In this document: positions 1 to 64,000 of the stretch, in pieces
How the letters are laid out: every line of letters starts with the position of its first letter
How positions within the stretch are numbered: position 1 is the stretch's first letter
From: Rosa chinensis
Taxonomy: Eukaryota; Streptophyta; Magnoliopsida; Rosales; Rosaceae
Assembly (NCBI RefSeq): GCF_002994745.2
Contig: NC_037092.1
Span: 87,954,398 to 88,018,397 of the forward strand
Direction: 5' to 3'
Length of the DNA: 64,000 nt
Made by a program: the position numbers and the translations under genes
The notes under the pieces: model-generated
Databases searched by the model: none
What the model saw: only the letters and a program-made list of their open reading frames with translations
Told to the model about the DNA's origin: nothing

Positions 1-619
1 TGATCGACAGAAATGTTCAAACAGGACAACAAATACTGCATCTCCTCGGGTATCGGAAGCAACTACCCGCACTTTAGCTGATATTCATAAACACACGCCC
101 ACCCCATCTTCGATGGCTAAAAAACTCGCATGCCCTGAGGGGGCGCAACAATACATCACCTGGGATCTCCCAAGTTGCCATCATATCATCAATCTGCTCT
201 TGTGTCATGCTTGGACCGGGCTGGTCAATCGGCATATCATCAGGAGCAAGCAGCAATAGCCCACGCGGCGATTAAGGAATCTCCAACACTTCATACTTCT
301 TAGACCCAGCGTTCTCGCCATCTTACCGCCCCCCCCTCCCCTCTCATGCCGCAGGAGGCCTAACCTCTCCTGGTTTGGCCTCGGAAGGCCCAGTAACACC
401 ACTACAGTCTCAAAAAGACCCTTCCCCACTTCCCCCCACCATGAGTACGTCGCTCCTGATCTATACTGCAAACAGTATGCCTAAGGTTAGTTAACTAGCC
501 AACACTTCATATCACCTTCTCCCCCCAGCCCCATGACAAAAATTTTCAAAATACCAAAGGATAGTCCTTTGGAGTCATAATACCCAGACAAATACAAAAC
601 CCAAAACCCATATTCCCAA

Positions 620-967
620 AACTCACCACAACACATTAAAGGCCAAAATTCCCCAACCAAGACAAACACGAACCCATTCACATCCACATTCTCCAACATT
701 AAACAAAGCAAAAGCACAAAACCCAACAAAGGGAGGAATTATTACCTGCCTGTATATCTTGGCGTTCTTCTCAACGGAATCTGTTGAAACAGGCAGCAAC
801 TGCAAACGCTGGAAACTTCCTCACCAATTAGAAGCACTCACACAAGAAAAGACCCAAACTTCTGGGTATTTCAAAACCCAAAACTTGAAATTGGCCTCTT
901 TCCCTGAATACATGGTCAAAATATCAAATAGTAGCCATCTCCATCTCTTTCCTCAGCTTATATAGGG
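620..967 (-). promoter_or_regulatory. Possible minus-strand promoter and first exon, unidentified
   Basis: Read on the minus strand there is a good TATA box (CCCTATATAAG, 957-967). About 160-190 bp downstream is a short open stretch that ends in a donor-like site (CAG followed by GTAATA, near 745-752). A candidate acceptor (TTTGCAG) lies near 470-475, and open sequence continues below it towards about 205, although the reading is short and not recognisable. A second minus-strand frame (74-256) is also open, so a frameshift or another exon is possible. I do not recognise the product. It could be the 5' end of a real gene leaving the window to the left, or chance. Only the TATA-like sequence is seen directly; the exon model is inference. 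Confidence 0.22.
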
Positions 968-2019
968 ACCGCAAGTGCACAGGGACCGTTGGAAGTGAAA
1001 AGACGACACTGCTAGATCTCGCCACTTTTCAGACACGACTGACATAAATATAGATATGCACCGTTGCCTCGGTGACCACCATTATTACAAGTTATGGAAT
1101 CTAGTACGCGAAACTTCTTGCACACGAAATACAAATGACACCAAGACACATGTCGCCAGGGCATAGAGAATACGCCAAAAAGACGCCTGAAACCCTACTC
1201 CACTATCCCGATAGCGATACGTAAAAAAAATATTTTAAAAAAAACTCTCCCCTTCACCTTAGTCAAGACTCCTCTTAGCCAGGAAATTGGGGGACAGGGG
1301 ATACATGTACGGAAGTCACGCTCCAAAGAGACTCTCCTTGCACTTCTGATATTTCTACCATGACAAACTCCCCACCCAAGAGAACTCTTGACTGGGGACT
1401 TGTTGGTATACATACCTCCTAAACACAAATACCGGATGCATAAGGCTCATCTAGCCACAAAGAACAGCCAGAATACTCATAGACAAGTGTCGCGGTACCT
1501 CCCCTCGGGCGGTATCGGGAACCCAAACATCCCACACCGGAAGTAAGGGAAACCACATTCTCCTAAATCCTCTACAAATGGGTTATCGATCTCCAACATC
1601 CTAAAGAAGTAATTGTTCACTATCGCTCTCCACTTTCTATATCTTATAACCAAATTGACTTAGGCATTGGAGTGTTGCAAGCCGCGCACTCGGTCTTCCC
1701 TCTGACCTCTGTTTGTCTTGCAGATAAACGAGAGCAAGGAAGGTGATAGTGATCCCACATCCCGTGATTCTGCTGGACTAGACCATCCCTCTACTCTACA
1801 GAAACAATTTTTCCTAAGAATAAAAGAAAAGAAAATGGTCAGTAGTACGGTTGAATCAGAATGACATCTAACACCATATAATTGGGACCCACATCCATTC
1901 CGATTCTCTTACATGTAAGTAAACGACGGAATTCTCTTATTCTGGAATTTCATCCATTCTCATTCCGATTCCGAGGTAGTAAACATGCCATTAGACTACA
2001 CGAGGAACCATTAATTCTA
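968..2019. other. Intergenic, no gene seen
   Basis: No convincing coding sequence on either strand; the short open frames here look random. Around 1880-1980 two similar stretches (CATCCATTCCGATTCTC and CATCCATTCTCATTCCGATT) suggest a small decayed repeat. Confidence 0.5.
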
Positions 2020-3578
2020 TCCGATCATCAATATCCTCTCCTTCAAGCTCCGAGGATTTTAAACGCTTTTCCACGACGCGTTATCTCCACCATCATGATG
2101 ACACTTCCAAAACAGACCAACAAAGGCAATGGGAAAAGGCCGAGAAACAGAGGAGCAAAAGTGAGGCAAGGAGAATGAAATCGAAAGACAATGATAAGAA
2201 GTAGCAGAGCGCGTATGAGATTGATGATGATTCTGGGTCTTCGAGCGGTGGTGATCTACAAGCGGTTGTGCGAGACTTGTTGAAGGAATTTCGTAATATT
2301 GGGTGCGATTTGAAACAGCTTTTGGAAGTGATTGATGGGGGCAAAGCGGTTGACATAAATGGACTAGCTCAGAAACATCTGATCAAGCCTCTCAGGACTC
2401 TATTCCTTTCCTTGAATCTCAAGGAACTGAATCACGGAGGTTTTGTACTGCGTCCAAATGTTCGTCTAACTTTGGAGGTTGTTGGTCCCATGATTGCGCC
2501 ATCTTTAGATCATGTTGTTCCTCCTGAGAGAAGGCCAATTGGCCCGGAGAAGCCGTCGCCGGAGATACTTGATGCTGCAGCCAAGTTGAGAGATGCAGAG
2601 GCCGAGTTAAGGGAAGCTGAGTTGGAAGAAAAAGATGATGGGGTTTTTATTGGACCTGCACCACGTGTTGTGGCTGTTGAAGCTGAATCGGCTAGCCAAG
2701 ATGATTGGTTTGAAGAGGTGACAAGGATCATGGAAGCAGAGGATGATAGCTCCTATGAGATACTAGGAGAAAGCCATTATGCGTCTGCTGATAACATTAA
2801 GAAAAGGTACTGGAAGTTGTCACTTTTGGTGCACCCTGATAAATGCTCACACCCTCAAGCCAACCAAGCATTTGTGAAGCTGTACAAGGCCTTTAAAGAA
2901 CTACAGGATCCGAAGAAGCGGAGAGCGCTGGATGAGAAGATTGAGCTCAGGGAGAAGCAGGAGAGATTCGTTGTTAAGTTGAGGGCAATGCGGGAAGCAG
3001 CAATGTGGAGAAAGATGCAGGGGATTTCCATGGAGGGTGATGAGGAGCTACTAGCAGGAGATGTGAGTGGTGTTAAAGTGGCACGAAAAAGAGATGAGTG
3101 GATGACAGAGCTTCCACCGGAGAGGAAACATGGTATGAGTACAATGCAATCGACAATGTTTAGCAGGAGTGCTAAACAAGGGCGTGGGGATATTAGTGGA
3201 TGGACTGATGCTCCTTCTGAAAGAGCTTGGAAAGCTAAGATGGATTACTTACAAGCCTATAATGAGTTTTCATCACTTGCTTCGAATGAGGAGGAGAGGA
3301 AGAGGAGTCTAGAAGCAGAGTTGATGGACAATTACAAGAAAGATAAACGATCAAAATCATTGCTACAAAAGCACTAAGAGGAGATTAGAGCAAAGAGAAA
3401 ATACTCCAAGCAACAGGCAGAGGAGGAAGACTGGGTGGGGAAACATCCGTGGAAGCCTTGGGATTGTGAGAAAGATTTGGCAGGTGGTAGACAACGTGTG
3501 AAATTGGATTCAAAAAACATGACTCGAGGTTTGTCATCTCTGTTTTTTGGAGGATCATACCAGAGGAACTTCCTTTAG
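2020..3578 (+). pseudogene. DnaJ-domain / GPALPP-type (DUF3752) protein, nonsense-mutated, intronless
   Basis: Reading one frame, about 500 codons resemble the plant nuclear DnaJ-plus-DUF3752 proteins. A charged N-terminus (2020-2200) is followed by a conserved block from the QSAYE region to the VRDLLKEF region (2205-2290) and a GPALPP-like motif (GPAPR, about 2653). A J domain follows (about 2750-2950) with an intact HPD at 2832-2840. A DUF3752-like C-terminus begins about 3090 (RDEWMTELPPER, then GRGDISGWTD). Two in-frame stops break it: TAG at 2202-2204 and TAA at 3375-3377. Family-like sequence continues past the second to a final TAG at 3576-3578 (KHPWKPWDCEKDL, then SYQRNFL). No intron interrupts the stretch, which suggests a processed copy, although no poly(A) tract or target duplication is visible. 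A shortened protein from a GTG or internal ATG after 2204 cannot be excluded. The parent protein's role (J-protein, probably RNA-related) is family inference. Confidence 0.8.
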
Positions 3579-4489
3579 CCAAGAAATGGGTGAGCATCTT
3601 GGTTTTTCCACGCTTTAATTGATAAGTCTTACTTTTTACACTGAATGGACGCCTTGCCTTGTAGTAATTATAAATGAATGATTGTTGTCTTGTATCAAAT
3701 TTATTGTTAACACGAGGAGAAATAGTTTGGATATTTCTATGTATTTTGGGGGTGAAATGTAAAATTTTATGACATGCTATATATCTTCGTTTTTTCTTGA
3801 GTAATGCCTTTCACTGTTCTTGTGTGAATTATACTGGGAAAAACTGGATTGTTCGTTTCTGGATTTCTTTTTACTTCTAAGCATTTGGGTAACAACCATC
3901 AAGTTAGCCACTTTTTCTGCGCTGTCACTGCTGTGGGGTTTGATCTTTGTTAGAAATTATAGAAAATCAGTCTATGAGGTTCTTGATAGCATGTATAGTT
4001 CTAGTACATAAAGGACTCGGAAGATTTTTGATTTTCTGGGTGCTTAATGTACCATTTCTCGCAATGGAGTATAGATTGGTTCTTTGACTGTACACCTTCG
4101 AATTGATAAGCTTTGTTGATTTACTGGTTTGCATAATTAGACCAACAATTGAAGGACATCCTTCTTCCTTCAGGCCATTTTGATAGGAAATGTCTTGTGA
4201 ATTTTCTTGTTGAACTTTTTTATGTCTTTGCTTTGAATTTTTTTCTTAGGTCATGATAAACAATGAAGTCGTTCAATTTTATTTTTCAAGAAAAAACTTG
4301 CTTGCTTGAATTATATATATGGAACATTTACTCAGAAAGAACATGGCTTTGGATAAATTGGTAATATTTGTCAGAAGTATGTAGGTGTGTGACCTGAGCC
4401 CTTTATCTCAGCATTAGTGCGTGTGTGTGTGTGCACGCGCATTTTTTTTTTTTAATGTTTCTATATGCACTGCTCACTCTCAAGCGGTT
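3579..4489. other. Intergenic, AT-rich; short (GT)n tract
   Basis: No coding sequence recognised. A GT dinucleotide run occupies about 4419-4434, followed by a T-run at 4443-4454. The first part may be the old 3' untranslated region of the DnaJ-type pseudogene. Confidence 0.5.
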
Positions 4490-4614
4490 CAAATCGGGTT
4501 GAAAGAGATCTGCCTCATCTTCAGCCTTTCTGATGCAAGACAAGAATTGCAAATTAAAAATAAAACCTTTTCTGGTGTGTTGTTATGCTCTTTGTACTAA
4601 TGTTACCCTGTATC
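4490..4614. repeat. Left end of duplicated RLP unit 1
   Basis: This matches 54575-54690 (shared landmarks: GAAAGAGATC, CCTTTCTG, TGTTATGCTCTTTGTAC). It is the left end of tandem unit 1. It ends at GTATC (4610-4614), the target duplication of element 1, and resumes at 18991. Confidence 0.75.
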
Positions 4615-5359
4615 TGTTTGGCTCCAAAACCAGCTGGTGTGCAAACTATCTCTTTTTTAGCGTGTGCGCAGGCGTGCCAGCACTGTGGGGTGCAGTCGTT
4701 GGGGTAGTCCCTTGACCTGACTTCTTCTTCAAACGTTGTGGACGAGGAGAGCACCAACCTCGCCACAAGGTTCTTCTCTAGCCTTTCGGGAAAGGACTTT
4801 TGCCTTACGGATAAGGACTTGGGGTGTGATCTCTTTGGTCACCAAATCGATACTCAACGTTGTAGGTTGAGCAGAGCAATCACTGGGAAATTCTGAGAAA
4901 GCACGGGATTTGCTAAAGCGTATCTTTAGCTTTGCTGGGTTGCGAGGGCGTTACCCTTGCTTCGCTGCTAGTATCTGTGGCAGTAGCACTGACAGTCGGC
5001 TCGGAGAGACTAGGACTGAGAGTACTGTCACCGGGTTTCAACAGGGTTGAAGGTTTGCTCCAGGAGGCTTTGTAATCGCTGGGATTGATTGATTCGAGAG
5101 AGGTCTATTCTTTGCTGCTTAACCCTGTATTTATACACCTAGGGTTTCGACTGCTCCTTGCCTTAGAAGGATTTTTAATTGAAGTTTCCTATTCAATCTC
5201 TGCTAATCGATCCCAACAAGGTTTCGTTTTTCTTATGGATCATGGAATGGGTGAAGCTATACCCCAAACCCAAGTAGGCTTATTTTTGGGCCACAGATAT
5301 TGGCCCGCTGGCTTGAATCCACCAAAGGATCTTGCCAAAAATACTTTTGGGCTTAAACA
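4615..5359 (-). repeat. 3' LTR of element 1
   Basis: TG...CA LTR of 745 bp, paired with 18246-18990. It has one copy of the 63-bp motif that is doubled in the LTRs of elements 2 and 3. On the minus strand it carries a TATA-like TATAAATA (about 5130). Confidence 0.92.
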
Positions 5360-5624
5360 TTGCCCCCCAGGCCCCGAAATCGGGCCCACGAAGATGTAAC
5401 TGATTGAAGGGGACTAAAACGACGCGCCGGTCGCTTGAAACGATGTCATTAATGAAAGTCGCGTCCTTTCGTTCGCAAAACGCCTTTCTGTCGTATCGTT
5501 TCCCTCACAAAATTCCTTATTTAAACCCACGGCCGCATAAGACCCGTCACATCAGAAACCCTTTCAGTCTCTTAAACCCAGAAAAACTCATTTCCTCCAA
5601 CATCTCCTTCGCAGAAACCTAGAA

Positions 5625-8600
5625 ATGGCTCCCTCGAAGAAGATATTCATCGATCAAGAGGAAGAATTGCACGAGAAAGTTGCCCATACTTGGGGAACCA
5701 ACATCGGTGCCCGCATTCATCTCCACACATCTATCCATCGGCCCTTGCTCCTTCGATTCTCCGACCACCACACCGGATTGGGGCCAGCGCCGCAAGATGC
5801 TATTCCTGCTGACGCTATCACTCTCTACGGCCTACCCGTCCGTCGGTCCATTCCAGTCTTCCGAAGGACTTCCGTAGATTTCAGTAGTTAGGGTGCCTAG
5901 AACCATCGAGCCAAAATAGAGCATTGGCAGTCCTCCATCAGCCCAGCATAACTTTCTTGGTATCGCGAAACACGGGCGCTAGATCTGGCTCGCTGGAACG
6001 TAGCAGGTATCACACACACTATCGATCTATGTTTCCATCTTCCACGAGGCGGCAATCGTTCGCCGCTCGCTGCCTTTCTTTGTTTCTAGAATACCGCCAC
6101 AAATACTTTTGATTTTAGATTCGGTCAAATGAGTATTACCCTGCTGGATATTCTTGCCATCACCGGCTTGCCCGTCGATGGCGAACCTTACTTGCATGGT
6201 CAATTCGATTCTATCACCTTCACCTCGACCATGGCCCAACATGGTCGCAGTTCTCACAGTAGCTCTTACCCACGATGGTTGGCGTATTACAGTCGGAAGC
6301 ACAATGCGACCGACGGAATCACTTTCTTGGAGTATTGGCTCTGTAAATTTATCTTCTGCACTTCCTCTTGCAAGCCCACTGGTACTTAGACTATTCTGGC
6401 GACAGCCCTCTATAACTGCCGCAACGTCGGGCTCGGGCAACCGGTGCTAGGAGCCCTTTATCGTACTTTGTATCAGGCTACTATGCACCCATTCAAGACT
6501 AGCATGTCTGGCCCCTTTTGGATCTTGGACTTCTGGATCCAAACTTACTTTCCATTCTTCTGCCGCGATGATATCCCGCTACTTCCGCCGGCCGACCAAC
6601 TCTTGGGTCAATGGTTCAACCGCGAGGAAAGGTACTCATCCCCTCCTCACTCTGAATGTTTTACCTATCAGTACCTTCTGAATGAGATGCCATACTGCGA
6701 TATAATATTGGGTAGAAGATTCCCACCTTTACTTGAAAACGGCTTCCTTCCCGGCGCTCCTCGCTACAGTGATCGCGCGTGCTTGGCTTTTCGCCGCGCG
6801 ATCTCCTGCTCAGATATCAGGATCGCTGCTGAAGAACTTAGTTACGAGCTTTACGCTCCTAACCACTTCACTCGCCAATTCGGCCTCGTCCAATTGGTGC
6901 CATTTCCTCTGTATGACGCTTGGAACTACAACACTTCTTGGCGTAGATCCGATTCGGGCCCCCTACTGGGCCTGTGCCAGCACAAAGTATGCTCGCGCTG
7001 GTCGATCTTCCTGATTGGGCTCAGGTTATCGACGCCGTAGATGGGACTGAGGAAGGATACGAAGAATGGTGGAAAGAGGTCTCCGTCAATTGCTGGACAC
7101 AACGGGATGACGAACTCTTTGCAGCCATCATTGGAGAACTGAAAAATCCCTATCCTGCCGACATTGAAATGCTCGCTAGCTTCTCTGAGGATGCTGCACG
7201 ATCCCTGCCTCCTCTAGCAACACAACCGGTGCGAGCCCCACGACAAGCCCAGGTTGGTATCATAATCCGCTAGCCCCTTTCAGAGGTAAGTATCTTAGTT
7301 TTATCTTCTGTATCTTCCTTCACTACTTTCCTTTCACTCACTCTTCGCTATATCAGGGAAACGTGCCACTTTCTGGCAATAGCACAATCCATGCTTCCCC
7401 AGCCACTGGCCAATCTGGAAAGCAGAAGACGGTGATCGCGGCGCCTGAAGTTGAAGATTCTTCCTCTGACGACGATAATCCGCAAATAGTAAGAACCCTT
7501 TGTTCTTAAAACCATGCTTTCTCCGTGAGCTAAGTCTAATCCTTTGATTCTGGCAGGTCGCACTGCTTTAGCTCGTAAGCGTAGCCGCTCGGACCCTCGT
7601 ACTGACCCATGGAAAGAGGATGAACCAATCGCTGATCGACTGGTAAGAGACGGGAAACCCATGTTAGAATTTATTCGCCTTCTAGTCCAATTCCTATAAC
7701 TGTCTTTACTCGCAGGTTCGTCGCCGGTCCTCTGGACAAGCTGGGGAAGGCTCTTCGGCCGCTGGTGAAGGGACATCTGCCTCGCAGACCCAAGCACCCA
7801 CCAATTCTGGTAATCTTCCACCTCCTGCCAGCACCACGAGCGATGCGCAATTGGCCTCAATTCCGGTGCAGGTCATAGACGACAACTCGCCTGAATTGGA
7901 AGAAGGAACGGCATCTTCGGACCCATTGCCTGAGGAACCGATCGCCGCACAACCCCTAGCACAAATAGCGCTTGATCGAATTCCCGATGAAGCAGCTCAA
8001 GAGCCTGCACCTATAGCAATCCTGCAAGAGCCTCCTGCCGCAGAGGTACACTCTATTCCTGAGTATAATGCCTCGGTCCTTATTTTATTCTCTGTGCACT
8101 AATAATTCTTCCTTAACCACAGAGTCCTGGTCCTGTTGAGGAAACATCTATCGCTGCGGAGGTACTTGTCGCTGATCCTGCCGGACCAGTCGGTGAAGAC
8201 ATGGTAATCCAGGAGCCTTCCCCCCATGCTCATGAAGTGGGAGAAGGGGTGAATGTCGAACCGGAGCCGGCAGTGGTCCCTGTTATAGAGCCTCAGGAGG
8301 CCCATGCTGCTGCTGCTATTCCAGGTCCACTGCCTGAGCCCCCTTCTAGACTGGAAAGGCTTGTTCGCGTACTCAAAGTGGCCCCTCCCGGAGTTATAGA
8401 TGAAGCAAGGGATGGGCTACAACGTCTTCTGAGCCCCGACATCTTACTGCCGGGTGCGTTTGCCAGAGCTCAGGAATACTTGATGGTTCTTCGCCGCAAG
8501 CGAACTATCACTGAGGCTGAGTTTACCGAGATATATGAGCTGCTACAGAATCTTCCCCAACAGATCAATGAAAGAGCCACCGCGACCGCGCAAGCTAGGC

Positions 8601-8924
8601 AAGCTTAGGCCTACTATCGGGGCCTCGCGCAACAAACAGATGCTTCTTGCAACTTCTTGGGAGATAGGGCTATCCTTGTTAGAGATCTGCGAATTACGCA
8701 GCATCACCTTCGGACCCAAATCCAGGAACTTCAAGCCCAATTGACAGCGGTGACGGCCCGGCTTGAACATGAGGAACCTTTGCTAGAGCAGCCCCTAGCG
8801 GCCTTCGAAAGAGTTAGCTCAAGCATGCGAAGCAGCCCGACAAGCAAAACGAGCTGCTGCTGATGCTAGCTTACGTGTGGATGAACACTTACTTAGCTTG
8901 ACCCATGCGGGCCGAAAACTTTAG
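5625..8924 (+). pseudogene. Antisense PMD (plant mobile domain) gene of element 1, decayed
   Basis: This gene lies opposite in strand to its host element and starts 265 bp inside the 3' LTR. Exon 1 (5625-7285) encodes the PMD block; its most recognisable stretch (FGQMSITLLDILAITGLP) is at about 6120-6175. The reading is broken by several stops, for example TAG at 5889-5891 and 6387-6389, and by frameshifts near 6960. Four introns with GT-AG ends are visible: 7286-7356, 7489-7556, 7643-7715 and 8046-8122. Exon 3 has lost one base near 7562. Exons 2-5 encode an acidic, proline-rich linker, then a coiled-coil-like end that terminates in RKL at TAG 8922-8924. PMD domains occur in host proteins such as Arabidopsis MAIN and MAIL1 and in transposons. 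What the element-borne copy did is unknown. Confidence 0.85.
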
Positions 8925-10317
8925 GCCTCTTATGTTAGGCCCTTTTTGTTTTGTATGAACAATATTATAATTAACAGGTTGAATATTTAGCCCACTTTGT
9001 TTGGCCCAAATATTACTTTAAATTCCGGTAGTTTATCACCTCTTTATTGATATCGAAACTGTTGAAAAGATAATTCCAAATTGGGCGGTTACCACCTTGA
9101 AGATTGCCCTGCTTCCTATGCGTTTTCAATTTCCTTCATTTTCGAGATTCTAGCATTCAATTCCATTGATACTCTCATTGATGGCGTTGAAAGTACTTCA
9201 ACTGTCCATCACGCGATTGAGATTACTGCAGCTGGAACTATAAATACCCGCACTTAGGGAAATCACAAGGCCAAGCATCCATGTCTAAAATCTTGCTACT
9301 TTTCCTTCAGTTTCTAAAATCTTCCCCCCGTAATCTCACCCTTAGCCACAAATCATAGGCTTCATGGCTTAATCTCAAGACCTGGGTAGGCCTCATGGCC
9401 TAATCTCAGGTCCGGTGGCATGTCTTTGGTTTCTGGAAATTCGGACGAGCCCGCCGGTCTCAGTTAAACCGAAGAGCACGCCACGCTCCTAACGTTGCAG
9501 AACCAAATTCTGAGGGGTCCGTCCCCTCCGACTGTCAGCGTGGAGCAGGAGGCGGAGAGGCAGAAGGCCACTTTGAGGCCTACTGTTCTTCCTCCGTGGT
9601 CTACCTCTGGGGTCCGACCACGAGGCTTCTGTTTTTCCCCTAGAGGTAGATGTGGTTGTGAGTCGCGCTCGCTCTGGATACCATTTCCAACCCGGAGGAC
9701 AATCTCCTGGAAAGGGTATGATGGATTATTCCCTTCCCGCTTCCTCCGGTACAGACGATAGCAGCTGCGACTCAGATCGGAGGCGGATCTGGGTAAAGAG
9801 AGGAAGAGTGCCGGCGGTACTGCCCAGATCCTCCTTGCCACAACCAGATCCAGCCACTTTTAAAATTTGTGTTTCTTACAATTTTTAAAGCCACATTTGG
9901 CCTTACAATTGCAAGTGTAACCGTGTCAATCTGTTTTTTGTATGCCTTTGGCCGCAAAGCCACTTTATGAGTGAATGTTTCTCTGAATACAAAAAAATGC
10001 AAAAAATTGCAAAAATTTGTTGTCCTGAATAATAAATCTTGAATACTAAAGCCTCATGAATAGGCCCTCATGTACATTCTTAACACAATTTGTCAAGGAT
10101 CGACAAGTATGAATATAGACTTAAAACCTGATGAATACAATAATAAAGCCTCATGCATAGGCCCTCACGTAACCATCACGTAACTATGGCCTCAACTAAG
10201 TACGATAAATATAGAGAGTTGCCCCCAATGTTCATCGGTGAGGCAAATACATGAGTCGAAGGCCACAAAGAAAAAAGGCCTGAACAAATACTTAGAGTTG
10301 ATGCGAACCGATGAAGA
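8925..10317. other. Conserved non-coding spacer between PMD gene and pol, element 1
   Basis: The spacer separates the converging 3' ends of the PMD gene (plus) and pol (minus) and has clear counterparts in elements 2 and 3. A TATAAATA box on the plus strand at 9239-9246 precedes an ATG at 9281. The short ORF from that ATG, conserved in the other copies, is shortened here by an internal deletion and a TAG. Near 9355-9415 are two imperfect repeats of a GGC(T/C)TCATGGC(T/C)TAATCTCA unit. Near 10050 and 10150 are GCCTCATG...ATAGGCC hairpin-like repeats. Confidence 0.6.
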
Positions 10318-13300
10318 TTATGGTTGCCCCCCTGTCTGGTCAGAAGGTGGATTGAGTGGATCCTCGAACTCCCAAACACTAGGGTAGTATTTCTTCAAAA
10401 AATGCCGGTTGATCGGGTTGTGATGGATGTCGCCATTGATGTCTTTGAGGTGAAAAGCCCCGCGTTCCAAGATACGGTGAACGACAAAGGGTCCCTCCCA
10501 GCACAGAGTCCACTTACCGCGGCCGGTTGACTTCTCACCAAGGGGTAAAACAGCTTTTCAAATCAGGTCTCCTTCTTTGTAACTACGACCACACATCCTC
10601 TTATCATAGGCGCGGGCGATACACTGTTTCTCCATTACCAAATTATCCAAAGCCGCTAAGCACTGCTCACTCAAATCTTCATGTTCTTGCCACATTGCTT
10701 GGACGTAATCTTCACCGATCAAGTGATGCTGCTCTTGTACTTGTAAAGAATGAACGTTGATCTCCAGGGGTAAAACCGCCTCATGACCAAACATAAGTGC
10801 ATATGGTGTCGTAGCGGTGGGATTCCTCTTAGATGTACGATAAGCCCAGAGTGTCTCATACAAAGTATCGTGCCACTATCAAGGATTCTCTACCAGCATC
10901 TTCTTTAACAGGGTAATAATAATCTTGTTGCTGGCTTCCGCTTGACCGTTGGACTGAGCATAATATGGAGTGCTATGGATGAATTGGATGCCGAAATCAT
11001 TGATAAGTTGCTCGACAGGACCTCCCATGAACGCTGCCCCCCGGTCTAAAACGAGCACCTCGGGGATACCAAACCTGCAGAGAATGTTATGAAAAATGAA
11101 CTGGCGGATGGTGGTTCCAGAGGCCTCTTTCAAAGGTTCAGCTTCAACCCACTTGGTGAAGAAGTCAGTAGCCACGATGATGAACTTATGTTGGAGAGAA
11201 GAATGGGGGTGAATCATCCCAATCAAGTCCAATGCCCAACCTCGCGCAGGCCAAGGCTTAATTATAGGTTGCATGGGAATGTTGGGGACATGCTGGACTG
11301 GACCATGTGCTTGACAGTCTTCACATCCTTTGGTGAATGCAATGCAATCCTTTAAAATGCTGGGCCAATAATAGCCATGTCTCCTAATAAGCCACTGCAT
11401 CTTAGGTCCAGCTTGATGAGCTCCGCATACCCCTATGTGCGCTTCACGCATTAATCATTTTGCTTCGCGGCCATAGACAGACCTGAAGTCTATGCCATCT
11501 TCCCCACGTCGGCGTAGCTCATCACTCCTGAGGAAGTAATTTAAGACGAGAAAGCGAGTCTTCCTGTCGGCCGTGGGTTCTGGTCGCTTGAGGTAATCGA
11601 TCAGCGGGATGCACCAATCCACATCAATAAGTTCTAGCACCGCGACGACTGGATCCTCCTGCGGATCAGGACGTGCGAGCCATGAGGGTAGTGTACGACG
11701 CTCGACTTTCAAAATACGCTCGTGAACCCCGTACTTCAATGTAATGCCAGTGGCCAGTTGAGTGAGCTCATTGGCCACGAAATTGCACTTGCGAGGGATG
11801 TACTCCAAATCGGCGTCGTCAAATTGATCCAAAAGCTCAATGGCGTGATTCAAATATGGTACAAGCAACCAACTACCACATCTGTATTTCTCTTGAAGTT
11901 AATTTATCCCAAGCTGAGAGTCGCCGCGGATCTGAACATCCCTCACTCCTAGTTCCAACAAAACTTCTAGCCCGATAATAAGGGCTTTGTACTCTGCCTG
12001 GTTGTTTGTACATTTAAACTCCAACTGGAAAGAGTAAGAGAAACGATCGCCCGCTGGATTTTCCAGAACAATCCCTGCCCCTGCTAATGTTTCCATTCTG
12101 GAGCCATCAAAGAATAATACCCAGGGCTGCAAGGAGACTGTGGCTTGGTACCATACTGCGTACTTTGGGATGCGCGCCAAATTTGGACAAGTCGTAGTGG
12201 CGGACGCTATCTCTAACTCCTTCATCGCGAGTATCTCCAACATAGGATGATGTGCCAGAAAGTCCGCGATGGCCTGTCCCTTTACAGCTTTTTGAGGTAC
12301 GTATTGTAATGAAAATTCCGAAAGGGCCAGTACCCACTTGCCAATGCAGCCTCTTAAAATAGGGCGCGACAACATGTATTTGACCAGGTCAGTTTGTGCG
12401 TTGATGCAAGTAGTAAAGGATAACATGTAGTGTCGTAGCTTGCATGCTGAGAAGTACAAAGTGAGACACAGCTTCTCCATAGGGGTGTACCTTGTCTCAC
12501 AGTCTGTCAGTGTCCGGTTTAGGTAGAATATAGCATGCTCAATACCTGCTTAATCGTCCTGAGCGAGTAAACTGCCGATGGAAGCTTCGGCCGCTGATAT
12601 ATATAACTTCAATGGAAACCCGGCCCTCGGCGGAACCAGCACTGGTGGACTCGCTAGGTAGTTCTTAATTCTGTCAAAAGTCTCCTGATGTTTAGGCTCC
12701 CATACGAACTCATTCTGCACCTGTAACTTCAGCAATGGCAAGAAGGGCTGGATTTTACCTGCAGAATTAGAGATGAAGCGTCTCAAGAAATTGATCTTAC
12801 CCAGCAAACGCTGTAATTCCTTCTTCGTCCTCGGGGCAGACGCGTTGATGACTGCGTTCGCCTTATCTTCAGGGACTTCAATTCCTCGCTGATAGACGAT
12901 GAATCCCAGGAAATCTCCTACTTGGACCCCAAAAACGCATTTAGCGGGATTCATCTTGAGCTTGTGTCGTCGCATTCGCTCGAATACCTTCCTGAGATCT
13001 GCGATGTGATCCCTCTTTTCTGAGATTTCACAACTACGTCATCGATATAAACCTCTAGGATCTTCCCCAGGATATCATGGAAGATTAGGTTCATGGCTCT
13101 ATGGTATGTCGCGCCGGCATTCTTCAGTCCAAAGGGCATGACCACATATTCAAAAACACCCGCGAACCCGGGACACCTGAATGCGGTTTTATGTATGTCC
13201 TCTTCAGCGACCGGAATCTGGTGATATCCTACAGTGCCATCCATAAAGGACAACAATTCATGTCCCGCTACGGCGCTACGGCGTCTACTAACATGTCCGC

Positions 13301-13933
13301 GACCGGCATGGGGTAAACATCTTTAGGTGTAGCAAGGTTCAAGTCTCTGTAATATACGTAGACCCTCATCTTGCCATTCTTTTTCCGAACAGGCACTATA
13401 TTAAATAACCACTGATTGTACTTGGCGACCTTGATAATGCCCAATTTATGCATTTTCTCGACCTCCTCTTTGACGAGAACTTGGGTTCCTGAATTCATTC
13501 TTCGCGGTTCTTGCTTCACGGGCCTCTTGTCAGGGAGCGTTGGTAGTTGATGGCAAACCAACACCGGTGACAGGCCGGGCATGTCTTCATACTTCTCCTC
13601 AAAGCAATCTTTAAACTCCAGTAACAAATCGGTGAGCCTCTGTTTCTCGCTAGGCTCTAGATAAGCACTGATAGCCACTTCCATAGGCTCGCCTGCTGTT
13701 CCCAGATTGACCTTTTCAGTAGGGTCTCTGACTTTAGGAGGCGTATCGTCCAGCGCTGCCGGAGCAAGCTGAATGTCTATTTCGTCCTCTCGCTCTTGAT
13801 CAGAGAGCTCTTCATTGACAACCTCCAAGGTCGCGATTTGATCATAAGCCTCTTTTTCTACTAAGTATGATGACAGTCGTTCGTATATCGAGTGGAAGGC
13901 CTCTAACCCATCCTCTGAGAGGTCGCAATCCAT
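10318..13933 (-). pseudogene. pol of element 1 (RT, RNase H, integrase), frameshifted
   Basis: The ORF starts at the ATG at 13931-13933, whose A is the last base of the gag-pro stop codon (TAATG). The order is RT, with YIDDVV near 13040, then a retroviral-type RNase H/connection region, a second RNase H-like region (FFDGSR near 12095) and integrase (zinc-binding HHCC-like region near 11350, catalytic region 11300-10930), ending in GGQP at TAA 10318-10320. Breaks are an 8-bp tandem duplication at 13267-13282, a one-base deletion near 13012, and several stops (for example near 12549, 11898, 11452 and 10876). The coding capacity is dead. Confidence 0.93.
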
Positions 13934-16900
13934 TAATTACTCAAGGATTTGGGCACAGCATGACCAGGCCTCTCTAGGCCTTCTTTTGCGAGCGTAAGCC
14001 CCCACTGTGCCAATTCAGAGGCCGTCACCCCTGTGGGGCGGCCTTTGTCATCGATGCCACTAACCTGCAATGGAGTAATAGGTTCCAAATAGTACCTGGC
14101 ATCTACATAGTTCGCGGAGACTGGGAATGGACGAGGATCCGCTTTGATCACCTCAGCTGTGTCTGTCTCTCTGTTCCACATAACCAGCTCCTGATGAAGT
14201 GTTGATGGTACACAATAACTCCTGTGGATCTAGTCTCTGCCCAAAATAGCATTGTAGGCCGCATAGCAATCTGTTACAAAGAAAGCATAAACCCCCTCTG
14301 TTGGGCCAACCTTAATGCGTAAGAACAGCAATCCTAAGGTCTTTGTTACAGTTCCCGCGAAATTCTTGAGCGTAAGGGATGTAGACTGGATCTTCTCCCT
14401 CTTGATCCTGAGCAAGTGCATGGTCCTGGTAGTGACGACATTAACAGCGGCTCCTGTATCAATCATGATTTTACTAACTTTGGTGCCGCCAACCTCTACC
14501 GTGATGTATAGTGGTCTCATGTGTTGGACCATAGCTGGCGTTGGCTCGGAGAAGTTCATGAATGGTCCTTTGTTTAGAGCCTCCTCTGTTTCATGAGGGA
14601 CAGCCTCTTCCACAGGTGTCACGGCCGCCGATGTGACCTGCAGCGGCTGCACATTCTCTTCTTCAGCTTCCACACAGTCCTGAGCAGCGACTGGTAGTGC
14701 ATACCTCGCGGGGAGCACATAGACCATATTGCAAGAGGCGTCAATCATATCTATCTCCTCCATGTCATCTTCCAAGTTAAGCTTAGGTTCCTCGACAGGG
14801 GTATCGGCCTGGAACTGCTTAGCCAAACAATCTACTAGCGATCCTTCTGTGAGGCCTTTCACCTCGCATTGCTCAAGCTCTTGTACCACGGAAGCCTGTT
14901 TAAAAGTTTTTGGTTCCATGCGCACATCTGAGGCAGCGACGACTATACTTTGGACTTTCTTGGGTCTCCACTATAAAGTGTCAGTAGTCCTGTCATTACC
15001 CCCCAGTCTCTCAAAGACTAGAGTTTTGGCTTCCGGCTCTTCACGAAATAACCTGCGCCTGACATGTGGTCGCCGAGTCGGCGAGCTCTCCTTTCGCGCA
15101 ATCGGATGTGTCCTCTCCTCAGTAATCCTGCAAAAAACACTGGGCTTAGATGCCCCTTTTAGCGAACTTACTTACTTGCTAAAACTGCTGGGAGGCCTTA
15201 ACGGTTTAGCAGCTAACGCCTCCATTTCTCTCTGATACTGCTCAGGTGACTTGACCAGTTGTGAAGGCTTAATCAGGCCCTGGTCCAGAGCCTCTAGAGT
15301 GCGCTTAGCTTCCCCAAACCTATGCTGCAGTTTCCTCTTCTTGGAGGTGCTTATTTCCACTGCCTTTCCCTTCTCCCTGGTGTACCATTTTCCCTCCTTG
15401 ATGGTAGCGGTGGGCGCCGGCGGGATGTAAGACTTGGTCTGTACGTCTTTGCCCCTGTTCGTGAGCTTCTCTTCATGTTTCTGATCAACTGCGGCCGCTC
15501 TCAACTTCCTGAACAAATTGGAGTCCTTAGGGGATGGTGGTGACTCCATTTTCTCTCTTTCTCTCGGGCTAGAAGGCTGATAGTTCCGCGATGACGAAGC
15601 CCACTTGACCGGCGGTAGAGAGCCAAAGCAAAATGTTTGCTTGACTTCTTCATGCGATACTTGAATGTCGCATTCTTCTTTGCATTGCGAGCATAGGACC
15701 ACGGGCGAGGCTTGACTGATTGATTTAGCTTTATCCTTCACGGGTGTTTCGTCAGCGGCGGACTTTTCACCTCGCCCCTTTGAGCTCAAATCCAAAGTCG
15801 GTCTCCTTTGCTTCTGCTTGGTCCAATTCACATCGACCGTGTTGATTCCAGTATCAGGGAAGGGGTCTAGATCTACTAGCGCTGCTGCCGTGACCGGAGC
15901 TTCCACTTGCAAACTACCATTATTAAGCCATACCTGAATTTGGTCTTTGAGTTTCACACAGTCCGCGGTATTATGGTTCCACAAATTATGAAACTTGTAA
16001 TATTTCTTCCCCTTCAGCTGTTCCGGTTGAGGAAAAGGTCCAAAAGCAGTCTTCACCATCTTCGCGGCGATCATTTCGTCGAGAATCTCGTGCGCCTTGT
16101 TGGCATCATATGTGTACGTCGCAAACTCAGGTTTGGTGAAAGCCACCGATTTGAGCTTGACAGGTTCCTTGGAAATTTTCAGTTGCTTCAAAGATAGATT
16201 CTTTTTCCCGGTTAGCTCGTAGGCAGCGATATCATTCTCCTCTTCCTCTTAGTCATCATGGACCACCTCTTCATTGTTATGATGGTAGTAAGGGTCATAG
16301 GTAGCCGGCTAATAGCTCAGGGCCGCTACGGTACGATGTTTTCCCGGCACGTATGTTCCCCTGGATGCATTCTTCCTTGCATCTGTTTCTCTGAGGAGAT
16401 GCTCGAAGCTGCCTACTTCTGTGATGAGTTCTCCCATCGACAGAATCATGCAGCCATGCTGCTTCTTTCGTTGACGTGGTTCCAAACCCTTGACCGCCAA
16501 CTTGACTAACTATTTCTCCGACAGGATGACGTTTAGCTTGGCTTTCTGGATTTGAAAGCGCTGAAGGTAGGCCACCGCTGATTCTGTAGGCTGCTGGGCC
16601 ATTTGGGTGAGAGAAGCCAAGTCTACCTCAGGCTTGATAGTTCCGAAAGTTTCTCAGAAAAGCAGTTCCATTGCACGCCAATCCGCCACTGTTCCCAGTC
16701 GAAGCTTGGAAAACCATCTGAAAGCAGCTCCTGAAAGAGAAATACCAAAGATCCTGCATTTGAGGATATCATCATTCTGGTACTGGCCACACTGTACCCT
16801 AAACCTAGCCAGATGTGTCGCCGCATCCTCGGTGTCCTCCCCTGAAAAAGTAGAAAATATGATATTCTTATAGCCCCTGGGAAAAGGTGCGAGCATGATA

Positions 16901-18038
16901 TGTGGTGAGAAAGGTCCCTCATAGACCCCATCCGGCTGGGCCCTAGGGTTAGCCAACCTAATCATCTCCTCTACCTCATCGCGTCTTACATACTCTGGGC
17001 CCAGAGGAGGAAGAGGTGTCACCACAGTCTGGCGAGTAGCCTACACAGGTATTGCTTGGTTTACAGTTGTCGGCCCTTCTCCGACGTGCACAACGCAGGT
17101 GGTAGCCTGCTGCTGAAGAGTCACTGTAGGCGTTTCCTTTGACAAGGCTGTTATCTTGATCAGGGTGCCGGCATGGTCGATCCCGTAATAACTTCTTGGC
17201 AGTTCCTGATACACATTTTCTGCCTCATCACTGTCGTATTGAACGAACGTAGCAGAGTTGGATGAAGTTCCTGCAACTTTCGAGGCCTGATGCTTCTGTT
17301 TGGTGGCCTGTCCGCTCGACGAGGTAGATTTTTCCTTGCTGCCGCCAATAACCAGCACTTGCTCTTTACTCTTTAACGGTGTGTAGCAACAGTAGCTGAG
17401 GGAGAAGCAGCATTGCTACTAGTCTTCTCACGCTGGTTTGGCGGCACGTACTTGCTCGAACCGGATGGCTGGCTAAGAGAGCCAAGGATAACATTAGGAT
17501 CCCCTAAAGCTTTGTTCAACACTTCTCTCGCTTGGTTCAATTCTGCTCTCTGCATGGCCACCTCGGTCGCTAGGTTAGCACCGTCCTTGCGAAGACATGC
17601 TATGTCTGACGCGGTCTGCTTGGCTTGGTTCGAGATAGCCTCCATGATTTCTCTCTGACACTGATTCTGCTCGCTAGCGATACTCGCGGCATGGGCCTTC
17701 ACTGCACTCTCTAATTGTGCGATCTGTTGTCTAGTATCCTCTGCATGTTGAGTAATTCGCTGATCTAGTTCGCGAATGAGCTTATCTGTCTTCGCGGTTT
17801 CTCTTTCAAAATCAGCGGGTATCTTCTTGCGATGATTTTCAATATTCTCCATGTTGATTGCGAACCTTACCTCGGAGGTCGCTCCTTCTAGAATAAGCTT
17901 CGGAACAAAAGCCTCTCTTTCTCCACTCCCCACTATAGTGGTGATAGCGGTGGGGATAACAGGCTCGCTGGCCTGATTAATATTGACACTCTGACCCTCA
18001 GTAACGATCGGGTGATTCTCTTCTCGTTCAGATGACAT
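13933..18038 (-). pseudogene. gag-pro of element 1, multiply broken
   Basis: The ATG at 18036-18038 is chosen because it aligns with the first conserved ATG in all three copies; open sequence also continues upstream towards 18206. A frameshift near 17365 separates the N-terminal coiled-coil-like part from the rest. A retrotransposon gag domain lies at about 16960-16560, a Cys-His zinc-knuckle-like motif (FHNLWNHNTADC) near 15975, and an aspartic protease with the DTG triad near 14465. Stops at about 17041, 16500, 16250, 15171 and 14928 interrupt it. It ends at TAA 13933-13935, overlapping the pol ATG. Confidence 0.9.
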
Positions 18039-18224
18039 ATTGGGTGATTGGGACTGACGAGAGAATCTTTGAGTTACTTGTTCTTCAGAAAGATCACAAC
18101 AGTCCGCGCGAGAGTGCGGTCTGTAAATGGAAGACTTATGCTTTGAGCAGTTAGCGTAAACCTTTTGGTAAGGGTTTTCGCTAGACTTCCCAATGGCTAC
18201 GTTCACGAAGAGACACTATTGCAG

Positions 18225-18242
18225 GTCCCACTGGGCGTGCCA
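18225..18242 (-). other. Primer-binding site, element 1
   Basis: Minus-strand TGGCACGCCCAGTGGGAC lies three bases inside the 5' LTR and is identical in all three elements. I do not assign the primer tRNA. Confidence 0.75.
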
Positions 18243-18245
18243 AAA

Positions 18246-18990
18246 TGTTTGGCTCCAAAACCAGCTGGTGTGCAAACTGTCTCTTTTTGAGCATGTGCGC
18301 AGGCGTGCCAGCACCGTGGGGTGCAGTCGTTGGGGTAGTCCCTTGACCTGACTTCTTCTTCGAGCGTTGTGGACGAGGAGAGCACCAACCTCGCCACAGG
18401 GTTCTTCTCTAGCCTTTTGGGAAATGACTTTTGCCTTACGGATAAGGACTTGGGGTGTGATCTCTTCGGTCACCAAATCGATACTCAACGTTGTAGGTTG
18501 AGCAGAGCAATCACTGGGAAGTTCTGAGAAAGCACGGGGTTTGTAAAGCGTATCTTTAGCTTCGCTGGGTTGCGAGGGCGTTACCCTTGCTTCGCTGCTA
18601 GTATATGTGGCAGTAGCACTGACGGTCGGCTCGGAGAGACTAGGACGGAGAGTACGGTCGCCGGGTTTCAACAGGGTTGAAGGTTTGCTACGGGGAGGCT
18701 TTGTAATCGCTGAGATTGATTGATTCGAGAGAGGTCCACTCTTTGCCGCTTAACCCTATATTTAAACACCTAGGGTTTCGACTGCTCCTTGCCTTAGAAG
18801 GATTATTAATTGAAGTTTCCTATTCAATCTCTGCTACTCGATCCCAATAAGGTTTCGTTTTCCTTATGGATCACGAAATGGGTGAAGCTATACCCCAAAC
18901 CCAAGTAGGCTTATTTTTGGGCCACAGATATTGGCCCGCTGGCTTAAATCCACCAAAGGATCTTGCCAAAAATACTTTTGGGCTCAAACA
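18246..18990 (-). repeat. 5' LTR of element 1
   Basis: 745 bp, TG...CA, paired with 4615-5359 and followed by the duplication GTATC. Its TATA region has mutated (TTTAAATATAGGG on the minus strand) relative to the other LTRs. Confidence 0.92.
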
Positions 18991-19699
18991 GTATCTGTTC
19001 ATTTCCATAAAGATGGTGTGGAGCTATACTGGTAAAAATCTGATTGTGAAGTGTGCAAGTTTGTTTCAGGGCACATTCAATAGCAGATTTAAGCATATAG
19101 ATGTTCTAACTACTAATTTATTGCATGTCATTGATTACAATTATCATGTTCCTTGAACAAATAACATATTCACATGAAGATAAAAGACTTTCTAGGTTTG
19201 AAATGAAAGACCAATATATACCAAATTTGCATATTGAAGCTCTAAACATTCTATGTCGTAGACTTGTATCAGTGTTCTGTGTACAAGGCTCATTTATGAA
19301 CAATGTGCAGCTTCCCTAGGTGTGTATTTTTCTGTTTGAAATAAAACTCTTAATCCCAAATTAATAGTGACAATTGAAGAGGGAGGTCTGTTCCCTTCGT
19401 CCCATGTAGAAGTTGAAGTATCCATTTAATTCCAATTATCTTCATTTTTGTGAAGCCAGTGCTTAGTGGACTTGCTCCCATTCTATTGACCTAAGCTAGA
19501 TCTTAATAGTTGCTTAGTCAAAATTTACACTAATCTTTAGAGAGCTGTTGTAGGTAGAAAAAAGCGCAATGGATGGTGGAAGGATATGAACAGCAGATAC
19601 GTAATCCGTCTTATTTCCTATCTGATCTCATCACTCCAAACAACAGATAGAAGAAGACTATAGTATATTTGTGAGAACACACTCTGAGTGCGCCTTACA
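18991..19699. repeat. 3' flank of RLP1, duplicated at about 54700-55430
   Basis: Non-coding DNA downstream of RLP1. Landmarks such as ATAAAGATGGTGTGG, GAAATGAAAGACCAA and CAATGGATGGTGGAAGGATATGAACAG recur in order at 54700-55265, so it is part of tandem unit 1. Confidence 0.7.
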
Positions 19700-20111
19700 T
19701 TATACATTATCAGCAAACAAAAACAGACCAAGTAAGTACAAACCTAGAGATATGTCATCTAGCTTCTGAGCCTTAGCTGCATACTCACTGTTATCATCAA
19801 AGCCTATTATGTACATTTTCCAGAGTGTAGAACCACAAACTCCCAAAAATCCTACAATGAACCCAAGAACAGCCGAAAGCCATGGAATTTGTTGCCCATT
19901 AATGTCAAGAAGATATTGACTGTTGTTGTTGCCTTTCTCAATGCCTTTATTTGGATTTGATAGGCACTCATTTGAAAGTGGTGGACCACAAAGTTTGGGA
20001 TTCCCCTGAAATGGAGAGGGATTGAAGCTTTGCAGCTGAGTACTTGTTGGTATTTGTCCTTCAAGATTATTGTATGAGACATTGAAAGATGACAAGAAGT
20101 TGAGACCAATG
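19700..20111 (-). pseudogene. RLP1 fragment 4: C-terminus of LRR receptor-like protein
   Basis: C-terminal block of an LRR receptor-like protein. The last LRR (FNVSYNNLEG, near 20070) is followed by the PTSTQLQSF and GNPKLCGPPLSNEC cap near 20000. A transmembrane helix (IPWLSAVLGFIVGFLGVCGS, near 19840-19900) and a short cytoplasmic tail follow, ending at TAG or TAA near 19700. There is no kinase, as expected for RLPs. The family resembles RLP2/RLP3-type receptors with PSY1R-like ectodomains. Upstream coding is cut by the MITE-like insert at 20112. Confidence 0.85.
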
Positions 20112-20610
20112 TTTTCAAAGGCGATTTTGAGGCGAGCCCGGGGCGCGCTCCTGTGTGAGGCGACCGGAAAATGCCTCGCCGGTCTAAACTGAGGCTTGCT
20201 GTTGGAAAAGCGTCCGCCCAGGTGTCGGGGCGGCCATTTTTGCCGAAGGCGAGGTCTGATGCGGCGGGAGGCGAAAGGAAGAAGATGGAATAACGTGTAT
20301 TTTTGTTTCTCCTTTTCTTCAACCAAAACGACGTCGTTTTATACAAGTCCCTTTTCTGAAAATTTCTTTAGGCCAATCCAATATAGGTAGGTAACATGCA
20401 AAAGATAATGGCCCATTTACATATTCAAAGACAAAAGCCCAAAGAATTCAATAATCTGATGATATATTTATTTGTTTATATTTTTATGTATTTGAATATA
20501 ATTTATAAATGTAATATATTAGAATAATATTTGCGGGAAAAGCGGTCGCGTCATCGCCTTGAGGCACTAATAAGACGCCTTCGCCTTCGCTTTCGCATTT
20601 GAAAGTTAGT
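20112..20610. mobile_element. MITE-like insertion in RLP1 (499 bp)
   Basis: The insert is flanked by CAATG on both sides (20107-20111 and 20611-20615) and is absent from the RLP2 counterpart near 55810. The ends are imperfect inverted repeats (TTTTCAAAGGCGA on the left; reverse-complemented right end TTTCAAATGCGAAAGCG). Sub-terminal GAGGCG-type repeats occur at both ends. It has no transposase. The class is uncertain; a non-autonomous DNA transposon is the best reading. One boundary could be off by a few bases. Confidence 0.65.
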
Positions 20611-21686
20611 CAATGACAGTGGGATTTTCCAGACAAATGATTCATGGATGGATCCAAATTCTCCAAGTTTTCGAGGTTGGACAGTTGCTCTGGAATGTTA
20701 CCGGAATAGTTGTTATTGCTAAGACTCAATGTATGAAGAAGCTTCAAGTGACCAATCTCAGTAGGTATGTTCCCATTAATGGTATTATTGGCTATGTATA
20801 TTGCTGGAGGAAAGAAAGTCAATTTGTACTGCACTAATGTTGAACCTTGGAATCCATAGATGGACAATTCAAGATAAATATCATCAACTTGAGCTGTAGA
20901 GCGTTCAGATCCTAAGATCGGTAGTTTACAAAGCTCTTTTGGAAATCCACCTGAAATTCGGTTAAGTTGTCCAAACCTATATAAAAGAGCCTTGGAAGAT
21001 TTCCCAACCAGCTAGGAATTGTTCCTGTGATTCTATTAAACTCAAGACTCAAGATCTGTAGCTTCTTGAGCTTGAATAACCATACAGGTAGTTGGCCTGT
21101 CAGCTCACATTTACTGATTTACCCAAAGCTAACATTCGAAGATTTTGGAATCCTTCAACACCAGCCGTGCCAAGATCAGCAGGAAATTCCTCACCTACAA
21201 AACTAGATGAAAGGGATAGGACTACGAGATTTTTGCAATGCATCAGTATCTTCATTGCCTTTGTGATATTTGTCATTCTATTATAACCAAGCGAGAGGAA
21301 GGACAAGAATTTCAACAACAGAATACCGGGTTGTATTTCTCCTTCTAGATCATTAATGCCCAGCCGAATTGCTTTCAGGTACTTGCAAGAGTAAGGGCTT
21401 ATTAGAATTATACAGGTGAGATGATTCTTCCTAAGATCAAGTTTACTGAGTTTATTAAGTCTGGAGAAATTAAGCTCAGAGATACTCCCTTCCAAATTGT
21501 TGGATCCCATATTCAATTCTGTAAGGCTTGTGCAATTCATCAAAGATGGGAGCAGAAAGCCCTCTAGATTGTTGAATTGAAGGAGTAAGAACTTCAATTT
21601 GGAGAACTTCAATTCATCAAACGTTTGCCGATGCTTTTAGGGAACATGCCAGTCAATCCATTAGTGTTGAGGTCAAGAATTGAGAG
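20611..21686 (-). pseudogene. RLP1 fragment 3: central LRRs and island region
   Basis: Read right to left, this starts in ILDLNTNGLTG directly after element 2's duplication. LRR-bearing sequence follows (MNCTSLTELNMGSNNLEGS near 21530; GFQNLRMLALG near 21130), then decayed LRRs, then an island-like non-LRR segment, then TINGNIPTEIGHLKLLHTLS near 20760 and MNHLSGK near 20625. Stops and frame changes lie near 21612, 21100 and 20870. The sequence continues across the MITE-like insert into 19700-20111. Confidence 0.85.
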
Positions 21687-22501
21687 TATTTGGCTCCAAA
21701 ACCAGTTGGTGCAAACTGTCTCTTTTGAGCGTGTGATTGCGCAGGCGTGCCAGCACCGCGGGGTGCAGTTGTTGGGGTAGTCCCTTGACCTGACTTCTTC
21801 TTCAAGCGCTGTGGACGAGGAGAGCACCAACCTCGTCACAGGGTTCTTCTCTTGCCTTTCAGGAAAGGACTTCTTGCCTTACGCGGGTAAGGGCTTTAGT
21901 TGTGGTCTCTTTGCGTTCACCGTATCGATACTCAACGTTGAAGGCTGAGCAGAGCAATCACTGGGAAGTTGGAGAAAGCACGGGTTTTGCTAAAGCGTGA
22001 CTATAGCTTCGCTGGGTTGCGAGGGCATTACCCTTGCTTCGCTGGGTGTGTCGGTGGCAGTAGTACTAGCAGTCGGCTCGCGAGGAGACTGGGACTGGAA
22101 GCACGGTCGCTGGGTTGATCTAGTGAGGCTGACAGTCGGCTCGCGAGGAGACTAAGACTGGCGGGCGGTCACCGGGTTTCAACGAGGTTGAAGGTTTGCT
22201 CCGGGGAGGCTTTGTAATCGCTGGGATTGATTGATTCGAGAGAGGTCCTTGATTTCTCCGCTTAGCCCTGTATTTATACACTAGGGCTACGACTGCTCCT
22301 TGCCTCAGAAGGACTCTTAATTGAAGTTTCCTGTTTAGTCTCTACTACTCGATTTCAATAAGGTTTCTTCTCCTTACGAAACACGGAATGGGCGAAGCTA
22401 TAACCCAAACCCGAGTGGTTTTATTTTTGGGCCGCAGGTATCGGCCCGCTGGTTTGAATCCACTAAAGGATTTTGCCTAAAATTGCTTTTGGGCTCAAAC
22501 A
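21687..22501 (-). repeat. 3' LTR of element 2
   Basis: 815 bp, paired with 37933-38747. It contains the doubled 63-bp motif (GTCGGCTCGCGAGGAGACT twice). The terminal dinucleotide is mutated from TG to TA. Confidence 0.92.
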
Positions 22502-25469
22502 TTGCCCCCAAGGCCGCGAAATCAGGCCCACTGGGGTGTAACTGATTGAAGGGGACTTAGAAAGACGTGCCGGTCGCTTGAAACGATGCCATTAATGAAG
22601 GTCGCGTCCTTTCGTTTGTGAAACGTTTTCTATCACATCGTTTCCCTCACAAAATCCTTTATTTAAACTCACGCCGCAACCTCGCCACTTCAGAAACCCT
22701 TCCAGTCTCTTAAGCCCAGAAAAACCATTTCTGCCAACATCTTCTCTGCAAACTAACTGGCAATGGCTCCCCCTAAGAAAATTATCATCAATCAGGAAGA
22801 AGAATTAAATGAAAATGCTGCTCGGACTTGGGGCACCAGCATCGGTGCCCGCATTCATCTTGAAACCTCGATTCATCGACCCCTACTCCTTCGTTTTCCC
22901 GACCATCTCACCGGGTTGGGCCCAGTACCGCAAGGCGTTATTCCGGACGATGCCATCGCTCTATACGGCCTTCCTATTCGCCGGCCCATTCCCATCCTCC
23001 GAAGGACTCCTGGAGACTTTAGCGGTTGGGGTGCCCAGAACCATCGAGCCAAGATAGGGAATTGGCCATCTTCCATTAGTGCACAGGAGACTTCCTGGTA
23101 TCGCGAGACGCGGGCACGTGATCTAGCTCGCTGGAACGCGGCAGGTATCACCCACACTATCGACTTGTGTTTCCATCTCCCCCGCGGTGGTAATCGCTCG
23201 CCGCTCGCTGCTTTCCTCTGTTTTTGGAATACCGCCACCAACACATTTGACTTTAGATTTGGTCAAATGAGTATCACTCTGTTGGATATCCTCGCCATCA
23301 CTGGCCTGCCCATCGATGGCGAGCCTTATGTGCACGGCCAATTTGACTCTGTCAACTTCACCTCGACTATGGCTCAACACGGTCGCAGCGCTCACAGTGG
23401 CTCCTACCCGCGATGGCTGGCGTATTACAGCCGGGAACACAACGCGACCGGTGGGATTGCTTTTCTTGAGTATTGGCTGTGTAAGTTCATATTCTGCACT
23501 TCTTCCTATAAGCCCACCGGCACCTGGACCTTTTTAGCGACGACCCTCTACAACGGCCGCAATGTCGGGCTCGGACAACCGGTACTAGGGGCCCTCTATC
23601 GCATGCTGTACTAAGCGACGATGCATCCATTTGAGACCAACATATCTGGTCCTTTCTGGATTTTAGATTTTTGGATCCAGACTTACTTTCAACTCTTCCG
23701 TCGCGAAGATATCCCGCTACTTCCACCGGCCGACCAACTCTTAGGTCGATGGTTCTGCCGCGAGGACAAGTACTCATCTCCCCCTTATTCTGAATGTTTT
23801 TATTATCTGTACTTGCTAGATGATATGCGGTACTGTGACCTAATTTTGAGCAGAAGATTCCCATCTTCGCTCGAATATGGTTTTCTTCCTGGCGATCCTC
23901 GCAATTCTGACCGCGCTTGCCTGGCTTTTCGCCGCGCGATCTCCTGTTCAGATATCAGGATCGCCGCCGAAGAACTCAGCTACGAGCTCTATGCTCCTAA
24001 TCACTTCGCCCGTCAGTTCGGCCTTGTCCAATTGGTACCAGTCCCCCTATACGACGCTTGGAACTATAACACCTCTTGGCGCAGATTCGGGCCCCCCTCA
24101 GGGCCCCCGCCGGCACAGAGCACGCTCACGCTAGTCGATCTCCCTGATTGGGCCCAGGTCATCGACGCTGTAGACGGAACTGAAGAAGGATATGAGATTT
24201 GGTGGGCAGAAGTCTCCGTCAATTGCTGGACCCCACCAGACGACGAACTCTTTGCAACTATCTTTGGCGAGCTGAGGAATCCTTATCCTGTCGATGTTGA
24301 CATGCTCGCTCGCTTCTCTGAAGACATTACTGGGCCCCGGCCCCTTCAAATGATCCGACCGGCACGAGTTCCTCGCCTGGCCCAGGCTGGAATCGTAATT
24401 CGCGAACCTCCGCCGGAGGTAAGTATTATAACTTTACCTTCTGCAAGTTCCTTCACTGTTCACTCCGTTTACTCACACTTCTTTGTACTAGGGGAGTGCG
24501 CCGCGCCCTGGCCGCCGCACAACCAGTGCTTCCCCGGCCGCCGCACAACCTGGAAAACAGAAAGCAGTGCTCACTGAACCTGCAGCCGAAGATTCTTCTT
24601 CTTCTGATGACGACGATCCACAAACCGTAAGAAATCCTCTATCCTCAGGATCACGTTCTGTGGGTTAAGTCCTAATTCCTCGATTTTGACAGGTCGCAGC
24701 TGCTCTAGCTCGCAAGCATAGTCGCTCGGATCCTCGCGCTGACCCCTAGGCAGAAGATGAACCACCGGCTGATCGATTGGTAAGAAGCGAGAAGCTCATA
24801 CTAAGCATTATCCACACCTTCGCCCAAACTTCCATAACCTTCTCCCTTTCAGGTTCGTCGCCGGCCGTCTGGAACCGCTGGGGAGGGCTCTTCAGCTGCT
24901 AGTCAAGGAACAACTGCTTCACAAGGCCTGCGCCCGTGGACCCTGAAAATCTTCCACCTCCTATCAACACCATTGGCGACTCGGCCTCAATTCCTGTGCA
25001 GATCATAGAGGATAGTTCACCCGAGCCAGAAGAGAATGCACCCCTGCCAGATGCGCCGCCCGAGGAGCCGATCGCTGTACAACCACCGGAAGACGTATCG
25101 CTCAATCTTGACCCCACCGCGGCAGTTGAAGAACCTGCAACAATACCAACTACAGACGAGCCTCCAGCTGCATAGGTAACCCCCATTCCAAAATCCATGT
25201 CTCATCTCTTGATTGACTCTGTATATCCTGACAAATTTTCCCCAACCGTAGAGTAACGTCCCTGTTGAGGAGGTCGCTGTCGCTGATCCTGCTGAGCCCG
25301 CTGGTGAAGGCATGGTGGCTCAAGAACCTGCCCCCCAGGTCCTAGAAGTAGGAGCTGAGATAGATGTAGCACCGGAGCCAGTCGTGGTCCCCATCGTCGA
25401 GCCCCAAGAAGTTCCTGCCGCGGCCGCGGCCGCTGTTGACGCTAATGCTATTGCCGATGTCCCTCCTCT

Positions 25470-28033
25470 TGTAACGTCCCGTATCTCAATTACCCGTTTA
25501 CTAGTCATTTGGACGGTAAACGACTTTTATTTTCACTTTTACTATCGTTTCAGTACGTTTAGTGGCCCTAAAAGTAGACTTTTTGTTCGGGCCAAAATTT
25601 GAGAAAATTTCCTTCATGAAAGTTGTTGGGGACGTTAAACCGAGCGCGTGCATATGTAGTGCGTAAAAATCGGAGTTTGTATGCGAAAGTTATGGCAAAA
25701 AATGTGGAATTTACTGTTCATGGTAAGTTGTATATATAAATGGAAATTTACTGTTGGTAGATTTCTATTTTCAGAAATCTACCCCAACCGGGTAAGTCTC
25801 CTTTTTCTCTCTCCCCGACCCTTTCTCCCCTCTCGGCCCGATCTCGTCCACCTCCGGTTGCTTTCTCCTCCGGCCGACCCAGGGCACAATCCGGCCACCC
25901 CCAAGCTCGGTTTCTTCCCCTTGTCACGTCTGTGGAGGTAGTTGTCGACGATTTGACCGGAAAAGCTCGGATCGAAGCCAAATTCCCTCCGGCTGCAGTT
26001 TGAAGTTTTTGCCGATATCCGGCGATTCCGGCCACCTCCGGTCCCCATCTCGCCGTCGAAGGTTCGGTTTTCATCACTGATCATTTCCCCTATGGCCTTG
26101 TATCACGATTTGTTGTGTAGATGCCGAATCGACGAATTGAAATTCTAGGGTTCTTGAGGATTTCTGGGTTTTTGTTCATTGATCGATTTCGGCCGTTTTT
26201 AATTGTTATTTGGGAATGTTGTAGTTGAGAAGTTGAATCAGTGTGTTGAGAAGGTGCTACTGTCAAATTTTGGTGTCCATTGGAGTTGGTGGCAGTGGCG
26301 TCGGCGCCGCCACTGTGGGCGGCTGTAACGGCGGCTAGGGTAGCTTTTTAATTTCAATTTCTGGCTAGTTAAATTCTATAATTATCATAGAGCTTGTATG
26401 TGAAGTTTGGTGAATTTTGGAGGAGTTTGGAATTGTTTGTGAATTTCCGAAGTTTGGGAGTTTCGGTTGTTGAATTGTGGGAATCCGACCTTCGGATTTC
26501 CCTTGTTCCGATATGGAATACATCAATCGACGGATGGATATTAATGGTGAAGTTTGATTGGGTGTGGAAGAGGATTGGAGAAGTTGAGGTTTTGGGTTTT
26601 GAGATTTAATTATTGATTATCGTAAATATTTAGCAATTTGTTGTTTACGGATTATAATTGTGTACAGGACGTGATACCGACCTATCGCTCGACGAGGATC
26701 CTTACGCTTGGATACCACGTTAGCCGTATATCGTGAGTGGACCTTTGATTTTAATTGATGCATGCAAATTAAATTCCGCAAGTTTTAAGTTATTGATTTA
26801 ACAACTATTTATCGAGCATTTTATTTTGGTTTGGATTATTGAATGTTTTATTGGTTTGAACTTTTGAATTAAGATTCGTTATGCTCGATTTGAGGATTTT
26901 GTTTTATGCGGATTCGGAAATTTATACTATTGATTTTATATTTATATTCAGCTCTTGGAGCTTTTTAAGAGATTTACGAAATAAGAATTCGAGGAAGCAA
27001 AACTTTATACTTCTTTATACCCTACTTATATTGGAACTTGAGATGATCTTGGCGTGCGGGGTCACGTCTTTATACACTTGGATTCTTATTTCGTGAGATA
27101 AGTGGGGAAATTATACAGATTTACTGGCTTTGGACGATCTCCTTCCTCACCATACGCGGGTCATGTGAATAGGTCTCCTCCTCACTTACTTTGTGTTTGT
27201 GAGTGGCAGTGAGGTAGCTTTCTCCTCCTCACGTGGGTGGCAGTCGAGGTGATATTCTCCTCCTCACACAATCTCTGTGTGAATGGAAGTTGAGGTTATT
27301 AGTTCTCCTCCTCGCACAATCTATGTGTGAGTGGCAGTCGAGGGTAGGTTGAGCCTGAGGGGCTCCATTCCCGTATGGTGAACCCATTTTCCCCATATTC
27401 TTTGTTGTTGTTCTTGACTAGCGGGGCTAGTCGGTCTTTTCTTAATTATTGCATGCATCAGGAGTTTTTTTGAGATAAATGTGGAAAAGTATAAAACCCT
27501 TTTTCTTTCAATTATTTATTTTTGTCCACTCACGCTAACGTTTTTATATACTTTTCCCTGGGCCTTTCGGTTTCAAATGCCCAGATTGCAGTACTGTTGC
27601 TCGGTGTACGAGTGTGAGCCATAGTGACCGCACCTGCTTCCGCCATCATCTTCTGTAGGTTACCTGGTTAACCTACTGTATTCCTTGTCTATTTATATTC
27701 CTAGAATGCTCTGATTACTAAGGGATGTGTGACCCAACTTTGATGTATTATATTTGGGGTCTATGACCGAACTTTGGTGATTGTAGTAACTTATACCCTT
27801 TGGAGATTATGTTTAATGTTTTTAACTTTGAGATGGTTTGGATGAATTTGGGAGCAGGGTGGCTCCAGGAGTTATGGTTGGATTATTAGAAGTGAATTAT
27901 TAGCTTTCAACAGGATTTTGGGTTACCCATTTTTAAGGGAGGTTATGCCGAAATTTTTGGTAAATCTCCTTTAAAGGTGGGTCCCGCAGGGCCACTTCGG
28001 ATTCCAGGGTGGAATTCGGGGCGGGTCTTGTCA
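25470..28033 (+). mobile_element. Solo-LTR-like insertion inside PMD exon 5 of element 2
   Basis: The insert starts TGTAACGTCCCG and ends TTGTCA. It interrupts the PMD gene exactly where copies 1 and 3 are continuous. It has a TATA box (TATATATAAA, 25731-25740), a pyrimidine-rich leader, and no coding domains; its short open frames look random. I find no clean target duplication. TCTTGT occurs at both junctions (25467-25472 and 28026-28031), which would shift the ends inward if real. The long LTR at 62247 has similar architecture but is not the same sequence. Confidence 0.72.
27174..27347. repeat. Degenerate tandem repeat, about four units
   Basis: Units of about 35-50 bp, each opening with TCTCCTCCTC and carrying GTG(A/G)GTGGCAGT(C/G)GAGG, start near 27174, 27221, 27256 and 27304, within the solo LTR. 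Confidence 0.7.
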
Positions 28034-28656
28034 CCGAACCTCCTAACAGGCTGGAAAGGCTTGTTCGCGTACTCGAAGTGGCTCCTCTAGGAGTCATAGA
28101 CGAAGCGAGGGACGATCTGCAGCGACTTTTGGGTCCTGACATTTTACTAACGGGCGCGCCTACCAAAGCTCAAGAATATTTGATGGTGCTTCACCGCGAG
28201 CGCACTATCACCGAAGCTGAATTTGTTGAGATATACGAGCTCCTACAAAATCTCCCTGCGCGGATTAATGAGAGAACGACTGCGGCCGCACAGGCTAGGC
28301 AGGTTCAGGCTCACTATCGCGGCCTTGTGCAACAAGCAGAGGCATCTCGCGACTCCTTAGGTGATCGAGCTATTCGCGTCAGGGACCTACGAATCTCACA
28401 GAACCACCTTCGGATCCACATTCAGGACCTCCAAGCCCAACTGATCGAAGCAAAGGCCCAGTTGGTGGTGGTGACGGCCCAACTTGAGCAAGAGGAACCT
28501 TAGATAGAGCAGCCCTTAGCAGCCTTCGAAGCGATGACTCAGGACTTGGCTCAAGCATGCGAAGCAGTCCGACAAGCGGAGCGAGCTGCTGCTGACGCTA
28601 GCTTTCGTCTAGATGAACACTTACTTCGCTTGACCCATGCGGGTCGTAAACTTTAG

Positions 28657-30013
28657 GCCTCTTATCCTAGGCCCATTTTGCTTTGTATGAACAAACTTAA
28701 TATTTAATGTTTAATATTTAGCCCGCTTCGCTCGGCCCAAATATCACTCACAGTCCGACAATTAATGATAAGCAAAACCGTTGAAAAGATAACCCCAATT
28801 TGGGCGGTTACCTCCTTGGAGATTGCCCTGCTTCCCACGCGTTTTCAATATCTTCCATTTCCGAGATTATGGCATTTAACTGCATTGATTCTCTTATTGA
28901 TGGCGTTGAAAGTGCCTCAACTGCTTATCGCGCGGTGTAGAGTTGGTCCTATAAATACCGGTTTCCAAAGAACAAAGATAACCAAACCACCATGTTTTTC
29001 CCACAGATACTCTCGCAAGACCTATTGCTCTTTCTTCAGTTTCTAAAATCTTCCCTCCATGATTTCAACCTTAGCCACAAATTCTTAGGCTTCATGGCTT
29101 AATCTCAAGACCTGGGTAGGCCTCATGGCCTAATCTCAGGTCCAGTGGCATGTCTTTGGTTTCTGAAAATCTGGATGAACTTCCCAGTCTCAGTTAAACC
29201 GAAGAACATGCCACGCTCCTAACACAGCAGAGTTAGATTCTGAAGAGGCTATCTCTTCAGACTGTCCGCGAGGAGCATGGGTCCGAAGGTCGGAAAGCCA
29301 CGTTGAGGCCGACTGTTCTTCTTCCGCGGTCTACCTCCGGGGCCTGGGTACGAGACTTCTGTTCTTCCCCAGGAGGTAGATGTGGTTGTGAGTCGCGCTC
29401 GCTCCGGACCCCAACTCCTGCCTGGAAGAAAGGCTCAAGGAAGGAATATGATGGATTGTTTCCTTCCCCCTTCTTCTAGTACCGATGACAGCAGTGGAGA
29501 CTCAGATCGGAGGAGGATCTGAGTAAAAAGGGGGGAGAGTGCTCTGAGGTAGAGCCCCAAATCCTTCTCCTCGCAACCAGATCCGGTCACTTTTCAACTT
29601 TACGTTCCTGTCAGAGCCACCTTTGGCCTTGTAATTGCATGTGAAATTCTATTGCTCTATTCTGTTGTCTGCTTCTGGCCGCAAAGCCACTTTATGTATG
29701 AAATTCCTGCTTTAAACAGAAATCTGCAAAAAAATTCAATTTGTCTAAAACAAAGCCTCTTGTATAGGCTTTTCACATCTATTCTTCACACACTTTGTCA
29801 AGACATTCAATTTGAAAACATTAAGGTTAACTGAGATAACTTGGATAATGAATACAATAATGATAAAACACAGCCTCATGTATAGGCTGTTACATAATAA
29901 AGCCTCAGATAAGGCCTATTAGATATGGAGTTGCCCCCCAATGTTCAACGGGGAAGTAGAGACAAGAACTATAGGCCAAAGAGAAAAGGCCGAATGATGC
30001 GAGCCGATGAAGA
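28657..30013. other. Conserved spacer between PMD gene and pol, element 2
   Basis: Counterpart of 8925-10317 and 47826-49199. It holds a plus-strand TATAAATA at 28950-28957, the short ORF annotated separately, a doubled GGC(T/C)TCATGGC(T/C)TAATCTCA motif near 29090-29150, and hairpin-like GCCTC...GTATAGGC repeats near 29755 and 29870. Confidence 0.6.
28992..29102 (+). CDS. Conserved 36-codon ORF behind a TATA box, element 2
   Basis: The ATG lies 35 bp after a TATAAATA box. The product is 36 residues with a hydrophobic centre (SQDLLLFLQFLKSS) and ends LGFMA. The same frame, length and start are kept in element 3 (48766-48876, minus); element 1 has a shortened, stopped version. Changes between copies 2 and 3 include many replacements, so selection is not obvious. 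It may be a peptide, or merely the leader of an antisense transcript running into pol. Confidence 0.3.
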   Translation: MFFPQILSQDLLLFLQFLKSSLHDFNLSHKFLGFMA

Positions 30014-33000
30014 TTAAGGTTGCCCCCCAGCCTGGGCAAGAACAAGATCAGGTGGATCCTCGAACTCCCAGACACTTGGGTAATATTTCTTCAGGAAACG
30101 GCCGTTAATAGGGTTGCGATGGATGTCGCCATTGACGTCTCTAAGGTGAGAAGCTCCGCTCCCCAAGATCCGGTGGATAACAAAGGGTCCCTCCCATCGC
30201 GGCGTCCATTTACCGCGACCGGTTAACTTTTCACCCAAGGGTAAAATGGCCTTCCAGACGAGGTCGCCTTCTTTGTAACTACGACCACGCGTCCGCTTAT
30301 CATAGGTGAGGGCGATACGTTGTTTTTCCATCACCAAATTGTCCAAAGCTGCCAAGCGCTGCTCGCTTAAATCTTCGTGCTCCTGCCACATTGCTTGGAC
30401 GTACTCCTCGCCAATCAAATGATGCTGTTCTTGCACGCGTAGAGAATGAACGTTAATTTCTAACAGTAAGACAGCGTCATGACCGAACATAAGTGCATAC
30501 GGCGTCGTGGCGATGGGATTCCGTTTAGAAGTGCGATAGGCCCAAAGTGTCTCATACAGAGTGTCATGCCATTGTCGAGGGTTTTCTACCAACATCTTCT
30601 TTAGTAAGGTGATGATTGTCTTGTTGCTAGCTTCCGCTTGACCATTAGATTGAGCATAATATGGAGTGCTATGTATGAATTGAATACCAAAATCATTGAT
30701 CAGTTCCTCGACGGGGCCTCCCATGAACGCTGCCCCCCTGTCCGAAACCAGCACCTCAGGGATACCAAACCTGCAGAGAATGTTACGGAAAATAAACTGG
30801 TGAATGGCGGCACCGGAAGCCTCCTTCAAAGGCTCTGCTTCAACCCATTTAGTAAAATAGTCAGTGGCGACGATGATAAACTTGTGCTGAAGGGAAGAAT
30901 GAGGATGGATCATCCCAATCAAGTCCAGTGCCCAACCTCGAGCGGGCCAAGGCTTAATAATAGGCTGCATCGGAATGTTAGGAACATGCTGGACTGGACC
31001 ATGCGCTTGACAGTCCTCACAACCTTTGGCAAATGCGATACAATCCTTCAAAATGCTGGGCCAATAGTAACCATGACATCGCAGAAGCCAGCGCATCTTA
31101 GGTCCAGCTTGATGGGCTCCACATATCCCCGTGTGTACCTCGCGCATCAATCGTTTAGCTTCGCGACCATAGACACACCGAAAATCTATACCATCCTCCC
31201 CACGCCGTCGCAATTCATCTCCTCGAAGGAAGTAGTTCAATGCGAGGAAGCGAATCCTCCTGTCAGCTCCGGGGTTTGGTTATTTGAGGTACGCAATCAG
31301 CGGGATTCGCCAATCCACATCAATAGGTTCTAGTACCGCGACTATGGGATCATCTGGTGGATCAGGGCGGGCAAGCCACGAAGGTAATGTGCGACGCTCA
31401 ACTTTCAAAATGCGCTCGCGCACTCCATACTTCAATGTGATTCCTGTGGCCAACTGAGGGAGCTCATTCGCTGCAAAGTTACGCTCGCGTGGTATATGTT
31501 CCAGATTGACATCGGTAAATTGGTCCAGAAACTCGATGGCACGATTCAGATATGGCACGAGCAACCAACTCGCACAGCGATATTTTTCCTGGAGCTGGTT
31601 TATAACGAGCTGAGAATCGCCGCGAATCTGGACGTCCCGTACGCCCATTTCCAGTAAGACTTCGAGTCCAATGATAAGAGCTTCATATTCAGCCTGGTTA
31701 TCAGTACATTGGAATGTTAGCTGGAAAGAATAAGAGAAGCGGTCACCAGCCGGGTTTTCTAGAACAATCCCTGCGCCAGCTAGTGTGTCCGTTCTTGAAC
31801 CATCAAAGAATAATACCCAAGGCTGCAGGGAGACCGTAGCTTGGTACCAAACCGCGTACTCAGGGATGCACGCAAAATCTGGTCGAGTTGTATTGGTGCA
31901 GGCAATCTCTAACTCCTTCAGTGCGAGTATCTCTAACGTAGGATGATGTGCAAGAAAGTCTGCGATGGCCTTCCCTTTGACAGCTTTCTGTAGTACATAT
32001 TGGAGCGAAAACTCTGAGAGAGCCAATACCTATTTGCCAATGCGGCCTCTCAAGATAGGCCGGGACAACATCTATTTGACCAGGTCGGTTTGAGCGATGA
32101 TGCAAGTGGTAAAGGATAGCATGTAGTGTCGTAACTTGCACGCTGAAAAGTACAGAGTGAGGCACAGCTTCTCCATAGGGGTGTACCTTATCTCGCAGTC
32201 TGTCAATGTGCGGCTAAGGTAAAATATAGCATGCTCGACACCCCCCTCATCATCCTGAGCGAGCAGGCTGCCAATGGAGGCCTCAGCTGCTGAAATGTAT
32301 AGCTTTAATGGGATCCCGGCTCTGGGTGGAACCAGGATTGGTGGGCTTGCCAAATAGGCCTTGATACTGTCGAAAGCCTCTTGATGTTTAGCCTCCCACA
32401 CAAACTCATTCTGCCCTTGTAACCTTAGTAATGGCGAGAACGGTTGGATTTTGCCTGCAGAGTTAGAGATAAAACGTCTTAGGAAATTGATCTTACCCAA
32501 CAGACGCTGTAATTCCTTTTTCGTCCGCGGGGGAGACGCGTTGATAGCTGCGCTTGCCTTGTCTTCGGGGACCTCAATCCCTCGCTGATAAACTATAAAC
32601 CCCAGAAAGTCTCCTGCCTGGACCCCAAACACGAATTTGGCCGGATTCATCTTGAGTCTATGTCTTCGCATGCGCTCGAATACTTTCCTGAGATCCGCGA
32701 TATGGTCCTCCTTCTTCTGAGACTTGACGACTACGTCATCGATATATATCTCTAAAACCTTTCCCAGTATGTAGTGGAAGATCAAGTTCATGGCTCTTTG
32801 ATACGTCGCACCAGCATTCTTCAAGCCAAATGGCATGACCACATATTCAAAAACTCCCGCGAAGCCAGGGCAGCGGAAAGCGGTCTTATGTCTGTCTTCT
32901 TCAGCGACCGGAATCTGGTGATATCCTGCAGTACCATCCATGAAGGACAGCAACTCATGTCCTGCCACAGCATCTACCAACATATCCGCGACCGGCATGG

Positions 33001-33622
33001 GGTAAACATCCTTAGGTGTAGCGAGATTCAAGTCTCTATAATCGACGCAGACTCTCATCTTGCCATTCTTTTTCCGGACAGGCACTATATTAGATAGCCA
33101 CTGATTATACTTGGTGACCCTTATAATACCCGACTTGTGCATTTTCTCTACCTCCTCCTTAACGAGAATCTGGGTCTCCGAATTCATTCGTCGAGGTTCC
33201 TGTTTGACGGGCCTCTTGTCAGGGAGAGTTGGTAGTTGATGACAAACCAAATCTGGTGACAGGCCGGGCATGTCTTCATACTTCTCCGCGAAGCAATCCT
33301 TGAATTCTAACAATAAGGCAATGAGCCTCTGTTTCTCGCTAGGCTCTAGGTAAGCGCTGATGGATACCTCCATAGGCTCGCTCACTGTGCCCAGATTGAC
33401 CTTCTCAGTAGGGTCTCTAACTTTAGGAGGTGTATCGTCCAGTGTTGCCGGGGCAAGTTGAATGCGGACTTCATCTTCGTCCTCCGGCTCAAAAAGTTCT
33501 TCATTAACGACCTCTAAGGTCGCGATGCGATCATAAGCCTCTTTTTCCACCATGTATGATGACAGTCGTTCATGTATCGAGTGGAAGGCCTCTATCCCCT
33601 CCTCCGAGAGGTTGTAATCCAT
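30014..33622 (-). pseudogene. pol of element 2, in one frame with several stops
   Basis: Starts at the ATG at 33620-33622, sharing its A with the gag-pro stop (TAATG). One reading frame runs the whole length to 30014. In-frame stops are TAG at 32072-32074, TAG near 32027-32029 (TGG in other copies), and TAA at 31280-31282 (a Gln codon in others). RT carries YIDDVV near 32745. The second RNase H-like domain (FFDGSR near 31800) is well kept. The integrase part (31240-30014) is fully open for 408 codons, with its Asp-Asp-Glu region around 30960-30620 and the GGQP end. Confidence 0.93.
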
Positions 33623-36600
33623 TAATCGGTCAAGGGTTTGGGCACAGCGTGCCCAGGCCTTTCCAAGCTTTCTTTCGCGAGCGTGAGCCCCCACTGTGCC
33701 AGTTCAGAGGCCGTCACCCCTGTGGGGCGGCCCTTAGCATCGATGCCACTTACCTGCAATGGAGTGATAGGCTCCAAATAGTATCTGGCATCTACATAAT
33801 TTGCGGAGACCGGGAATGGACGGGGGTCTGCTTTGACTACCTCCGCCGTATCTGTTCCCCTATTCCACATAACCAGCTCTTGATGAAGTGTCGAGGGTAC
33901 ACAGTAACTCCTGTGGATCCAGTCTCTGCCCAAAATGGCACTGTAGGCCGCATAGCAATCCGTCACGAAGAAGGCATAGACCCCCTCTGCTGGGCCGACC
34001 TTAATGCGCAAGAACAATAGCCCTAAGGTTTTTGTCACTGTGCCTGCGAAATTTTTGAGTGCAAGAGACGTGGACTGGATTTTCTCCCGCTTAATTCCAA
34101 GCAAGTGCATGGTCCGAGTAGTGACGACATTAACGGCTGCTCCGGTGTCAATCATGATTTTGCTAACTTTGATACCGCTGATGTCTGTCGTAATGTATAG
34201 TGGTCGCATGTGCTGGACCATAGCTGGCGTTGGCTTGGAGAAGTGCATGAGTGACCCCTTGTTCGGAATCTCTTCTGTTTCCTACTGGACTCCATCTTCT
34301 ACAGGCGTTGCCGCTGCTGAAGTAACCTGCAATGGCTGTCCACCCTCTTCTTCTGTCCCCACGTAATCCTGAGCAGCGACTGGCAATGCATATCTCGCGG
34401 GGAGTACATAAACCATGTTGCAAGAAACGTCAGCTGTCTCGGTCCCTTCCATGTCACCGTCCAACTTAAGCTTGGGCTCCTCGACCGGGATATCGGTTTG
34501 GAATTGCTTAGCCAAACGATCTACCAACGATTCTTCCGTGAGGCCTTTTACCTCGCAATGCTCACGCTCTTGTGATTCCAGTTCCTGCTCCACAACAACC
34601 GGCTTAGCGCTCCTCTGAGGCAGAGATGGCCATGCTTTGGATTTTCTTAGGTCGCCACTGCAAGGTGTCACCAGTCCTGTCTTTGCCCCCCAGCCTATCA
34701 AAGACTGAAGCTTTGACCACTGGTGCTTCCCGGAATAGCCGGCGCCTGACATGAGGACGCCGAGTTGGCGAGCTCTCCATTCGCGCAAGAGGTGGTGAGC
34801 GCTCCTCTGTAATCCTGCAAAACACACTGGGCTTTGAGGCCCCTGTTAGTGAATCTGTTTGTTTGTTAAAACCACGGGGAGGTCTTAACGGTTTAGCAGC
34901 CAGCGCTTCCACCTCTTTCTGGTATTGTTCGGGCGACTTGACCAGTTGGGAAGGTTTGATCAGGCCCTGATCTAAAGCCTCTAGAGCGCGCTTGGCTTCT
35001 CCAAACCTGCGCTGCAGTTTCCGTTTCCTGGACGAGCTAATCTCCACCGCCTTCCCCTTTTCCCTGGTGTACCATCTGCCCTCCTTGATAGGGTTAGCTG
35101 ACGCAGGTGGTATATAGGGCTTGGTCAGCATATCTTTGCAATCGCTCCTGGACTCTTCCTGTTTCGAACCAACTGCAGCTGCTTTTAGCTTCATGAATAA
35201 GTTGGAGTCTCTGGGGGATGGTGGTGATTTCGTCTTCTCCCTTTCTCTTGGACCGGAAGGCTGATAGTTCCGTGACGAGGAAGCCCACTTGATTGGTGGT
35301 AGGGAGCCAAAGTGAAACGTCTGCTCGACCTCCTCGTGTGGTATTTGGATACCGCACTCCTCTTTACATCGCTAGCATAGGATCACGGGTGAAGCCTGGT
35401 TGGTTGACTCAATTCTACCCTTGGCTGGCGCTTCACCTGCGATAGACCTATCAGTCTGCTTGCTCGGAACCAAATCCAGAGTTGTTTTCCGTCGCTGCTG
35501 CTTGTTCCAATCCACATTGACCATATTGATCCCGGTGTCAGGAAAGGGATCCACGTCGACTAGTGCCGCCGCTGTGACTGGAGCCTCTACCTGCAAGCTA
35601 CCGTTATTAAGCCATACCTGAATCTGGTCTTTGAGTTTTACACAGTCCGCGGTATTGTGGTTCCAAAGATTATGGAACTTGCAGTACTTCTTTCCTTTCA
35701 ACTGCTCTGGCCGCGGAAAAGGCCCAAAATCAGTCTTCACCATCTTCGCAGCGATCATCTCGTCGAGGATCTCGTGAGCTTTATTGGCATCATAAGTATA
35801 CATCGCGAACTCCGGCTTGGTGAAGGCCATTGATTTGAGCTTAACAGGCTCCTTTGAAATCTTCAACTGCTTCAAGGACGGGTTCTTCTTCCCAGTTAGC
35901 TCATAGGCTGCTATATCATTATCCTCGTCCTCTTCATCGTCCTGGATCGCTTCTCCAGCATTGTGATGGTAATAAGGGTCGTAGGTGGCCGGCTGGTAGC
36001 TCAGGGCCGCTACAGTACGGTGTTTACCTAGCACATACGTCCCTCAGGAAGCATTCTTCCTCGCATCTGTTTCTCTGAGGAGATGCTCGAAACTGCCCAC
36101 CTCCGTGATGAGTTCTCCCATCGACTGAATCATGCTGCCATGCTGCTTCTTTCGTTGTCGAGGTTCCAAACCCTTGACCGCCAATTTGACTAACTCCTTC
36201 TCAGGCAGGATGACATTCAGTTTGGCTTTCTGGATTTGAAAGTGCTAAAGATAAGCGACTGCCGATTCTGTCGGCTGTTGGGCCATCTGAGTGAGAGAAG
36301 CTAGGTCTACTTCAATTTCAATAGTCCCAAATGTCTCACGGAAAAGTAGTTCCATTGCCGGCCAATCCGCCACTGTCCCTGGTCTGAGTTTAGAAAACCA
36401 TCTGAAGGCAGCGCCCGACAGAGAAGTGCCAAAGATCCTGCACTTGAGGACATCATCATTCTGGTATTGGCCACATTGTACCCTAAACCTAGCCAAATGT
36501 GTGGCCGCATCTTCAGTGTCATCCCCTGAAAAAGTAGAGAAGATAATGTTCTTATAACCTCGGGGAAAAGGTGCGAGCATGATGTGTGGCGGGAAAGGTC

Positions 36601-37726
36601 CCTCATAAACCCCATCCGGCTGGGTTCTAGGGTTTGCCAATCTGATCATCTCCTCTACCTCATCACATCTCACATAATCTGGTCCCGGAGGCGGAGGAGG
36701 TGCCGCCGCAGTATGGTGAGCAGCTTGCATAGGTACTGCCTGGTTCACCATTGTGGATTCCCCCCCGACATGCACAACGCGAGTAGTAGCCTATTGCTGA
36801 AGAGTTACCGCTGGCCTAACCTCGTCCTTCAACAGAGCTGTTATCTAGATGGGGGTGCCGGTCTGGTCGAGCCCATAATATTTCCCCGGCAATTCGTGAT
36901 ACACCATTTCTGCCCCATCGCTGTCATACTGGACGATAGTCACGGGTTCCGGCACCGTTCCTGCGCCCTTCGAGACTTGGTGTTTCTTGGTGGCATGTCC
37001 GCTCGATGAAGCAGTCTTTTCTTTGCTGCCATTAATAACCAGGGCTTGTTCTTTGTTTTTCGACGGAGCAGTAGCGACAATAGTTGAGGAAGAAATAGCA
37101 TTTTGGTTAGTCTTCTCGCGCTGATTTGGTGGCACGTACTTGCCTAAACCGGATGGCTGGCCAAGAGAGCCAAGGATAGCATTAGGATCCCCTAGGGCTT
37201 TGTTCAGTACATCTCTCGCCTGGTTCAATTCGGCCATCTGCATAGCCACCTCAGTCGCCAGGCTGGCCCCGTCCTTGCGAAGATCTGCTATATTCAACGC
37301 GGTCTGCTTGGTATGATCCGCTATAGCGTCCAAAAGTGCCTTATGACGTTGATCCTGTTCTCTAGCGATACCTGTAGCGTATGCCTTCAAGGCACTTTCT
37401 GATTGCGTGATCTGCTGCCGGGTACTCTCCGTATGTATAGTCATCCGCTGCTCAATTTCGCGAAGAAGCTTTTCCGATTTTGCGGTTTCCCTGGGAAAGT
37501 CAGCATCCATCTTCTTGCGATGGTTTTCGACATTCTCCATGATGATCACGAACTTGACCTCAGCGGTTGCTCCTTCCGGAATAAGCTTCGAGACAAAAGC
37601 CTCTTCTTCTCCACCTTCCACTGTAGTGTCGACAGTGGCGGGGATAACAGGCTCGCTGGCCTGATTAACATTGACTCTCTGACCCTTAGTAGCGGTCGAG
37701 CGATTCTCATCTTGTGCAGTTGACAT
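33622..37726 (-). pseudogene. gag-pro of element 2, broken
   Basis: The ATG at 37724-37726 aligns with the first conserved ATG of the sister copies. It encodes an N-terminal coiled-coil-like region, a gag domain (about 36600-36200), a Cys-His knuckle-like motif (about 35670) and a DTG protease (about 34150). Stops include TAG near 36841, TAG near 36792, TAG near 36246 (Gln in copy 3), TGA near 36035, TAG near 35372, and a stop at 34282. A frameshift lies near 34610. It ends at TAA overlapping the pol ATG. Confidence 0.9.
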
Positions 37727-37911
37727 ACCGGGTGATTGGGGCTGATGAGAGAATCGTTGCGTCACTTGTTCTTCATAGAGACCACGACAGTCCACGCAAG
37801 AATGCGGTCTGTAACTGGAGGTCTTATGCTTTGAGCAGTTAGCGTAGCCCTTTTGGTAAGGGTTATCGCTAGACTTCCCAATGGTTGCGTTCACAAAGAA
37901 ACACTATTGTG

Positions 37912-37929
37912 GTCCCACTGGGCGTGCCA
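37912..37929 (-). other. Primer-binding site, element 2
   Basis: TGGCACGCCCAGTGGGAC on the minus strand, three bases from the 5' LTR, identical to the other two elements. Confidence 0.75.
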
Positions 37930-37932
37930 AAA

Positions 37933-38747
37933 TGTTTGGCTCCAAAACCAGTTGGTGCAAACTGTCTCTTTTGAGCGTGTGATTGCGCAGGCGTGCCAGC
38001 ACCGCGGGGTGCAGTCGTTGGGGTAGTCCCTTGACCTGACTTCTTCTTCAAGCGCTGTTGACGAGGAGAGCACCAACCTCGTCACAAGGTTCTTCTCTTG
38101 CCTTTCGGGAAAGGACTTCTTGCCTTACGCGGGTAAAGGCTTTGGTTGTGGTCTCTTTGCGTTCACCGTATCGATACTCAACGTTGAAGGCTGAGCAGAG
38201 CAATCACTGGGAAGTTGGAGAAAGCACGGGTTTTGCTAAAGCGTGACTTTAGCTTCGCTGGGTTGCGAGGGCGTTACCCTTGCTTCGCTGGGTGTGTCGG
38301 TGGCAGTAGTACTAGCAGTCGGCTCGCGAGGAGACTGGGACTGGAAGCACGGTCGCCGGGTTGATCTGGTGAGGCTGACAGTCGGCTTGCGAGGAGACTA
38401 GGACTGGCGGGCGGTCACCGGGTTTCAACGAGGTTGAAGGTTTGCTCCGGGGAGGCTTTGTAATCGCTGGGATTGATTGATTCGAGAGAGGTCCTTGATT
38501 TCTCCGCTTAGCCCTGTATTTATACACTAGGGCTACGACTGCTCCTTGCCTCAGAAGGACTCTTAATTGAAGTTTCCTGTTTAGTCTCTACTACTCGATT
38601 TCAATAAGGTTTCGTCTCCTTACGAAACACGGAATGGGCGAAGCTATAACCCAAACCCGAGTGGTTTTATTTTTGGGCCGCAGGTATCGGCCCGCTGGTT
38701 CGAATCCACTAAAGGATTTTGCCCAAAATTGCTTTTGGGCTCAAACA
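37933..38747 (-). repeat. 5' LTR of element 2
   Basis: 815 bp, TG...CA, followed by the duplication GAGAG. It carries the doubled 63-bp motif, and a TATAAATA on the minus strand near 38518-38525. Confidence 0.92.
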
Positions 38748-39106
38748 GAGAGGTTTGTGAGGTTGGCAATTCTTTCACTAATGGCTCCATATAGCGAATT
38801 GCGAGGCAAAGCAATTTCTTCACTTGTGGTGGCATTGTAGATATCATCTGAAAGTAATCCCGACAAGTTATTGTAACCAGCATGAAAAGCTTGCAGTTTG
38901 GAACACTCCCCTAGTCCTTGAGAAATATTACCAGTAAATTCATTGAATGAAAAAATCCAATAGCCTAATCAAGGGAGAAGAATGAAGACAAATTGATGAT
39001 GGAATAGAACCTGAGAATGTGTTATTGCTAACATTGAAACTAGTCAAATTCCAAGCTCGTTGGAAGAATGAACACGGAATTGCACCATGTAAGTGATTGC
39101 TGGACA
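38748..39106 (-). pseudogene. RLP1 fragment 2: LRRs between elements 2 and 3
   Basis: Read right to left, this begins in SSNHLHGAIPCSFF directly after element 3's duplication. LTSFNVSNNTFSGSIPSSIC follows (about 39050-38990). A frame change and stop near 38940 come next, then GYNNLSGLLSDDIYNATT and ERIANLTNL up to element 2's duplication. It links fragment 1 (53601-54044) to fragment 3 (20611-21686). Confidence 0.85.
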
Positions 39107-39923
39107 TGTTTGAGCCCAAAAGTAATTTTGGCAAAATCCTTTAGTGGGTCTGGGCCAGCAGGCCGATACCTGCGGCCCAAAAATAAGGCTACATGGGTTT
39201 GGTTTATAGTTTCGCTCATCCCGTGTTTCGTAAGGAGATGAAGTCTTATTGAAATCGAGTAGTAGAGACTAAACATGAAACTTCAATTAAGAATCCTTCC
39301 AGGGCAAGGAGCAGTCGAAAACCCTAAGGTATAAATACAGGGTTAAGCGGCGAAATCAAGGACCTCTCTCGAATCAATCAATCCCAGCGCTTACAAAGCC
39401 TCCCCGGAGCAAACCCTTAATCTTGTTGAAACCCGGCGACCGCCCGCCAGTCCTAGTCTCCTCGCGAGCCGACTGTCAGCCTCACCAGATCAACCCAGCG
39501 ACCATGCTTCCAGTCCTAGTCTCCTCGCGAGCCGACTGCCAGTACTACCGCCACCGATACAACCAGCGAAGCAAGGGTAACGCCCTCGCAACCCAGCGAA
39601 GCTAAAGTCACGCTTTAGCAAAACCCGTGCTTTCTCCAACTTCCCAGTGATTGCTCTGCTTAGCCTTCAACGTTGAGTATCGATACGGTGAACGCAAAGA
39701 GACCACAACCAAAGCCCTTACCCGCGTAAGGCAAGAAGTCCTTTTCTGAAAGGCAGGAAAAGAACCCTGTGACGAGGTTGGTGCTCTCCTCGTCCACAGC
39801 GCTTGAAGAAGAAGTCAGGTCACGGGACTACCCCAATGACTGCACCCAGCGGTGCTGGCACGCCTGCGCAACCACTCGCTCAAAAGAGACTGTTTGCACA
39901 CCAGCTGGTTTTGGAGCCAAACA
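39107..39923 (+). repeat. 5' LTR of element 3
   Basis: 817 bp, TG...CA, with TATAAATA at 39330-39337. A 63-bp unit (starting near 39447 and again near 39510, CCAGTCCTAGTCTCCTCGCG) is tandemly doubled. Confidence 0.93.
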
Positions 39924-39926
39924 TTT

Positions 39927-39944
39927 TGGCACGCCCAGTGGGAC
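39927..39944 (+). other. Primer-binding site, element 3
   Basis: TGGCACGCCCAGTGGGAC three bases after the 5' LTR, the same as in elements 1 and 2. Confidence 0.78.
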
Positions 39945-40131
39945 AGCAAACTAGTGTTTCTTTGTGAACGCAACCACTGGGAAGTCTAGCGATAACCCCT
40001 ACCAAAAGGGCTACGCTAATTGCTCAAAGCATAAGACCTCCAGTTACAGACCGCATTCTCGGGCGGACTGTCGTGATCTTTCTGAAGAACAAGTAACGCA
40101 AAGGTTCTCTCTCCAGCCCCAATCACCCGGT

Positions 40132-43100
40132 ATGTCAACTGCACAAGAGGAGAATCACTCGACCGCGACTGAAGGTCAGAGCGTCAGTCAGGCCAGCGAG
40201 CTTGTTATTCCCGCCACTGTCAACACTGCAGTGGATGGTGGTGAAGAAGAGGCTTTTGTTTCGAAGCCTATCCCGGAAGGAGCGACCATTGAGGAAACAC
40301 TCACGATCCTCATGGAGAATGTCGATAATCATTGCAAGAAGATGGACGCTGATTTTGCCAGAGAAACCGCAAAATCAGAAAAGCTCCTCCGTGAAATTGA
40401 GCAGCGTATGACTCTACACACAGAGAATACCCGGCAGCAGATTACACAAACAGAGAGTGCTTTGAAGGCACAAGCTATAACCATCGCCGCCGAACAGGAT
40501 CAGCGTCATAGCACAATTTTGAACGCTATAGCAGAGCATACCAAGCAAACCGCGTCGAATATGGCGGATCTTCGCAAGGATGGGGCCAACTTGGCAACTG
40601 AGGTGGCTATGCAGAGGGCCGAGTTGAACCAGGCGAGAGATGTAATGAACAAGCCCTTAGGGGATCCTAATGCTATCCTTGGCTCCCTTGGCCAACCATC
40701 CGGTTCAGGCAAGTATGTGCCAATAAATCAGCGCGAGAAGGCCAACCAAAATGCTGGTTCTTCCTCAGCTACTGTTGCTACTGCTCCATCGAGGAACAAA
40801 GAACAAGCCTTGGTTATTAATGGAGGCAAAGAAAAGACTGCTTCATCAAGCGGGCAGGCCACCAAGAAACACCAGGTCTCGAAGGGTGCAGGAACTGCGT
40901 CAGAGCCTGTGACTTTCGTCCAGTACGACAGCGACGGGGCAGAAATGATATACCAAGAATTGCCGGGAAGTTATTATGCGCTTGACCAGACTGGCGCCCC
41001 GATCAAAATAACCTCTTTGTCGAAGGAAGAGGTTACCCCTGCAGTAACTCTCCAGCAACAAGCTACTACCCGCATTGTGCGTGTCGGGGAAGGATCAACA
41101 ATGGTGAACCAGGCAACCCCTGGACAAACTGCCCACCGAGCTGCGGTGATTCCTCCTCCGCCTCTAGGCCCAGAGTATGTGAGACGTGATGAGGTAGAGG
41201 AGATGATCAGATTGGCAAACCCTAGAGCCCAACCGGATGGGGTTTATGAGGGGCCTTTCCCCCCACACATCATGCTCGCACCTTTCCCTCGAGGTTATAA
41301 GAATATCATCTTTTCTACTTTTTCAGGGGAGGACACGGAAGATGCGGCAACACACCTGGCCAGATTTAGGGTGCAATGTGGCCAATATCAGAATGATGAT
41401 GTCCTCAAGTGCAGGATCTTTGGCACTTCGCTGTCCGGCGCTGCCTTCAGATGGTTTTCTAAACTCAGACCAGGGACAGTGGCGGATTGGCCGGCAATGG
41501 AGCTACTTTTCCGTGAGACATTTGGAAATATTGAGCCGGAAGTAGACCTGGCCTCTCTCACTCAGATGGCCCAACAGCCTACAGAATCGGCAGTCGCTTA
41601 TCTTCAGCGCTTTCAAATCCAGAAAGCCAAACTAAATGTCATCCTGCCCGAGAAGGAGTTGGTCAAGTTGGCGGTTAAAGGATTGGAGCCCCGACAAAGA
41701 AAGAAGCAGCATGGCAGCATGATTCAGTCGATGGGAGAACTCATCACGGAGGTGGGCAGTTTTGAGCATCTCCTCAGAGAAACAGATGCAAGGAAGAATG
41801 CTTCCAGAGGGACGTATGTGCCCGATAAACACAGTACTGTAGCGGCCCTGAGCTACCAGCCGACCACTTACGACCCTTATTACCATCACAACACTGGAGA
41901 AGTGGTCCAAGATGACGAAGAGGATGAGGATAATGATATAGCAGCCTATGAACTGACCGGGAAGAAAAACCTGTCCTTGAAGCAGTTGAAGATTTCCAAG
42001 GAACCTGTTAAGCTCAAGTCGATGGCCTTCACCAAACCGGAGTTCGCGGCATATACCTATGATGCCAACAAAGCTCACGAGATCCTCGACGAGATGATTG
42101 CCGCGAAGATGGTGAAAACCGATTTTGGGCCTTTTCCACAGCCAGAGCAGTTGAAGGGAAAGAAATACTGCAAGTTCCATAATCTGTGGAACCACAACAC
42201 CGCGGACTGTGTGAAGCTCAAAGACCAGATTCAAGTATGGCTTAATAACGGCAGTTTGCAGGTCGAAGCTCCGGTCACCGCAGCGGCACTAGTTGACGTG
42301 GACCCCTTCCCTGACACCGGGATCAATATGGTCAATGTGGACTGGAACAAACAGCAGCAACGGAAACCAACGCTGGATGTGGTCCCGAGTAAACAGGGTC
42401 ATAGGTCCATCGCGGATGAAGCGTCAGTTAAGGGTAGAATTGAGGCGACCAACCAAGCTTCACCTGTGATTCTGTGCTCGCGATGTAAAGAGGAATGTGG
42501 TATTCAAATACCACACGAAGAAGTCGAGCAGACGTTTCACTTTGGTTCCCTACCACCAGTCAAGTGGGCTTCATCGTCGCGGAACTATCAGCCTACTAGC
42601 CCAAGAGAACGGGAGAAAATGACATCACCATCATCCCCCAGAGACTCCAATTTATTCCTGAAATTAAAAGCAGCCGCCAGCGAGCCGAAACAGGAAAAGA
42701 CTAGAGGCGGTTGCAAAGATATTCTGACCAAGCCCTATATACCGCCTGCTTCAGCTAATCCTATCAAAGAGGGTAGATGGTACACCAGGGAAAAGGGCAA
42801 GGCAGTGGAGATTAGCCCGTCCCGGAAGAGGAAGCTACAGTGCAGGTTCGGTGAAGCCAAGAGCGCTCTAGAGGCCTTAGAGCAGGGCCTGATCAAACTT
42901 TCCCAATTGGTCAAGTCACCCGAACAATACCAGAAAGAAATGGAAGCGTTGGCCACCAAACAAACAGATTCGCTAACGGGGGCTTCAAAGCCCAGTGTGT
43001 TTTGCAGGATTACTAAAGAGCGTTCACCACCTCTTACCCGGATGGAAAACTCGCCAACTCGACGTCCGCATGTCAGGCGCAAGCTCTCCCATGAAGCATC

Positions 43101-44217
43101 AGTGGTCAAGGCTTCGGTCTTTGACAGGCTGGGGGGCAAGGACAGAGTTAGTAACACTTTGCAATGGCGACCCAAGAAAATCCAAAGTGTGGTCACCTCT
43201 GCCTCAGAGGAGCACGGGGAACCGGAGAACCCTAAGCTGGTTGTAGTGGAGCAAGAACTCGAGCCACAAGGGCTTGAACATTGCCAGGTAAAAGGCCTCA
43301 CAGAAGGGTCGTTAGTAGATTGCTTGGCTCGGCAGCTCCAAACTGATATCCCGCTGGAAGAACCCAAGATAGATTTGGATGACGACATGGAAGGGACTGA
43401 GACTGCTGACGTTTCTTGCAACATGGTTTATGTACTCCCCGCGAAATATGCATTGCCAGTCGCTGCTCAGGATTACGTGGGGACAGAAGAAGAGGGTGTG
43501 CAACCATTGCAGGTCACTTCAGCAACCGCGACACCTGTAGAAGATAGCGCCTCGTCGGAACCTGAAGAGGTTCCAAACAAGGGGTCATTTATGAACTTCT
43601 CCAAGCCAACGCCAGCCATGGTCCAGCACATGCGACCGCTATACATTACGGCAGACATCGGCGGTATTAAAGTCAGCAAAATCATGATTGACACCGGAGC
43701 GGCCGTCAATGTCGTCACCACCAGGACCATGCACTTACTGGGAATCATGCGGGAGAAAATCTAGTCCACGTCTCTTGCACTAAAAAATTTCGCGGGCACG
43801 GTAACAAAAACCTTAGGGTTATTGTTCCTGCGTATTAAGGTCGGACCAGCAGAGGGGGTTTACGCCTTCTTTGTGATGGATTGTTATGCGGCTTACAGTG
43901 CCATTTTGGGCAGAGACTGGATCCACCGGAGTTACTGCGTGCCCTCGACACTTCATCAAGAGCTGGTTATGTGGAATAGGGAAACAGACACAGCAGAGGT
44001 GGTCCAAGCAGATCCCCGTCCATTCCCGGTCTCCGCAAATTATGTAGATGCCAGATACTATTTGGAGCCTATCACCCCATTACAGGTTAGTGGCATCGAT
44101 GATAAGGGCCGCCCCACAGGGGTGACGGCCTCTGAACTAGCACAGTGGGGGCTCACGCTCGCCAAAGAAGGCTTGGAAAGGCCTGGCCACGCTGTGCCCA
44201 AACCTCTAACAGATTAA
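40132..44217 (+). pseudogene. gag-pro of element 3, one premature stop
   Basis: Structural polyprotein plus protease, about 1361 codons from the ATG at 40132. The open frame extends upstream to 39964 without an ATG. A charged coiled-coil-like N-terminal third is followed by a gag domain (about 41230-41700), a knuckle-like CKFH...H...C motif near 42166-42215, and an aspartic protease with DTG at 43690-43698. A single TAG at 43762-43764 (Gln codon in the sister copies) cuts the protein just after the protease active site. The same frame then runs on to TAA 44215-44217. That stop overlaps the pol ATG as TAATG. Its last approximately 70 nt overlap open sequence in the pol frame. Confidence 0.93.
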
Positions 44218-47200
44218 TGGATTACGACCTCTCGGAGGAAGGAATAGAGGCCTTCCACTCGATACATGAACGATTGTCATCATACATGGTGGAAAAAGAG
44301 GCTTATGATCGCATCGCGACCTTAGAGGTTGTTAATGAAGAACTTTCTGACCCGGAGGATGAAGATGAAGTTAATATTCAACTCGCCCCAGCGGCGTTGG
44401 ACGACACACCTCCCAAAGTTAAAGACCCTACTGAGAAGGTTAACCTGGGCACAGTGGACGAGCCTATGGAGGTATCTATCAGCGCTTACCTAGAGCCTAG
44501 CGAGAAGCAGAGGCTCATTGACTTACTGCACGAATTCAAGGATTGCTTCGCGAAGAAGTATGAGGACATGCCCGGCCTGTCGCCAGATTTGGTTTGTCAT
44601 CAACTACCAACTCTTCCTGACAAGAGGCCTGTTAAGCAGGAACCTCGACGAATGAATTCGGAGACCCAGATTCTTGTAAAGGAAGAGGTAGAGAAAATGC
44701 ACAAATCAGGTATCATCAGGGTTGCCAAGTATAATCAGTGGCTATCTAATATAGTGCCTGTCCGAAAAAAGAATGGCAAGATGAGAGTCTGCGTTGATTA
44801 TAGAGACTTGAATCTCACTACACCTAAAGACGTTTACCCCATGCCGGTCGTGGATATGTTGGTAGATGCGGTGGCAGGCCATGAGTTGTTGTCCTTCATG
44901 GACGGTACTGCAGGATATCACCAGATTCCGGTCGCTGAAGAAGAAAGACACAAGACCGCTTTCCGCTGCCCTGGCTTCACAGGAGTTTTTGAATATGTGG
45001 TCATGTCGTTTGGCCTGAAGAACGCCGGTGCGACGTATCAGAGAGCCATGAATTTGATCTTCCACGACATACTGGGAAAGGTTGTAGAGGTATACATTGA
45101 TGACGTAGTCGTCAAGTCTCAGAAGAGAGGGGATCACATCGCGGATCTCAGGAAAGTATTTGAGCGCATGCGCAGACATAGACTCAAGATGAACCCGGCC
45201 AAATGTGTGTTTGGGGTTCAGGCAGGAGACTTTCTGGGGTTTATAGTCCATCAGCGAGGAATTGAAATCCCCGAGGACAAGGCAAGCGCAGTCATTAATG
45301 CATCTCCCCCGCGGACGAAGAAGGAATTACAACGTCTGTTGGGTAAGATTAATTTTCTAAGGCGTTTCATCTCTAACTCTGCAGGAAAAATCCAACCGTT
45401 CTCACCTTTGCTGAGATTACAAGGGCAGAACGAGTTTGTGTGGGAACCCAAACACCAAGAGGCTTTCGACAGTATCAAGGCCTATTTGGCAAACCCACCA
45501 GTCTTGGTTCCACCTAGAACCGGGATCCCATTAAAGCTGTACATTTTAGCAGCCGAGGCTTCCATTGGCAGCCTGCTCGCTCAGGACGATGAGGGAGGTG
45601 TCGAGCATGCTATATTTTATCTCAGCCGCACATTGACAGACTGCGAGACAAGGTACACCCCTATGGAAAAGCTGTGCCTAACCCTGTACTTTTCAGCATG
45701 CAAGCTGCGCCACTACATGCTATCTTTTACCACTTGCATCATCGCTCAGACCGATTTGGTCAAATACATGTTGTCCCGGCCTATCTTGAGAGGCCGCATT
45801 GGCAAATGGGTATTGGCGCTTTCCGAGTTTTCACTCCAATATGTACCCCAGAAAGCTGTCAAAGGGCAGGCCATCGCAGACTTTCTCGCACATCATCCTA
45901 CGTTAGAAGTACCTGCACTGAAGGAGTTAGAGATTGCCTGCACAACTACGACTCGACCAGATAAAGCGTGCATCCCTGAGTACGCGGTTTGGTATCAAGC
46001 CACAATCTCTCTCCAGCCCTGGGTATTATTCTTTGATGGTTCACGAACGGACACTCTGGCTGGCGCGGGGATTGTTTTGGAAACCCCAGCTGGCGACCGC
46101 TTCTCTTATTCATTCCAGCTAACATTCCAATGTACTAATAATCAGGCTGAGTATGAAGCTCTTATCATTGGACTCGAAGTCTTACTGGAAATGGGCATCC
46201 GAGACGTTCAGATCCGCGGCGATTCTCAGGTCGTTATTAACCAGCTCCAGGAAAAATATCGCTGTGTGAGTTGGTTGCTCATACCTTATCTGAATCGCGC
46301 TATCGAGCTTCTGGATCAATTTACCGATGTTGATATGGAATATATACCACGCGAGCGCAACTTTGCAGCTAATGAGCTCGCTCAGTTGGCTACTGGCATC
46401 ACATTGAAGTATGGAGTGCGTGAGCGCATTTTGAAAGTTGAACGTCGCACACTGCCTTCGTGGCTTGCTCGACCTGATCCACCAGATGATCCCGTAATCG
46501 CGGTACTGGAACCTATTGATGTTGATTAGCGGATTCCGTTGGTTGAATACCTCAAACAACCAGGCCCCAGCGCTGACAGGAGGATGCGTTTCCTCGCATT
46601 GAATTACTTCCTTCGAGGCGATGAGTTGCGACGACGGGGGGAGGATGGTGTCGATTTTCGGTGTGTCTATGGTCGTGAGGCTAAGAGATTACTGCGCGAG
46701 GTGCACATGGGGATATGTGGATCCCATCAAGCTGGACCTAAGATGCGCTGGCTCCTGCGACGTCATGGCTATTATTGGCCCAGCATTTTGAAGGATTGTA
46801 TCGCATTTGCCAAAGGATGCGAGGACTGTCAAGCACACGGTCCAGTCCAGCATGTTCCTAATATTCCTATACAACCTATTATTAAGCCTTGGCCTGCGCG
46901 AGGCTGGGCACTGGACCTGATTGGGATGATCCATCCTCATTCTTCCATGCAGCACAAGTTTATCATCGTCGCCACTGACTACTTCACTAAATGGGTTGAA
47001 GCAGAGCCTTTGAAGGAGGCCTCAGGCGCTACCATTCGCCAGTTTATTTTCCGTAATATTCTCTGCAGGTTTGGTCTCCCTGAGGTGCTGGTTTCGGACA
47101 GGGGGGCAGCGTTCATGGGAGGCCCCGTTGAGGAGTTGGTCAATGATTTTGGCATTCAATTCATACATAGTACTCCGTATTATGCTCAATCTAATGGTCA

Positions 47201-47825
47201 GGCGGAGGCTAGCAACAAAACAATCATCACCTTACTAAAGAAGATGTTGGTAGAGAACCCTCGACAATGTCATGACACTTTGTATGAGACACTTTGGGCC
47301 TATCGCACTTCTAAACGCAACCCCACCGCCACGACGCCGTATGCGCTTATGTTTGGCCACGACGCTGTCTTACCATTAGAAATTAATGTTCATTCTCTGC
47401 GTGTGCAAGAACAGCATCATTTGATTGGCGAGGATTATGTTCAGGCAATGTGGCAGGAGCACGAAGACTTAAGCGAGCAACGCTTGGCCGCTTTGGACAA
47501 TTTGGTGATGGAAAAACAACGTATCGCCCGCGCCTATGATAAGAGGACGCGTGGTCGTAGTTACAAAGAAGGCGACCTCATCTGGAAGGCCATTTTACCC
47601 TTGGGTGAAAAGTTCACCGGTCGCGGTAAATGGACGCCGCGATGGGAGGGACCCTTTGTTATCCACCGGATATTGGAGCGAGGCGCTTTTCACCTCAAAG
47701 ACGTCGATGGCGACATCCATCGCAACCCTATTAACGGCCGCTTCCTGAAGAAATATTATCCAAGTGTCTGGGAGTTCGAAGATCCTCCTGATCCTGTTCT
47801 TGCCCAGACTGGGGGGCAACCTTAA
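44217..47825 (+). pseudogene. pol of element 3 (RT, two RNase H regions, integrase), one premature stop
   Basis: 1202 codons in one frame from the ATG at 44217-44219. RT has its catalytic YIDD at 45093-45104. A retroviral-type RNase H/connection region (about 45560-45900) is followed by a second RNase H-like domain (FFDGSR near 46030, NNQAEYEAL near 46137, GDSQ near 46220), the pairing typical of Tat-lineage elements. TAG at 46527-46529 (TGG in the sister copies) separates this from integrase, which is otherwise open to 47825. The integrase zinc-binding region is near 46730-46835, and the Asp-Asp-Glu catalytic region spans about 46910-47215. There is no chromodomain. It lies in the -1 frame relative to gag-pro. 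Confidence 0.95.
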
Positions 47826-49199
47826 TCTTCATCGGCTCGCCTCATTTCTCTATGTTAATTCGGCCTTTTCTCTGTGGCCTATTGTTTTTGTATCTGCTGC
47901 CCGCTGAACATTGGGGGGCAACTCCATATCTAGTTGGGCCTTTTCGAGGCTCTATTTTGTAACAAATTTTTGCTGCAAAATCTATTTTGTAACAGCCTAT
48001 ACAAGAGGCTTTGTTTATACTCATAATCCAAGTTATCTCAGTCACTTTGTTTTTATTCACTATCTTGACAAAGCGTGTGAAGGATAGATACGAGAGCCTA
48101 TACAAGAGGCTTTGTTTTAGACTAACAAATTTTTGCAAAGTTTTACAGATTTCTGGTTAAAGCGAGAATCTTATTCATAAAGTGGCTTTGCGGCCAGAAG
48201 CATACAACAGAATAGAGCAATACAGTTTCACATGCAATTACAAAAGTGGCTCTGACAGAAGCATAAAAGTTTAAAAGTGACTGGTTGTGGTTGCGGGGGG
48301 AAGGATCTGGGCGCTACCACCTCAGAGCATTCTTCCTCTCTATACTCAGATCCTCCTCCAATCTCAGTCGCCACTGCTGTCATCAGTACCGGAGGAAGAG
48401 GGAAAGAAGAGATCCTTCATACCCCTTCCTTGGGCCTTTCCTCCGGGAAGGAGTTGGGGTCCGGAGCAGGCGTGACTCACAACCACATCTACCTCCTGGG
48501 GTAAAACAGAAAGTGTGTACCCAGGCCCCAGAGGCAGACCGCAAAGGCAGGACGGTAGACCTCAAAGTGGCCTTCCTTCCTTCCTCCACTCGCTCCTCGC
48601 GGGCAGTCTGAAAAGTTGGACTCCTCAGAATGTCGTTCTGCCGCGTTAGGAGCGCGGCATGTTCTTCAGTTTAACTGAGACTGGCAAGTTCATCCAGATT
48701 TTCAGAAACCAAAGACATGCCACTGGACCTGAGATTAGGCCATGAGGCCTACCCAGGTCTTGAGATTAAGCCATGAAACCTAAGGGTTTGTGGCTAAAGA
48801 TGGAATCATGGGGGGAAGATTTCAGAAATTGAAGAAAAAGCAACAAGTCTTGCGAGGTTATCCTTGGAAGAGACATGGTGGTTTGGGTATCGCTCTTCTT
48901 TGGATACCGGTATTTATAGGGCCAATCCCACACCGTGCGATAAGCTGTTGAGGCCCTTTCAACGCCATCAATAAGGGAATCAATGCGGTTAAATGCTATG
49001 ATCTCGGAAATGGAAGATATTAAAAACGCGTGGGAAGCAGGACGGTCTGCAAGGAAGTAACCGCCCAAAATAGGGCTCTCTTGTCAGCGGTTTTGCTTTT
49101 CATTAATTGACAGACTCTAAATGATATTTGGGCCGAGCAAAGCGGGCTAAATGTTAAATATATTAAATTACAAAATAAAATGGGCCTGAAGTAAGAGGC
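47826..49199. other. Conserved spacer between pol and PMD gene, element 3
   Basis: Converging 3' ends of pol (plus) and the PMD gene (minus). It holds a minus-strand TATAAATA at 48911-48918, the 36-codon ORF annotated separately, two copies of a GCCTATACAAGAGGCTTTG hairpin-like motif near 47993 and 48097, and the doubled CATGGC(T/C)TAATCTCA-type motif near 48735-48785. Confidence 0.6.
48766..48876 (-). CDS. Conserved 36-codon ORF behind a TATA box, element 3
   Basis: Same start, length and core (SQDLLLFLQFLKSS) as 28992-29102 in element 2, with ATG 35 bp after the TATA box. The frame is also open upstream to 49068. Coding status is uncertain. Confidence 0.3.
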   Translation of the reverse strand: MSLPRITSQDLLLFLQFLKSSPHDSIFSHKPLGFMA

Positions 49200-52100
49200 C
49201 TAAAGTTTACGGCCCGCATGGGTCAAGCGAAGCAAGTGTTCATCTAGACGAAAGCTAGCGTCAGCAACAGCTCGCTCTGCTTGTCGAACCGCTTCGCGTG
49301 CTTGAGCCAAGTCTTGAGACATCGCTTCGAAGGCGGCCAAGGGTTGCTCTATCTGAGGTTCCTCTTGCTCAAGTTGGGCCGTCACCACCACCAACTGGGC
49401 CTCGGCTTCGATTAGTTGGGTTTGGAGGTCCTGAATGTGGGTCCGAACGTGGTTCTGCGAGATCCGTAGGTCCCTAACACGAATCGCTCGATCACCTAAG
49501 GAGTCGCGAGATGCCTCTGCTTGTTATGCAAGGCCGCGATAATGAGCCTGGACCTGCCTGGCTTGAGCAGTCGCGGTCGTTCTCTCATTAATCTGCGCTG
49601 GAGGTTTTGTATAAGCTCATATATCTCAACGAATTCAGCTTCAGTGATAGTGCGTTCGCGGCGAAGCACCATCAGATACTCTTGAGCTCTGGCAGGTGCG
49701 CCCGGCAACAAAATGTCAGGACCCAGAAGTCGCTGCAGACTGTCCCTCGCTTCATCTGTGACTCCTGGGGGAGCCACTTCGAGTACAAGAACAAGCCTTT
49801 CCAGTCTATTAGGAGGCTCGGGAGGAGGAACGTTGGCAATGACATCAGTATCATCAGCAGCAGCAGGGACTTCCTGAGGCTCGACGACGAGGGCCGCGAC
49901 CGGTTCCGGTGCTGCATTCATATCAGCTCCTACTTCTAGAACCTGGGGGGCAGTTTCTTGAGCCACCATGCCCTCATCAGCGAGCTCGGCAGGGTCAGCA
50001 ACAGAGATTTCCTCAGCAGGGGCGTTACTCTGTAATGGAGAAGGATTGTCAGATATACAAAGATGAACAAGAACTGAGGCATTAATTTTAGACTTAGAGT
50101 ACCTCTGCGATAGGAGCTTCGTCTGAGAGGCTTACCGGCGCGGGCTCTTGAACTGCCTCACCGGGAGTGGGACTAGGCGATACAGGCGTCGACGGTGGTG
50201 CAGCGATCGGTTCCTCAGGTGTTGCATCCGGAAGGGGTGCATTTTCTTCTGGTTCAAGTGAACTATCCTCTATAATCTGCACAGGAATAGAGGCTGAGTC
50301 ACCAGCGGTGCTGAGAGGAGGTGGAAAATTTTCAGGGACTACGGGTGCTGGCGCTTGTGAAGCGGTTGTTCTTTGACTAGCAGCTGAAGAGCCTTCTCCA
50401 GCATGTTCAGATAGTTTGCGACGAACCTGTGAAGGAAAAGGTTATGAAGTATGGACAGAAATATAGATAATTTCTAACATGAGCTCCTTGCTTCTTACCA
50501 ATCGGTCAGCCAGTGGTTCATCTCCTTCCTAGGGGTCAGCGTGAGTGTCCGAGCGATTGCGCTTGCGAGCTATAGCGACCGCAACCTGCCAAAAACAGGA
50601 GGTTAGAATTTAACTCACAGAGTATGATCCTGGAGATAGAGGGTTCTTACGGTTTGTGGATCCTCGTCATCAGAAGAAGAAGAAGAGTGTTCGGCTGCAA
50701 ATTCAGCGAGCACTGCCTTCTGCTTTCCAGATTGTCCGGCGGCCTGGGGAAGCACTGGTTGTGCGGCAGCCAGGGCGCGGCGTACTCCCCTAGTACAAAT
50801 AAGTATGAGTAAAAGGGGGAAACAATGAAGGAGTTTGCAGAGGTTAAGGTTACAGTACTTACTTCTGGAGGGGGTTCACGAATTACGATGCCAGCCTGGG
50901 CCGGGCGAGGAGCCCGCGCAGGTCGGACCACTTGAAGGGGCCGGGGCCTGTTAGTGTCTTCAGAGAAACGAGCGAGCATTTCAATATCGGCAGGATATGG
51001 ATTCCTGAGCTCGCCAAAGAGGGTAGCGAAGAGTTCGTCATCTGGTTGGGTCCAGTAATTGACGGAAACTTCTTTCCACCAAATCTCATATCCTTCTTCG
51101 TTCCGTCTACAGCATTGAGGGTCTGGGCCCAGTCAGGGAGATCAACTAGCACGAGCATGCTCTGTGCCGGCGGGGATCCGGAGGGGGGCCCGAATCTTCG
51201 CCAGGAAGTGTTGTAGTTCCAGGCATCGTACAGAGGGACTGGTACCAATTGGACAAGGCCGAATTGGCGGGCAAAATGATTGGGAGCATAGAGCTCAAAG
51301 CTGAGTTCTTCAGCGGCAATCCGGATGTCTGAACAGGAGACTGCGCGGCGAAACGCCAGGCGAGCACGGTCGGAATAGATAGGATCGCCAGGAAGGAAGC
51401 CATATTGGAGCACAGAGGGGAATCTTCTTCCCAGAATTAAATCACAGTACGGCATGTCGTCTAGCAAATACAGATAAGAAAAGCATTCGGAATAAGGGGA
51501 GATGAGTACTTGTCCTCGCGGCAAAACCATCGACCTAACAGTTGATCGGCCGGTGGAAGTAGCATGATATCTTCACGGCGGAAGAATTGAAAGTATGTCT
51601 GGATCCAGAAATCCAAAATCCAGAAAGGGCCAGAAATGTTGGTCTCAAAGGGATGCATCGTCGCTTGGTACAGCATGCGATAGAGGGCCCCTAACACCGG
51701 TTGTCCGAGCCCGACGTTGCGGCCGTTGTAGAGGGCCGTTGCTAAATAGGTCCAAGTGTCAGTGGGCTTACAGGAGGAGGTACAGAATATGAATTTACAA
51801 AGCCAATACTCAAGGAAAGCGATTCCTTCGATCGCATTGTGTTCCCGGCTGTAATATGCCAACCATCTCGGGTATGAACCACTATGAGCGCTGCGACCTT
51901 GCTGGGCCATGGTCAAAGTAAAGTCGACAGAGTCAAATTGACCATGCACATAGGGCTCGCCATCTATGGGTAGGCCAGTGATGGCAAGGATATCCAACAG
52001 AGTGATGCTCATTTGACCAAATCTAAAGTCAAATGTGTTGGTGGCGGTATTCCAGAAACAGAGGAAAGCAGCGAGTGGCGAGCGATTACCACCACGAGGA

Positions 52101-52516
52101 AGATGGAAACACAAATCAATAGCGTGGGTGATACCTGTAGCATTCCAGTGACCTAGATCCCGCGTCCGCGTCTCACGGTACCAAGAAATCTCCTGTGCAC
52201 TAATGGAGGATGGCAAATTCCCTATCTTGGCTCGGTGGTTTTGGGCACCCCAACCGCTAAAGTCTCCAGGAGTCCTTCGGAGGACTGGAATGGGTCTGCG
52301 AACAGGAAGACCGTATAAGGCAATGGCATCATCCGGGATAACGCCTTGTGGTGCTGGGCCCAACCTGGTGTGGTGGTCGGAGAAACGAAGGAGTAGGGGT
52401 CGGTGAATAGTGGTTTCTAGATGAATGCGAGCACCAATGCTGGTGCCTCAAGTCTGAGCAGCCGTTTCGTTTAATTCTTCTTCCTGATCGATGATGATTT
52501 TCTTAGGGGGAGCCAT
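49200..52516 (-). pseudogene. Antisense PMD gene of element 3 (five exons)
   Basis: The ATG at 52514-52516 lies 267 bp from the 3' LTR. Exon 1 is 52516-50863, exon 2 is 50789-50651, exon 3 is 50585-50499, exon 4 is 50426-50103 and exon 5 is 50029-49200. All four introns are 65-73 bp with GT...AG ends at the same places as in copies 1 and 2. The PMD core (FGQMSITLLDILAITGLP) is near 52020-51970. Damage: TGA near 52450 (Trp in the other copies), a frameshift near 51500, another near 51080, a stop in exon 3, and frame changes in exon 5 near 49600 and 49500. The C-terminus is Glu/Gln/Ala-rich, coiled-coil-like, and ends in RKL. It faces away from its 3' LTR, so a promoter in the 52517-52783 stretch is likely. 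Confidence 0.87.
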
Positions 52517-52783
52517 TTCTGGATCGTTTATAGGGAAGATGCGAGCAGAAATGGGTTTTTTCTGGGTTTAAGAGACTGAAGGGGCTTCTGATGTGACAGG
52601 GTTGCGGCTGTGAGTTTAAATAGAGGATTTTGTGAGGGAAACGATGCGACAGAAAGCGTTTCACAAACGAAAGGACGCGACCTTCATTAATGGCATCGTT
52701 TCCAGCGACCGACACGTCTTCCTAAAAGTCCCCCTTCAATCAGTTGCATTCTAGCGGGCCTGATTTCGGGGCCTGGGGGGCAA

Positions 52784-53600
52784 TGTTTGAGCCCAAAAGT
52801 AATTTTGGCAAAATCCTTTAGTGGGTCTGGGCCAGCGGGCCGATACCTGCGGCCCAAAAATAAGGCTACATGGGTTTGGTTTATAGTTTCGCTCATCCCG
52901 TGTTTCGTAAGGAGATGAAGTCTTATTGAAATCGAGTAGTAGAGACTAAACAGGAAACTTCAATTAAGAATCCTTCCAGGGCAAGGAGCAGTCGAAAACC
53001 CTAAGGTATAAATACAGGGTTAAGCGGCGAAATCAAGGACCTCTCTCGAATCAATCAATCCCAGCGATTACAAAGCCTCCCCGGAGCAAACCCTCAATCT
53101 TGTTGAAACCCGGTGACCGCCCGCCAGTCCTAGTCTCCTCGCGAGCCGACTGTCAGCCTCACCAGATCAACCCGGCGACCGTGCTTCCAGTCCTAGTCTC
53201 CTCGCGAGCCGACTGCCAGTACTACCGCCACCGATACAACCAGCGAAGCAAGGGTAACGCCCTCGCAACCCAGCGAAGCTAAAGTCACGCTTTAGCAAAA
53301 CCCGTGCTTTCTCCAACTTCCCAGTGATTGCTCTACTCAGCCTTCAACGTTGAGTATCGATACGGTGAACGCAAAGAGACCACAACCAAAGCCCTTACCC
53401 GCGTAAGGCAAGAAGTCCTTTTCCGAAAGGCAGGAAAAGAACCCTGTGACGAGGTTGGTGCTCTCCTCGTCCACAACGCTTGAAGAAGAAGTCAGGTCAC
53501 GGGACTACCCCAACGACTGCACCCCGCGGTGCTGGCACGCCTGCGCAACTACTCGCTCAAAAGAGACTGTTTGCACACCAGCTAGTTTTGGAGCCAAACA
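52784..53600 (+). repeat. 3' LTR of element 3
   Basis: 817 bp, paired with 39107-39923 and followed by GGACA. Confidence 0.93.
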
Positions 53601-54044
53601 GGACAAATCAAGCATACGGATGTTTTGGGATGGTAGAGCAAATGGTAGTTCTCCGGAAAAAAGGTTGTTGCTCAAATCTACTATTTCAAGATTTTACAAG
53701 GACAAGAAGAATCTAGAACTTTGATCTAAAGAACCATAAAGTTAATTGTGGGAGAGATTCAAGGGTGTGAAATGTGTGAGATTTCCAAGTGATGATAATA
53801 GAAAAATACCTTCTTTAAGTCCTTTCGAAGGTAATTGCAAAAGGGTGATCTGTCCACCCTGATTACATGTGATGCCCTCCCAATTGCAACAATCAGCGGA
53901 AGTCCAATTTCACAGAGGAGAAGACAGAGTGAGAGCGAAGGACAGCAGAGAGCTGCGTTCGCTTTGGTTGCAAGCATGAATGTTTTCAAAAATGATATTG
54001 GAAGAGAATATCAAGAGCAAGAAGAAGAGGAATGCATTAGCCAT
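53601..54044 (-). pseudogene. RLP1 fragment 1: signal peptide and N-terminal LRRs
   Basis: The ATG at 54042-54044 begins a signal-peptide-like sequence (MANAFLFF). The Cys-paired N-terminal cap (CCNWEGITCNQGG near 53860) and the first LRRs (GNLTHFTPLNLSHN near 53770) follow. Stops near 53925 and 53750 break it. Reading runs into element 3 at NIRMLDLS and resumes at 39106. Together with fragments 2-4 it makes a single RLP gene now spread over 34 kb. Confidence 0.85.
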
Positions 54045-55499
54045 TTGGTGATAAAGCTGCACTAGCAGGTTTGTTCTATATTCATTGTTTTAGATCAGAT
54101 TTCACTCATGTTTGTATATATATTGAACTAAATGAGGTCAGCATTGCCAAATAAATGATGACAACATAGGTTGCCAGAAGGATCAGCAAGTCCATAATCC
54201 AGTCTGACCGTCATTACATCTTTTTTAAGATAGGTATCATTTTCATATTGATAAATAAATGAAGATATTTTGGCATGAAATCTGTATCTATCAGAGGCCT
54301 TTCCTTTCCTGATTTTGTATGTTTACAATTGCATATATCAGCTTCCCTTCCTTTGCTCATAGAATTTATCTAGCGGTCTCTGTTTACTTAGAGAGTACAT
54401 AGCCTCATTACCGAAAGAAAGAAAGAAAGAGACAGAATTATTATGTGAACGAAATGTTCTTTAATCAGCCAAACAAATCAAAACACCAAAGTAGGTGCAA
54501 TATCTAGCCAGCTAGCTTCTAAAGTTCTAATTGATGCTTTTCGTCCTGTTGATTTGCACAGTTATCATCACAATGAAAAAGGTCGAAAGAGATCAGCCGC
54601 ATCTTGGGCCTTTCTGGTGCAGGAAGTTCAAATTATAAGTTAAACCATATGTGCTGTGTTGCTATGCTCTTTGTACCAGTGTCACCCTAGATCTGTTTAT
54701 CTCCATGAAGATGGTGTGGTAATGGTGAAATCTTGTGTAGTGTTCAATTTGGCTTCATGGGACATTCAAAAGCAATTTTGACCAGATATATTCAAACTAT
54801 TTTAATGTCATTGATTCTGTACAATTAACACATTCCTTGGAGGAACATATCTACAGGTAGATAAAAGGCCTTCCAGGTTTTGAAATGAAAAACCAACACC
54901 AGATTTGCATACTGAAGTCTAACCCTTTTATGTCGTATCTATGTTTTATGTGTACAAAGCTTCTGTATGAACAAAGTGCAGATTCCCTGGGTGTATATTT
55001 TCTGTTTGAAAGTAAACTCTTTAATCCAAAGTAAAAGTGACAATTGCAGGAGAGGTAGTGTATACCCAGTAAAAGTTAAAATATTCCATTTAATTCCAAT
55101 TGTAGTCATTTGTTAGGCCACTGCATAGAGGTATTGCTTTAAAGTTGTTCAATTGACCTGAGCTTGATTGTAGTAGTTGCTAAGTCGAAATTTACACTAG
55201 TCTTTAGAGGACTGATAATGCTATGTCGATGAGCATAATGGATGGTAGAAAGGATATGAACAGAAGATGCATGTTTTTCTTTTTCTTCTTTTACATTTCT
55301 GATTTCATCACTCCAAAGTCCAAACAACAGACAGAAGAAGACTACAGAATATTTGAGAGAATACACTGTTAAGTGCGCCTTACATCATACACTACCAGAA
55401 AACAAAAGCAGGCAATATAAGTACAAACCTGGGGATGTGTCTTCTAGCTTCTGAGCCTTTGCTGCATACGCACTGTTATCATCACACGGAGCCTTCTGT
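54045..55499. repeat. RLP1 5' flank and RLP2 3' flank; junction of the tandem units
   Basis: 54045-54560 is the upstream flank of RLP1 and matches 59690-60190. 54575-55430 is the downstream flank of RLP2 and matches 4490-4614 plus 18991-19690. The unit junction is therefore near 54560. The uninterrupted sequence TTCACTCATGTTTGTATA near 54102-54120 is the empty-site counterpart of the LINE insertion at 57688. No gene is seen here. Confidence 0.7.
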
Positions 55500-57630
55500 A
55501 TACATTAATTTTCTAGAAATTGGAAGTAAGCATATAGAACCACAAACTCCCAAAAATCCTACAATGAACCCAAGAACAACCGAAAGCCATGGAATTTGTT
55601 GCCCATTAATGTCCAGATGATCATGGTTGTTGTTTTTGTTGTTCTATTCCTCATTGCCCTTCTTTGGATTTGGCAGACATTCATTTGAAAGTGGTGCACC
55701 ACAAAGTTTCGGATTCCCCTCAAATGCAGAGGCATTGAAGCTTTGGAGCTGAGTACTGGTTGGTATTTATCCTTCAAGATTATTGTATGAGACATTAAAA
55801 GATGACAAGAAGTTGAGACTCGCCAATGACAGATAGATTTTTCCAGACAAATGATTCATGGAGAGATCCAATATCTCCAGGGTTTTTAGGTTGGCCATTT
55901 GCTCTGGAATGTTTCCGGAGAAGTTGTTGTTCCTAAGACTCAGTGTATGGAGAAGCTGCAATTGGCTGATCTCTGTAGGTATGTTCCCATTAATGGTATT
56001 ATTGCCTACATGTATAGCTGGAGGAAAGTAAGACAATTTTGTATGGTAGTAATGTTGTGCTTTTGTATCCGTAGACAGCCAATTCAAGATCAATATATAT
56101 CGATCAATATCGTCTACTTGAGCTGGTGTTTGTTTAGATACCAATGCTGGAAGTCTACAGAGTTCCTTTGGAAATTCACCTGAAATTAGGTTCCTTTCCA
56201 AGCCAATATGAAAGAGCATTGGAAGGGTCCCCAACCCAGTGGTATTGACCCTGATAATCTATTAGAATACAGGTTCAACATTTGTAACTTTTTGAGCTGA
56301 GATAACCATAAGGTTATTTGACCAGTGACCTCACAATCACTCAAATCCAAAAGTCGAAGATTCTGCTGGAATCCATCAAAGTCTTCAACATTGCCAAGAT
56401 CAGCTGGTAGTTCCTCACCTACAAAACTAGCTGTAAAGGAAAACAAGACTTGTGAAACGCATCAATATCTTCATTGCTCCTGTAACATTGGTCAACGTAT
56501 TATCACCAAGAGACAGGAAGGACAAGGATATCAACGATAGAAATCTCAGGCTGTATTTCTCCCTCTAGATTGTTACAGCTCAGTCGAATTTCTTTCAAGG
56601 ACTTGCATGAGTACAGGCTTATTGGAAAGATACCAGTGAAGTTATTTTTCCGTAGATCAAGTTTACTATGCTGACTAAAATAAGAGAAGTTAATCCTGGT
56701 TATTTCTCCTGCAAAGAAGTTGTCTACACTCTACAAGGCGTAATTCTACAAGGTTTGTGCAATTTGTGAGAGACGAGGGCGAAAAAACTTCTAGATTGAT
56801 GAAATCAAGAACCATGAGTTTCAACTTAGAGAACTTGCCAAAATGGTGAGGAAGCACACCACTCAATCGGTTATAGGAGAGATCAAGGATAGTGAGGTTC
56901 ACAAGTTGCAGCATTTAATCACCAAGGACTCCAGAAAGAGAATTAGCACGTAATGAAATTTCTTCAGGTGTGGTAGCATTATACATCTCTATTGGAAGTA
57001 TTCCTGAGAGGTTATTGTAATCAGCATGAAAAACCTGCTGTTTGGAACACTCTGCTAGTCCACGAGATATGTTGTTACTGAATTTGTTGAAGCAAAAATC
57101 CAACAACCTAATTGATGGTGAGTAATCATGAACACAAATAGAGGATGGAATAGAACCTGAGAAGTTGTTGCTGCTGACATTGAAACTAGTCATATTCCAA
57201 GCATGTTGGAAGAATGAAGTTGGTATAGCTCTCCGGAAAGAAGGTTATAGCTCAGATCAAGGACCTCCAAATGATTCAAAGACAAGAAGAATCCAGTACT
57301 TTGGTCTAGTGAACCAGAAACTGAATTGTGAGAGAGATTCAGGTGGGTGAGATGTGTGAGATTTCCATGTGATGATGATAGAAAGATATCTTCTTTTAGT
57401 TTAAGTCCTTTGGAAGGTAACTGCAAATGAGTGATCCAACCACCCTGGTTACATGTGATGCCCTCCCAATTGCAACAACCGGTGGAAGTCCAATTCAACT
57501 GCCGAGAAGGAAAAGTGAGAGCAAAGAACAGCAGCGAGCTGCGTTCGCTTTGGTTGCAAGCATGAATGTTTTCAAATATGATATTGGAAGAGAATATCAA
57601 GAGCAGAAAGAAAAGGAATGCATTAGCCAT
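55500..57630 (-). pseudogene. RLP2: decayed LRR receptor-like protein, tandem copy of RLP1
   Basis: The ATG at 57628-57630 starts a signal peptide (MANAFLFFLLLIFSS), then the N-terminal cap (CCNWEGITCNQ near 57460) and LRRs. Near 57225 a deletion and frameshift remove the segment equivalent to LPSQNIRMLDLSSNHLHGA of RLP1. Later LRR blocks (57193-56915, 56914-56690, 56446-56186) are in changing frames. An island-like segment and final LRRs (56234-55767) come next, then the cap (GNPKLCG-type, near 55720, stop near 55775) and a transmembrane helix (near 55570). It belongs to the RLP2/RLP3-like family, membrane receptors without a kinase. Multiple stops make it non-functional as written. Confidence 0.87.
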
Positions 57631-57687
57631 TTGATGATAAAGTTGCACTAGCACGTCTGTTATCAGATTTCACTCATTTGTATTTAT

Positions 57688-59692
57688 TTTATTTTATTTT
57701 ATTTTATTTTATTTTTTTTTGAAATATGGGCAGTACGGTTGCCCTTAAGCCTTGATCATTAATGAAACCACAAAATATATGGGGGGGACATTTTGCCTAA
57801 ACCCCAAAAGACAATGAGCATCGAGCGAACATCCCGAGATAATAACAGGAGTTGTCTCAGCTAAACATATGCAAGGTTCTAAAAAACGCTAGGCGCTAGT
57901 CGGGCGGTGGCTCGAGGCCTAGCGCCCAGGGGCCTAGGCGGGAGTCTAGGCGGGGACTAGGGGGTTTTTATTTTTCTATTTTTATTTTTATTTTTTATAA
58001 CATAAATAACTATATGTATATATATAATTGTAAATGATCGAGGTTATAAAGATAAAGCTGTAGTAGTGATTACTTTGTCAGCTTGTGTCTATCTTCTCCG
58101 ATTAAAGGGTAATTGATAACATATAATTATAATGATAAAGGAAACCATAACTTTAGGTCTTCATTTATTGAACCTTCCTAGATACATCTCATAAGCCAAC
58201 ACAGAAAACACGCGTCGTACTTCACAACCAAATTTCCAACGACCCCATCTTCTTTCTCTCGCTCTAGATTTAGTGAGAGAAACTAACTCAGTGAGTTTGC
58301 TAAGAACAGCGTTCGGCTCGTCAAGAGGTGCCACAAGCCTGATCTCAAAGGTAAACCTGGTTCGTATTAAATCCCCGATCTGTGTTTTCTAGATTAGATT
58401 ATTTTCCAATTATTGAAATTCAAACCAAAGTTGAGTCTGAGATTCATACCAGTGATGAAGTTGAAGTCTGAGAACTGGGTTTCGTCGTTCTGAGCAAGCG
58501 CCCAGCGTCGAACGCCCAGCGCCTAGAAGCCGCCTAATGCCGCCTAGTCGGCCGCCAAGGGGCCGAACGCCCAGAAGCATCGACTAGCCTAAAATCGAAT
58601 CGGAATGGCCATGCCTAGCGTTGCCCAAGCGGCCGCTAGGCCTATTTTTAGAACCATGCATATGTATTCTAACAAGCACCAATTAGCGAAGAGTATACTA
58701 CTCGCTACTATATTCACTTTACATTTGTGGTGACACACCAGAAAGATATTGCTCATGTGGAGCCATAATTTAATATTACCTTCAGCTTTCCCATTATGTT
58801 GCCATTGGAAAAACAATTCGGTAGCACTTAGTTTCATTCTGCTCCTGGGAGGTTGTGACCATTTGACAAAGCAAGGAACTTGTCACCTAGTCATAGCAGA
58901 CAAAGCACACAAGGTGCGCAGTCAAGGACAAAGCCTATGTCGCCCAACCACAATAGGGTAGGGACTTATTGCCGGCATAAAGCCGCATCCTACAAACAAA
59001 TAACAATAAACTAAAATATGAAAATTAAAAACTGACCCAAGGCCCAATCTCAAAGCCTAGGCCCAATCACTCCTAAGGAATTGGCCAGCCTAGCATCCAA
59101 CCCAAATCTTAGTAAGAAAACACTAGCCCACCACTGAGGCCCAACGTAGCATTAACACCACCGCCGCCTCCGCTGCACCACCTACACCGGCACGCCACCA
59201 TCGAGTCAAGGCCTCGATCGCCTTCACACCACCTTAGCAACCAAACCATACCAAATCTGGGTTGAAAATCCTAGATTGCAACTCTTAGATATCGGGGTCA
59301 AAGCAAAAGGATCGATTGATCCCATCTCCGCCACCCAAGTTGCTCGTCCCTAGCTAGCCAGTCCTGTGACGCAATCTTGACCTGCCCCTGATGCGCACTA
59401 AAGCCTTGAGGTGCAATGGCTCCCTGAGGTACCACCACCGATGCAGTGCCGCCCAGGTATGGTATCTCACTAAATATGTCGTCTTCTGCCAATAGCCGAA
59501 TCCAATCCTGTGACAAACCATCATCACAACAACAGACAACCCGACCGGCTGCACTCACCACCCTCCGACGAGGCCAGAAGCCTGCCTCGACCCAGTGAGC
59601 CACTGAACGAGCACAGAGGAGAATACAAAAACCCTACGTCTTTTTAGAAACTCGTGGAGCGCGTTCTGTGAAAGAATTAGATTTTCCTTATG
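57688..59692 (-). mobile_element. LINE-like retroposon upstream of RLP2 (with nested hAT-like element)
   Basis: The insert is flanked by the 11-bp duplication TTTGTATTTAT (57677-57687 and 59693-59703). On the minus strand it ends in an A-rich tail (TAAAA repeats and an A-run; 57688-57722 on the plus strand). The corresponding site in unit 1 (near 54110) lacks it. A tail plus a variable-length duplication is the signature of LINE-type retroposition. I recognise no reverse transcriptase, so it is 5'-truncated, internally deleted or non-autonomous. A TTTCATTAATGATCAAGGCTT-type stretch before the tail resembles plant LINE 3' ends. Confidence 0.75.
57872..58658. mobile_element. hAT-like non-autonomous element nested in the LINE (787 bp)
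   Basis: The terminal inverted repeats are CA(A/T)GGTTCTAAAAA at both ends. Sub-terminal GCCTAG / CTAGGC motifs recur many times at both ends, as in hAT-type transposase-binding regions. CATATG flanks both sides (57866-57871 and 58659-58664). Because that site is a palindrome and hAT duplications are usually 8 bp, the class is probable, not proven. No transposase is present. Confidence 0.75.
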
Positions 59693-59703
59693 TTTGTATT
59701 TAT

Positions 59704-60310
59704 ATTGAACTAAAATAAGGTCAGCATTGCCAAATTAATTGATGACTACATCCATAAGTCCCCAGAAGGATCAGCAAGTCCATAACCCAGTCTGACCGGC
59801 ATTAAGAAAGATAGTTATCATTGTCATATAGACAAATTATGGAAGATATTTTGTCATGGAATCTATAGCCAAGTTTTGCGACATAGACCTTTCTTTTCCT
59901 GATTCTGTGTACAATTGCACATGTCAGCTTGTCTCGTATAATTATCTACTGGTCACTGTTAAATGTTAACTTAGAGAGTACATATATAGCGTCAAAATTG
60001 TAAAAAAAAAATAATAAAAAAAATAAAGAAAAGAATTTTAAAAAAAAGGTATAATTATTTTGAGAACCAACTGTGCCTTTTGTTTGGCTGATCATCAAAA
60101 CACCAAAGTACGTAGGTGCAATTATCTAGCTAGCTAGCTTCTAATTTTTGTGTTTCGTCCAGTTCATATGCACTCTTATCATCACAATAATGAACTTATT
60201 GTAAGACTTCATGTGGACTATCAATATTCATCAAGTATTATAATAACTAAGCTGCATACTTGCATACTTACAGAACAAGCAAATAGACATTCCTAGTGTT
60301 AATCGATTCA
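59704..60310. other. 5' flank of RLP2, right end of unit 2
   Basis: Matches 54120-54560 up to about 60190 (CAAAACACCAAAGTA...GGTGCAAT, then CTAGCTTCTAA). Nothing coding is seen. It includes an A-rich low-complexity run at about 60000-60050. Confidence 0.6.
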
Positions 60311-60666
60311 TGTTGGATTTCCTATTGCTATCAGTACTGATTTAAGAGGTTACTTTGCTAATGAGGTATACCTAATTGCATATGGAATAGGAATAAGGTT
60401 GGCCTAAATGTAAAAGGATTAGGAAACCTTTATGGGAGGCACCTAATCCTCCATGCCTATTTATAGACCTTGGTCCCTGCTCTAACAATCATATACAAGC
60501 ATTCAAGTTCTCTGCCCCATTAGTGAGATTGCCTTCATCAGATTGTTCAGAGGAGAAGATCAAACATGTCTTTTTCAGGTTAGTCTTCTTACATATGTAC
60601 ATACATCATGTGTTCTTGTCTTGAGTGCAATATATAACTGCATATATGTTTCTAAATATTCTTACA
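60311..60666 (+). repeat. Copia-type LTR (356 bp)
   Basis: Starts TGTTGG and ends CTTACA, with a CTATTTATAGA TATA-like box near 60458. It is followed at 60669 by the primer site TGGTATCAAAGC, complementary in form to initiator-methionine tRNA and typical of plant copia elements. Confidence 0.75.
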
Positions 60667-62246
60667 ATTGGTATCAAAGCCTTTGTGCTCAATCAAGAAC
60701 CATAGAATGAAAAGAAATAAAGAAATAAATAAACAAAACTGCTTCTTGTATAAAGTTTTCGTTGGGCCTCGCTTCATTATCGAAGCCCATCACCCACTCG
60801 GAGACAATCCAAAGACCCGCTTTAGTAAGACAGTTCTTCATTCCAAGCTAACCGTTATACCCATAACGGTCAGCCCCAAATTTCATTCCCAAATTTCTAG
60901 GGTTCTTCGATGGCGATCTCGGTCATGGTTTTTCCGCCTAAATTTTCTTGAACTATGATTGGAATCGTGATTGGACAGCCCTAAAAGTTGTTATACGGGT
61001 TTTGGATTGGTCTCCCTTCATCAACAAGAAGCAAGCACAGTAACCTGGTATGCTTTCGAACTGCTGCACAACAATTTTGAAGGAAAATTGATCTAATATC
61101 CCGATTCATATATGTTCTACGTTATTTTCTGCTCCTTACTATTGTTGAGTCATGTTTTTCGCTCTTTGGTTTTGTTGGCTTATATGTGACTATGCTTAAT
61201 TGGTCCTTTATGAGTATTTGTAGTTTACTACTGTGTATATGTATATACATATATATCCCACTTGATTAATTATGTATTCTGGGTTTATTGAGCTTCTGCT
61301 ATATATATTCCTATTCACTACTAAATTTATGTGATTGTTTTGTGTGTCTTGATTATTCTTGTTCATTGGCCAGTAATAGAGTGCTTATCCTCTATCTCAG
61401 TATTTTCTATGATTAATTAGTTTTGTGTCTACTTCTCCTCATAATCATTGTTCACTGTTTGTATTACTATTAAAAATGTAAAACTTCATATGTTCTTTTG
61501 ATTGGTCTCTCCTTATCAAAAGGAAGCAAATAAATTTTTGTATTCTGGTATGGTTTCGTATTGCTAAAGACAAGCTTTGAAGTGAACCAATCTTAAATAT
61601 ATAAATTTAAATTTATTTTGCCTTCTCTAACTTAGCTTTGTTGGCATATGTGTGATTACATAAGTGACTAATTATGTGTTTTGGGTTTCTTGTACGTGCT
61701 TCTGCATCCAAGTATTGTGTGTTCACTGCTTTATGTTTATCTCCCTATTCAGTATATTAAATTTCTTGTGAACACGCTCTAACAAAACTCAAGACACAAA
61801 CTTCATATATTCTCTTGATCCAGTTTAGTTAAATTTTTCACATATAGTATTGTCAATAGCAATCCCATGTTAAAAACTTTAATTAAACCTCAGTATTGGA
61901 TCAACATCTTGTGACATTAGTTTTAGAAGCTGGAATCCTTGCTCCCCATAGGAGGTTTAAATGATTATGGCTCCTGAGATTGATGTTAGCATATAACAGG
62001 CTTTAAAACTTGCCTTCAGAAGGTGAACTAAACTGTCTTCTTGCCACCCTAGGTGTTGACATGTTCTAAACAACCTATAGTTGAGTTTTGATTTTCTGCT
62101 TATATGATTCAGTTAGTGTCTATATGTCTTTGGCCACTCTAGGTAAGGCAGACACCTTATGTATTATTTGAGGGCACTTCAGTTTAATGCCATGAATTCA
62201 AATTTATAAATTCCCTACTAAATCTGGAACCTTTTAATGTTTTTGC
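60667..62246 (+). mobile_element. Interior of a copia-like element, no coding domains, interrupted
   Basis: After the primer site (60669-60680) the interior has no recognisable gag or pol domain, which suggests a non-autonomous (LARD/TRIM-like) or heavily decayed element. An imperfect internal direct duplication is present. 61003-61240 (TTGGATTGGTCTCCCTTCATCA...) resembles 61498-61690 (TTGATTGGTCTCTCCTTATCA...), about 490 bp apart. No 3' LTR is found; the sequence is cut by the LTR starting at 62247. Confidence 0.5.
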
Positions 62247-64000
62247 TGTGAGCCCCCGAAAATTTATTTAATTTGTAGAATGTAATTTTCGCCAATAAGA
62301 TTTTCACAAGGCGATTTACGTGACGAAATCTATTTCGGAAATTGTTTTGGTGTCGAGACCACCTATTAGGCCGAAATTCAAACTTTGGACCAATGTTCTT
62401 TCATTCGGGCCCAGGGCGAAGTCGCGAAATAAATTAGGAGGTTTCCGACGAAAAACGAGTAAAAGAAAAGTTACGAGCCCAAAACCCGAAAGGAATCAGC
62501 AAGGAGAATTCCGTAATTCATCGCAAGGGCAAAATGGACATTTCGCATACGCAAGTATAAATAGGAAATTGTGGAAACCCTAGCTCATTTTTCTCCTTCC
62601 TCTCCCTCTCGGCCGCATTCACTCTCTCTCCCCGATCTCTCACTCTCTCTTCTCCTTCACTCTGCCACCACCGGAGACCCCAGCTCCGGCCACCATCTCA
62701 CCACACCGCCTCCACCCTTCGAACCAGAACCGAATTCCGACCCAAACCTCACCAAAATCACGGCCGGGCACCATCGTCTTCCTTCACACGCGACAACCCA
62801 AGACTGCGCGTCACTGTTCCTCGACCCTCATCGCTCTTCCGGCGATTTCCACGCCCTTCTGCCACCGTCGTTCTACTCAACAAGCAAAGCGGAGAAAGAC
62901 CCAGAGACTCCTCTTCGCCGCCGACACCTGACGTTGCCGTTCGAACCTCATCGGAGCTCTCGGCTCTGCATGTCTTCATTCTCCGGTCTACAGCTCGAAT
63001 CGAGCTTGTACACTTCCATAAACGAAGTCGGAGCTACACTACCCTTCGAGACCCAAGCTCCCGACCTCCGACTCCGACCAGAGCAGCCGCACGCGCTTCA
63101 CGCGCCGCCGCTGGCGCGTCAACCACCGTAGCTCCGCCGCTCACGGTCGCTGGATCGTCTCTGTTAGGTAATTTACGTCATCCTAGTCTGGGTTGAAGCC
63201 TCCAATTAGATTTAGATTTAACACCTAATTTCTGTTGCTCAAATTGGATTGTGTGAGGTTTGGAGAATCTGCGTTTTGGAGATTTTGGAGGAGGAAGAAA
63301 CTATTGGTTCAGCCTAATTGGTATCGAAGAGTGGTAAGGACCTCGACCTTTGTTTGAATGAGATATTGGTTGAGGGTTGCTCATTGATGGTATATTGTCT
63401 GTTAGGGATTCAAAGGGTTGGTGGTGATGGAGCACGGCTATGTCGAGTCGAGTCACAGTTTGGAAAAGAAGAAATGGTAAGGGTCTGGGTTTTGAATCTG
63501 TTGTTGGTGAAACTGTGGTGGTTGTAATCTGTTGTTTGAATCGTTGAATGAGTGTGGTTAATGTGTGAAATTATTAGTACCAGATATGTGACTCGATTAA
63601 GTTTTGGTATATTGTGATTCATGGTTAAAATTGTAAAGATGGGTAATAAGAGTAATTTAAGTGTGAGTTGATGGTAATTACTAAGTCACCTGGATTTTGG
63701 CCCTTGTAGTGTAAGGTGGGAAGTAAATGGCTAATTAAGTGAGCATTTTGAAGAAATTGGTAAATAAGAATGTACCACTCATGACAAGTAAATTAGTGTG
63801 GTGAATGACATTATTGAGAATGGGTCAAAAGTTTAAATTAAGCATTTTGTAGCTATCATATCCCGAAACGAGTTTGAGAAACAAATTGTTCAGGAATGAC
63901 AATTATTTATTTGCTTAAGGTTAACGAGTAAGTAAAAAGGGTGAAACCGGTTGACCCGAATTACATAAAGACAGGAAGTATGATCTCCATATCCCGGATA
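62247..64000 (+). mobile_element. Start of a long LTR element running off the window
   Basis: TGTGAGCCCCCG at 62247 opens an LTR-like stretch with TATAAATA at 62556-62563 and a pyrimidine-rich leader near 62590-62660. No internal domains are reached before the window ends. The 186-codon open frame at 62571-63131 is proline/serine-rich and low in complexity, and I do not regard it as a gene. The organisation (TATA box, CT-rich leader, no domains) resembles the solo LTR at 25470-28033. Confidence 0.5.

What the first reader, a model, noticed from the sequence alone, without database searches (positions are those of the whole stretch)
49200..52516. A host-like PMD gene rides antisense inside three copies of a gypsy retrotransposon
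Seen: all three elements carry, between integrase and the 3' LTR, an opposite-strand gene with a plant mobile domain, an acidic/proline-rich linker and a coiled-coil-like end (5625-8924, 22763-28656, 49200-52516). Known: extra antisense ORFs occur in Tat-lineage elements, and PMD domains are shared between host genes (the MAIN/MAIL1 group, linked to transposon silencing) and transposons. Inference: the element captured or co-evolved a PMD gene and may have used it against host silencing.
Basis: partly seen in the sequence, partly recalled or inferred. Interest (0 to 1): 0.85.

Follow-up and report, generated by a model that had tools for sequence, protein, structure and literature searches.

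The report
Retrotransposon's own antisense PMD gene
Three jumping elements in a rose-like genome each carry, on the opposite strand, a multi-exon gene of a known plant protein family; it looks like the element's own long-kept gene rather than a recently stolen host gene, and what it does for the element is still unknown.

Summary
It has five exons; the four short introns keep GT...AG ends in all three copies. A TATA-type box is conserved, and the predicted product is PMD, acidic linker, coiled-coil. The PMD exon evolved under strong purifying selection (dN/dS 0.08-0.11, close to pol) while introns differ by 30-41%. In the 515-Mb genome holding the window (probably Rosa chinensis), 69 of 97 listed integrase relatives have a PMD antisense downstream, none in another arrangement, 28 none listed; 4 of those 28 were opened and all 4 have it. 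Of 24 PMD loci opened outside a tandem cluster, 22 show this layout, across several diverged families. PMD and pol distances match within and between families. So this is an old element gene, not a recent host capture. All three window copies are broken. PMD genes in Tat/Ogre elements, and the counter-silencing idea, are in print; function is untested here. Modestly new: the intron structure, co-divergence with pol, and a 97.5%-identical 80-nt non-coding block beside the gene.

The parts
39106..53600 (+). Element C, Ty3/gypsy (Tat-type) LTR retrotransposon; LTRs 39106-39923 and 52784-53600; TSD GGACA; LTR K2P 0.0186
21689..38747 (-). Element B; LTRs 21689-22501 and 37935-38747; TSD CTCTC; LTR K2P 0.0187
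4615..18990 (-). Element A; LTRs 4615-5359 and 18246-18990; TSD GATAC; LTR K2P 0.047
50863..52516 (-). C antisense gene exon 1: ATG and PMD domain (a stop and frame breaks inside)
   Evidence: PF10536 E 2.7e-29; alignment and exon model
50651..50789 (-). C exon 2 (acidic linker)
   Evidence: same junctions in Rosa chinensis protein P0032
50499..50585 (-). C exon 3 (basic, NLS-like by eye only)
50103..50426 (-). C exon 4 (Pro/acidic linker, dN/dS 0.60-0.81)
49200..50029 (-). C exon 5: linker end, conserved C-terminal region and coiled-coil, stop at 49200
52610..52622 (-). TATA-type box TATTTAAAC(T/C)CAC upstream of the antisense ATG; counterparts A 5518-5530, B 22660-22672
5625..8924 (+). Antisense PMD gene of copy A (exons from 5625, 7357, 7557, 7716, 8123; stop at 8924)
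22763..28656 (+). Antisense PMD gene of copy B (exons from 22763, 24492, 24693, 24853, 25252); in-frame stop in exon 1; 2.6-kb insertion in exon 5
44136..47825 (+). RT - RNase H - second RNase H - integrase of C (two open stretches, 44136-46529 and 46530-47825)
48698..48777 (-). 80-nt block 97.5% identical in A, B and C, no coding signature; 46-nt core at A 9368-9413, B 29098-29143, C 48725-48770

Best explanation
It is the accessory antisense gene of a Tat-type Ty3/gypsy retrotransposon family. Shown: a five-exon gene model on the strand opposite gag-pol, with its own TATA-type box between ATG and 3' LTR, coding for PMD - acidic linker - coiled-coil, kept by purifying selection and inherited together with pol across several diverged families. 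Inferred: an own Pol II transcript is spliced; because the genomic RNA carries the introns in reverse, they survive each retrotransposition. Inferred and less sure: the protein acts in the nucleus on the element's own expression, most likely by engaging or competing with the host PMD (MAIN/MAIL1)-PP7L silencing machinery. The confidence given is for 'the element's own selected, protein-coding accessory gene'; for a nuclear expression-control role I would say 0.45, and for the specific anti-silencing form 0.3.
For: PMD by HMM. Splice ends aligned in A, B and C at 4 of 4 introns; in five fetched family members 14 of 20 sites fall in the aligned pieces and 14 of 14 have GT and AG ends. Same exon junctions in Rosa chinensis P0032 (1035 aa, all five exons) and Rosa rugosa P0010 (exons 1-4). 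dN/dS 0.076-0.112 in PMD exon 1 against 0.038-0.105 in RT-RH and INT; introns p 0.30-0.41; the coding signal ends at the stop codon. Linkage: 69 of 97 listed INT copies (B and C among them), 0 in another arrangement, 28 without a listed PMD; 4 of 4 opened among those 28 have it. 22 of 24 opened non-cluster PMD loci are antisense to pol. Distances: n=24, r 0.99, 0 of 5000 permutations; own family n=7, r 0.944, 3 of 5040; seven group representatives, r 0.963, 4 of 5040. TATA-type box in 7 of 7 own-family copies checked.
Against: No transcript data, so promoter use and splicing are not shown; P0032 and P0010 may be gene predictions. No intact copy in the window. B-C dS is higher in PMD (0.48) than in pol (0.32-0.36), and L025 sits differently in the two trees. 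Exon 4 is weakly constrained, and exon 2 B-C dN/dS is 1.44 on 43 codons. Over the C-terminal part some opposite-strand frames also show low ratios (0.17-0.27 in several windows). Intron-4 donors are weak (GTAC, GTAC, GTAA), and the intron-3 donor of L017 is GTTCAG. The 10-kb stretches reached 8.5 kb on the 3' side of each PMD but 1.5 kb on the 5' side, so pol on the other side would mostly be missed, though its strand was free to vary. No functional evidence; structure models failed (mean pLDDT 38.4 and 37.5).
Confidence: 0.88

Rival explanations
1. A host PMD gene (MAIN/MAIL type) was captured recently by this family and rides along.
For: PMD is shared with host genes; a tandem cluster of PMD matches lies at C5:32.90-33.62 Mb of the same genome.
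Against: A, B and C share gene, flanks and introns; A-B dS 1.09 and A-C 1.43; same place in families whose integrase pieces are 35-62% identical to C's; identity to the three cluster genes compared 21-23%.
Confidence: 0.04
2. The antisense transcript, not the protein, matters: it makes double-stranded RNA that tunes or triggers silencing; the reading frame is incidental.
For: Antisense orientation; published suggestion for antisense ORFs (PMC7264820); 175 PHAS loci at PMD genes in tea (PMC10673657, passages).
Against: Frame-specific purifying selection close to that of pol, and conserved splice ends, point to a protein; an RNA role can only be additional.
Confidence: 0.1
3. The protein is a structural or integration cofactor (nuclear import of the pre-integration complex, or targeting), not a regulator of expression.
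For: Coiled-coil end and basic exon 3 (by eye); nuclear localisation reported for another antisense accessory protein, Grande gene23 (as cited in PMC7264820).
Against: A separate transcript with its own promoter would be unusual for a particle protein (inference); no localisation data here.
Confidence: 0.25
4. The element PMD is a decoy or partner of host MAIN/MAIL1-PP7L that blocks silencing of the element (the specific form of the best explanation).
For: MAIN/MAIL1 silence transposons and interact with PP7L (PMC5418596 and PMC7156037, passages); TE-encoded counter-silencers such as VANC21 exist and the PMD idea is in print (PMC8616336, passages).
Against: No test; sequence distance to the host-type PMDs compared is large; MAIN/MAIL sequences themselves were not retrieved.
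Confidence: 0.3

Closest known systems
PMD-encoding extra ORFs of Tat/Ogre Ty3/gypsy elements (PMC6317226; Steinbauerova 2011 as cited by others)
   Same: PMD domain in an extra ORF of Tat-clade elements; PMC6317226 gives pfam10536 in 57% of Ogre elements.
   Different: Here the gene is modelled with five exons, antisense on the 3' side, and shown to co-diverge with pol; the passages I read do not give the orientation or introns of the PMD ORFs.
PMD-A1/A2 clades (PMC5418596)
   Same: PMDs encoded exclusively by Gypsy elements across angiosperms.
   Different: Clade membership not tested here against MAIN/MAIL references.
Retand / Grande / RIRE2 antisense ORFs (PMC11963269, PMC7264820)
   Same: Antisense gene between pol and 3' LTR; own promoter in Grande gene23; SMC or other coiled-coil-type domains in some.
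   Different: 97% of the Retand clusters studied encode Transposase_28 (PF04195) antisense; no PF04195 hit in the antisense pieces scanned here.
Host MAIN, MAIL1, MAIL2, MAIL3
   Same: PMD domain.
   Different: Those are protein-coding host genes with silencing or developmental roles; the PMDs here lie inside LTR elements beside pol.

Membership tests
Tat-clade Ty3/gypsy LTR retrotransposon | LTR pair with short target duplication | tested here: met
Tat-clade Ty3/gypsy LTR retrotransposon | gag, RT, RNase H, second (archaeal-type) RNase H between RH and integrase | tested here: met
   Retrotrans_gag 1e-10; RVT_1, RT_RNaseH, then RVT_3/RNase_H, then rve; protease only weak (E 0.056); that RVT_3 is the archaeal-type domain is inferred from its position
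Ogre subclade | PMD in an extra ORF | tested here: met
   criterion from PMC6317226, where it holds for 57% of Ogre elements, so it is not strictly defining
[quoted passage not shown]
   ORFs overlap at TAATG in A, B and C, 6 of 7 own-family copies in all
Ogre subclade | tRNA-Arg primer site and RT placement among reference elements | tested here: inconclusive
   primer-site-like TGGCACGCCCAGTGGGAC at 39927, 37912 and 18225, not assigned to a tRNA; no reference RTs held, no RT tree with references made
Retand subclade | antisense Transposase_28 (PF04195) gene | tested here: not met
   no PF04195 hit in the antisense pieces scanned
Plant mobile domain family (PF10536) | match above curated cut-off | tested here: met
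   102.9 bits against 34.9
PMD-A clades | groups with Gypsy PMDs apart from MAIN/MAIL | not tested
   no MAIN/MAIL reference sequence obtained; the tree has only loci of this genome
Host PMD gene (MAIN/MAIL) | locus outside a transposable element | tested here: not met
Counter-silencing factor (VANC21-like role) | expression derepresses the element | not testable with these tools
   needs an experiment

The most novel reading that the evidence does not exclude
A whole set of Tat-type families shares an ancient, spliced, antisense regulatory gene whose PMD product engages the host MAIN/MAIL1-PP7L pathway as counter-defence; introns persist because the gene is antisense to the genomic RNA, so splicing marks the coding transcript apart from the genome. 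The deeply conserved 80-nt block beside it would be a second regulatory part.
Probability: 0.22. Interest if true: 0.78.

Novelty: new member of a known kind. Interest (0 to 1): 0.42.

Why it matters
PMD genes are read in genome papers as host gene families: the R. rugosa paper reports an 'aminotransferase-like, plant mobile domain' orthogroup with 48 members in R. chinensis and 0 in R. rugosa (PMC8213826, passages). Two annotated rose proteins (P0032, P0010) match this element gene across its exons, so part of such 'gene gain or loss' may be transposon content or annotation (inference; the tandem cluster on C5 is another candidate). More broadly, a selected, pol-linked PMD in several families supports the view that PMDs have long been element genes, makes the domestication-versus-capture question about MAIN/MAIL1 more tractable, and gives concrete proteins for testing counter-silencing.

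Tried and rejected
Recent host capture: rejected (dS above 1, shared introns and flanks, presence across families). Independent later insertion: rejected (same junctions in A, B and C; 69 of 97 INT copies linked, and 4 of 4 opened of the other 28). A 5' sense, Ogre-type PMD in L032: first read that way (and a note), then withdrawn, because its PMD block is 99.8% identical over 2.8 kb to the inverted block at the other end of the same locus (L037). Structure: two AlphaFold jobs gave mean pLDDT 38.4 and 37.5, so no fold search was run. PDB sequence search with P0001: 3 matches, best E 0.19, not credible. Rfam: no match with E up to 1 in 47800-52800. Viral contigs: no PMD relative confirmed, no exact copy of 28 nt of the conserved block. 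A second coding gene between the stop at 49200 and pol: no clear coding signal. MAIN/MAIL placement: the three protein searches listed no protein named MAIN or MAIL; most rows had no name or 'hypothetical/uncharacterized', one was a kinase record (P0005) and one 'putative aminotransferase-like, plant mobile domain' (P0032), so absence of a name is no proof of absence.

Papers, what was seen: PMC11963269 parts 1-3 of 5 and passages; PMC7264820 parts 1-2 of 3; PMC6317226, PMC9289625, PMC7156037, PMC10673657, PMC8213826, PMC11152179 and PMC8616336 passages only; PMC5418596 passages and one section. Steinbauerova 2011 and Gomez-Orte 2013 not read, known as cited. Other papers in the nine search listings were not opened.

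Full report
Elements. The window holds three full-length LTR elements of related families: A (4615-18990) and B (21689-38747) read on the minus strand, C (39106-53600) on the plus strand. LTR pairs differ by K2P 0.047, 0.019 and 0.019; at a borrowed rate of 1.3e-8 per site per year (recalled) that is about 1.8, 0.7 and 0.7 million years. Each has its own 5-bp target duplication, read from the flanks printed. C encodes gag and RT, RNase H, a second RNase H and integrase, the layout PMC6317226 gives for angiosperm Tat elements (passages).

The antisense gene. PF10536 matches the opposite-strand exon of C at E 2.7e-29. Aligning the three copies gave five exons, with introns of 65-77 nt beginning GTAAG (introns 1-3) or GTA (intron 4) and ending in AG in all three. 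Of five further family members fetched, 14 of 20 splice sites fall in the aligned pieces and all 14 have GT and AG ends, one donor (L017, intron 3) not of the GTAAG type; the other 6 lie in gaps, L024 lacking that part. The relatives P0010 (Rosa rugosa, exons 1-4) and P0032 (Rosa chinensis, 1035 aa, all five exons and into the coiled-coil) run across the same junctions. A more distant protein, P0033 (1001 aa; PMD pieces 40-49% identical), also has a PMD and an end whose heptad contrast exceeds all but 8 of 2000 shuffles. A TATTTAAA box stands about 100 nt above the ATG in A, B and C and is present in 4 of 4 further family members checked. None of the three window copies is intact: stops or frame breaks in each, and an insertion in B.

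Selection. In exon 1, dN/dS is 0.093 (A-B), 0.076 (A-C) and 0.112 (B-C), with third-position excess; in the other two frames of the same strand it is 1.37-1.69. RT-RH gives 0.047 (C-A) and 0.098 (C-B), INT 0.038 and 0.105. Introns differ by 39, 41 and 30% where exon 1 differs by 21, 23 and 12%. Exon 4 is weakly constrained (0.60-0.81), and exon 2 B-C is 1.44 on only 43 codons. In exon 5 the best frame gives 0.06-0.31 in windows from 49860 down to the stop and the signal ends there; some opposite-strand frames also dip to 0.17-0.27. Against a perfect match with pol: B-C dS is 0.48 in PMD and 0.32-0.36 in pol.

Genome survey. PF10536 gave 118 listed matches, 117 of 1146 candidates being scored; 25 of the 118 lie at C5:32.90-33.62 Mb and 93 elsewhere. 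I opened 24 of the 93 as 10-kb stretches: 20 as one batch and 4 chosen by hand; a 25th, the right-hand block of L032's locus, was seen in a 3-kb stretch. In 22 of the 24 the pol genes lie on the opposite strand, on the 3' side of the PMD gene (in L015 only an integrase fragment remains). The stretches were laid to reach 8.5 kb on that side and 1.5 kb on the other, so the side is partly a matter of design; the strand is not. L031 has no pol in its stretch and may be a host gene; L032 is a special case described under things noticed. The 22 comprise this family (4 loci, INT pieces 84-94% identical to C), a second set (9 loci, 51-58%, one short piece 37%), L021 (48%), L029 and L030 (52-62%), and a third set (6 loci, 35-41%).

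Linkage in this family. The C integrase gave 97 listed copies, scored out of 8273 candidates, B and C themselves among them; the C PMD piece gave 122 out of 1037. Against these 122 and the non-overlapping places of the 93 (196 in all), 69 of the 97 have as nearest PMD one that is antisense within 15 kb downstream (62 at 3-6 kb), none has its nearest listed PMD in another arrangement within 20 kb, and 28 have none listed. Because the lists are capped, I opened 4 of the 28 (the four highest ranked): all four have the PMD, antisense, where expected. The other 24 were not examined.

Shared history. Tree distances of PMD and pol over 24 loci (A, B, C and 21 of the 22; L015 and L032 dropped for too little pol) correlate at r 0.99, 0 of 5000 permutations; group structure inflates this. 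Within this family alone (7 copies) r is 0.944 with 3 of 5040 permutations as high, the true order included; between seven group representatives r is 0.963 with 4 of 5040. Both trees pair A with L017, C with L020 and B with L024; L025 is placed differently, and some nodes are weak. The PMD of B is 21-23% identical to three genes of the C5 cluster, 29% to L031, 31-33% to PMDs of L012, L021 and L029 and 22-25% to those of L009, L011 and L022. In the unrooted tree the eight cluster genes included fall with the third set of element PMDs (support 0.998), so host-type and element PMDs are intermingled in this genome. Presence before these families split is the simplest reading; repeated ancient exchange is not excluded.

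How it probably works. Shown: a protein-coding gene kept by selection and travelling with pol. Inferred: own transcript, spliced. An intron in the sense RNA would tend to be lost in retrotransposition, but here the introns are reversed in the genomic RNA and so are safe; this explains how a retroelement can keep a multi-exon gene. The mode of action is open. Exons 3-4 hold a conserved basic stretch that looks like a nuclear signal by eye (no call tested it). Since MAIN and MAIL1 silence transposons and interact with PP7L (PMC5418596, PMC7156037, passages), interference with that pathway is my leading guess, and it is already in print as a suggestion (PMC8616336, passages).

Known or new. PMDs in Gypsy elements are known: 57% of Ogre elements (PMC6317226), clades exclusive to Gypsy (PMC5418596), ten species in a domain screen (PMC9289625). 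An antisense accessory gene with its own promoter is known from Grande (cited in PMC7264820). In the listings of the searches, and in what I opened from them, I saw no report of an intron-bearing antisense PMD gene; most subscription papers, including the 2011 survey, are not in that library. Hence 'new member of a known kind'.

Noticed in passing
48698-48777 (-); core A 9368-9413, B 29098-29143, C 48725-48770: An 80-nt stretch below the antisense gene is 97.5% identical in the three copies where the surrounding non-coding part averages 63%; 0-3 mismatches over 46 nt in 7 of 7 family copies; CTATAAATACC about 130-150 nt before it in 6 of 7. No Rfam match, no clear coding signal. Could be a second promoter or RNA, or a packaging signal (guess).
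   Followed up: partly
44214-44231 (C), 33608-33625 (B), 13919-13936 (A): The gag-protease ORF ends and the RT ORF begins in overlapping TAATG (stop-start), seen in 6 of 7 family copies: possible termination-reinitiation for pol instead of the Ogre-type intron.
   Followed up: partly
L032 and L037 (G000:C6:17977840-17993839): A relative element has its PMD block present twice, inverted, one copy upstream of gag and one on the far side, 99.8% identical over 2.8 kb; looks like a self-integration or hairpin product (guess).
   Followed up: partly
G000:C5:32.90-33.62 Mb (L001-L008 are eight of its places): 25 listed PMD matches by coordinates, up to 385 bits, 18 of 25 without an internal stop; candidate host PMD gene cluster, nature not tested.
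   Followed up: no
25424-28034: A 2.6-kb insertion splits exon 5 of the antisense gene in copy B; no long terminal repeats and no match elsewhere in the window.
   Followed up: no
L031 (G000:C5:46690626-46700625): A 560-aa PMD frame without RT or integrase match in the 10-kb stretch: candidate single host PMD gene.
   Followed up: no
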